DNA of 36,677 bases, taken from positions 1-36,677 of the forward strand of contig JAACED010000029.1 of assembly GCA_011682695.1 (NCBI GenBank). Reading direction: 5' to 3'. The position numbers and the translations under genes are program-made. This stretch comes from Gammaproteobacteria bacterium (GTDB taxonomy: Bacteria > Actinomycetota > Acidimicrobiia > Spongiisociales > UBA4744). Positions 1-36,677 of the stretch are shown in pieces. Every line of letters starts with the position of its first letter. Position 1 is the stretch's first letter. The notes beneath the pieces are model-generated. The model was given only the letters and a program-made list of their open reading frames with translations. It had not been told where the DNA came from and made no database searches.

Positions 1-1223
1 ACGGCGAACGTGTCGATGCGCTTCCCTGCACCAGGACCTCCCATAAGCTGGGCACCCAGGAGCCTTCCGGAAGGACGCTCGACCACGGTGCGAATCCTCA
101 TGGGCGACGACTTCGGCCAGTAGTGCGCTCCCGTTGCACTCCGCAACCCTGCAGCCACCGCGTCGAGGCCTGCATCGGTCGCTTCTGCGAGCGTGAGACC
201 CGTTCTGGCGATCTCGATGTCGGCCACTTTCGTGATGGCCGTCCCGAGAACGCCGGGGAATGCTGCGTCACCGCCTCCCAGGTTGGTTCCTGCAACCCGG
301 CCTTGCTTGTTCGCGACCGTGCCGAGATGAAGATTCACCGGCTTGCCGGTGACCCGGTGGATCGCCTCTGCGCAGTCACCTGCCGCGTAGACGCCGTCGG
401 CGCCGGTCCGCTGGTGATCGTCGACGGCAACGGCACCCGTGGGGCCGAGCGTGATGCCCGCTGCGTCGGCCAGTGCGGCGTTCGGTGCCGAGCCCAGACC
501 GAGTACGACGATGTCGGCCGGGTAGGTCGTTCCTGCGGCCTCGACGCCGACGACTCGACCGTTCTCTCCGATCACGGCATCCACAGGGGCGCCGGTGAGG
601 ACTTCGATACCGAGTTCCCGCACTCCTGACGCCGCGAGTTCTCCCATCTCGGGGTCCATCGTGCGTGAGAGAATCGTCGGCGCCATCTCGAAGATGGTGA
701 CCGGTATGTGCAGGTTGTGGAAGGCCTCTGCGACTTCGAGTCCGATGTAGCCGCCGCCGACGACGGCTGCACTGAGCGGCCGTGTGTCGAGCGCGGACCG
801 CAGGCTCCGGGCATCGTCGAGTGTGCGAACTTGGTGGACGCCTTGGAGGTCCTGGCCTTCGATGGGTGGGAACAGGGGCCTTGCCCCGGTCGCATACAGC
901 AGCAGGTCGTACGTGAACTCATCGTCCGTGCCGGCCTCGAGATCGCGGACCTGAACAGTCTTGGCGGACGTGTCGATCGTCGTGACTTCGTGGCGGAGCC
1001 GGACGTCGATGTTCATCCTGGCGAACTGCTCAGGTGTTCTCGCCTGGAGTTGTCGCAACTCTTGGACATCTCCACCGATGTAGTAGGGAATGCCGCATGC
1101 CGCATAGCTCATCCAGTGCGTTCGCTCGAAGACGACGATATCGAGGTCGGGATCCAGCCGTCGTGCCTGGCTTGCTCCCGACATGCCGGCGGCGTCGCCA
1201 CCTATGACGATCAGCCGCCTCAT
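1..1223 (-). CDS. CoA-disulfide reductase / NADH oxidase-like FAD oxidoreductase (partial, C-terminus off the left edge)
   Basis: This is a pyridine nucleotide-disulfide oxidoreductase that would use FAD and NAD(P)H to reduce a disulfide such as CoA disulfide, or oxygen or polysulfide. The N-terminus has a Rossmann FAD motif (VIGGDAAGMS, residues 6-15). The motif SYAACGIPYYIGG places a single redox cysteine at residue 43, the position of the catalytic cysteine in CoA-disulfide reductases. A second dinucleotide motif VVGGGYIGLE and the FAD motif AAGDCAEA follow. The beginning of the dimerisation domain (TGAHYW, then RPSGRLLGAQLMG) is visible before the window ends, after about 407 codons. The ATG overlaps the stop codon of the upstream LapA-domain gene as ATGA, so the two are probably translationally coupled. 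The exact substrate cannot be told from sequence. There is no C-terminal rhodanese domain within the visible part. Confidence 0.9.
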   Translation of the reverse strand, partial: MRRLIVIGGDAAGMSGASQARRLDPDLDIVVFERTHWMSYAACGIPYYIGGDVQELRQLQARTPEQFARMNIDVRLRHEVTTIDTSAKTVQVRDLEAGTDDEFTYDLLLYATGARPLFPPIEGQDLQGVHQVRTLDDARSLRSALDTRPLSAAVVGGGYIGLEVAEAFHNLHIPVTIFEMAPTILSRTMDPEMGELAASGVRELGIEVLTGAPVDAVIGENGRVVGVEAAGTTYPADIVVLGLGSAPNAALADAAGITLGPTGAVAVDDHQRTGADGVYAAGDCAEAIHRVTGKPVNLHLGTVANKQGRVAGTNLGGGDAAFPGVLGTAITKVADIEIARTGLTLAEATDAGLDAVAAGLRSATGAHYWPKSSPMRIRTVVERPSGRLLGAQLMGGPGAGKRIDTFA

Positions 1224-1609
1224 CGTGCTCCCTTCTTGAGTTCCTTCAGTTTGTCCTTCTGACGCAGCCGGCGGCGACGGCGCAGTCGAAAGATCAGACC
1301 GACCAACTCATCGATGATCACCGTGACGGCGACGACGCCGAGGATGATCGAGATGAGGGGAACCTCGCCCTTCCAGAAGATCAGGTTGAGCGGGACAGCA
1401 GCCGTATTGAGGGCTGCGAGGACGGCAACGATCACTATCAAAAGGGCGCCGAAGATGATCGCCCACGACACCCCAGCACCGACGTAGACCCTCTTCTCGG
1501 CCGGTTGCTCCTCCGCTGCGAAAGGCTCGGTCTGCGACGGGGCCGGTTCGAAATCCGGTTGTGGCGATGGAGGCGTCTCGAAGATGTCCGGTTCGGGATC
1601 GGGTGTCAC
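1220..1609 (-). CDS. LapA-domain (DUF1049) small membrane protein
   Basis: The 129-residue product has an acidic, proline-rich, probably disordered N-terminal third. Two hydrophobic segments follow (roughly residues 48-68 and 82-105), and it ends in a very basic tail rich in Arg and Lys. The stretch around NTAAVPLNLIFWKGEVPL is characteristic of the lipopolysaccharide-assembly-protein-A (LapA/DUF1049) domain, which also occurs in actinobacteria that lack LPS; its role there is unknown. I chose the GTG at 1609 because an AAAGGAG ribosome-binding site lies five to six bases upstream; upstream in-frame starts lack one. Its stop overlaps the start of the flavoenzyme gene (ATGA), which suggests coordinated expression. 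A direct functional link is inference only. Confidence 0.8.
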   Translation of the reverse strand: MTPDPEPDIFETPPSPQPDFEPAPSQTEPFAAEEQPAEKRVYVGAGVSWAIIFGALLIVIVAVLAALNTAAVPLNLIFWKGEVPLISIILGVVAVTVIIDELVGLIFRLRRRRRLRQKDKLKELKKGAR

Positions 1610-1683
1610 GGCAGCTCCTTTCGGCCACAGGTTAGGGGCCCGTTGAGCGATCACGGTGTGTCACGTCGGTCCTCGCACATCGC

Positions 1684-3861
1684 TCACACGTCGGTTGCGC
1701 CCCGTTCGATGGCGGCATCCGCTTCCATCGCGACCCTGTGCCCTTCATCGACATCGACGGTCCTGAGGATTGCGATGCCGACGATGAAGAACAGCACCAG
1801 GCTCAGGACTGCAGGTCTGCTGCTTCCGGTGATGGCCACGGCACCGGCAAAGACGACGGGGCCGATGATCGAAGAGAACTTCGACATGACCGAGAAGAAT
1901 CCGAAGAACTCGCCGCTCTCATACGCGGGCGACATCGATGCGTACATGCTTCGACTGAGTGCCTGACTTCCCCCCTGCACCACTGCGACCATCCATGCCA
2001 GGAACCAGAACTCGAAGATGGCGTCCAGGAAGAAACCCCACACGGCGATGATCGCGTATGCGCTGATCGCAAGAATGATGGCCCGCTTCGTGGTCATGGC
2101 ATCTGCGAGCTTCGAGAACAACGTTTTGCCGAACAGGGCGGAGAGGGCGAGTCCGAGGATCTCGACCACGAGGATCAGACCGAGGATCACGCCCAGGTTG
2201 CTGGTTCGCAGTGGGGAAAGAACCTTGATCTCTCCGATGGCGAGCCGCCCGTCGTCGGAGGCGCGCAGTGTCAGTTCGTGTGTCCCGGGGGTACCGGCGT
2301 CGACGGTCACCTGCGCCCCATATCGCACCGTGGGTGTCGTGGCGCCGATGGTCACCGGCTCGCCGTCTTCGACGAGTGGTTGCCCATCGATCGATACGGC
2401 CCAGACCCCGAGATCCGGTCCCGTGCTGTGAACGATCTCGACCTGCTGGCCGTTGAAGGTGAATGTTGCCGTGGAAGCGGAGTCTGCAGCGACCGAATAG
2501 GGGATCGGATCCGGGGCCGTCAACACCAGAAGCTCGGCGAGGGCGGCGATGAGCAGCGCGGCGATCCCGATGAGCAAGGGGGTGAGGACGCTCCAGAGGC
2601 TGAAGGCCGGATTCCTCCGCCGCCTGACGCCCAGCATCCATGCCGCGGCGAGAGCGACCAGGCCGATGAGCAGCAGGATCGGTGCCGCGGTCTCGGCAAC
2701 TCTGGTGAGTCCGTGCGTCGCTTTCGCGACGGTCTCGACGGGTATCTCGGTCCAACTGCCGTCAAGTGCGATCGCATCGACTCCGTAGCTTCCCTCTCCC
2801 AGGGCGGTACCGACGGTCTCGAAGGCGGGGGGAGGGGCTCCGGTCGTAGTGGCGGGGAGGACTCTCGCTCCGATGGCGCCGACGAGTGGGAGGGCCAAGA
2901 TGTTGAAAACGATGAAGGCAAGGTAGATGGCCCGGTTGGCGTCCTTGCGGCCGGGGATGCGGCCGAAGATCAGGCTGAAGGGGATGCCTACGAACTGCAC
3001 GAGCAGGATGGCGAGGACCAGTTCTGTGGTCTTGAATCCCAGCTCGGTTCCGTAGATTACGGCGACACTGATGATCGTTCCGATCCCATCGTTGTAGATG
3101 AGGAACGCGATCAGGAATCGGAAGAGCTGACGGTACTTGCGAAGGTGCTGGAATGTCGTTCCGAGTCGTTTCAGGCTGGCCGTGATGATGCCCGTTCCCC
3201 GCTCGTGCGGAGCAGCGGCCGACGGCGGCTCGGGGACACGGCGGAACAGCGGAATCGAGAAGACTGCCCACCAGATGGCCACGGAGACGAACGAGAGCCG
3301 GGCTCCGAGCTCCGAACCGAGCACAAAGATCATGACCACGTTCACGGCGAGGAGCAGCCCGCCTCCCAGGTAGCCGATCGCATAGCCTCGCGTCGAGACC
3401 ATGTCCTGGTCCTCGGGACGGGCGACGTGTGGCAATAGGGCGTCGTAGAAGACGTTGGCGCCGGCGAATCCGACCCGTCCGAGGATGAAGAACACGGATG
3501 CGAGGAACCAATCGCCGGTCGTGATGAGAACCAGGAGTCCCGTGCCGACGACTCCCATGCCGACGAAGATCGAAAGAAATCTCTTCTTGCCCCGCATCAC
3601 ATCGGCGATCGTGCCGAGCACGGGGGAGAGAAAGGCGACGATGATCAGCGAGATGCTGAGTGTCGTGGTCCAATACGCGGTGGCGACTGCGGCGCTCGGG
3701 AGGGTCGCTCCGGCAACGGAGCTGTAGTAGGCGGGCAGCACTGCGGCGAGGATCGTCGTGGCGAACGCAGAGTTTGCCCAGTCATAGAGGGTCCAGGCTC
3801 TGATCCTGCGTTTGTACTCCTTGTCCGGGAGACCTTCGTACGCGGGAGCCAACCCTGCCAT
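1684..3861 (-). CDS. UMF1/Atg22-like MFS transporter with a large inserted extracytoplasmic domain
   Basis: The 725-residue integral membrane protein is of the vacuole-effluxer Atg22-like (UMF1) branch of the major facilitator superfamily. Family hallmarks are YDWANSAFAT near residue 26, YNDGIGTI near 256, GGSQALSRSMYAS near 630 and EFFGFFS near 651. Typical prokaryotic members have about 430-530 residues. Here residues about 336-555 are extra. They comprise a Gly/Pro-rich extracytoplasmic stretch, two additional transmembrane segments (about 392-410 and 422-448) and a beta-rich segment of about 100 residues (450-550) with a jelly-roll look. The canonical C-terminal half then resumes. The ATG at 3861 has AGGAG five bases upstream, so I preferred it to the TTG seven codons earlier. 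Substrate is unknown; relatives are linked to amino acid or metabolite export. Confidence 0.88.
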   Translation of the reverse strand: MAGLAPAYEGLPDKEYKRRIRAWTLYDWANSAFATTILAAVLPAYYSSVAGATLPSAAVATAYWTTTLSISLIIVAFLSPVLGTIADVMRGKKRFLSIFVGMGVVGTGLLVLITTGDWFLASVFFILGRVGFAGANVFYDALLPHVARPEDQDMVSTRGYAIGYLGGGLLLAVNVVMIFVLGSELGARLSFVSVAIWWAVFSIPLFRRVPEPPSAAAPHERGTGIITASLKRLGTTFQHLRKYRQLFRFLIAFLIYNDGIGTIISVAVIYGTELGFKTTELVLAILLVQFVGIPFSLIFGRIPGRKDANRAIYLAFIVFNILALPLVGAIGARVLPATTTGAPPPAFETVGTALGEGSYGVDAIALDGSWTEIPVETVAKATHGLTRVAETAAPILLLIGLVALAAAWMLGVRRRRNPAFSLWSVLTPLLIGIAALLIAALAELLVLTAPDPIPYSVAADSASTATFTFNGQQVEIVHSTGPDLGVWAVSIDGQPLVEDGEPVTIGATTPTVRYGAQVTVDAGTPGTHELTLRASDDGRLAIGEIKVLSPLRTSNLGVILGLILVVEILGLALSALFGKTLFSKLADAMTTKRAIILAISAYAIIAVWGFFLDAIFEFWFLAWMVAVVQGGSQALSRSMYASMSPAYESGEFFGFFSVMSKFSSIIGPVVFAGAVAITGSSRPAVLSLVLFFIVGIAILRTVDVDEGHRVAMEADAAIERGATDV

Positions 3862-3933
3862 TCCCTCTCCTGTGTTCGGCAAGGGCAGGCTAGCGCCGAG
3901 GAAGGTGCGCGTGCGGCGGACAACCGGGTTGGA

Positions 3934-5196
3934 TCAGACGGCGGCGAGTGCCTGCGACAGATCGAGGACCAGATCATCGGGATGCTCGACTCCGACCGAG
4001 ATGCGGACCAGCCCTTCGGTGATTCCGTACCGTTTCTTGTCCGTGTCCGGCACCCCGGCATGGGTCATCGAACCCGGGTGTTCCGCCAGCGATTCGTTGC
4101 TCCCCAGACTGACCGCAAGGTGGATCAGTTTGAGAGCATTCAGGAACCGGAATGCTCCCTTTTCACCGTCCTGTACCTCGAAGGAGATCATCGCGCCGGC
4201 GCCCAGACACTGCTTGACGAAGATGTCGTACTGCGGATCTCCAGGCTCGAGGTACCCGAGGTAGCTGACATGGCTCACCTTCGGGTGCGAGCGAAGGTAG
4301 TCGGCGACCTTACGCGCCGTCTCGGCTTCCCGGTGCATGCGCAACGACAGTGTCTCCAGGCTGCGCATGAGCAGCCATCCGTTCCAGGGTCCGGAATGCG
4401 ACCCCAGGTAGGTGCGCATCCCCCGGATGGGGTTGATGAGGGCCTCCGAGCCGAGCACGGCTCCCGCGATCAGATCACTGTGTCCACCCAGGTACTTCGT
4501 CGCACTGTAGATCACCAGATCTGCACCGTGATCGAGCGGCTTTTGGAACAGCGGGCCGAGAAACGTGTTGTCCACGACGAGGGGGACGGGACGCTCAGGT
4601 GTCGATACTGCTCTGGCGACCGTTGCGCACTCCTGGATGTCGAAGAGCGCGTTCGTCGGATTCGCGGGGGTCTCGATGAAGATCATGCCGAGGCGCTTGC
4701 TGGATTTGGTCACCTGACGCTGGATCTCGTCGCGAGTCTCATCGGGAAAGAATCCGATCGATTCGATACCGAACTCGGGGAGTACCTCATTGACGAGGTG
4801 GTCGGTGCCGCCATACAGCGGCTCGCTGTGCAGGATGAGATCCCCTGGGCGAAGGTAGGTGAGGAACGTGGTGGCGATGGCCGCCATGCCGCTCTTGAAC
4901 AGGAGCGCGTCTTCGGCGCCGTCCCACAGGCAGAGCCGGTCTTCAGCGATCTCCAGGTCCGGGTTGTTGAGGCGGCTGTAGATCAGCCCGACTTTCTCTC
5001 CCGGCTCCGGCCGGCGCTTGCCGGTGGCGACTTCGAAGAATGCTTTTCCCTCCTCTGCAGTCTCGAACACGAATGTCGAGGTCTGGAAGATCGGGCTCTT
5101 GATCGCGCCCTCGGACCACTCCGGTTTGTAGCCGTATCCCATCATGAGGCTTTCGGGATGCAGGCGCTTTCCCTCGATGGTGTCGTCCCATTTCAT
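3934..5196 (-). CDS. Cys/Met metabolism PLP-dependent enzyme (cystathionine gamma-synthase / methionine gamma-lyase family)
   Basis: The 420-residue fold-type I PLP enzyme belongs to the trans-sulfuration family. Lys234 in YSATKYLGGHSD is the Schiff-base lysine, Asp209 (VVDN) would pair with the pyridine nitrogen, and Tyr73/Arg75 in IYSRLNNP match the phosphate-binding residues given by the neighbouring subunit. The GSHSGPWNGWLLMRSLETL segment and the C-terminal VRISVGVEHPDDL are also typical. The position corresponding to the methionine gamma-lyase cysteine reads Gly (PLYGGT), so methionine gamma-lyase activity is less likely. Cystathionine gamma-synthase, gamma-lyase or O-acetylhomoserine chemistry cannot be separated by eye. 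GAGAGGAG lies five bases before the ATG. No other sulfur-metabolism gene sits beside it. Confidence 0.9.
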   Translation of the reverse strand: MKWDDTIEGKRLHPESLMMGYGYKPEWSEGAIKSPIFQTSTFVFETAEEGKAFFEVATGKRRPEPGEKVGLIYSRLNNPDLEIAEDRLCLWDGAEDALLFKSGMAAIATTFLTYLRPGDLILHSEPLYGGTDHLVNEVLPEFGIESIGFFPDETRDEIQRQVTKSSKRLGMIFIETPANPTNALFDIQECATVARAVSTPERPVPLVVDNTFLGPLFQKPLDHGADLVIYSATKYLGGHSDLIAGAVLGSEALINPIRGMRTYLGSHSGPWNGWLLMRSLETLSLRMHREAETARKVADYLRSHPKVSHVSYLGYLEPGDPQYDIFVKQCLGAGAMISFEVQDGEKGAFRFLNALKLIHLAVSLGSNESLAEHPGSMTHAGVPDTDKKRYGITEGLVRISVGVEHPDDLVLDLSQALAAV

Positions 5197-5222
5197 GGCC
5201 GCTCCTCTCGAATGAACGCTGT

Positions 5223-5960
5223 TCACTCCAACGATAGGGGGCTGGCATGCATCGTGGTGCGGCCGCCCCAGACGTACCGTGTGTGGGCGTTCGCCGGTGG
5301 CCACACACCTTGCCGGCGGTACGCCCAGTACTCGAACGGGTTGTCGTAGTAGGCGATCGTGTCGATGGTTTGTCGCAGAGCGTCTCCCCGCCGCAGCGCC
5401 AGGGCGGCGCCCACCACGGCGCCGCCGATCATCCAGAGTCCATAGATCGCAGGGAAGAGCGGCCCGAACAGGCGGGACTGCCACACGTGCAGCATCTCGT
5501 GGCGTTCCAGCAGGTCGATCCGGGCCTGACCCTTGCCGAGATTCGTGACCGTGTTGCCGGCCGTCATGGTGAACCCCTTGCGCATCGTTACCCCCGTCTC
5601 GTACACGTGGCGGCCCTTCCGGGCGCTCAGATCGGCCCGATAGCCACCCCTGTCCCGGCGGAGGTGCTGCAACGCGTGCACCCCGAGGCCGCTGCCGGAG
5701 CCGATGAGGCCCCAGGTCGAGTCGAGGACGAATGCCGCCCACCCCGACGGACGCCGCCAGTCGTAGATGCGGCGCTTGCCGGAGATCACGCCGTTCAGGC
5801 CACCGACGATCGCCCCCGGCACTCCGAGGCCGATCGGTGACAGCGTCGCGCCGCCCAACACCGCCCCTGCGGCACCGGTGGCGATGGTCTCGCCGGTGAC
5901 ATACCTGCCCCACAGCCGGATAGGCAGTGCCGGTCGGCGGGGGAGGGTCGTCGTGTCCAC
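5223..5960 (-). CDS. Membrane-associated protein with HExxH motif, putative zinc-peptidase-like
   Basis: I do not recognise a named family. With a GTG start at 5960 the product has 245 residues. A glycine/alanine-rich hydrophobic hairpin (about 22-58) resembles a glycine zipper. A basic middle region follows, then RHEMLHVWQ (His154, Glu155, His158) directly before a second hydrophobic segment (about 166-188), and NPFEYWAY with Glu210. HExxH followed about 50 residues later by NPxExxA is the layout seen in several small gluzincin-like domains, with Glu210 as a possible third zinc ligand. Catalytic activity is inference. The start is uncertain: no clear ribosome-binding site precedes the GTG, and the frame stays open back to 6098, which would overlap the upstream hydrolase gene. 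Confidence 0.6.
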   Translation of the reverse strand: MDTTTLPRRPALPIRLWGRYVTGETIATGAAGAVLGGATLSPIGLGVPGAIVGGLNGVISGKRRIYDWRRPSGWAAFVLDSTWGLIGSGSGLGVHALQHLRRDRGGYRADLSARKGRHVYETGVTMRKGFTMTAGNTVTNLGKGQARIDLLERHEMLHVWQSRLFGPLFPAIYGLWMIGGAVVGAALALRRGDALRQTIDTIAYYDNPFEYWAYRRQGVWPPANAHTRYVWGGRTTMHASPLSLE

Positions 5961-6034
5961 GGATGGGAGGGTACCGGAGACGGGGGAGAGTCGGGTCGTT
6001 GGCAGACGGGCGGTTGGGCTATGGCCGTAGCGTT

Positions 6035-6931
6035 CTAGCTCCGGTCCTGGAGCCAGTCGAGTGTCGCCTCGAGGGTCTCGGCGAAGTCGTCGGGCCACTC
6101 GTGGCCCAGGTCGGAACGTTCGTCGTACCGGACCGGCACCCCGAAGCCCTCGAGGTCCTTTGCCACTCGACGGATCTCCTCGATGCGCCGGTCTTCGCTG
6201 CCGGCGAGGATGGCAGTGGGGACGGGCCGCTGCACCGTGTCAGGGGTTGGGGCGCCGCGGGGTCCGAACGCCGGCGCCACCAGGAAGACACCGGCGGTGT
6301 CGACCCGGCCGGACCAGGCAAGGTGCCCGGCGATGCGCGCACCCTGGGAGAAGCCCGAGAGCACAGTGTGCTCCGGGTCGCCGACGTCGTGGAGCTGCGA
6401 GATCACGACGGCTTCGGGGTTGTCGGCAGGCCAGGCGAACCGGCCGGTGGCGACGGGCAGGGTCCCGTGGAGGGCGACGAGTCGGTAGCCCCGGCCGAGC
6501 GCCGGCCGGTACCAGTCGAGGATCGACTGCGGACGCCATCCGAAACCGTGCAGCAGCACCAGCGTCCCCACGAACTCGCCGTCCGGCCGGACGGCGACCG
6601 GCTCGACCGGCCCGGTCGTCGCCTCTTGCGCCCGTGCGACGCTGACGGCGGCGAGCCGCTGCCACTCCGGATCGTCACGCACCGCGTCGAGGTCGTGGTC
6701 GGCGAGGAGCGGTTCACCCCACCAGAGCCCCTCATCCAGCCTGCGGGCGAACTCGACACACGCCTCGTCGGTACGTCCGACCAGCGACAGTAGGCACATC
6801 CGCCAGAACGCGAGGTCGGCGATCTCGTCGGGATTGGACGTCTCGTAGCGGTCGACGGCGTCGAGGGCGGCCTGATACTCACCTCTGCCGTGAGTGGAGA
6901 AGACCAAGCGTCGAAGCTCGGAGAAGTCCAT
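6035..6931 (-). CDS. Alpha/beta hydrolase (phospholipase/carboxylesterase-like) with helical N-terminal region
   Basis: The first ~105 of 298 residues are predicted helical and TPR-like (GRGEYQAALDAVDRYE, then DLAFWRMCLLSLVGRTDEAC). This is a module often fused to alpha/beta hydrolases in actinobacteria. The C-terminal part is a hydrolase: LVLLHGFG gives the oxyanion-hole strand at about 124-131, GFSQG carries the nucleophile Ser195, AGSED carries Asp247 and LGHEWP carries His277. The GFSQG motif and the size fit the phospholipase/carboxylesterase (YpfH/PF02230) group. The ATG at 6929-6931 is the first residue of the conserved helical region; the ribosome-binding site is weak. It lies 42 bases downstream of the FtsX-type permease gene and could be the last gene of that transcript. 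Substrate unknown. Confidence 0.85.
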   Translation of the reverse strand: MDFSELRRLVFSTHGRGEYQAALDAVDRYETSNPDEIADLAFWRMCLLSLVGRTDEACVEFARRLDEGLWWGEPLLADHDLDAVRDDPEWQRLAAVSVARAQEATTGPVEPVAVRPDGEFVGTLVLLHGFGWRPQSILDWYRPALGRGYRLVALHGTLPVATGRFAWPADNPEAVVISQLHDVGDPEHTVLSGFSQGARIAGHLAWSGRVDTAGVFLVAPAFGPRGAPTPDTVQRPVPTAILAGSEDRRIEEIRRVAKDLEGFGVPVRYDERSDLGHEWPDDFAETLEATLDWLQDRS

Positions 6932-6973
6932 ATGGTCAACCTACACCCGGCGGCCCGGTCGGCGATGCGAGAG

Positions 6974-8140
6974 TCACGTGGACCGAAGGGCCTCCACAGG
7001 CTCGACCCGGCTTGCCTTCGCTGCCGCGGGGACGGCGGCGAGCACGGTGGCGATGAACGCCGCCCCGACACCGAGCGCGACGATTGCACCTGGGTACACG
7101 AACGGAAGCCCGCGACCGGTGTCATACACCCAGGCGGCGATGACTCCGACCGCCCACCCGCTCAGGACGGCGACGAGAGCGATCGCGGCGAGTTCTGCGG
7201 CGACCATGGCAGCAATCCCGCCACGAGAGGCGCCGAGCGCTCGACGCAACCCGATATCCCGGTAGCGCTCCATGACCGACGCGATCGCCGCTGCTCCCAC
7301 TCCTAGGCTGTTCGCGATCAAGATGGCGGCCGCGATGGCGGCGGCGAGAGCGTCGACCTTGGTGACCACGGCGTTGCGAAGATGTGTTGCCTCCGGCGGG
7401 TATCGCGCCAGCACCACCTCGGGTGCGCCGGGGACCAGAATCCAGGGGAGTACCTCGGCGACGGCCGGGGCGGTTCCCAGACGCACCTGCACGACGAGTC
7501 TCCCTCCTTCGGACTCTGCCGAGTTCGGCTCCGGTTCGACGGAAAGCACGCCAAGCAGCAGATCGGTGAGCTGCGGCGACTCGGTGATTACCCCCACGAC
7601 GCGAGCAGGCCGTCCGTTCAACTCGAGGTCGTCGTCGACATCGATGCCGAGTCGCCCCCGCAGACCTGCCCCGATGAGGATCTCGTTCGTTCCGACGGCC
7701 GGCTCGGGATTCGAGCCGTCGATCTCCAGTCCGATGACGCCGGTGTCTCCCCAATAGCGAAAGACGCGAACCTGGCGGTCGACTCCGAGCCAGGGCCGGC
7801 GAACCGACGTGAGCGGCGTCGAGTCGGCAAACCACACGGTGGCCGCGTCGACGACGTCGGGAAGTCGGCGTATCTGCTCGATGACGGCCTCGTCCGGGGC
7901 GGAATGCCGGCGGGAGTCGATGGGCAGGTCGACCTGGACGCGGGTGGCCGCCAGCTCGTCGAAGACCCGGACTACCGCGGTCGCCGATGCGCTGGCGATC
8001 AGGGTCGATGCGACGTAGATCGCGGCAGCGAGGGCGGTGCCGATTCCCAGCAGCAGGACCCGCAGCGGACGCCGGGCGACGTTGAGTCGCACGTCGTCCG
8101 CAAAGTCCATCAGCCGTTGCCAGAGCGTCACCTCAGCCAC
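6974..8140 (-). CDS. FtsX-like ABC transporter permease (MacB-type)
   Basis: The 388-residue permease has the FtsX/MacB architecture. One transmembrane helix near the N-terminus (about 24-50) is followed by an extracytoplasmic domain of about 200 residues. Three C-terminal helices (about 265-292, 312-338 and 345-375) follow, with the typical cytosolic coupling segment YRDIGLRRALGASR and the terminal VEPVEALRST. It begins with GTG at 8140, overlapping the end of the ATPase gene by eight bases; an in-frame GTG three codons later is an alternative. Together with the ATPase and the adaptor it should form a mechanotransmission-type exporter rather than an importer. The exported substrate is unknown; MacB relatives handle lipoproteins, peptides and macrolides. 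Confidence 0.88.
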   Translation of the reverse strand: MAEVTLWQRLMDFADDVRLNVARRPLRVLLLGIGTALAAAIYVASTLIASASATAVVRVFDELAATRVQVDLPIDSRRHSAPDEAVIEQIRRLPDVVDAATVWFADSTPLTSVRRPWLGVDRQVRVFRYWGDTGVIGLEIDGSNPEPAVGTNEILIGAGLRGRLGIDVDDDLELNGRPARVVGVITESPQLTDLLLGVLSVEPEPNSAESEGGRLVVQVRLGTAPAVAEVLPWILVPGAPEVVLARYPPEATHLRNAVVTKVDALAAAIAAAILIANSLGVGAAAIASVMERYRDIGLRRALGASRGGIAAMVAAELAAIALVAVLSGWAVGVIAAWVYDTGRGLPFVYPGAIVALGVGAAFIATVLAAVPAAAKASRVEPVEALRST

Positions 8141-8795
8141 CTGAACACTCCGTGTCGATCATCTGGCCGTGACGGTCACCGTCGACGGCGAGGTCCGTGT
8201 CGTGGGTGACCAAGATGGCGGTCGTGCCGCCGGCCAACCGTTCGCGGATCAGGGACATGAGGATGTCACCGTTGGCGCTGTCGAGGTTGCCGGTGGGTTC
8301 GTCGCAGAGCAGGATCGGCGGATCGTGGGCCACCGCTCGCGCGAACGCCACCCGCTGACGCTCGCCGCCGGACAAGGAGCCCGGCAGGGCCTCCAGGCGA
8401 TGTCCCAGATCAACTGCCTCGAGGGCTTCGATCGCCCGTCGCCGGCGCTCCCGCCGTGGAAGGCCCGCGTACCGGAGGCCCTGCATCACGTTCTCGGTGG
8501 TTGTTCGGGTGGCGTCGAGGAAGGAGTCCTGGAAGACGAAACCCAGTTTGTGCCCCCGGAATCTGGTTCGTTCGGCTTCCGAGAGCGACATGACGGAGGC
8601 GTCGTCGATGATCAGATTGCCGGTCGTCGGCCGGTCCAGGAGCCCCAACAGGTTGAGGAGGGTGGACTTTCCGGAGCCGCTCTTGCCGGTGATGACGACG
8701 AACTCGCCGTCGTCGATGCGGAAGCTCGTGTCCCGGACGGCGTGAACCCGCCCTTCGTCGAAGAACCGGCCGAGAGCCGTCGCCTCCATGCTCAT
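8133..8795 (-). CDS. ABC transporter ATP-binding protein (MacB/LolD-like)
   Basis: The 220-residue ATPase contains a full set of ABC motifs: Walker A GKSGSGKST (37-45), Q-loop Gln89, signature LSGGERQRVA from 141, Walker B ILLCDEPTGNLD from 161 and switch His198 in VTHD. The Walker B continuation PTGNLD is typical of the MacB/LolD/FtsE group. I chose the ATG at 8795 because a GTGAGAGG ribosome-binding site lies about nine bases upstream and because the upstream gene stops only 13 bases before. A second ATG two codons later is also possible. The gene sits between the adaptor and permease genes with overlaps or near-overlaps, so all three are surely co-transcribed. It is a single-permease exporter, so two copies of each subunit are expected to assemble. 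Confidence 0.93.
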   Translation of the reverse strand: MSMEATALGRFFDEGRVHAVRDTSFRIDDGEFVVITGKSGSGKSTLLNLLGLLDRPTTGNLIIDDASVMSLSEAERTRFRGHKLGFVFQDSFLDATRTTTENVMQGLRYAGLPRRERRRRAIEALEAVDLGHRLEALPGSLSGGERQRVAFARAVAHDPPILLCDEPTGNLDSANGDILMSLIRERLAGGTTAILVTHDTDLAVDGDRHGQMIDTECSGG

Positions 8796-8808
8796 GCGGT
8801 GCAGCCTC

Positions 8809-9768
8809 TCACCGTTGGAGCAGCAGTTCGTCGCCGACTTCGAGTCGGTCCGAGCGGAGCTCGACGAGCTCGTCGCCGATGAAACCGACGGTGACCGGCA
8901 CCCGTTCGACGGTTCCGCCGGCAAGCCGCTCCACATAGGTCCCGCCGTCGGGGCCTGCGGCGACAACGGTACCCGGTGCAGCCAGGACCGGCCCGGCGGT
9001 GGCTTCGGAGACGACCTCGACCGTAATGCCCCCGGTCTGGTCTCCGATGAGCTGCGCTATCGGGGGCTCGGTTTGGACGACTTGCCCGTCGACGTCGACA
9101 CCAACGGGGGCTGTGAGAACGTCGACGACGGTCGCCGCCTGGGGTTCTGCTCCGGGAGCGGTCCACAGGAGCAGATCCGTCCCGTTGGTGATCGTCCCAG
9201 GAACACCGTCGAACTGGAGGCGTATTCCGGGACGCCGCAGGAAGACCTCCGGGCCTCTGGGGACCAACACCGTACCGACCTCGATACCGTCGGCGGACCA
9301 GAGCCACGCGGCCTCTGGGGTCAGGAGCACCTCGCCCAGTGGCAGCCCCGTCTGCCCGTCTCCCGTGGCCGGTGGCTCGTAGCCACGGTCGAGATAGAGG
9401 TCTCGGACGGCCGCCCCGGTGTCGGGGCCGAAGACCCCAGGCTCGTCGGTGATCGGATACCCAAGACGACCGAGGGCCCGTTGCACCATCTCGACGTCGC
9501 GGCCTCGCGAGCCGGACTGCAGGTCCCGCCATCCGGGAAACGGGCTGTAGAGCAGCATGACAGGCCGCGACTGGATCTCCACGACCACGTCCCCTTCGAG
9601 GACCTCGTCCCCGGCACGCTTCGGCATGGCGGTGACGACCCCGGATCGGTCGATCGGAAAACGCTCCGGATTGTCGATCACCTTCGCACGCAGGAACACG
9701 CCGCGGCGAAGCACCTCACCCGGTGCGTGTAACACCACACCCATCATGCCACCCAGCGGTGTCTTCAC
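8809..9768 (-). CDS. Peptidoglycan-binding, HlyD-like adaptor of the ABC exporter (N-terminus split off by an apparent frameshift)
   Basis: The 319-residue frame encodes a periplasmic-adaptor-like protein. A barrel-sandwich half (VVTAMPKRAGDEVLEGDVVVEI) comes first. A peptidoglycan-binding type 1 domain follows (about residues 86-128, SGSRGRDVEMVQRALGRLGY then FGPDTGAAV), and then a second beta-rich half ends in VELRSDRLEVGDELLLQR. This layout is common for adaptors encoded beside actinobacterial MacB-like ABC exporters. The frame opens with a GTG at 9768 that has no ribosome-binding site or membrane anchor. The expected anchor is encoded just upstream in another frame (see the fragment at 9716-9871). 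One base fewer in the GGG run at 9768-9770 would join the two into a 353-residue protein. I treat this as the larger part of one gene that is either frameshifted or mis-sequenced. Confidence 0.8.
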   Translation of the reverse strand: MKTPLGGMMGVVLHAPGEVLRRGVFLRAKVIDNPERFPIDRSGVVTAMPKRAGDEVLEGDVVVEIQSRPVMLLYSPFPGWRDLQSGSRGRDVEMVQRALGRLGYPITDEPGVFGPDTGAAVRDLYLDRGYEPPATGDGQTGLPLGEVLLTPEAAWLWSADGIEVGTVLVPRGPEVFLRRPGIRLQFDGVPGTITNGTDLLLWTAPGAEPQAATVVDVLTAPVGVDVDGQVVQTEPPIAQLIGDQTGGITVEVVSEATAGPVLAAPGTVVAAGPDGGTYVERLAGGTVERVPVTVGFIGDELVELRSDRLEVGDELLLQR

Positions 9769-9871
9769 CCGAAGGCGGCTCCGGGCGGGACACGATCGCT
9801 GTCGCGACGAGGGTTGCCGCGACGGTCACGAGGACCACGAGCACACCGGCCGCGAGGCGCCGCGCCATCAT
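9716..9871 (-). pseudogene. N-terminal membrane-anchor fragment of the adaptor gene, out of frame with the rest
   Basis: The frame starts with ATGATGG, overlapping the stop codon of the upstream lipoprotein gene as ATGA, which is the usual translational coupling in this window. It encodes MMARRLAAGVLVVLVTVAA and onwards: a basic N-terminus and one hydrophobic helix ending in SRPEPPS, which is a standard inner-membrane anchor for an HlyD-type adaptor. After the proline-rich linker the frame runs for only some 18 non-homologous codons to a stop at 9716. The adaptor body continues in the neighbouring frame from the same spot. Deleting one G of the run at 9768-9770 gives a continuous reading frame. 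Whether this is a real mutation or an assembly indel cannot be decided here. Confidence 0.7.
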
Positions 9872-10653
9872 GATCCCCCGTCCACATCGTCGGGAAACGA
9901 CCCGCTGACGATCGCCGCGGCCCGCTCGAGTCCTTCTTTTCGGTACTTCGCGTACGCCGCCAACACACCCTCGTTGCGCCGCAGTCGTTCCTCTCCGACG
10001 TCGATCAGCGTTCTGGCGAACGTCGTAGCGAGACCGCTCTGCGCTTTGCACTCGGCGTCTCCTGCGCCGATCTCGGCGTCGGCGTCGGCCAGGTGGGAGA
10101 CCGTCCGGGTGCTGTTGAGTAGACCTTCGACGTCGTCCTTGAAGAGTTCATAGACGTCGTCAGGCGTTGTCACCCGATATCCCTGCCGGCGCATGCAGGT
10201 GGACCACCGTCGGGTCGCGTCGGCCACAGACTCGTTGCCGATGACCTGGTCGAGAACTTTCGATACGACGATCGCTGCGGTGCGTGTCCGATGGAAGGTC
10301 GCGGCGTCGACGCCGTAGAGCTGCTCGACGACCTTCCCCGCACAGCCACTTACCGGAACCGTCACCGAACCGCCTCCGCCGATGTCGATGGTGATCTCCC
10401 TGCGTGGATTCCCGAACTCTGCATCTTCCCAACCGGGCGGCGCAGGAGGGTAGGCCCGCATTGGCGAGTCGGCCGAATGCAGGGACACGAGAAAGGCGTC
10501 CAGGGCTCCTGGCTCAGCAACCGGAGCCGCCATGCCGATCGGCCCGTCCTGGTGCACCCAGAGGTCCATCGGACGTATGAGGTCGAAAGGGTTTGGTGTG
10601 CCGGGAATGTCCGACGGTCCCGGCGGCCGCCACTCGATCCCGGCCTGCTGCAA
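9868..10653 (-). CDS. Secreted lipoprotein of the ABC-exporter operon, C-terminal part (frameshifted from its signal peptide)
   Basis: The 261-residue open frame has a TTG as first possible start but is open further upstream without a start codon, as expected for the continuation of a frameshifted gene. It encodes a soluble domain with three cysteines in recognisable contexts: SGCAGKVVE, WSTCMRRQGY and DAECKAQSGL. The WxxCMRxxG and ECxxxxGL patterns are typical of actinobacterial lipoproteins encoded next to peptidoglycan-binding adaptors and MacB-like ABC transporters; I know no defined function for them. The region upstream in this frame (RVERDLVNVDYFTSQETN) also reads as coding, so the frame change lies near 10740-10750. 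The stop overlaps the adaptor start (ATGA). Confidence 0.72.
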   Translation of the reverse strand: MQQAGIEWRPPGPSDIPGTPNPFDLIRPMDLWVHQDGPIGMAAPVAEPGALDAFLVSLHSADSPMRAYPPAPPGWEDAEFGNPRREITIDIGGGGSVTVPVSGCAGKVVEQLYGVDAATFHRTRTAAIVVSKVLDQVIGNESVADATRRWSTCMRRQGYRVTTPDDVYELFKDDVEGLLNSTRTVSHLADADAEIGAGDAECKAQSGLATTFARTLIDVGEERLRRNEGVLAAYAKYRKEGLERAAAIVSGSFPDDVDGGS

Positions 10654-10658
10654 ATACG

Positions 10659-10880
10659 TCAGCTCCGCCTCCGCTTCGGCGAGGAGGTTCGTCTCTTGCG
10701 ACGTGAAGTAGTCGACATTGACGAGATCCCGTTCGACACGGCCAAGCTGCGTTGTTCGGCGGCGGTCAACACCGCCGCCGGTCTGTCTTCCTGTATCGGC
10801 GATCCGGTAGGTGTGCAGGCGCTGATCACTGTTGACAGAGCTATGGCCGCGGCGGCCAGCGCGGCGAAGTCCCTGGGCAT
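10659..10880 (-). pseudogene. Lipoprotein signal-peptide fragment of the same gene, out of frame
   Basis: A strong ribosome-binding site AGGAGG lies ten bases before an ATG at 10880. The frame encodes MPRDFAALAAAAIALSTVIS followed by Ala-Cys, a clear type II signal peptide with lipobox ISAC. A Thr/Pro-rich linker and a helical TAAEQRSL come next. The reading frame then degenerates into an Arg/Ser/Lys-rich tail that stops at 10659, while the neighbouring frame continues sensibly as GRVERDLVNVDYF. Adding one G in the GG at 10740-10741 (plus-strand numbering) would yield a single 337-residue lipoprotein through to 9868. The two frameshifts of this operon both involve G runs. Confidence 0.68.
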
Positions 10881-11031
10881 GTGTTGGCTACCTCCTGGCA
10901 GGAACGATCCTAACTTCCCGATGTCGATCCAGCCCTGCGTCGCGCACAGCGCGAGGCGTGGTCGACGAGGAAGATCTCGCTTCACGAGAGGCCCTCATCA
11001 CCCGTCACCCCCCGCTGGTACGCTCGCCGCC
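10881..11031. promoter_or_regulatory. Divergent promoter region between the exporter operon and herA
   Basis: These 151 bases separate two divergently transcribed units. On the plus strand TACGCT (11019-11024) fits the TANNNT consensus of a -10 element and ends seven bases before the herA ATG, so herA is probably leaderless. On the minus strand TAGGAT (10907-10912) could be a -10 for the lipoprotein gene, whose ATG is preceded by AGGAGG. No convincing -35 element is visible for either. Confidence 0.4.
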
Positions 11032-12714
11032 ATGACACACAACATCGTCGGGCGCGTCATCGGCACCGAAGACGCCACACCGCTGGGGTTCTGGGTGGGT
11101 GTCGCCCCCGGCGAGTACCTGCAGCTCGACGACGTCGTCGCTCTCGAACGCACCCTCCCCGGCGGCGACACCGTGCACATCTACGGCATCGTGGAGCAGG
11201 TGCGGGCCCGCCACGAAGGCGCCCGGTTTGATTCGGACGTGTTCTTGATCGAGGACGGCGTGCTGCCGGCCGAGGTCAGCGAGGCGGCCAAGGTGGTCGC
11301 GACGCGTTTCGAGCCGGAGACGTTCGTCCCGCCGCGTCCCGGGCAGGGTGTCGTGCGCGCGACGGGGGAGGAGCGGGATCGGGCGCTGTTCTTCGACCGC
11401 ATGACCGATCGGATTCCCGTCGGCTTGAGCAGGTCGGGTGAGCCGATGTTCGTGAATCTGGAATTCGTCGACGGCGCTCGGGGCGCTCACGTCAACATCT
11501 CCGGGGTCTCCGGCGTCGCAACGAAGACCACCTACGCGACCTTCCTGCTCCACAGCCTCTTCACCTCGGGCGTTCTGGGCGCGCGGGCGGTCAACACCAA
11601 GGCGCTCATCTTCAACGTCAAAGGCGAGGACCTGCTGTTCCTCGACCGCCCGAACCTGGCGATGGGCGACGACCAGGCCAAGCGGTATCGCACCCTTGGT
11701 CTCCCGGCGACTCCGTTCCGGTCCGTCGGCATCTACGTGCCGCCGAAGCATGGGTCGCCGTCTGCGGCACCCGATGTGCGGGCCCGCCACGAAGGTGTCA
11801 CGCCGTTCTTCTGGACGATCGCCGAGTTCTGCACGCAGGATCTCCTGCCGTTCCTCTTTGCCGATGCCGAGGACGACCGCGCCCACTACACGATGGTCGT
11901 GTACAACGTGATGGCTCGCCTGCGCAAGGCGACCGTTCTGGACGACGGCGGCGTGGCGATCGATGGCGAGCCGGTTCGGACCTTCCGGGACCTCGCAGAT
12001 CTCATCACCCGAAAGGTGCAGGAAGAGGACACGCGTGTCGAATGGGCAGGTCCTGCGATCGGCATCGGTACCGTCAATGCATTCGTTCGCCGCATCCAGG
12101 GAGCCGTCCGTCATGTCGAGCACCTCGTCAGGGGTGATCTCCCGAGCGCGGAGCGACACCGCATCGAGTTGCGGCGACAGGTGACCGTCGTGGATCTTCA
12201 CAACCTCAACGACAGGGCGAAGCGGTTCGTTGTCGGAGTCACCGTGCGCCGGGCGTTCGAGGACAAGGAACACCAGGGCCAGTCCGACGAGTTGCTGTTC
12301 CTCGTTCTGGATGAACTGAACAAGTACGCACCGCGAGAGGGGTTCAGCCCGATCAAGGAGATCCTCCTCGACGTTGCCGAGCGCGGGCGGTCGCTCGGCG
12401 TGATCTTGATCGGCGCCCAGCAGACGGCAAGTGAGGTGGAGCGGCGCATCATCGCGAACTCTGCCATCCGCGTGGTCGGCCGCCTCGATTCGGCCGAAGC
12501 CGGTCGCGACGAATATGGGTTCCTCCCGGTTGTGCAGCGGCAGCGGGCCACCATCATGAAGCCCGGCACGATGATCGTCGCCCAGCCCGAGCTGCCGATC
12601 CCGGTCGTCCTCGAGTTCCCGTTCCCCGCCTGGGCAACCCGAGCTTCGGAGGCGGGCCCACCCATCGGCGGGGGAGACGCGCCGGAGGATCCCTTCGAAG
12701 GCCTGACGGACTGA
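11032..12714 (+). CDS. herA: HerA-like DNA translocase / DUF87-type ATPase
   Basis: The 560-residue protein has a small N-terminal beta-barrel (HAS-like, about 1-75) followed by a RecA-fold ATPase of the HerA/FtsK superfamily. The strand VNISGVSG leads into GVATKTT, a P-loop that keeps Lys165-Thr166 but departs from GxxxxGKS. Walker B is LLFLVLDE (421-428), with Asp427/Glu428. A sensor segment LIGAQQTASEVERRIIANSA and a conserved VVGR (Arg484, candidate arginine finger) follow. HerA proteins form hexameric rings that pump DNA and activate the NurA nuclease during end resection. A NurA homologue and both Mre11/Rad50-type genes lie 3-6 kb downstream on the same strand. I chose ATG 11032 because homology begins there and a -10-like TACGCT lies seven bases upstream; the frame is open much further upstream but that part is non-coding in character. 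Confidence 0.85.
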   Translation: MTHNIVGRVIGTEDATPLGFWVGVAPGEYLQLDDVVALERTLPGGDTVHIYGIVEQVRARHEGARFDSDVFLIEDGVLPAEVSEAAKVVATRFEPETFVPPRPGQGVVRATGEERDRALFFDRMTDRIPVGLSRSGEPMFVNLEFVDGARGAHVNISGVSGVATKTTYATFLLHSLFTSGVLGARAVNTKALIFNVKGEDLLFLDRPNLAMGDDQAKRYRTLGLPATPFRSVGIYVPPKHGSPSAAPDVRARHEGVTPFFWTIAEFCTQDLLPFLFADAEDDRAHYTMVVYNVMARLRKATVLDDGGVAIDGEPVRTFRDLADLITRKVQEEDTRVEWAGPAIGIGTVNAFVRRIQGAVRHVEHLVRGDLPSAERHRIELRRQVTVVDLHNLNDRAKRFVVGVTVRRAFEDKEHQGQSDELLFLVLDELNKYAPREGFSPIKEILLDVAERGRSLGVILIGAQQTASEVERRIIANSAIRVVGRLDSAEAGRDEYGFLPVVQRQRATIMKPGTMIVAQPELPIPVVLEFPFPAWATRASEAGPPIGGGDAPEDPFEGLTD

Positions 12715-12767
12715 TCTTCATCCTCTTGGGCGACACGCTCTCCTGCCGGTGACTAGCGTCGGAGGAC

Positions 12768-13865
12768 ATGATCATCCAGGCTGCGTTGTTCCTTGGCTTC
12801 CCCGTGGTGGCACGATGGGGGGCACGCAAGTACAAGGCGCTGCGCTTTCTCGGTCCGATCGTCCTTTGCTACCTCTTCGGCATTGCCCTCGGCAACCTGG
12901 TTTCCATGGACACCGAACTCGCCACGATGTTCACCGAGGCGACCGTCATCCTCGCCATCCCGCTGCTGTTGTTCACCACCGATTTCCGGGCATGGCTGCG
13001 GATAGCAAGACCCGCCGTCATCTCGTTCACGCTCGCCGCCGTGGCGGTCATCATCACCGCGGCAACCGCGACATTGATCCTCGCCGGGCCGCACGATTGG
13101 CAGATGGCCGGCATGACCGTCGGCGTCTACACGGGTGGCACCCCCAACATGAGCGCCATCGGCATCGCCCTCGGTGTCCCGGATGAGACGTTCGTGCTAC
13201 TCAACGGCGCCGACGTGATCCTCTCCGGGGTGTACCTGCTGTTCCTGCTGTCGATCGCCCAACGGGTCCTCGGCAAATTCCTGCCGGCGTTCGATCACTC
13301 GCGCCTCGGAGACGACTTCGACGACGGTGAACGAGCCGATTTCGGATGGCGCAACGTGCTCGCCGCCCTCGGGCTGAGCATCCTGTCCTCCGGGGTCGCC
13401 GTCGGGATCGTCTATGTGCTCGCTCCCGACCTGCCGATCGCCGCGGTCATCCTCGCCATCACCACCGTCGGCATCCTGGCGTCTTTCGTCCCGAAGATCC
13501 GGAATCTGCCCGGCACGTTCGAGACCGGGGAGTTCCTGCTCCTTGTGTTCGCCGTCGCCGTCGGCACCCTCGCCAACGTCAGGCGACTCGTCGGAGCGTT
13601 CGGCGACGTGTTCCTCTTCGTCGCCATCGTCCTCATCGGCGCGATCCTGTTGCATTACCTGTTGGCGACCTTCTTTCGGATCGACACCGACACGGTGCTC
13701 ATCACCTCCACCGCCGCCGTGTTCGGCCCGGCGTTCGTCCCGCCCGTCGCCGCCGCGTTGAAGAACCGGCAAATCCTCGTCTCGGGCCTCACCACCGGGG
13801 TCGTCGGCTATGCGATCGGCAACTACGCCGGAATCGCGCTTGCCTACCTGCTCCGGCCCGGCTGA
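12768..13865 (+). CDS. DUF819 family integral membrane protein
   Basis: The 365-residue polytopic protein has about ten hydrophobic segments. VYTGGTPNMSAIG near residue 125 and ITSTAAVFGPAFVPPVAAALKN near the C-terminus are hallmarks of the DUF819 (YjcL-like) family. This is a group of bacterial and plant-plastid membrane proteins that resemble secondary transporters with two inverted halves, each with a GG/GP-rich re-entrant motif. Substrate is unknown. It starts at ATG 12768, preceded by TAGCGT eight bases upstream (possible -10 for a leaderless transcript) and by GGAGG, which is too close to act normally. It follows herA by 53 bases on the same strand; a functional link to DNA repair is doubtful. 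Confidence 0.85.
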   Translation: MIIQAALFLGFPVVARWGARKYKALRFLGPIVLCYLFGIALGNLVSMDTELATMFTEATVILAIPLLLFTTDFRAWLRIARPAVISFTLAAVAVIITAATATLILAGPHDWQMAGMTVGVYTGGTPNMSAIGIALGVPDETFVLLNGADVILSGVYLLFLLSIAQRVLGKFLPAFDHSRLGDDFDDGERADFGWRNVLAALGLSILSSGVAVGIVYVLAPDLPIAAVILAITTVGILASFVPKIRNLPGTFETGEFLLLVFAVAVGTLANVRRLVGAFGDVFLFVAIVLIGAILLHYLLATFFRIDTDTVLITSTAAVFGPAFVPPVAAALKNRQILVSGLTTGVVGYAIGNYAGIALAYLLRPG

Positions 13866-13878
13866 TCGGTCTGCCGGC

Positions 13879-15198
13879 TCAGGTCGAGTAGAGGCTCTCC
13901 AGCATCTGCAGCACGATCTCCTCGACCATGCCGGTGTCCGGCAGCGTCGCCATCATCCCGTACATCGCAGCTTGGCCGACCGTCGAGGCCTGCGGATTCG
14001 CCCGTACCTCGTCGACCGCGGCTGCGAGATCGCCGAGGAACGCGTCAACGATGCCCGTATGCGCGGGTGTCACCATCAGGTGAAGGGACGACGGGTTGAT
14101 CTGTCGGTCGATGTGCCAGCCTCGTGACTCGACCGCATCGGCGACGGCGAAGATGTCGACGTCGGTCCCGATGAACGAGAAGACGCTGAGCAGTGGGTCG
14201 CCGAGAATCTCGAGCCCCGGAATGCCGCGGACACCGTCGATAAGGCGGCGGGACGTCTCGAGTATCTGGCCCGCCATCTGCAGGTACCCGTCCTCACCGA
14301 TGGCCTGGAGCGCAGCCCACGCCGCGGCGATCGCGCCACCCGGTCGGGTGCCCGCCATCGACGGTGACGCGTAGATGCCTCCCGGCCAATCCGCGGTGAC
14401 GTGGAATTGGTACCTGCGGAGTTCCGGCGTTCGATAGAGAATCGTCGAAGCGCCTTTCGCCGCGAATCCGTACTTGTGGACGTCGGCCGACATCGAAGTG
14501 ACCCCGGGAACCCGGAAATCCCATGGTTCGATCGGCACGCCAAGGCGTTCTGCCCACGGTACGAGGAACCCGCCGAGGCAGGCATCGACGTGGAACCCGA
14601 TGCTTCGGTCTGCGGCGATCTCTCCGAGACGTCCGATCGGATCGATCTGGCCGTGCGGGTAGTCCGGCGTCGATCCGACCATGAGGATCGTGTTCGGGGT
14701 GATGGCCGCTTCCATCGCCGCAGGGTCGGCGCGGAGATCGTTTCCCACGGGCACGCGTACGGCGCGCACATCGAAGTAGTCGGCAGCCTTGTCGAACGCG
14801 GCGTGCGCCGTGGTGGGGAGCACCATCTCCGGTTCCGAGATGCCGTGGGTGACGCGGCCCCAATCTCGATAGGTCTTGACGGCCATCAGCAGGCTCTCGG
14901 TGCCGCCGGAGGTCATCGTGCCTGCGACCCGATCATCTCCGTGAAGCATCGACGCGGTCATTCCGACCACCTCGGCTTCGAACTTTCGCAGTGCCGGGAA
15001 CGCGATCGGGTTGAGGCCGTTCTCACTGAAGAACACACCGTACGCCTCTTTCAGGAATGCGGTGTGCTCGTCGCCGGCGTGGTAGACGAGGCTCCACGTG
15101 TGCCCTTCGTGCCAGTTGGCGTCTGCATCGTGCAGGTGTCGCATTTCGTCGAGGATCTCGTCGTGGGGCCGTCCGGTTGGGGGGATCTGTGCTGTCAT
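13879..15198 (-). CDS. Sphingosine-1-phosphate-lyase-like group II PLP-dependent decarboxylase/lyase
   Basis: The 439-residue fold-type I PLP enzyme has SMSADVHKYGFAAKG with the Schiff-base Lys242, HVDACLGG with Asp205 for the PLP ring, and MTSGGTES at 95-102 for phosphate binding. The SADVHKYG-x-x-x-KG pattern and the N-terminal WSLVYHAGDEH/FFSENGLNP region closely match the sphingosine-1-phosphate lyase subgroup. Glutamate or DOPA decarboxylases fit less well. Bacterial members cleave or decarboxylate phosphorylated amino-alcohols or remain uncharacterised. I chose ATG 15198 because the further 22 in-frame codons upstream are not conserved in character; a TACGCT -10-like box lies at 15210-15215 in the minus direction. 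It converges on the DUF819 gene with a 13-base gap and diverges from sbcD. Confidence 0.82.
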   Translation of the reverse strand: MTAQIPPTGRPHDEILDEMRHLHDADANWHEGHTWSLVYHAGDEHTAFLKEAYGVFFSENGLNPIAFPALRKFEAEVVGMTASMLHGDDRVAGTMTSGGTESLLMAVKTYRDWGRVTHGISEPEMVLPTTAHAAFDKAADYFDVRAVRVPVGNDLRADPAAMEAAITPNTILMVGSTPDYPHGQIDPIGRLGEIAADRSIGFHVDACLGGFLVPWAERLGVPIEPWDFRVPGVTSMSADVHKYGFAAKGASTILYRTPELRRYQFHVTADWPGGIYASPSMAGTRPGGAIAAAWAALQAIGEDGYLQMAGQILETSRRLIDGVRGIPGLEILGDPLLSVFSFIGTDVDIFAVADAVESRGWHIDRQINPSSLHLMVTPAHTGIVDAFLGDLAAAVDEVRANPQASTVGQAAMYGMMATLPDTGMVEEIVLQMLESLYST

Positions 15199-15299
15199 AA
15201 CGACACCCGAGCGTAGCGATCGGACACACAGGCCGCAGGGGGTCGTTCCTCCGCGAGAGACCACCGGCGATGTCGTACCCGACCGTTACCATCGGGCGC
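15199..15299. promoter_or_regulatory. Divergent intergenic region with a candidate sbcD -10 element
   Basis: The 101-base spacer separates the S1P-lyase-like gene from sbcD. TACCAT at 15287-15292 fits the -10 pattern and sits seven bases before the GTG at 15300. This supports GTG as a leaderless start and argues against the ATG at 15270, which would lie upstream of the promoter element. Confidence 0.4.
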
Positions 15300-16448
15300 G
15301 TGAGGATTCTGCACACCGCCGACTGGCACGTCGGACGATCGATTCGTGGACGTAGCCGCACCGACGAACATCGGGCCGTCCTCGCCGAGATTGCCGATGT
15401 CGCCCGCCGTGAGGCCGTCGACCTCGTCCTCGTCGCCGGCGACACGTTCGACGTGGTCGCGCCGAGCGCCGAATCGGAGCGCATCGTCTACCAGGCGCTC
15501 CTCGACCTCTCCGACATCGCACCCGTGGTGCTCATCGCCGGCAACCACGACCATCCCCGACGGTGGCGGGCTGTCGCTCCGCTCTTCGAAATGGGCCGGG
15601 TCACCGTCGGCGCGACACTGCAACGTCCCGACGAAGGGGGAGTGGCACGCATCCAGACGGACGCCGGCGAGACGGCGCGCATCGCCCTCGTACCGTTCGT
15701 CGGCAAACGCGGGATCGTCACTGCCGACGACCTGATGGCGCTCGACCCGTTCGAACACGGCGGCAAGTACGCCGGAAGGGTCGAAGCGATCCTCGACAAG
15801 CTCACCGAAGGCATGACGTCCGACGATGTCAACCTCGTCGTCGCCCACCTCATGATCGCCGAAGGAAGGCTGGGAGGCGGTGAGCGCATCGCCTTCACGG
15901 TCGAGGACTATGCGATCCCCGCGACCGCATTCAGCGGGTCCCTGTCCTATGTCGCACTCGGACACCTGCATCGCATGCAATCCGTCCCCGCACCGGCGCC
16001 CGTGTGGTACGCAGGATCACCGATGCAGCTCGACTTCGGTGAGAGAGACGACGAGAAAGGCCTCCTCGTCGTCGACGCCGAACCGGGCCTCCCCGCAACG
16101 GTCCGACCGGTTCCCCTCACCGCCGGAAGGCGGCTCATCCAACTCGCCGGTACGCTGGAGGAGCTCGAAGTCCGCTCTGGTGAGGCAGAGTTCGCCGACG
16201 CGTACCTCAAGATCGTCGTGCATGAATCGGCGCGGGCCGGACTCGGCGATGTCGTCCGAGAGCTGTTCCCCAACGCCGTGGACGTACTGTTGGCCTCGCC
16301 GAGAGACATCGGCGCGACGGATCGTGACGTGCGTCTCGGCCGTCCACCCCGCGAGCTGTTCATCGAGTATCTCGAACAGGTCGATGCCTCCGATGACGAT
16401 GTCGTCGCCCTCTTCGACGAGATGCTGGGAGACATCGATGCGACCTGA
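15300..16448 (+). CDS. sbcD: Exonuclease subunit SbcD (Mre11 family)
   Basis: The 382-residue calcineurin-like phosphoesterase is the nuclease half of the SbcCD (Mre11-Rad50) complex, which opens hairpins and processes double-strand ends with Mn2+. Metal-binding motifs in order are ADWHVG (Asp8, His10), VAGDTFD, AGNHDHP, VVAHLM and GHLHRMQ. The C-terminal capping region (about 270-382) ends in an acidic tail. GTG at 15300 gives VRILHTADWH, matching the usual Mre11 N-terminus. An ATG 30 bases earlier would add ten unconserved residues. Its end overlaps sbcC by 11 bases, so the two are co-translated in the usual sbcD-sbcC order. Confidence 0.93.
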   Translation: MRILHTADWHVGRSIRGRSRTDEHRAVLAEIADVARREAVDLVLVAGDTFDVVAPSAESERIVYQALLDLSDIAPVVLIAGNHDHPRRWRAVAPLFEMGRVTVGATLQRPDEGGVARIQTDAGETARIALVPFVGKRGIVTADDLMALDPFEHGGKYAGRVEAILDKLTEGMTSDDVNLVVAHLMIAEGRLGGGERIAFTVEDYAIPATAFSGSLSYVALGHLHRMQSVPAPAPVWYAGSPMQLDFGERDDEKGLLVVDAEPGLPATVRPVPLTAGRRLIQLAGTLEELEVRSGEAEFADAYLKIVVHESARAGLGDVVRELFPNAVDVLLASPRDIGATDRDVRLGRPPRELFIEYLEQVDASDDDVVALFDEMLGDIDAT

Positions 16449-18816
16449 ACGCCTCGAGCTCTCCGGTTTCACCGCGTTCAGGGAGCCCACCGAGGTCGAC
16501 TTCACCGGAGCGGACCTGTTCGCTCTCACCGGGCCGACCGGATCGGGCAAGTCGAGCATCATCGACGCCATCGTCTTCGCCCTGTACGGCTCCGTTCCCC
16601 GGTACGGCGACCGCCGGACCGTCGAGCCGGTCATCACTCTCGGCAAGGTCGAGGCGCGCATCCGCTTCGACTTCACGATCGGTGAGGAGCACTACACGGC
16701 GGTCAGGGTCGTCCGCCGACTCAAGAAAGGGGCGACCACGGCCGAAGCCCGGCTCGAACACGACGGAACCGTGATTGCCTCGGGAGCCGACGAGGTCACC
16801 GACGCCGTCCAACGACTCCTCGGTCTCTCCTACGACCACTTCGTCAAGAGTGTCGTCCTGCCCCAAGGCAGATTCGCCGCTTTCCTTCACGACAAACCGA
16901 CCGACCGTCAAAAGCTCCTCCGAGAACTCCTCGACCTCGGTGTCTACGAGCGGGTGCGAGAGCACGCACGAGACAGGAAGATCGCAACGCAGCAGAAGGC
17001 CGCCATGCTCGAAGCCCAGATCGCCGAGCTGGCCGGCGCAACCGAGGAAGCCGAGGCCGACGCGGTCGGACGAGTCAGGGACCTCGAAGCGCTCTTGAAG
17101 GTCGTCGAAGAGGCGACCGAGAAGATCGTCACACTGCAAACCGACGCCGAAACATGGGCGCGGCAAGCCAAGGAAGCTCAGGCAGAACTCGACCTCCTCG
17201 AGGGTCTCGAAGTCCCCGGCGGTCTCGACCAACTCGCTGCCAAGACCGTCGCCGTCAGGCAAGAACGCGGCAAGGCCGAAGAAGCCTTGAAGCTCGTCAG
17301 AGAGAAGTGTCGGCAGGTCGAGAAGCATCTCGAGACGCTTCCCAAACTCGCCGACCTCGAGAAGCTCGGTGAAGCGCATCAGGCATTCGCGCGCGCCGAA
17401 CGGCGGCTCGCCCAGCTCGGCGCTCAAAGTGCAGAGGCGCGTACCGGCGTGGTCGAAGCAGCAGGGAAGCTCGAGGCGGCGCAAGCCGCGTTGCAGGACG
17501 CCAAGGCGTCGGCCGCAGCACTCCGACAGGCACACACGGCACACGAACTCGCCACGACCTTGCGCACGGGCGAACCCTGCCCCGTCTGCAACAGGACCGT
17601 GGAGGCGGTCCCGCATCGGGAGACACCGGCGGACCTCGCGGGGGCGCTCGCCACGCTGCACGACGCGGAACAGGCACACCTTGGCGCGCAACGTCTCCAT
17701 GCGAGCTTCACGGCGAAGCTCGAAGCGCTGACGGCTCAGGAAGCCGTAGCCGCTCGGGAGGTCGAAGATCTGCGCGAGCGGATCACCGGTCGGCCCGACG
17801 AGAAGGAGGTCGCTGACCTGTACGGACAGGTCACTACAGCACAGGAGGAGGTGAGAGCAGCACGCGCAGCCGAGCAGGCGGCGATGGAGAGCCTCGGCGC
17901 TCTCGACGAGCGGATCAGACGTCTCGACGAGGCCGTCCAGGATGCACGCCGACGCTTTGACACGGTCCGGGATCGAGTCGCCGCCCTCGGACCGCCGGCA
18001 CCTCGCCGGGACGATCTTCTTGCCGACTGGACCGAGCTGGTCACCTGGGCACGGCATGCGGTGGATCATCGGTCCCGGATCGCCAAGGACGCCGCAGGGA
18101 AGGTCACGGCGGCGGAACAGGCGCTCGACGAGCAGCGTCGCGCCCTCATCGCCACCGTCGAGGAGGCCGGGCTCACCGTCGGCAGACGTCCCGTTCGTGA
18201 CGTCTGCGTCGATGCGATCGCCACCGCCAAGCTCGGTCTGGACCGGCTGCGTGCCGACCGTGTCCAGGCGGCAAAGCTCACCATCGAGGCGAAAGAGCAG
18301 CGGCGAATCGCCACGGTCGCAGGCGCTCTCGAACAGCATCTTCGGTCGAACCGGTTCGAAGCATGGCTACTGGAGGAGGCCCTCGCGGATCTCACGGTCG
18401 GTGCGAACCGACTCCTCCATGAGCTGTCCTCGGGCGCCTATTCGCTCGAATCCGAAGGCCGCGGATTCACCGTCATCGACCACCGCAACGCCGACGGGCA
18501 GCGTTCCGTGAAGACCCTCTCGGGAGGCGAGACGTTCCTCGTCTCGCTCGCATTGGCACTGTCGCTCTCCGAGCAACTCGCCGCGATGTCCCTGAGCGGG
18601 AACGCACGGCTGGAATCGATCTTCCTCGACGAAGGGTTCGGGACACTCGATCAGGAGACCCTGGACGTGGTCGCCGGCGTGGTGCATGAACTCGGGGCTA
18701 CGGGCAGAACGGTCGGGCTGATCAGCCACGTCGAGGACCTGGCCGAACAGGTGCCGACCCGCTTCCTGGTCACCAAGGACGCCGGCGGAGCCCACGTGGA
18801 ACGGATCGATACATGA
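16438..18816 (+). CDS. sbcC: Exonuclease subunit SbcC (Rad50/SMC-like ATPase)
   Basis: The 792-residue protein is the ATPase and DNA-tethering half of SbcCD. The N-terminal lobe has GPTGSGKSS (32-40) and the Q-loop region. Coiled-coil arms rich in Glu, Ala and Lys run to a zinc-hook CPVC (Cys381 and Cys384) and back. The C-terminal lobe has the signature LSGGE from residue 694 and Walker B IFLDEGFGTLD with Asp731/Glu732. At 792 residues it is clearly shorter than the 1048-residue E. coli protein because the coiled coils are short, which is common in actinobacteria. It begins at ATG 16438 inside the end of sbcD, and its stop overlaps the nurA start as ATGA. The frame is open upstream through sbcD, but that part is a shadow. 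Confidence 0.93.
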   Translation: MRPERLELSGFTAFREPTEVDFTGADLFALTGPTGSGKSSIIDAIVFALYGSVPRYGDRRTVEPVITLGKVEARIRFDFTIGEEHYTAVRVVRRLKKGATTAEARLEHDGTVIASGADEVTDAVQRLLGLSYDHFVKSVVLPQGRFAAFLHDKPTDRQKLLRELLDLGVYERVREHARDRKIATQQKAAMLEAQIAELAGATEEAEADAVGRVRDLEALLKVVEEATEKIVTLQTDAETWARQAKEAQAELDLLEGLEVPGGLDQLAAKTVAVRQERGKAEEALKLVREKCRQVEKHLETLPKLADLEKLGEAHQAFARAERRLAQLGAQSAEARTGVVEAAGKLEAAQAALQDAKASAAALRQAHTAHELATTLRTGEPCPVCNRTVEAVPHRETPADLAGALATLHDAEQAHLGAQRLHASFTAKLEALTAQEAVAAREVEDLRERITGRPDEKEVADLYGQVTTAQEEVRAARAAEQAAMESLGALDERIRRLDEAVQDARRRFDTVRDRVAALGPPAPRRDDLLADWTELVTWARHAVDHRSRIAKDAAGKVTAAEQALDEQRRALIATVEEAGLTVGRRPVRDVCVDAIATAKLGLDRLRADRVQAAKLTIEAKEQRRIATVAGALEQHLRSNRFEAWLLEEALADLTVGANRLLHELSSGAYSLESEGRGFTVIDHRNADGQRSVKTLSGGETFLVSLALALSLSEQLAAMSLSGNARLESIFLDEGFGTLDQETLDVVAGVVHELGATGRTVGLISHVEDLAEQVPTRFLVTKDAGGAHVERIDT

Positions 18817-19823
18817 GGTTCTCCGTCGAGCCGTGGGCACCCGAATACGGCACACCGGTGGCGGCGGATTTGGCCGAGACCACGACCGTTCCCGACGTCG
18901 ATATCGAGGTGCCGGCGGCCGACTGGGCTCCGCTCGAACCCGACACCGAACCGGCCCGGTCGGTGCTGTTCATCGACGGTGTACGGCGGGTCGACGCCAA
19001 CGTGTGGGTAGGGCAGGAGGACGGCGTCCCGGTGTCGGGTCTCTGTGCCACTTACGCGGCGGGAGCCGTACGCTGTGACGGAGAGGCGAAGCTGGTCGAC
19101 GCCGAGGTGCGGAGGGGATTGTTCACGTCCGCTTCCGGAGCCGAGGCCGTCGTGATGAAGCATGGGACCTACGGCGTGCGCGCGACCGCCGGATCGTCCC
19201 TGGAGGAGCTGTGGCTGGGCCTTCAACAGCGGATGGGTGATCTGGAACGTGAGGTGGCGGGCCGCCTCTGCGCCACCGAACTGATCGTCACCGATGGTCC
19301 GCTCACCGGGCGTCAGCACGTGCCCGGAGGGGTCGGATATGTCAAGACCCACCGGGTGCAGTATCTCCCTGCGGCCCTGCAGACGGTGCTGACCCGGCTC
19401 CGGCCCGGGCAGCGGACACCGCTGTTCCTGGCCACGACATCGTGGAGTCGGTACTCGTGGTACACGCGTCTGCCCGGCGGCGGGGATGCTCCGCTCGGCG
19501 GGATCGTCCGCTGCGAGGCGAGCGCCGATCAGGACACCGCCTCCGCCCGCCGACTGGCGGATCGGGTATCGGCGACTCTTCCGCGGTTCGCTTCGGTCGC
19601 TCACAAGGATCCGCGGGCTCCCCAGAACCTGTATCCGATCGGCGGTCTGGAACGGGAGTTGCGCCGGCGGTTGGGCGACCAGCAGTTGCTGTACCGGGCG
19701 CTGCGAGTGGCGGCCTCACGCAGCGACGACCATCGGGCCCGCCGAAGCTCTCCGAACACAGCCGAAATCGGGACGTTCGTATCATCTCGGCGCCGGCTTA
19801 GACTGTGGCAAGGATTGGAATAG
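18813..19823 (+). CDS. nurA: NurA-like nuclease domain protein
   Basis: The 336-residue product resembles the NurA family, an RNase H-like 5'-3' nuclease that works with HerA. Recognisable elements are SVLFIDGVRRVDA with candidate catalytic Asp55, ELIVTDGPL with Asp161, the following GYVKTHRVQYLP (common in NurA after the second acidic motif), and LYPIGGLERELRRRLGD near the C-terminus. The catalytic acid between these (motif II) cannot be placed with confidence; Glu135 or Glu146 are possible. The start overlaps sbcC by four bases (ATGA), so it is translated as part of the sbcD-sbcC-nurA operon. The last ~35 residues are basic and low in conservation character and may be a loose tail. The assignment rests on motif pattern plus context and needs a profile search. 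Confidence 0.75.
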   Translation: MRFSVEPWAPEYGTPVAADLAETTTVPDVDIEVPAADWAPLEPDTEPARSVLFIDGVRRVDANVWVGQEDGVPVSGLCATYAAGAVRCDGEAKLVDAEVRRGLFTSASGAEAVVMKHGTYGVRATAGSSLEELWLGLQQRMGDLEREVAGRLCATELIVTDGPLTGRQHVPGGVGYVKTHRVQYLPAALQTVLTRLRPGQRTPLFLATTSWSRYSWYTRLPGGGDAPLGGIVRCEASADQDTASARRLADRVSATLPRFASVAHKDPRAPQNLYPIGGLERELRRRLGDQQLLYRALRVAASRSDDHRARRSSPNTAEIGTFVSSRRRLRLWQGLE

Positions 19824-19862
19824 ATGCGACACCGGAACCCGAGATCGAGATGCGATGTCGAT

Positions 19863-19878
19863 GCAAGGATCACCTTGC
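19863..19878. other. Short perfect hairpin in the leader of the hydrogenase operon
   Basis: GCAAGG-ATCA-CCTTGC forms a perfect six-base stem with a four-base loop in the 89-base gap between nurA and the hydrogenase beta-subunit gene. It lies 34 bases before the ATG at 19913. It could be a weak terminator of the repair operon (no U tract follows), a protein-binding palindrome or a leader structure; nothing distinguishes these. Confidence 0.3.
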
Positions 19879-19912
19879 GAAGAACCAGGCCCGGGTCCGG
19901 GATGGAGCGTAG

Positions 19913-21028
19913 ATGTCTCCCAAAGTCGTAGGCGCCGATCGATTCGACTCGCTCATCTCGCTCCTGCGAGACCGCGGCTACACGGTCATCGGTCCAACGA
20001 TCCATGAGCGAACGATCGTATACGGCAAGCTCGATGGGGCCGGTGACCTCCCGATCGGCTGGATGGACGAACAAGAGGCAGGGACATACCGGCTCGTGCG
20101 ACGAGACGACGACGCCTACTTCGGTCATACGGTCGGTCCGCGAACGCTCAAGAGCTTCCTGTTTCCTGCACGGCAAACGTTGTTCACGGCCGAACACGCG
20201 GAGACCGGCCTCAGGTTCCGTTCCGAGCGACCTGCGGATTCCCGCTACGCGTTCATCGGGGTGCGGGCGTGCGAGCTCGCGGCAGTTGCCATACAAGACG
20301 AGGTCTTTCTCGGATCGGCGTTCCGTGACCAGCACTACGCCTCGGCTCGGAACGGATCGTTCACCGTTGGCGTGAATTGTGCAGTTGCCGGAGCTACCTG
20401 CTTCTGTGCTTCGATGGATACCGGCCCCCGATGCGAGAGTGGCTACGACCTCGTCGTCACCGAAGTCCTCGAGCCCGATCGCCACGAGTTCGTCATCGAG
20501 TCGGGATCCGATGCGGGGTCAGAGGTCCTCGATGCTCTCGAGGGAAGGGCCGCTACGAAAGAGGACCTGGACCGTGTCGAGGCGATCGTCGCCGTCACGG
20601 AAGCGCACATGGGCAGGTCGATGCCGAACGAGGAGGTTTACGATCTCCTGACGAATGCCCTCGAACATCCGATGTGGGAATCGATTGCCCGCCGCTGCCT
20701 GAGCTGCGCCAACTGCACGTTCGTATGTCCAACCTGTTTCTGTTCCACGACCGAGGATTCGACCAACCTGGAGGGAACGGCTTCACGGCGGCGAACGTGG
20801 GACTCGTGCTTCGGCCTCGACTTCTCGAGCCTCCACGGGCACGCGGTCCGGTCTTCTCCGAGATCCCGCTACCGCCAGTGGATGACCCACAAGCTTGCCT
20901 ACTGGTACGACCAGTTCGGCACGTCTGGCTGTGTCGGTTGCGGCAGATGTATCACGTGGTGTCCGGTCGGAATCGACATCACCGCAGAGATCGACCTTCT
21001 TCGCAACGATTCGGAGGTGACCGTGTGA
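19913..21028 (+). CDS. Group 3b [NiFe] hydrogenase / sulfhydrogenase beta subunit (iron-sulfur)
   Basis: The 371-residue electron-transfer subunit corresponds to HydB/HyhB of NADP-linked bidirectional hydrogenases. The N-terminal two thirds contain GVRACELAAVAIQDEVF and CAVAGATCFCASM, diagnostic of the beta-subunit family (also seen in anaerobic sulfite reductase subunit A). The C-terminal third is a two-cluster ferredoxin domain with CLSCANCTFVCPTCFC and CVGCGRCITWCPVGID, expected to hold two [4Fe-4S] clusters. A GGAG ribosome-binding site lies seven bases before the ATG. It heads a seven-gene operon whose genes overlap end to end. Its role is to pass electrons between the small subunit and the flavin subunit. 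Confidence 0.9.
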   Translation: MSPKVVGADRFDSLISLLRDRGYTVIGPTIHERTIVYGKLDGAGDLPIGWMDEQEAGTYRLVRRDDDAYFGHTVGPRTLKSFLFPARQTLFTAEHAETGLRFRSERPADSRYAFIGVRACELAAVAIQDEVFLGSAFRDQHYASARNGSFTVGVNCAVAGATCFCASMDTGPRCESGYDLVVTEVLEPDRHEFVIESGSDAGSEVLDALEGRAATKEDLDRVEAIVAVTEAHMGRSMPNEEVYDLLTNALEHPMWESIARRCLSCANCTFVCPTCFCSTTEDSTNLEGTASRRRTWDSCFGLDFSSLHGHAVRSSPRSRYRQWMTHKLAYWYDQFGTSGCVGCGRCITWCPVGIDITAEIDLLRNDSEVTV

Positions 21029-21480
21029 AACTCGAACGATGGCGGGAGAGAAGTCCGCTGCTCGCGGAGATGGACGATCAGTCGTTCGCGTTCCTGGAGT
21101 CCATCGCCAAAGAAATCGCCGTTCGGGAGAACGAGATCATCTTCAGAGTGAACACACCTGCAGATCGCTTCTACCTGGTGATCGAGGGCACGATCTCGCT
21201 TCGGATCGCCGGCCCGTCTCATCCACCGATCACGATCCAGACCCTTGGGGAGGGTTGCCTCCTCGGGCTGAGCTGGCGTCTGCCTCCGTACAGATGGCGG
21301 TGGACCGCACAGGCGCTCACGGATTCGAAGCTGGCGATGTTCGATGCACAGACCGTGCTGGAAGCCTGCAAGCACAATCCACAACTCGACGCCGCCCTGT
21401 GGCGTGTGGTGGCAAGGGAATCGGCGAAGAGGCTGCACAACGCCCGGCTCCAGCTCCTCGATCTGTATGGCAAGAAATAA
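21025..21480 (+). CDS. Cyclic nucleotide-binding-domain protein without DNA-binding domain, hydrogenase-associated
   Basis: The 151-residue product is a stand-alone Crp-type beta-roll. LLAEMDDQSFAFLESIAKE is the N-terminal helix region, ENEIIFRVNTPADRFYLVIEGTISL is the classical CNBD core, and GEGCLLGLSWRLPPYRW replaces the usual GExxGE/R phosphate-binding cassette. A long C helix follows, ending in LYGKK. There is no helix-turn-helix, so it is unlikely to be a transcription factor. It starts with GTG overlapping the beta-subunit stop (GTGA) and overlaps the gamma-subunit start by 14 bases, so it is made in step with the enzyme. Similar small CNBD proteins are known within actinobacterial group 3b operons. 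A regulatory or assembly role is inference. Confidence 0.85.
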   Translation: MKLERWRERSPLLAEMDDQSFAFLESIAKEIAVRENEIIFRVNTPADRFYLVIEGTISLRIAGPSHPPITIQTLGEGCLLGLSWRLPPYRWRWTAQALTDSKLAMFDAQTVLEACKHNPQLDAALWRVVARESAKRLHNARLQLLDLYGKK

Positions 21481-22345
21481 CGTGGCGGCGACGACGAGAC
21501 TTCCCGATCCCGTGGCGGTCAACGAGCCCATGCTCCCCAGATCGTTCCGGGTATCCGAACGAGTGATCGAGTTCGCCGGCACGGTGACGCTCGATCTGGT
21601 TCCAAGCGACGGAGGGCCTCCCATCGCGTTCAGGCCGGGACAATTCGCGATGATCTACGTCCATGGTGTGGGCGAAGTGCCCATCTCCATCTCGGGAGAT
21701 ACCGGAGCGCCCGGGTCGCTCGTGCATACCGTACGGGCGGTGGGGGCCGTCACGGATGCCATCGTCGGGCTCCGGCCGGGCGACGAGGTCGGCATCCGCG
21801 GACCATATGGAAGTGCGTGGCCGATGACGAGGGCGATCGACCACGACGTGGTCGTCATCGCCGGCGGACTCGGGTTGGCCCCCGTGAGGCCGGCGATCTA
21901 CCACCTTCTCGGCCACCGCGATGCCTACGGCTTCGTGTCCGTTGCCTACGGCTCGCGCACACCGGCGGACCTTCTGTACCGCAGCGAGCTGCACGACTGG
22001 AAAGCGCGGTTCGACACCAACATCCAGATCACGGTTGATCACGCAACGGCAGGCTGGAGGGGCGATGTTGGTGTCGTCACGCCGCTCATCGACCGTCTCT
22101 CGTTCGATCCCTGCTTCACGATCGCGATCGTGTGCGGTCCAGAGATCATGATGCGAATCGTCGCTCGCGACCTCATGGCTCGCGGAGTGGCCGCAGGTGA
22201 TATCTATGTGAGCCTCGAGCGCAACATGAAGTGCGCGATCGGCTTCTGCGGGCATTGCCAGTTCGGATCGTCTTTCGTGTGCAAGGACGGGCCCGTGGTC
22301 TCCTATGCGACCGTTGCCGAACGACTCGGAATGGAGGAGCTATGA
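21467..22345 (+). CDS. Group 3b [NiFe] hydrogenase gamma subunit (FAD/NAD(P)-binding)
   Basis: The 292-residue ferredoxin-NADP reductase-like subunit (HydG/HyhG) docks NADP(H). [21 protein letters not shown] is the flavin-binding barrel, [15 protein letters not shown] the flavin phosphate loop, and [13 protein letters not shown] the nucleotide-binding motif. CxxxxCGxC followed about eight residues later by a fourth Cys ([20 protein letters not shown]) binds a [2Fe-2S] cluster. I take ATG 21467, overlapping the CNBD gene. A GTG at 21482, just after that gene's stop, is equally possible because neither has a clear ribosome-binding site. The stop overlaps the small-subunit ATG (ATGA), and GGAGGAGC supplies the ribosome-binding site for that gene. 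Confidence 0.9.
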
Positions 22346-23127
22346 CTCCCGCCGCCGCAAATCGGCCGAGTGTGGCCGTGTGGAAATTCGCGTCGTGCGA
22401 CGGATGCCAACTGACGCTGCTCGACTGCGAGGACGAATTCCTCACGATCGCTGGAGCCGTGCACATCGCCTACTTCCCGGAGGCGACGAGAGCAGCAACA
22501 GGCGGCCCATACGACCTGTCGATCGTCGAGGGGTCTATCACGACGAGCCACGACGCAGAGCGGATCCGCGAGATCAGAGCGATGTCCAAGACACTCCTCA
22601 CAATCGGTGCTTGTGCAACCGCCGGAGGGATACAGGCCCTGAAGAACTGGGCAGATGTCGACGAGTTCATCTCGATCGTGTATGCCCACCCCGAGTACAT
22701 CAGTTCGCTCGACACCTCGACGCCGATCTCCGACCACGTCGATGTCGATATCGAACTCCGGGGCTGTCCGATCTCGAAGCATCAACTCATCGAGGTCATC
22801 GACGCGTTTCTGACAGGCCGGCGGCCGACGACTCCCACCTACAGCGTGTGTGTCGAATGCAAGCTCCGCGGCACACCGTGTGTCATGGTGTCGCACGGTA
22901 CACCGTGTATGGGTCCTGTCACCCAGGCCGGGTGCGGCGCCCTATGCCCCGCGTTCAACCGCGGCTGCTACGGGTGTTTCGGACCGAGTGAATCACCGAA
23001 CATCGAGTCGCTTCGGGAGGCGTGGCACGCGATCGGAGCGGACGATACGCAGCTCGTCCGGGCGCTGCGGACGTTCAACGCCTACTCCCGAGAGTTCAAG
23101 GAGGCGAGTGATGCCTACGCCCGGTGA
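22342..23127 (+). CDS. Group 3b [NiFe] hydrogenase small (delta) subunit
   Basis: The 261-residue small subunit, like HydD/HyhS, lacks the twin-arginine signal of periplasmic enzymes, so the enzyme is cytoplasmic. The proximal cluster ligands start with Cys19 and Cys22 in [16 protein letters not shown] and continue with GACATAGG and RGCPISKH. The medial and distal clusters are supplied by the Cys-rich C-terminal half ([36 protein letters not shown]). [22 protein letters not shown] is also a family signature. It overlaps both flanking genes and is preceded by GGAGGAGC. Confidence 0.93.
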
Positions 23128-24433
23128 GTCCCGTGAGATCGCCGTCGACTACCTCGCCAGAGTCGAGGGCGAAGGAGCGATGTACTTGAAGATCGAGGGA
23201 GATCAGGTGAAGGACGTCCGGTTCAACATCTTCGAGCCGCCTCGGTTCTACGAAGCGGTGCTTCGTGGCAGACACTTCGCAGAAGCACCGGATATCACGG
23301 CACGTATCTGCGGCATCTGCCCTGTCGCGTACCAGACCAGTTCGGTGAATGCCATGGAGCATGCAGCCGGTGTCTCTGTCGGGGGCCAGATCAGGAATCT
23401 CAGGAAGCTTCTGTACTTCGGCGAGTGGATCGAGAGTCATTCCCTGCACGTCTACATGCTCCACACTCCCGATTTCCTCGGGTACCCGAGCGCGATCGAG
23501 ATGGCGGCCGATCTTCCCGAGGTGGTCACGAACGCCCTTCGGCTCAAGAAACTCGGCAACGACATCATGACCGCCGTTGGCGGCAGAGAGATCCATCCCA
23601 TCAACGTGAGGGTCGGGGGCTTCTACAGGGCGCCAACGAAGCGTGAGCTGCGCAACCTCGTCGACGAGCTTCAGTGGGCGACAGAAACAGCAGAGGAAAC
23701 CGTCTCGTTGGTAGCCGGGTTCGAGTTCCCCGATTTCGACATGGACTACGAGTTCGTGGCGCTCTATCACCCCGACGAGTACGCCATCACCGATGGGCGC
23801 ATCATCTCCAATCGGGGCCTCGACATCGACGTGGCAGAGTGGCGCGACCACTTCGAGGAGTCACACGTCGAATGGTCCAACGCTCTGCACGCGAGGATCA
23901 AGGATCGGGGTAGGTACCTCGTCGGGCCGATGGCCAGGTTCGCGCTCAGCGGCGAACAACTCGCACCGCGGGCGAAGGAAGCCGCAGCCGCCGTGGGTCT
24001 CACTCCTGGCGTGTCGAACCCGTTCAAGAGCATCATCGTTCGGGCGGTGGAGATCGTCCACGCATGTGATGAGGCGCTCAGGATCATCAACGCCTACGAA
24101 CCGCCCGAGACGCCGTTCGTCACGGTCGAACCGCGCTCTGCGATCGGCCATGGAGCGAGTGAGGCGCCTCGCGGACTGCTGTACCACCGGTATGAGATCG
24201 ATGCAGGGGGCCTGATCACTGACGCTCAGATCGTGCCTCCAACGTCGCAGAACCAGGCATCGATCGAGGAGGATCTGCGCAAGTTCGTGCCAGGACGGAC
24301 GCATCTGGACGATGACACCCTGCAGTGGCAGCTGGAGCAAGCCATCAGGAACTACGACCCGTGCATTTCATGCGCAACGCACTTCCTCGACCTCACGGTG
24401 GAAAGGGTCGGCGACACATGGCGCGCAGACTGA
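23111..24433 (+). CDS. Group 3b [NiFe] hydrogenase large (alpha) subunit, catalytic
   Basis: The 440-residue subunit carries the NiFe(CN)2CO active site. The N-terminal ligand motif is [14 protein letters not shown] (Cys67, Cys70). The C-terminal motif is DPCISCATH (Cys418, Cys421, His424), followed by a 16-residue tail that the maturation protease should remove after His424. Other family features are the N-terminal [17 protein letters not shown] and [15 protein letters not shown]. The Ser/Cys pattern and gene order match cytoplasmic NADP-linked group 3b enzymes, which oxidise H2 or evolve it as a sink for reductant and can reduce polysulfide. The ATG lies inside the end of the small-subunit gene (17-base overlap). 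Confidence 0.95.
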
Positions 24434-24840
24434 TCGGGATCGGTAACCCGGACCGCGGCGACGATGCCGCAGGGTGGGAGGTTGCAGCCAAGGTTGCTGC
24501 GTGGTCCGTGGAACGGCGCATTGCAGGGTCATTCGACATGCTCGAGATGTGGGACGAGGACGACGAGGTTGTCATCGTCGACGCGATGCGATCAGGGGCA
24601 CCTCCGGGGACGGTACACAGGTTCGATGCGTTGGCGGATCGCCTGCCGGTCGGTGCATTCTCGTCAACACATGCGTTCGGACCGGCAGCAGTCATCGAAC
24701 TCGCGAGGACGATGGACCGACTACCTCGTTCCTTGGTCGTCTACGGCATCGAGGCAGGGCAGGTCGGACATGGGACGGCGATGTCACCGGCCGTCGCGAC
24801 CGCAGTATCAGAGGTGGCGAAGGAGCTGGAAGATGCATGA
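24418..24840 (+). CDS. [NiFe] hydrogenase maturation protease (HycI/HoxW family)
   Basis: The 140-residue aspartic-type endopeptidase trims the C-terminal tail of the large subunit after nickel insertion. The N-terminal [14 protein letters not shown] is the family signature, with Asp in GNPDRGDD as nickel-sensing ligand candidates. [20 protein letters not shown] and STHAFG (His ligand) follow. The usual conserved Glu of GNxxxxDDG is replaced here by Asp12, as in other GNPDRGDD members. It overlaps the large-subunit gene by 16 bases and the hypA-like gene by eight, so its own substrate is encoded immediately upstream. Confidence 0.9.
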
Positions 24841-25102
24841 AGCCAAACTCGTTGGCGACCTCGTGTCTGAAGTGGAAAAGGTTGCGCTGGCGAATGCCGC
24901 GGGACATGTCGAGCGCATCCGCATCGAGATCGGCGCGTTGAGCCATGTGATGCCCGAGACACTGAAGGGACACTTCGAGATCCTCGCACAGGGATCTCCG
25001 GCGCAGGACGCTCATCTGGACATCACGAAGTCGGACGATCACACGGCGAAGGATGCATTCGATGTGCGCCTGGTATCGATCGTGGTCGGGAGCGCCTGGT
25101 GA
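24833..25102 (+). CDS. HypA-like hydrogenase nickel-insertion protein lacking the zinc domain
   Basis: The 89-residue product begins with the HypA signature MHEAKLV, where the N-terminal Met-His-Glu binds nickel. It continues with a recognisable HypA fold (VERIRIEIGALSHVMPETLKGHFE). In normal HypA (about 113-120 residues) two CxxC pairs form a structural zinc site after this. Here that domain is missing, and the chain passes from HLDITKSDDHTAKDA directly to FDVRLVSIVVG, which looks like the final HypA strand. I see no frameshift that would restore cysteines downstream. It is the last gene of the hydrogenase operon and overlaps the protease gene. hypB-F must be elsewhere. Confidence 0.8.
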   Translation: MHEAKLVGDLVSEVEKVALANAAGHVERIRIEIGALSHVMPETLKGHFEILAQGSPAQDAHLDITKSDDHTAKDAFDVRLVSIVVGSAW

Positions 25103-25154
25103 TCCGGTCGAGTGCGGCTTGCCCTCCGTATGCGACGCTCACCGTGACAGGGAA

Positions 25155-26150
25155 TCAGGTTTCTGCCTTCGCCGCTCGTGTCATCAGGTTGAGCACGGCC
25201 TCTCGCGGGCTCTCTCCCTCGTACAGCACCTGACCCACCTGGGTCGCGATCGGCATCTCGACGCTGTACCGGCTCGCAAGGTCCAACACGGCTTTCGTGG
25301 TCTTGACCCCTTCGGCAACCATGTTCATGTCGGCGATGATGTCGTCGATCTTGCATCCTCGGCCGAGCTGCACACCGACCCGATGATTCCGGCTCTTGGC
25401 GGAAACACACGTGGCGATCAGGTCGCCCATGCCGGCCAGCCCTGCGAAGGTCCTCGGCTGTCCTCCCATGGCCGAACCGAGTCGTGTCAGCTCGGCGAGG
25501 GCACGTGTCACCAGTGTCGCCATGCTGTTGTCGCCGAACCCGAGACCTTCGGACATACCGGCAGCGATTGCCATCACGTTCTTGAGCGCGCCTGCGGTCT
25601 CGCAGCCGATCACGTCATCGTTGGTATAGACCCGAAACGTGGGACCCATGAACAGGTCTTGAAGCCGGCGAGCAAGTTCCTCGTCTTGCATGGCGATCAC
25701 CGTTGCCGCCGGCTGTCCATCCATCACCTCGGCAGCCAGGTTCGGGCCGGTGAGCACGCCAACGCGCGACGGATCATGGTCTTGGAGCACTTGGTTGGTC
25801 ACTTCGGTCATGCGCAGCAGGCTGCCCTGTTCGATCCCTTTGGTCAGGCTGAGAAGAGGTGTCTCCGCAGAGATCAGCCCTGCCATGGCCTCGATGACGG
25901 TCCGGTATCCGTGTGAGGGCACTGCCATGACGATCACGTCTGTGCCGTCGACGGCTTCGGACAGATCGCTGGTGGCGTGCAGGCCGTACGGAAGCCGGTG
26001 CCTCGGGAGGTAGTCCGGGTTCTCGCCTGTCGCGGTGATCGCCTCCGCGAGCTCAGGACGCCGAGCCCACAGGTACGTCGGATGTTCACGCGCGGCAAGA
26101 GCTGCGATGGTCGTTCCCCAGGAACCTGCTCCGATCACCGAGACTCTCAT
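25155..26150 (-). CDS. gpsA: NAD(P)-dependent glycerol-3-phosphate dehydrogenase
   Basis: The 331-residue enzyme makes sn-glycerol-3-phosphate from dihydroxyacetone phosphate for phospholipid synthesis. The N-terminal Rossmann motif is VIGAGSWGTT (residues 5-14). VMAVPSHGYR, SLTKGIE, LTGPNLAAEV and the catalytic-lysine region ETAGALKNVMAIAAGMSEG follow in the expected order, with AGMGDLIATC and the RNHRVG substrate-phosphate motif nearer the end. All are canonical for GpsA. The ATG at 26150 is preceded by AAAGAGG three to four bases away. It is divergent from ychF across 68 bases and converges on the hydrogenase operon. No odd features. Confidence 0.95.
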   Translation of the reverse strand: MRVSVIGAGSWGTTIAALAAREHPTYLWARRPELAEAITATGENPDYLPRHRLPYGLHATSDLSEAVDGTDVIVMAVPSHGYRTVIEAMAGLISAETPLLSLTKGIEQGSLLRMTEVTNQVLQDHDPSRVGVLTGPNLAAEVMDGQPAATVIAMQDEELARRLQDLFMGPTFRVYTNDDVIGCETAGALKNVMAIAAGMSEGLGFGDNSMATLVTRALAELTRLGSAMGGQPRTFAGLAGMGDLIATCVSAKSRNHRVGVQLGRGCKIDDIIADMNMVAEGVKTTKAVLDLASRYSVEMPIATQVGQVLYEGESPREAVLNLMTRAAKAET

Positions 26151-26182
26151 CACACCTCTTTGGGTCCACCGTAGTCGTGCGG

Positions 26183-26210
26183 TTTGGCTTGTCGGGATCA
26201 AAGCTACAGT
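26183..26210 (+). promoter_or_regulatory. Candidate ychF promoter (leaderless)
   Basis: TTTGGC at 26183-26188 and TACAGT at 26205-26210 are spaced by 16 bases and resemble -35 and -10 elements. The -10 ends eight bases before the ychF ATG at 26219, which implies a leaderless transcript; no ribosome-binding site is present. Confidence 0.4.
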
Positions 26211-26218
26211 GCACGGAC

Positions 26219-27292
26219 ATGGCACGCCTCGGCATCGTCGGGTTCCCGAACGTAGGTAAGACGGAACTGTTCAACGCGCTCACGGGACTCGACGCGGCGA
26301 CCGCGCCCCATCCGTTCTCGACGATATCTCCGAACATCGGGGTCGCCTCGATTCCCGACCCGGCCCTGGAGGCGGCGGCCGAGATCGAGGATTCGAAGAA
26401 GGTCGTGCATGCCGTGCTCGAGCTTCTCGACCTTCCGGCCATGGGAGCACACGGCAGCGGTCTCGGATCGCAGTTCCTCGGAAGGTTGCGGGAGGTGGAG
26501 GGGCTCGTCATGGTGTTGCGGGCCTTCGACGATGAGGGAGTACCGTCCGATGAATCCGGTACCGATGCCGCTGCACAGGCGGAGGAGCTCCTGCTCGAGT
26601 TGACGATGGCCGACGCGGACGTGTTCGAACGCCGCAGGCCGCGTATCGCCAAAGAAGCTTCTGCGGACGCCACCAAGAAACGTGCTGCCGAGGCGATCGC
26701 CGAGGCGGCAGAGTTTCTCGGGGAGGGGAGGCCACTGCGCGCCAGAGAGTGGTCTGACGCCCAACGCGACGCGTTCAGGGATCTCGCTCCGCTGACACTG
26801 CGCCCGGCGGTGTGGGTGGTGAACGTTGGTGAGGAGGAACCTGATCCTGATGCTCTCGTTCGAGACGTCTCGGCGCTGGTGCCCGGCGGCGACACGGTCG
26901 TTGCGCTTTCCGCACAGATCGAAGCCGAGGCGGCCCGGTTGGATCCGGAGGATCGGAGAGAAGTCTTTGAGGGTCTCGGAATGGGCGAAGGCGCCCTCGC
27001 GGAGATGGTGCGGGCCTCCTACGGCGCACTTGGGCTGCTGACCTTCTACACGGTCGGACCCAAGGAGTCTCACGCTTGGACGGTACGAGCAGGAGCCAGA
27101 GCACCCGAAGCTGCGGGCAAGATCCACTCTGACCTCGAGCGAGGATTCATCCGAGCGGAAATCGCTCCGATCGCCGAGGTGATTGCCGCCGGCGGATGGG
27201 ACGCCGCCAAGCACGCAGGTGTCGTGCGGGTCGAGGGCAAGGACTACGTGATGCGCGAGGGCGACGTCATCGTGGTCCGCTTCTCGGTCTGA
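26219..27292 (+). CDS. ychF: Ribosome-associated ATPase YchF (OLA1 family)
   Basis: The 357-residue Obg-superfamily P-loop NTPase has a G1 motif GFPNVGKTELFNAL (Thr-Glu replaces the usual Ser-Thr), a switch region PFSTISPNIG and a G3-like LLDLPAMGAHGSGLG. NVGEEE stands in place of NKxD, the change that gives YchF its preference for ATP over GTP. The C-terminal TGS/DUF933 domain is intact (LLTFYTVGPKESHAWTVRAG, SDLERGFIRAEI). The length matches E. coli YchF (363). It binds ribosomes and affects stress responses in other species. The start at ATG 26219 gives the normal MARLGIVGFPNVGK N-terminus. Confidence 0.92.
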   Translation: MARLGIVGFPNVGKTELFNALTGLDAATAPHPFSTISPNIGVASIPDPALEAAAEIEDSKKVVHAVLELLDLPAMGAHGSGLGSQFLGRLREVEGLVMVLRAFDDEGVPSDESGTDAAAQAEELLLELTMADADVFERRRPRIAKEASADATKKRAAEAIAEAAEFLGEGRPLRAREWSDAQRDAFRDLAPLTLRPAVWVVNVGEEEPDPDALVRDVSALVPGGDTVVALSAQIEAEAARLDPEDRREVFEGLGMGEGALAEMVRASYGALGLLTFYTVGPKESHAWTVRAGARAPEAAGKIHSDLERGFIRAEIAPIAEVIAAGGWDAAKHAGVVRVEGKDYVMREGDVIVVRFSV

Positions 27293-27314
27293 GTCCCTTT
27301 GGATCCGGATAGGG

Positions 27315-27349
27315 CGAGGCTCCGGCAAGGGGGTAGAGCCGGAGCCTCG
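27315..27349 (+). terminator. Strong stem-loop downstream of ychF
   Basis: A perfect 12-base stem (CGAGGCTCCGGC at 27315-27326 pairing with GCCGGAGCCTCG at 27338-27349) with an 11-base loop begins 22 bases after the ychF stop. It is followed by TTGCTCTCCTT rather than a clean U tract. This is the best terminator candidate in the window. The remaining 27350-27525 holds no gene; a smaller hairpin (CGGGTG/CACCCG around 27441-27460) lies ahead of the next gene. Confidence 0.65.
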
Positions 27350-27525
27350 TTGCTCTCCTTGCGAAGAGCCACAAAGGGCCGTTTTGTCGAGCAGGCGCCA
27401 GGGAGTCCATACTCGCAGCCCAATGCGCTTGTTGGGGTGCCGGGTGCGGGTAACACCCGACAGTTAGATCGTAGTAATCCCTGCGCAAACGTGTCAAAAG
27501 GCCGACGGAGCGCAATACTGCATCC

Positions 27526-28020
27526 ATGCAGGAAACACTCGAATCGTTCGCCCGGCACTTCCCTGAGCCGCTGGCAGTGCTCCTGCTGGCTGCGCTACCG
27601 GTCTTCGAGCTTCGCTTCTCGATCCCGTTCGCCGTGCATGCGTTCGACATGCCGGTGGCCCAGGCATTCCTCTGGTCGGTGATCGGCAACATCATCCCCG
27701 TCCCATTCATCCTGATGCTTCTCGGGCCGGTTACCGCATGGGCGGAGGACCATTGGGGCTGGCTGCACCGGATTCTCGACCGTCTCTTCGCCCACACACG
27801 GCGCCGTCATACCGGGCGTTTCGACCGTTTGCGCGAACTTGCCTTGATCACTTTCGTAGCCATTCCTTTGCCGATTACAGGGGCATGGAGCGGTGCACTG
27901 GCCGCGTTCGTGTTCGGAGTGGAGCGTCGCAAAGCGACGGCGCTCATCGCAGTCGGGGTGCTGATCGCCGGTGTCGTCGTCTCATTACTCACGGTGGCCG
28001 GCGTAGCCGTCTTCAATTGA
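27526..28020 (+). CDS. Putative small multi-drug export protein (PF06695-like membrane protein)
   Basis: The 164-residue membrane protein has about four hydrophobic segments. The features LPVFELRFSIPFAVHAF, FLWSVIGNIIPVPFILMLLGPV and ITFVAIPLPITGAWSGALAAFVFG match the Sm_multidrug_ex (PF06695) family, which belongs to the DedA/SNARE-associated-like group with paired re-entrant loops. The family name is historical, and direct drug export is not established. No ribosome-binding site precedes the ATG, and AATACT six bases upstream could be a -10. It converges on the SIMPL lipoprotein gene with a two-base gap and no terminator between. Confidence 0.82.
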   Translation: MQETLESFARHFPEPLAVLLLAALPVFELRFSIPFAVHAFDMPVAQAFLWSVIGNIIPVPFILMLLGPVTAWAEDHWGWLHRILDRLFAHTRRRHTGRFDRLRELALITFVAIPLPITGAWSGALAAFVFGVERRKATALIAVGVLIAGVVVSLLTVAGVAVFN

Positions 28021-28022
28021 GA

Positions 28023-28733
28023 TCAATCCGAGATCGAGAACTCGACACTCAGCGTTACCGTGACCGTCTGAGAGCCCGGCTGGATCGGTGTTGCCGCTGC
28101 TTCGAGTTCGCCTGAAGTCCGGAACATCGGGGCAGGTGGGGTTGTCACCGTTTCGCTGATCGACGTCGGGGGCCCCAACGTCATCCCAGACAACGCTGCG
28201 AGCTGCTCTGCTTTGGCCCGTGCATCCTTCCATGCCCGCTCTCGGGCTGCTTCCAGCAGAGATTCGTTGTCTTCGAGTGAGAACCGTACCCCGGAGACTT
28301 GTACGGCGTCCCCGCCTGTGGAGGTGGCAGCGTCGATGACGGAGCCGGCTGTTGCGATGTCCCGGATCTTGGCCGAGACGGTATTCGTCACCCTGTAGCC
28401 CAGCAGTATGCGGGCGTCGTTGCGGTAGTCGTACTCGGGGAAGATCGAGTAGTTGACGGTCTGGATGTCCTGCTCGGCGACACCGCCATCTTCGAGCGCA
28501 GCGATGAGCCGGTCGGCCAGAACGGCTGCCTCCTGCACGGCCTCGGTAACGGAGTCACCGCGGACACTCACCCCCAGGTCGATCGTGAGCGTGTCGGGGG
28601 TTCCGCCCACCTCACCTTGTCCGGTGACCTTGATTCCTTGCGGCGCGGTAGCCGAGGCGTTCGTGATCGTGACGTCCGGCGTGCACGCGCTCAGCAGCAA
28701 TACCGCGACTGCTCCGATCAGGATATGGCGCAT
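28023..28733 (-). CDS. SIMPL (DUF541) domain lipoprotein
   Basis: The 236-residue predicted lipoprotein has signal peptide MRHILIGAVAVLLLSAC with lipobox LLSAC. The SIMPL domain follows: IKVTGQGEVGGTPDTLTIDLGV, VQTVNYSIFPEY (as IQTVNYSIFPEY), GYRVTNTVSAKI, GVRFSLEDNESLLEAARERAWKDA and the final VTVTLSVEFSI. Each is typical of the DUF541/BP26 family, which forms periplasmic or cell-surface oligomers of unknown function. The ATG at 28733 has AAAGGAG six bases upstream; a further ten in-frame codons upstream are not part of the signal. Cell-surface anchoring via the lipobox cysteine is expected. Confidence 0.9.
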   Translation of the reverse strand: MRHILIGAVAVLLLSACTPDVTITNASATAPQGIKVTGQGEVGGTPDTLTIDLGVSVRGDSVTEAVQEAAVLADRLIAALEDGGVAEQDIQTVNYSIFPEYDYRNDARILLGYRVTNTVSAKIRDIATAGSVIDAATSTGGDAVQVSGVRFSLEDNESLLEAARERAWKDARAKAEQLAALSGMTLGPPTSISETVTTPPAPMFRTSGELEAAATPIQPGSQTVTVTLSVEFSISD

Positions 28734-28793
28734 GGGGAACTCCTTTCGGTGATGAGACGACATTGCGGCTCAGTCTGGTTCCCGAAGTAGGCT

Positions 28794-28810
28794 CGCATAC
28801 TGATTATGCG
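28794..28810. promoter_or_regulatory. Palindrome upstream of the SDR-racemase genes, possible operator
   Basis: CGCATA-CTGAT-TATGCG is a perfect six-base inverted repeat with a five-base spacer, 32 bases before the short-chain dehydrogenase ATG, in the divergent region shared with the SIMPL gene. CATACT or GATTAT within it could be a -10, so a regulator bound here (a TetR- or GntR-like repressor of fatty acid genes, for example) would block transcription. No regulator gene is in the window. Confidence 0.45.
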
Positions 28811-28842
28811 CGGGGTTCAAGTAGCGACAGGAGGTGGTTGAG

Positions 28843-29613
28843 ATGCAGATCGAAGGAGCGGTTGCGTTGGTCACGGGTGGTGCCGGTGGGCTTGGCGCCG
28901 GGGCGGCGAGGAAGCTGCTCGAGAGGGGAGCGAGAGTAGCGATCCTGGACCTGCCCGCCTCAAAAGGATCCGAAGTGGCGCACGATCTTGGATCGGATGC
29001 GGTCTTCATCCCTGTTGACGTCACCGATACGGACTCTGTCGAGGCCGCGGTCGGGGCCGTCGTTCAAACCTTCGGACGCGTCGACATCTGTGTCAACGCT
29101 GCGGGGATCATCGCCGGTCATCGTGTTGTGGCACGGGATGGGTCCGTGTTCCCTCTGGACCGGTTTCGGGCGGTCATCGATGTCAACCTGATCGGACTCT
29201 TCGACGTCACTCGCCGAGCTGCGGCTGCGATGCAGGGCAATGAGCCGAACGAGGAGGGCGAACGAGGACTGATCGTCAATGTCGCCTCGATCGCCGCGTT
29301 CGAAGGCCAGGTCGGTCAGGCGGCGTATTCGGCATCGAAGGGCGGCATCGTATCGCTGACGTTGCCGCTCGCCCGTGATCTCGCGTCGTTGGGCATCAGG
29401 GTCGTGGCGATTGCTCCCGGCATCATGGACACGCCGATGTTGGGCGTGGTGAGCGAGGAGATCAGAACCGCACTCACGAAGCTTCACGTGTTTCCGAAGC
29501 GACTGGGCACTCCGGATGACCTTGGAGCGCTGATCGTTGCCATCGCCGAGATTCCTCTGCTCAACGGGGAAGTGATCCGCCTCGACGCTGCAGCCAGACT
29601 CGGCCCGCGCTGA
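28843..29613 (+). CDS. Short-chain dehydrogenase, 3-hydroxyacyl-CoA dehydrogenase type II-like
   Basis: The 256-residue classical SDR has cofactor motif [15 protein letters not shown] near residue 10, Asp38-type acidic residue in [11 protein letters not shown] (NAD preference), and NAAG. The catalytic residues are Ser149 in VNVASIAAF and Tyr162/Lys166 in [14 protein letters not shown] and [17 protein letters not shown] at the C-terminus, together with the [20 protein letters not shown] segment, resemble HSD17B10-type 3-hydroxyacyl-CoA/steroid dehydrogenases. AGGAGG lies eight bases before the ATG at 28843. Its stop overlaps the racemase start by one base (TGATG), so both proteins probably act on the same acyl-CoA substrates. 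Confidence 0.88.
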
Positions 29614-30734
29614 TGGGTCCCCTCCACGGTGTGACCATCATCGAGATCGGCTCGATCGGGCCAGGTCCTTTCTGTGGCATGGTGCTCTCCGATCTGGGGG
29701 CGAATGTCGTGCGTGTCGAGAGGCCCGACCCTCCGTCATATCCGGAGCTCCTGCACCGGGGCCGGGCCTCGATCGCCGTCGACCTCAAGCATCCCGAAGC
29801 CGCAGCTCTCATCCTCAGGCTCGTCGAGCAGGCAGACGGTCTGATCGAGGGCTTTCGCCCCGGTGTCGCCGAACGTCTCGGAATCGGACCGGATGCGTGC
29901 CTGGATCGCAACGTGCAGCTCGTCTACGGGCGCATGACCGGCTTTGGCCAGGAGGGGCCGTTGGCATCGGTCGCCGGCCATGACATCGACTACATCGCGC
30001 TGTCCGGCACTCTGCATCCGATCGGACTTGTCGGCGGACCTCCCGTCGTGCCACTCAATCTGCTCGGCGACTTCGGCGGCGGGGGGATGCTGCTGGCCGT
30101 CGGCATGCTCGCAGGCCTTCTCGAAGCAGCCCGGAGCGGTCGAGGCCAAGTGATCGATGCGGCAATGGTCGACGGCTCGGCGCTGCTGACGACGTTTGTC
30201 CACAGCATGGTGTCGGCAGGCTTGTGGTCGCAGCATCGCGGCGACAATCTGCTCGACGGCGGCGCACCCTTCTACGGTGTGTACGAGACGTCAGACGGCA
30301 ACTACATGGCTGTCGGAGCGTTGGAACCGAAGTTCTTCACTGAGCTGCTCGGCCGGCTCGGTCTCGACGCCGAGTCTGTTCCGAACCAGTACGACCGGTC
30401 GCAGTGGCCCCGGATGAGGGAGCTGTTCCAAGGGATCTTCGCAGCGAGGACGCGTGCGGAATGGACTGCCGTCTTCGAGACCGCAGACGCGTGTGTGGCA
30501 CCCGTGCTTTCACTCGATGAGGCTCCAACACATCCGCACAACCGTGCCAGAGACACATTCGTCGAAGTAGAGGGCAAGGTCCAGCCGGCCCCTGCACCTC
30601 GATTCAGCCGCACTGCCGTCGACATCCCCGGGCCGGTCCCGGCACCAGGTCAGGACACGGATGAGGTACTGGAGTCATTCGGTTTTCGCAGCGAGGAGAT
30701 CGCTGCACTTCACTCAGGGCGAGTCGTCTTTTGA
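29613..30734 (+). CDS. Alpha-methylacyl-CoA racemase (CoA-transferase family III)
   Basis: The 373-residue CaiB/BaiF-family protein carries the racemase rather than transferase signature. His123 in AGHDIDY and Asp153 in LLGDFGGGG sit 30 residues apart, as do the catalytic His126/Asp156 of the mycobacterial racemase MCR. The N-terminal [21 protein letters not shown] and RPGVAERLGIGPD are standard. The enzyme would epimerise (2R)/(2S)-methyl-branched acyl-CoAs so that they can enter beta-oxidation, as in degradation of branched fatty acids and sterol side chains. It is translationally coupled to the dehydrogenase gene, and a ligase gene follows 52 bases downstream. Confidence 0.92.
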   Translation: MGPLHGVTIIEIGSIGPGPFCGMVLSDLGANVVRVERPDPPSYPELLHRGRASIAVDLKHPEAAALILRLVEQADGLIEGFRPGVAERLGIGPDACLDRNVQLVYGRMTGFGQEGPLASVAGHDIDYIALSGTLHPIGLVGGPPVVPLNLLGDFGGGGMLLAVGMLAGLLEAARSGRGQVIDAAMVDGSALLTTFVHSMVSAGLWSQHRGDNLLDGGAPFYGVYETSDGNYMAVGALEPKFFTELLGRLGLDAESVPNQYDRSQWPRMRELFQGIFAARTRAEWTAVFETADACVAPVLSLDEAPTHPHNRARDTFVEVEGKVQPAPAPRFSRTAVDIPGPVPAPGQDTDEVLESFGFRSEEIAALHSGRVVF

Positions 30735-30760
30735 GCTGAGCTTCGGGCTCTCGCTATCGT
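30731..30760 (+). promoter_or_regulatory. Candidate promoter of the acyl-CoA ligase gene
   Basis: TTGAGC (30731-30736) and TATCGT (30755-30760) are separated by 18 bases, overlapping the stop codon of the racemase gene. They lie upstream of an AAGGGAGAGG ribosome-binding site for the ligase. This would allow the ligase and the genes after it to be expressed apart from the racemase pair. Confidence 0.45.
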
Positions 30761-30786
30761 GCCTTTACCCCCAAGGGAGAGGTGAG

Positions 30787-32559
30787 ATGCGGCAGTACAG
30801 GAGTCCCGGCGAGGTCAAGATCGCTCCAACCGACAACGCCTTGAGTGCGCTTCTCGTGAGAGCGGACACGCGTCCCGACGCTCCTACCCTCGCGTACCGA
30901 GACGGGGATCGCTTCGTTGACGTTTCGACCCGTGATGCCGTGGACCGGATCAACCGGATTGCCGCCGCCCTGGTCGAGGCGGGGATTCGCCCGGGCGACC
31001 GGGTGGCCGTGTTCTCGGCGACAAGGCTCGAGTACACGGTAGTCCAGTTCGCAATCTGGGCCGTAGGTGCAGTGCTCGTCACGATCTACGAGACGTCTTC
31101 TCCGGAGCAGGTCGAGTGGATCATGAGCGACAGTGGAAGCGTCGCCCTTTTCTGCGAGAACGAGCAACTGCGGTCGGTGTACGACGAAGTGTCTGCCGAT
31201 CTGGCCGCATGTGAACACGTCTTCGTCATCGAGGACGCGGGATTCGGAACGCTCGGGGCTACGGCGGGGGAATCGGCACGTGCGGAGGTTCGACGCAGAA
31301 CGGCCGGGATCTCACACGAGGATCTCGCCATGCTCATCTATACCTCGGGCACCACCGGGCGTCCGAAAGGATGCGAACTCACCCACTACAACTTCATCTT
31401 CACGGTGCGCAATGTGGTCTCCACCCTGCCGGATCTGTTCAAGGCGGAGAACTCGACACTCGTGTTCCTGCCTCTCGCCCACAGCTTCGCTCAAGTCGTG
31501 CAGGTCGCGTGCATCGCTGCAGGAGTCAAGATCGGCTATTCCACCGGGATGAAGAACCTGGTGGAGGAGTTCTCCCTCTTTCGCCCGCGGTGGGTGTTCT
31601 CGGTTCCGAGAGTCTTCGAGAAGGTGTACAACGCGGCCAAGCAGAAGGCGGACGCCGAGGGCAAAGGCAGGATCTTCGACGCTGCTGCCAAGGTCGCGAT
31701 CGACTACTCGTCCCAGGAGGCGCCAGAGCTTCAGACGAGGCTGCTGCACGCCTTCTTCGACCGGTTGGTATACAAGAAGATCCGTGACGTGTTCGGTGGC
31801 AATCTCATCTATGCGATCTCGGGTGCCGCGGCCCTCGGCGAGCGCCTCGGCCACTTCTTCAAAGGTATCGGCCTGACTGTTCTCGAAGGCTATGGACTCA
31901 CCGAGACCACGGCAGCCACGTTCTTCAACCGGCCGGACAGCATTCGGATCGGTACCGTCGGCCGGCCTACGCCGGGTATGGCGGTGGCGATCGCGGACGA
32001 CGGCGAGATCCTTCTCAAAGGCGGCTGTGTCTTTCGCGGATACTGGAACAACGAGACTGCTACCGCAGAGGCGATCGACTCCGACGGGTGGTTCCATACC
32101 GGAGATGTCGGTGACCTCGACGACGACGGCTACTTGCGTATCACCGGGAGGAAGAAGGAGATCCTGGTGACTACCGGCGGCAAGAACGTGGCGCCGTCAG
32201 TGCTCGAAGACCGTCTGCGCGCTCATCCGCTGGTCAGTCAGTGCATGGTCGTCGGCGACGCGAAACCCTTCATCGCCGCGCTCATCACGCTGGATCCCGA
32301 AACGGTGGCCGTGTGGGCCGAGCAGCGCGGGAAACCCGAAGCCGGTCTCAGCGACGATCCCGAGCTCGTCGCGGAGATCGAAGCAGCGGTGGCAGAGGCA
32401 AACAAGGCGGTCTCGAAGGCCGAGTCGATCCGTCAGTTTCGGATTCTTCCTGCCGACTTCACCATTGGTAGCGGCGAACTCACCCCTACCCTGAAAGTAA
32501 AGCGGTCGTTCGTCGGCAAGAAGTACGGCCACATCATCGACGACATCTACGGGAGCTGA
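30787..32559 (+). CDS. Long-chain acyl-CoA ligase (FadD15-like AMP-forming synthetase)
   Basis: The 590-residue adenylate-forming enzyme would activate fatty acids to acyl-CoA. It has the AMP-binding motif YTSGTTGRPKG starting at Tyr185, LPLAHSFAQVVQV, VFSVPRVFEKVYNAAK, YGLTETTAA (A5 motif), DGWFHTGDVGDLDDDGYL (A7), ITGRKKEILVTTGGKNVAP (A8) and a C-terminal Lys in ELTPTLKVKR that completes adenylation. The pattern matches the mycobacterial FadD15/bacterial long-chain ligase subgroup. GGGAGAGG precedes ATG 30787. The in-frame extension upstream lies in the racemase gene and is not used. Five bases separate it from the H+-ATPase gene. Confidence 0.93.
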   Translation: MRQYRSPGEVKIAPTDNALSALLVRADTRPDAPTLAYRDGDRFVDVSTRDAVDRINRIAAALVEAGIRPGDRVAVFSATRLEYTVVQFAIWAVGAVLVTIYETSSPEQVEWIMSDSGSVALFCENEQLRSVYDEVSADLAACEHVFVIEDAGFGTLGATAGESARAEVRRRTAGISHEDLAMLIYTSGTTGRPKGCELTHYNFIFTVRNVVSTLPDLFKAENSTLVFLPLAHSFAQVVQVACIAAGVKIGYSTGMKNLVEEFSLFRPRWVFSVPRVFEKVYNAAKQKADAEGKGRIFDAAAKVAIDYSSQEAPELQTRLLHAFFDRLVYKKIRDVFGGNLIYAISGAAALGERLGHFFKGIGLTVLEGYGLTETTAATFFNRPDSIRIGTVGRPTPGMAVAIADDGEILLKGGCVFRGYWNNETATAEAIDSDGWFHTGDVGDLDDDGYLRITGRKKEILVTTGGKNVAPSVLEDRLRAHPLVSQCMVVGDAKPFIAALITLDPETVAVWAEQRGKPEAGLSDDPELVAEIEAAVAEANKAVSKAESIRQFRILPADFTIGSGELTPTLKVKRSFVGKKYGHIIDDIYGS

Positions 32560-32564
32560 TCCAC

Positions 32565-35093
32565 ATGGCGATGAGTGTCAACGATGCGGAGAAGGAAGAG
32601 CCTGAAGCGTTGTTTCAGGCCCTGTCGACCAGCCCCGACGGCCTCACATCGTCCGAAGCACAGCAGCGTTTCGAGAAGTACGGACCGAATGCTCTGCCGG
32701 AGCAAAAGGTCAGCCCGCTTCTCCAATTCCTGTCGTACTTCTGGGGGCCGATTCCGTGGATGATCGAGATCGCCGCCGTCCTGTCTGCTCTCGTCCGTCA
32801 TTGGACCGATTTCGTGATCATCGTGATCTTGCTGCTCTTCAACGCGGTGGTGGGGTTCTGGCAGCAGCACAAGGCTGAAGATGCAGTCGCAGCCCTCAAA
32901 CAGGAGCTCGCTCTTCAGGCACAGGTGAAGCGAGACGGGACATGGAGTCTGGTTCCCGCCGAGAACCTCGTGCCAGGTGACATCGTGAGGCTCAGACTGG
33001 GAGACATCATCCCTGCGGATGTGAAGCTGCTCGATGGGCAGTACCTCAGCGTCGACCAGTCGGCCCTGACCGGCGAGTCTCTCCCCGTCACGAAGAAACC
33101 TGGTGATGTCGCCTTCTCCGGTTCTGTTGCGAAGCAAGGGGAGATGGTCGCCCTGGTGGTTGCCACGGGGACAGGGACCTACTTCGGCAAGACCGCCGCG
33201 CTCGTCCAAGAAGCAGGGGCTGTCTCGCACTTCCAGAAAGCTGTGCTCCAGATCGGTGATTTTCTCATCTATGTCAGCCTTGCACTCGTCGCGGTGCTGC
33301 TCGTGGTTCAGCTGTTTCGAGGATCGGACGTCGTCCAGCTCGTCCAGTTCGCGTTGATCCTGACGGTGGCATCGATCCCGGTCGCCATGCCTGCCGTGCT
33401 TTCTGTGACGATGGCGGTCGGTGCGATGGCGCTTTCCAGGATGAAGGCCATCGTCACTCGGCTGCAGTCGCTCGAGGAGATGGCCGGCATCGACATCCTG
33501 TGTTCCGACAAGACGGGCACGTTGACACAGAATGTCTTGACATTGGGCGAACCTCTCGTCGCGGATGGTCATGATGAAAGCGAGCTGGCTCTTGCCGGTG
33601 CTTTGGCCTCCGAGCTGGAAAACCAGGATCCGATCGACATGGCGGTCATCGGTGGATTGAAGGATCCAGGCGTCTTGAAGGGATACACGCAGAAGGCGTT
33701 CATGCCTTTCGATCCGATCGGCAAGCGTACGGAGGCGACGGTCGTGGACGGGTCCGGCCGGTCGTTCAAGGTGACCAAGGGGGCGCCACAGGTGATCCTG
33801 GGTCTCTGCCGTCTCGATGAAAAGGTGCAGAGCACGGTACGGCAGCAGATCGATGAGCTGGCCGGCAAGGGATATCGGACGCTAGGGGTGGCAAGGACCA
33901 CCGATGGCGACACGTGGGAGTTCCTCGGTCTTCTCCCGCTTTCCGACCCGCCGCGTGAGGATTCGGACGCCACGATCCAGAAGGTGAGACAGGAGGGCGT
34001 CGCCGTGAAGATGGTGACGGGCGACAACCTCTCCATCGCGCGTGAGATCTCCCGTGAGCTGCATCTGGGACAGAACATCCTCGTTGCAGACGAGCTGCTC
34101 AAGGACGGTGTGGAGCACATCAGTGAGGAGACGGCGCGGGCGATCGAGGAGGCGGATGGATTCGCACAGGTCTTTCCCGAGCACAAGTACGGCATCGTCA
34201 AGGCGCTTCAACAACGAGGACATCTGGTTGGAATGACGGGTGACGGGGTGAACGATGCCCCGGCTCTCGAACAAGCCGAGGTGGGTATCGCCGTGTCCGG
34301 TGCTACCGCAGCAGCAAGGGCTGCCGCCGCCCTCGTCTTGACGGCGCCGGGCCTATCGGTGATCGCCAAGGCGATCGAGGAGGCCAGGCGTATCTTCGAG
34401 CGCATGAATTCGTACGCGATCTATCGGATCAGCGAGACGGTTCGCATCATGGTGTTCGTGGTAGCGACGATGATCGCGTTCGATTTCTATCCGATCACTG
34501 CGATCATGATCATTCTCCTCGCGTTCTTCAATGACGTTCCGATCATGACGATCGCCTACGACCACACCGACGTTGCTCCCAACCCCGTCAGGTGGAACAT
34601 GCGTCGCGTCATCTCTGTCGCCAGCGCGATGGGCATGGTCGGGATGACAGGGAGCTTCTTGATGTTGCTGCTCGCACTCAAGTGGTTGAAGTTGGACACG
34701 GGTCAGGTACAGACATTCGTGTTCCTCAAGATGGCGGTTGCCGGTCACCTGGCGCTCTTCGTGGCCCGGACGAGGGGCTTCTGGCTGAAGAAGCCGTATC
34801 CTGCGCCAATCGTCATCTGGTCGGCGATCGCGACGAAACTGGCGGCCACGCTGCTCGTCGCCTACGGGTTCGGTCTCGTGACGCCGATCTCGTGGGGAGC
34901 GATCGGTCTGATCTGGGGGTACGCAATCCTCTTCGCGTTCGTGACGGATGCAGTGAAGATGGCGGTCTACGCCCGCTTGGACCGACGAGACCGGCACAGC
35001 AGGCGGTTCGTCCGCAATCTGAACCGGTCGTTGTTCTCACACGTCGGCCCCCACCGGCAGCGCCGTGTCGGAGATGATCGTCGCGCAGCATGA
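32565..35093 (+). CDS. Plasma-membrane-type (P3A) H+-transporting P-type ATPase
   Basis: The 842-residue P-type ATPase has the actuator motif SALTGESLPVTK, the TM4 motif ASIPVAMPAVLSV, the phosphorylation motif CSDKTGTLTQN with Asp315, KGAPQVIL and MVTGDN in the nucleotide domain and GMTGDGVNDAPAL at the hinge. TM6 reads LLAFFNDVPIMTIAYD. Asp657 there aligns with the proton-carrying aspartate of plant AHA2 and yeast Pma1, and PVAMPAV is specific to the P3A group. So it should pump protons out of the cell. The C-terminal extension is short and basic, with no plant-like autoinhibitory domain. It follows the ligase by five bases with GGGAG upstream, so it is probably co-transcribed. Confidence 0.92.
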   Translation: MAMSVNDAEKEEPEALFQALSTSPDGLTSSEAQQRFEKYGPNALPEQKVSPLLQFLSYFWGPIPWMIEIAAVLSALVRHWTDFVIIVILLLFNAVVGFWQQHKAEDAVAALKQELALQAQVKRDGTWSLVPAENLVPGDIVRLRLGDIIPADVKLLDGQYLSVDQSALTGESLPVTKKPGDVAFSGSVAKQGEMVALVVATGTGTYFGKTAALVQEAGAVSHFQKAVLQIGDFLIYVSLALVAVLLVVQLFRGSDVVQLVQFALILTVASIPVAMPAVLSVTMAVGAMALSRMKAIVTRLQSLEEMAGIDILCSDKTGTLTQNVLTLGEPLVADGHDESELALAGALASELENQDPIDMAVIGGLKDPGVLKGYTQKAFMPFDPIGKRTEATVVDGSGRSFKVTKGAPQVILGLCRLDEKVQSTVRQQIDELAGKGYRTLGVARTTDGDTWEFLGLLPLSDPPREDSDATIQKVRQEGVAVKMVTGDNLSIAREISRELHLGQNILVADELLKDGVEHISEETARAIEEADGFAQVFPEHKYGIVKALQQRGHLVGMTGDGVNDAPALEQAEVGIAVSGATAAARAAAALVLTAPGLSVIAKAIEEARRIFERMNSYAIYRISETVRIMVFVVATMIAFDFYPITAIMIILLAFFNDVPIMTIAYDHTDVAPNPVRWNMRRVISVASAMGMVGMTGSFLMLLLALKWLKLDTGQVQTFVFLKMAVAGHLALFVARTRGFWLKKPYPAPIVIWSAIATKLAATLLVAYGFGLVTPISWGAIGLIWGYAILFAFVTDAVKMAVYARLDRRDRHSRRFVRNLNRSLFSHVGPHRQRRVGDDRRAA

Positions 35094-35103
35094 CGGGGCG
35101 ACG

Positions 35104-36636
35104 ATGAGCCGGCGCTGGTGGCAGACAGGCGTCATCTATCAGATCTACCCGCGGTCCTTCCAGGACTCCAACGGCGACGGGATTGGCGACCTGGAAGGCA
35201 TCCGGCGGCGTCTCGGCTACTTGAGCGACACTCTTGGCGTCGATGCGTTTTGGCTGTCACCGTTCTATCCGTCACCGATGGCCGATTTCGGGTACGACGT
35301 CTCCGACTACTGCGACGTCGATCCGATCTTCGGAACGCTCGACGACTTCGACAGGCTTCTCGCCGAAGCGCACGAGCGGGGACTGAAGGTGATCATCGAC
35401 TGGGTGCCGAATCACACATCGGATCAGCACCCGTGGTTTGAGGCGTCACGATCTTCCCGGGATGATCCGAAGCGCAGCTGGTATGTCTGGGCCGACCCGA
35501 AACCGGACGGATCGCTGCCCAACAACTGGCAGAGCGTGTTCGGCGGTCCGGCATGGGAGTGGGACGAGCACACGCAGCAGTATTACCTGCACTCATTTCT
35601 GGGGGAGCAGCCGGATCTCAACTGGCGGAACCCTGCGGTCGAAGCGGCGATGCTCGACACGCTCCGGTTCTGGCTCGACCGTGGTGTCGACGGTTTCCGG
35701 ATGGATGTCGTCGACTTCATCATGAAGGATCCTGGGCTTCGCGATGATCCCGAGCCGCCGGCCGACGAACCGCTGCGAAGCAGAGCCCACGAGGACGTGC
35801 ACGCGGAGTTCAAGAAGATTCGCTCGGTCCTCGACTCCTACGAACCTGCGAGGTTCTCCATCGGCGAGATTCACGAACCTGATTGGGGACGCTGGGCCTC
35901 GTACTACGGGCGGCATCTCGACGAGCTGCACATGCCGTTCAACTTCACGCTGTTGCACGCACCATGGAATGCCGGCGTGATACGCCGCCTGGTCGACGCG
36001 TGCGACGGCTCTGTCCCGCGAGGGGGCCGGCCCAACTACGTCCTCGGGAATCACGACATGCCGCGTGTCGCCACTCGGCTCGGATCCGAGCGAGCCAGGG
36101 TGGCCGCGATGCTGCTGCTGACGCTGCGCGGGACGCCGACGCTCTACTACGGCGACGAGCTCGGCATGGAGCAGGTCGACATCCCCCCGCAGTTGCAGCA
36201 GGACCCGTGGGGGAGGCAAATGCCGGGGATGGGGCGGGACGGGTGCAGAACACCCATGGAGTGGGACGCGAGCCCACATGCAGGCTTCACCGACGGTGTT
36301 CCATGGCTTCCCGTGGCGGAGGGAAGCCGGCAGCGCTGCGTTGCGGTTCAGGGTGCCACTTCGATCCTCGGGCTCTACCGGAAGCTGCTCGAGCTTCGCA
36401 GGCGAACGCCGGCGCTTCAGGCCGGCGTGTATCGATCGCTCGATGCGCCGCCAGGGTGCTTCGTGTACGAACGTTCGCTGGGCCCGGACCGGTTCGTCGT
36501 CGCGTTGAACTTCGAGGCCGAACCCCGCACCGTGAATGCAGAGGGCACGGTGCTGCTCTCCACCGGCCTCGATCGGGACGGGCGGAGCATGCAGCACGAG
36601 TTGCGTCCGAACGAGGGCGTGATCATCGAGCTTTGA
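35104..36636 (+). CDS. GH13 alpha-glucosidase / oligo-1,6-glucosidase-like
   Basis: The 510-residue glycoside hydrolase family 13 protein has no signal peptide, so it is cytoplasmic. Conserved region I is DWVPNHTS. Region II is DGFRMDVVDF with nucleophile Asp201. Region III is SIGEIHEP with acid/base Glu255. Region IV is LGNHDMPR with transition-state stabiliser Asp318. WWQTGVIYQIYPRSFQDSNGDGIGDLEGI and SPFYPSPMADFGYDVSDY are typical of exo-acting alpha-glucosidases rather than alpha-amylases. I took ATG 35104, 10 bases after the ATPase stop, because the N-terminus MSRRWWQ matches the family. An in-frame start at 35065 would overlap the ATPase gene. The final 41 bases of the window show nothing. 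Confidence 0.92.
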   Translation: MSRRWWQTGVIYQIYPRSFQDSNGDGIGDLEGIRRRLGYLSDTLGVDAFWLSPFYPSPMADFGYDVSDYCDVDPIFGTLDDFDRLLAEAHERGLKVIIDWVPNHTSDQHPWFEASRSSRDDPKRSWYVWADPKPDGSLPNNWQSVFGGPAWEWDEHTQQYYLHSFLGEQPDLNWRNPAVEAAMLDTLRFWLDRGVDGFRMDVVDFIMKDPGLRDDPEPPADEPLRSRAHEDVHAEFKKIRSVLDSYEPARFSIGEIHEPDWGRWASYYGRHLDELHMPFNFTLLHAPWNAGVIRRLVDACDGSVPRGGRPNYVLGNHDMPRVATRLGSERARVAAMLLLTLRGTPTLYYGDELGMEQVDIPPQLQQDPWGRQMPGMGRDGCRTPMEWDASPHAGFTDGVPWLPVAEGSRQRCVAVQGATSILGLYRKLLELRRRTPALQAGVYRSLDAPPGCFVYERSLGPDRFVVALNFEAEPRTVNAEGTVLLSTGLDRDGRSMQHELRPNEGVIIEL

Positions 36637-36677
36637 CGGCTCGCCTCCGTGTTCCTCGTGCCTCGACCGCCGACCTT

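What the first reader, a model, noticed from the sequence alone, without database searches (positions are those of the whole stretch)
11032..19823. HerA, SbcD, SbcC and NurA homologues together in what looks like an actinobacterial chromosome
In archaea HerA-NurA and Mre11-Rad50 form one operon for double-strand-break resection. Here a tight sbcD-sbcC-nurA operon (11- and 4-base overlaps) lies 2.6 kb downstream of a HerA-like ATPase on the same strand. Only a DUF819 gene and a minus-strand PLP-lyase gene intervene. The motifs of all four are visible. In most actinobacteria resection is attributed to AdnAB or RecBCD, so this window may hold an archaeal-type end-resection module in a bacterium, with the herA gene detached from the operon. 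Presence of the genes is seen; that they work together is inference.
Basis: partly seen in the sequence, partly recalled or inferred. Interest (0 to 1): 0.72.

Follow-up and report, generated by a model that had tools for sequence, protein, structure and literature searches.

The report
Bacterial HerA-SbcCD-NurA DNA-end gene module
This bacterium carries, close together on one strand, the genes for four DNA-break proteins (HerA, SbcD, SbcC and NurA) that archaea keep in one operon; in the related genomes examined these genes were found or missing as a set while the usual AdnAB genes stayed, so the four likely work as one machine that would trim broken DNA ends for repair.

Summary

The grouping is conserved: all four genes stand on one strand, in one of only two orders (herA-sbcD-sbcC-nurA or nurA-herA-sbcD-sbcC), in 85 of 96 neighbourhoods from this order and phylum and in 60 of 80 named loci (Micromonospora, Pseudonocardia, Chloroflexi MAGs). 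In 46 good genomes of the order, herA, nurA and sbcD are all present (39) or all absent (7); AdnA stays in all seven. In the window a DUF819 and a PLP gene part herA from the rest.

Corrections: the proteins are bacterial-type, not archaeal-type, and this genome also has AdnAB, so the module does not replace it here. A bacterial HerA-SbcCD cluster was already noted in Oceanithermus (PMC5448004). That the four act together in end resection is inferred, not tested. A new member of a known kind, unusually well supported as a unit.

The parts
11032..12714 (+). herA: bacterial-type HerA DNA translocase ATPase (560 aa); Walker A GVSGVATKT (K165, T166), Walker B D427/E428
   Evidence: PDB 7f6d HerA E=3.7e-152; residue mapping to drHerA; the GVATKT core is in 119 of 120 close homologues, GIATKT in one, and invariant over 13 diverse rows
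15270..16448 (+). sbcD: Mre11-family nuclease subunit (392 aa)
   Evidence: TIGR00619 165.5 bits, cut-off 77.65; Metallophos PF00149 50 bits, cut-off 21.5
16438..18816 (+). sbcC: Rad50-family ATPase (792 aa; CPVC zinc-hook motif read from the sequence); overlaps sbcD by 11 bases
   Evidence: AAA_23 84.5 bits and SbcC_Walker_B 44.9 bits, both over Pfam cut-offs; TIGR00618 279.4 bits, below its 478.5 cut-off
18813..19823 (+). nurA: bacterial-type NurA nuclease (336 aa here; close homologues about 300-304); catalytic D55, K178, R268 and W8 kept; overlaps sbcC by 4 bases
12768..13865 (+). DUF819 membrane protein gene lying between herA and sbcD; judged an insertion, not part of the module
   Evidence: PF05684 125.3 bits; found at this place in the two congeners and in none of the other 37 order loci compared
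13879..15264 (-). PLP-dependent decarboxylase (MfnA-like) gene on the opposite strand between herA and sbcD; judged not part of the module
   Evidence: TIGR03812 231.4 bits, below its 299.4 cut-off; found at this place in the two congeners and in none of the other 37 order loci compared

Best explanation
The window holds a bacterial-type herA gene and, 2.6 kb downstream on the same strand, an overlapping sbcD-sbcC-nurA gene run, and the four proteins likely act as one machine that would resect DNA double-strand ends beside AdnAB. Inferred mechanism, step by step: SbcC-SbcD (the bacterial Rad50-Mre11) would recognise and open ends that are blocked, hairpinned or protein-bound; a HerA hexamer would then load on the duplex and pump it, by ATP hydrolysis, through its HAS-barrel face into a NurA dimer; NurA would cut the 5' strand and leave a 3' tail for RecA. 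Shown here: the identities, the conserved catalytic residues, the conserved co-location in two fixed orders, the all-or-none presence of herA, nurA and sbcD across 46 good genomes of the order, and the coexistence with AdnAB genes. Known from Deinococcus, not from this organism: the HerA-NurA 6:2 complex and ATP-driven 5'-tail resection (PMC9960219). Untested: the link of SbcCD to HerA-NurA in bacteria, co-transcription, and any division of labour with AdnAB. The herA gene would be the first gene of what was a compact four-gene operon, later parted from it by a DUF819 and a PLP-decarboxylase gene in this genus.
For: Identities. Working residues: drHerA K175, T176, D487, E488, R495, R513, R552 map to K165, T166, D427, E428, R435, R453, R492, K217 and D220 to K197 and D200 (printed alignment), and drNurA D53, K201, R309 to D55, K178, R268; roles from PMC9960219. 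Co-location: 38 herA-sbcD-sbcC-nurA + 47 nurA-herA-sbcD-sbcC of 96 neighbourhoods; 29 + 31 of 80 named loci. Compact form in relatives: herA-sbcD gaps of 0-116 bases in L054, L055, L057-L059, L079, L081-L083. Co-presence: of 46 genomes at least 90% complete and at most 5% contaminated (own genome included), 39 have NurA, HerA and SbcD, 7 have none, 0 are mixed; all seven keep AdnA. The seven sit in two families (5 of 9 good genomes of f2, 2 of 8 of f8, 0 of 29 elsewhere; my count), and one (G026) is listed as a single-contig genome, so a mere assembly gap is unlikely for it. Co-inheritance: the two gene orders are separated by one change on the HerA, SbcD and SbcC trees and two on the NurA tree. 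In genus g8 six genomes hold one lineage and one the other, beside three to five of the same flank genes.
Against: No expression, interaction or activity data. HerA's NurA-binding acidic patch is only partly kept (drHerA D78 maps to D69, but E80 and D81 to F71 and L72), drHerA R154 maps to E144, and of the basic NurA motifs H89, R92, K303 and R337 have no basic counterpart. In the phylum sample 63 of 117 SbcD-positive genomes lack this HerA, so SbcCD does not need HerA there; in Thermus (PMC5448004, passages) and in L182-L184 nurA-herA stands without neighbouring sbcDC. Because the genes are neighbours, one missing stretch of an assembly would remove all of them at once. Pfam NurA and HAS-barrel scores are below cut-off. 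Deletion of nurA or herA is reported to give modest or improved damage resistance in D. radiodurans or Thermus (PMC9960219, background text), so a repair role in vivo is not settled. The HerA model was too poor to use (pLDDT 60.8), the HerA split between gene orders has only SH-aLRT 69, and six of the 47 order-B calls rest on weak NurA matches (39-53 bits, L138-L143).
Confidence: 0.72

Rival explanations
1. HerA-NurA and SbcCD are two separate repair enzymes that merely share an operon for common regulation: SbcCD would cut hairpins and palindromes, HerA-NurA would do another job, with no hand-over between them.
For: SbcCD stands without HerA in 63 of the 117 SbcD-positive genomes of the phylum sample, and nurA-herA without sbcDC next to it in Thermus (PMC5448004, passages) and in L182-L184. 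In S. islandicus Mre11 and Rad50 were not co-purified with HerA (PMC4351679, passage).
Against: In the 46 good genomes of this order SbcD over its cut-off is never found without HerA and NurA, and whole modules differ between close species, which common regulation alone does not predict. Sulfolobus Mre11 does interact with HerA (PMC2288612, title and passages).
Confidence: 0.17
2. The cluster is an anti-phage defence system: a HerA-like ring feeding invading DNA to a nuclease, like the HerA-Sir2, HerA-DUF4297 or TdpAB systems (these names and roles in part recalled).
Against: NurA has no PADLOC hit at E<=0.01, and HerA is far closer to the Deinococcus HerA (E=4e-152) than to any of those chains. 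The module is in 39 of 46 good genomes sampled of the order, its gene trees agree largely with one another, and its neighbours in the window are metabolic genes.
Confidence: 0.07
3. HerA here serves as a chromosome pump in segregation, as proposed for archaeal HerA by Iyer et al. (named in PMC2288612), and NurA/SbcCD are only clean-up enzymes.
For: HerA is an FtsK relative; the idea is in print (PMC2288612, passage).
Against: Bacteria have FtsK for this (established knowledge), seven good genomes of the order lack this HerA, and HerA here is tied to two nucleases rather than to division genes.
Confidence: 0.03

Closest known systems
Archaeal mre11 operon herA-mre11-rad50-nurA (Sulfolobus; PMC4351679, PMC2288612, PMC5448004, passages read)
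   Same: Same four protein families together, and the window's order herA-sbcD-sbcC-nurA matches the order in which PMC4351679 lists the S. islandicus operon.
Deinococcus radiodurans NurA-HerA (PMC9960219, parts 1-3 of 9 and passages; PDB 7f6d, 7wrw, 7wrx)
   Same: HerA of the same clade (E=4e-152) with the same unusual P-loop; catalytic residues of both proteins kept.
   Different: That paper says Deinococcus-Thermus lacks RecBCD/AddAB (yet the title of PMC9751324, seen in a listing only, names addAB genes of Thermus thermophilus HB27) and treats nurA-herA as a two-gene operon; here sbcCD is part of the cluster and AdnAB is present.
Oceanithermus profundus hepA (herA) with sbcD and sbcC downstream (PMC5448004, passages)
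   Same: Bacterial cluster; with nurA before hepA, as I read the passage, the order is that of lineage B here (47 of 96 neighbourhoods).
   Different: The window has the other order (lineage A); that paper reads the Oceanithermus case as a recruitment of SbcCD in one genus, while here the four-gene linkage is seen in many actinobacteria and several Chloroflexi MAGs.
Mycobacterial AdnAB (PDB 6ppj, 6ppu, 7sjr; identity of these entries as AdnAB recalled)
   Same: Also a DNA-end resection motor-nuclease of actinobacteria, present in this genome.
   Different: UvrD-type helicases with PD-(D/E)XK nuclease domains, unrelated to HerA-NurA and kept where HerA-NurA is missing.

Membership tests
HerA (bacterial clade) | Full-length similarity to a characterised HerA, HAS-barrel plus RecA-like domain | tested here: met
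   drHerA aligned over residues 5-299 and 312-550, E=3.7e-152; Pfam HAS-barrel only 19.6 bits, under its 25.2 cut-off
HerA (bacterial clade) | P-loop Lys/Thr, Walker B Asp-Glu, catalytic D220, trans-acting R513 and the DNA-binding or mutated R495, R552 of drHerA | tested here: met
   K165, T166, D427, E428, R453, R435, R492 and D200 (alignment); drHerA R154 maps to E144 in the pairwise alignment and is not kept
HerA (bacterial clade) | Hexameric ring, DNA-dependent ATPase | not testable with these tools
   no multimer prediction or assay; the monomer model failed (pLDDT 60.8)
NurA (bacterial type) | NurA fold | tested here: met
NurA (bacterial type) | Catalytic D53, K201, R309 and W8 of drNurA | tested here: met
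   D55, K178, R268 and W8 by position; all four invariant over 30 rows
NurA (bacterial type) | Curated profile PF09376 over its gathering score | tested here: not met
   16 bits, cut-off 21; 0 matches at E<=0.001 in the whole genome. Most of the 120 listed homologues also carry no precomputed PF09376, so this is judged a limit of the profile
NurA-HerA complex | Negative patch on HerA HAS-barrel facing basic motifs of NurA | tested here: inconclusive
   HerA D69 kept, E80/D81 positions are F71/L72; NurA R258, H264, K265, R295, R298 basic; V262, A296 and the H89/R92 positions not; motif 2 not aligned
Archaeal-type HerA-NurA | Closer to archaeal than to bacterial NurA | tested here: not met
HerA-Mre11-Rad50-NurA operon | All four genes adjacent and co-oriented | tested here: met
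   co-oriented, with herA 2,555 bases away in the window, so adjacency is not strict here; gap-free or nearly so in nine order loci; 85 of 96 neighbourhoods hold all four on one strand
HerA-Mre11-Rad50-NurA operon | Co-transcription of the four genes | not testable with these tools
   no transcript data
SbcCD | SbcD profile over cut-off and SbcC head domains | tested here: met
   TIGR00619 165.5 bits, AAA_23 and SbcC_Walker_B over cut-off; the full-length SbcC model TIGR00618 is below its cut-off
Anti-phage HerA systems | Defence partner (Sir2, DUF4297, TdpB) and defence profiles at strong scores | tested here: inconclusive

The most novel reading that the evidence does not exclude
HerA, SbcD, SbcC and NurA form one portable bacterial DNA-end resection cassette, an accessory to AdnAB, that is gained, lost and swapped whole: two old lineages with permuted gene order (herA-sbcD-sbcC-nurA and nurA-herA-sbcD-sbcC) displace each other, even at the same chromosomal site within one genus, and SbcCD in these bacteria serves HerA-NurA rather than acting alone.
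Probability: 0.5. Interest if true: 0.65.

Novelty: new member of a known kind. Interest (0 to 1): 0.5.

Why it matters
A 2015 paper left open whether SbcCD is connected to HerA-NurA in Deinococcus (PMC4663267, passage). The fixed linkage and all-or-none presence found here point to yes in this order, and the named loci offer culturable carriers such as Micromonospora chalcea DSM 43026 (L197), where the genes could be deleted and tested. If the module works as inferred, resection in many actinobacteria should not be attributed to AdnAB alone, and 'HerA-NurA is archaeal' is too narrow.

Tried and rejected
Replacement of AdnAB by the module was tested and rejected: AdnA is in 58 of 60 genomes of the order set, own included. 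The two without it, G022 and G029, looked like AdnAB losses that keep the module. But G022 has no match to the whole 20-kb AdnAB neighbourhood of its congener G015, and G029's matches run to base 43,983 of a contig that ends at 44,012, just before adnAB, so this is an assembly question. An earlier direct comparison with another stretch of G022 gave nothing.

AdnB across the phylum at E<=1e-60 gave 59 of 296, which is too strict to separate absence from divergence and is not used as a distribution.

An SOS-box scan (CGAAC-N4-GTTCG, recalled, up to 2 mismatches) gave 52 matches against a shuffle mean of 33.8; its three one-mismatch sites lie inside sbcC or beyond nurA, none upstream of herA or sbcD; not used.

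Literature: HerA+NurA+bacteria (67 papers, 30 listed), +Actinobacteria (4), +SbcC+operon (6), FtsK-HerA superfamily+NurA (12), 3 of SbcC/NurA/HerA/Chloroflexi (9), AdnAB+HerA (5), 2 of NurA/Micromonospora/Actinomycetota/SbcCD (143, 10 listed). Listings only, except PMC9960219 (parts 1-3 of 9 and passages) and PMC5448004, PMC4663267, PMC4351679, PMC2288612 (passages). None of what I saw describes the actinobacterial cluster, but the two 2004 papers most likely to mention bacterial clusters (Constantinesco et al.; Iyer et al.) are not held.

Rows dropped before counts: of the 51 NurA-positive genomes of the order set, 39 were fetched. Not fetched were the window's own, five whose NurA and HerA hits lay on different contigs or without strong HerA (G003, G021, G039, G045, G054) and six left out for economy (G018, G023, G025, G030, G049, G051). 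Of 57 HerA-positive genomes of the phylum sample outside the order, two weak ones (G240, G280) were not fetched. HerA rows under 480 aa and short NurA, SbcD and SbcC rows were left out of the trees.

Full report
WHAT IS THERE. The window is contig C29 of a 2.58-Mb, 127-contig genome that is 99.5% complete. Names of close homologues point to Actinobacteria and Acidimicrobiia. Between 11032 and 19823 on the + strand lie herA (560 aa), a DUF819 gene, then sbcD (392 aa), sbcC (792 aa) and nurA (336 aa); a PLP-decarboxylase gene on the - strand lies between DUF819 and sbcD.

CONSERVATION OF THE GROUPING. I fetched 39 neighbourhoods from genomes of the same order and 57 from 55 other genomes of the phylum. 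In 38 the order is herA-sbcD-sbcC-nurA (A; 20 order, 18 phylum), in 47 it is nurA-herA-sbcD-sbcC (B; 18 and 29), one shows nurA-herA-sbcD at a contig end, and ten, all from the phylum set, are partial. Of the partial ones, two (G108, G129) have sbcD 14.2 and 10.7 kb further on the same strand, three (G229, G287, G339) have it on another contig, and five (L101, L108, L112, L119, L121) run out at or near a contig end. Six of the B calls (L138-L143) rest on weak NurA matches of 39-53 bits. In nine order loci the A form is compact, with herA-sbcD gaps of 0-116 bases (L054, L055, L057-L059, L079, L081-L083); in nine herA is 1.5-7 kb away (L047, L049-L053, L056, L077, L078). The window's DUF819 and PLP genes are shared at this place with its two congeners and with none of the other 37. 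A scan of named genomes returned 80 loci: 31 B, 29 A, 10 herA-sbcD-sbcC, 4 nurA-herA-sbcD, 4 nurA-herA, 2 herA alone; several of the incomplete ones end at contig ends. Carriers of all four include Micromonospora, Pseudonocardia, Streptosporangium, Nonomuraea and Chloroflexi MAGs; three loci (bacterium SZAS-1 and two Eremiobacterota MAGs, L182-L184) have nurA-herA only in the stretch held. Only the best 80 of at least 560 relatives were returned, so this is not a distribution. In the phylum sample HerA at E<=1e-20 is in 63 of 296 genomes. Of these, 54 have SbcD at E<=1e-20 with TIGR00619; of the nine others, six have an sbcD-like gene near herA by my own profiles, two were not fetched and one (G187) ends. 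Against the reading: 63 genomes of the sample have SbcD without HerA.

ALL OR NONE. The order set has 60 genomes, the own one included; 46 are at least 90% complete and at most 5% contaminated. Of these 39 have NurA, HerA and SbcD, 7 have none, and none is mixed; of all 60, 49 have all three, 8 none and 3 are mixed, the three being 77-79% complete. HerA here means E<=1e-70; at E<=1e-3, 58 of 60 match, the seven extra ones being weak hits (E 1e-6 to 6e-5), presumably to other ATPases. SbcD means over the TIGR00619 cut-off; some of the seven show weaker metallophosphatase hits. Because the genes are linked, one assembly gap could remove them together. But the seven lie in two of eight families, two are of one genus, and one is a single-contig genome, so loss is the better reading for at least some. 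All seven keep AdnA.

TWO LINEAGES. On quick maximum-likelihood trees the two gene orders are separated by one change for HerA (support 69), SbcD (99) and SbcC (100), and by two for NurA, where the program warns of long branches meeting. So order and sequence have mostly travelled together. Both lineages occur in this one order. In genus g8 six genomes have A and one (G017, L073) has B, next to three to five of the same flank genes at 57-79% identity but with the module turned round; sharing was seen on one flank only. One genome (G334) holds both, another (G197) two B forms. This looks like displacement of whole modules, though old duplication with differential loss is not excluded.

ADNAB. 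The same genome carries on C5 two adjacent proteins of about 1,000 aa, each with UvrD helicase and PD-(D/E)XK domains, whose best solved matches are the two chains of 6ppj/6ppu/7sjr (that these are mycobacterial AdnAB is recalled). No RecC family was found (the control rings in E. coli). The module therefore works, if at all, beside AdnAB.

HOW IT LIKELY WORKS. From Deinococcus work HerA is a hexameric DNA pump that binds a NurA dimer 6:2 and drives 5'-tail digestion (PMC9960219). In Sulfolobus the four genes form an operon, all four essential (PMC4351679, passages), and Mre11 interacts with HerA (PMC2288612). By homology and linkage I infer that SbcCD prepares ends and HerA-NurA resects them to 3' tails here. 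Every functional step in this organism is inference.

NOVELTY. Bacterial HerA-NurA is known, and a bacterial hepA-sbcD-sbcC cluster was reported in Oceanithermus (PMC5448004, passages). What I did not find in the listings and passages seen is its spread through actinobacteria in two orders, the all-or-none presence, and its coexistence with AdnAB; two key 2004 papers were not readable. I therefore call it a new member of a known kind.

Noticed in passing
window 19722-19823 (3' end of nurA): nurA lacks the stop codon that congeners G001 and G002 have at about codon 303-304 and runs on for about 32 residues; the model is of low confidence there (residues 321-335 under pLDDT 50).
   Followed up: partly
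window 19913-24433: A sulfhydrogenase-like NiFe hydrogenase gene set (HydB-like 4Fe-4S protein by profile; then CRP-like, flavin reductase-like, small and large subunits by eye) starts about 90 bases after nurA on the same strand.
   Followed up: no
L073 against L058, L059, L080-L083: Within one genus three to five of the same flank genes (sugar dehydrogenase-like, MFS transporter, SRPBCC, SerC-like and aspartate aminotransferase-like by eye) border lineage A modules in six genomes and a reversed lineage B module in one.
   Followed up: partly
L134 and L135 (G334); L113 and L143 (G197): Single genomes with two modules: G334 has one of each gene order, G197 has two of order B, the second very divergent (P-loop GIAGAGTKSS).
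   Followed up: no
L138-L142 (family f29): A divergent HerA group (P-loop GMSGLSTKTS) with weak NurA (39-46 bits), SbcD and SbcC matches still in order nurA-herA-sbcD-sbcC.
   Followed up: no
L086:15500-16300: A 266-aa stand-alone PD-(D/E)XK nuclease sits one gene away from AdnAB; a similar protein (65% identity) lies next to AdnA in G015.
   Followed up: no
G022 and G029 (genus g6): No AdnA match although the HerA-SbcCD-NurA module is present; the AdnAB neighbourhood is missing from one assembly and cut by a contig end in the other, so a real loss cannot be told.
   Followed up: partly
window 6974-9768, minus strand: An ABC-type permease, ATPase and a peptidoglycan-binding/efflux adaptor-like protein in a row, read by eye from the ORF list.
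   Followed up: no
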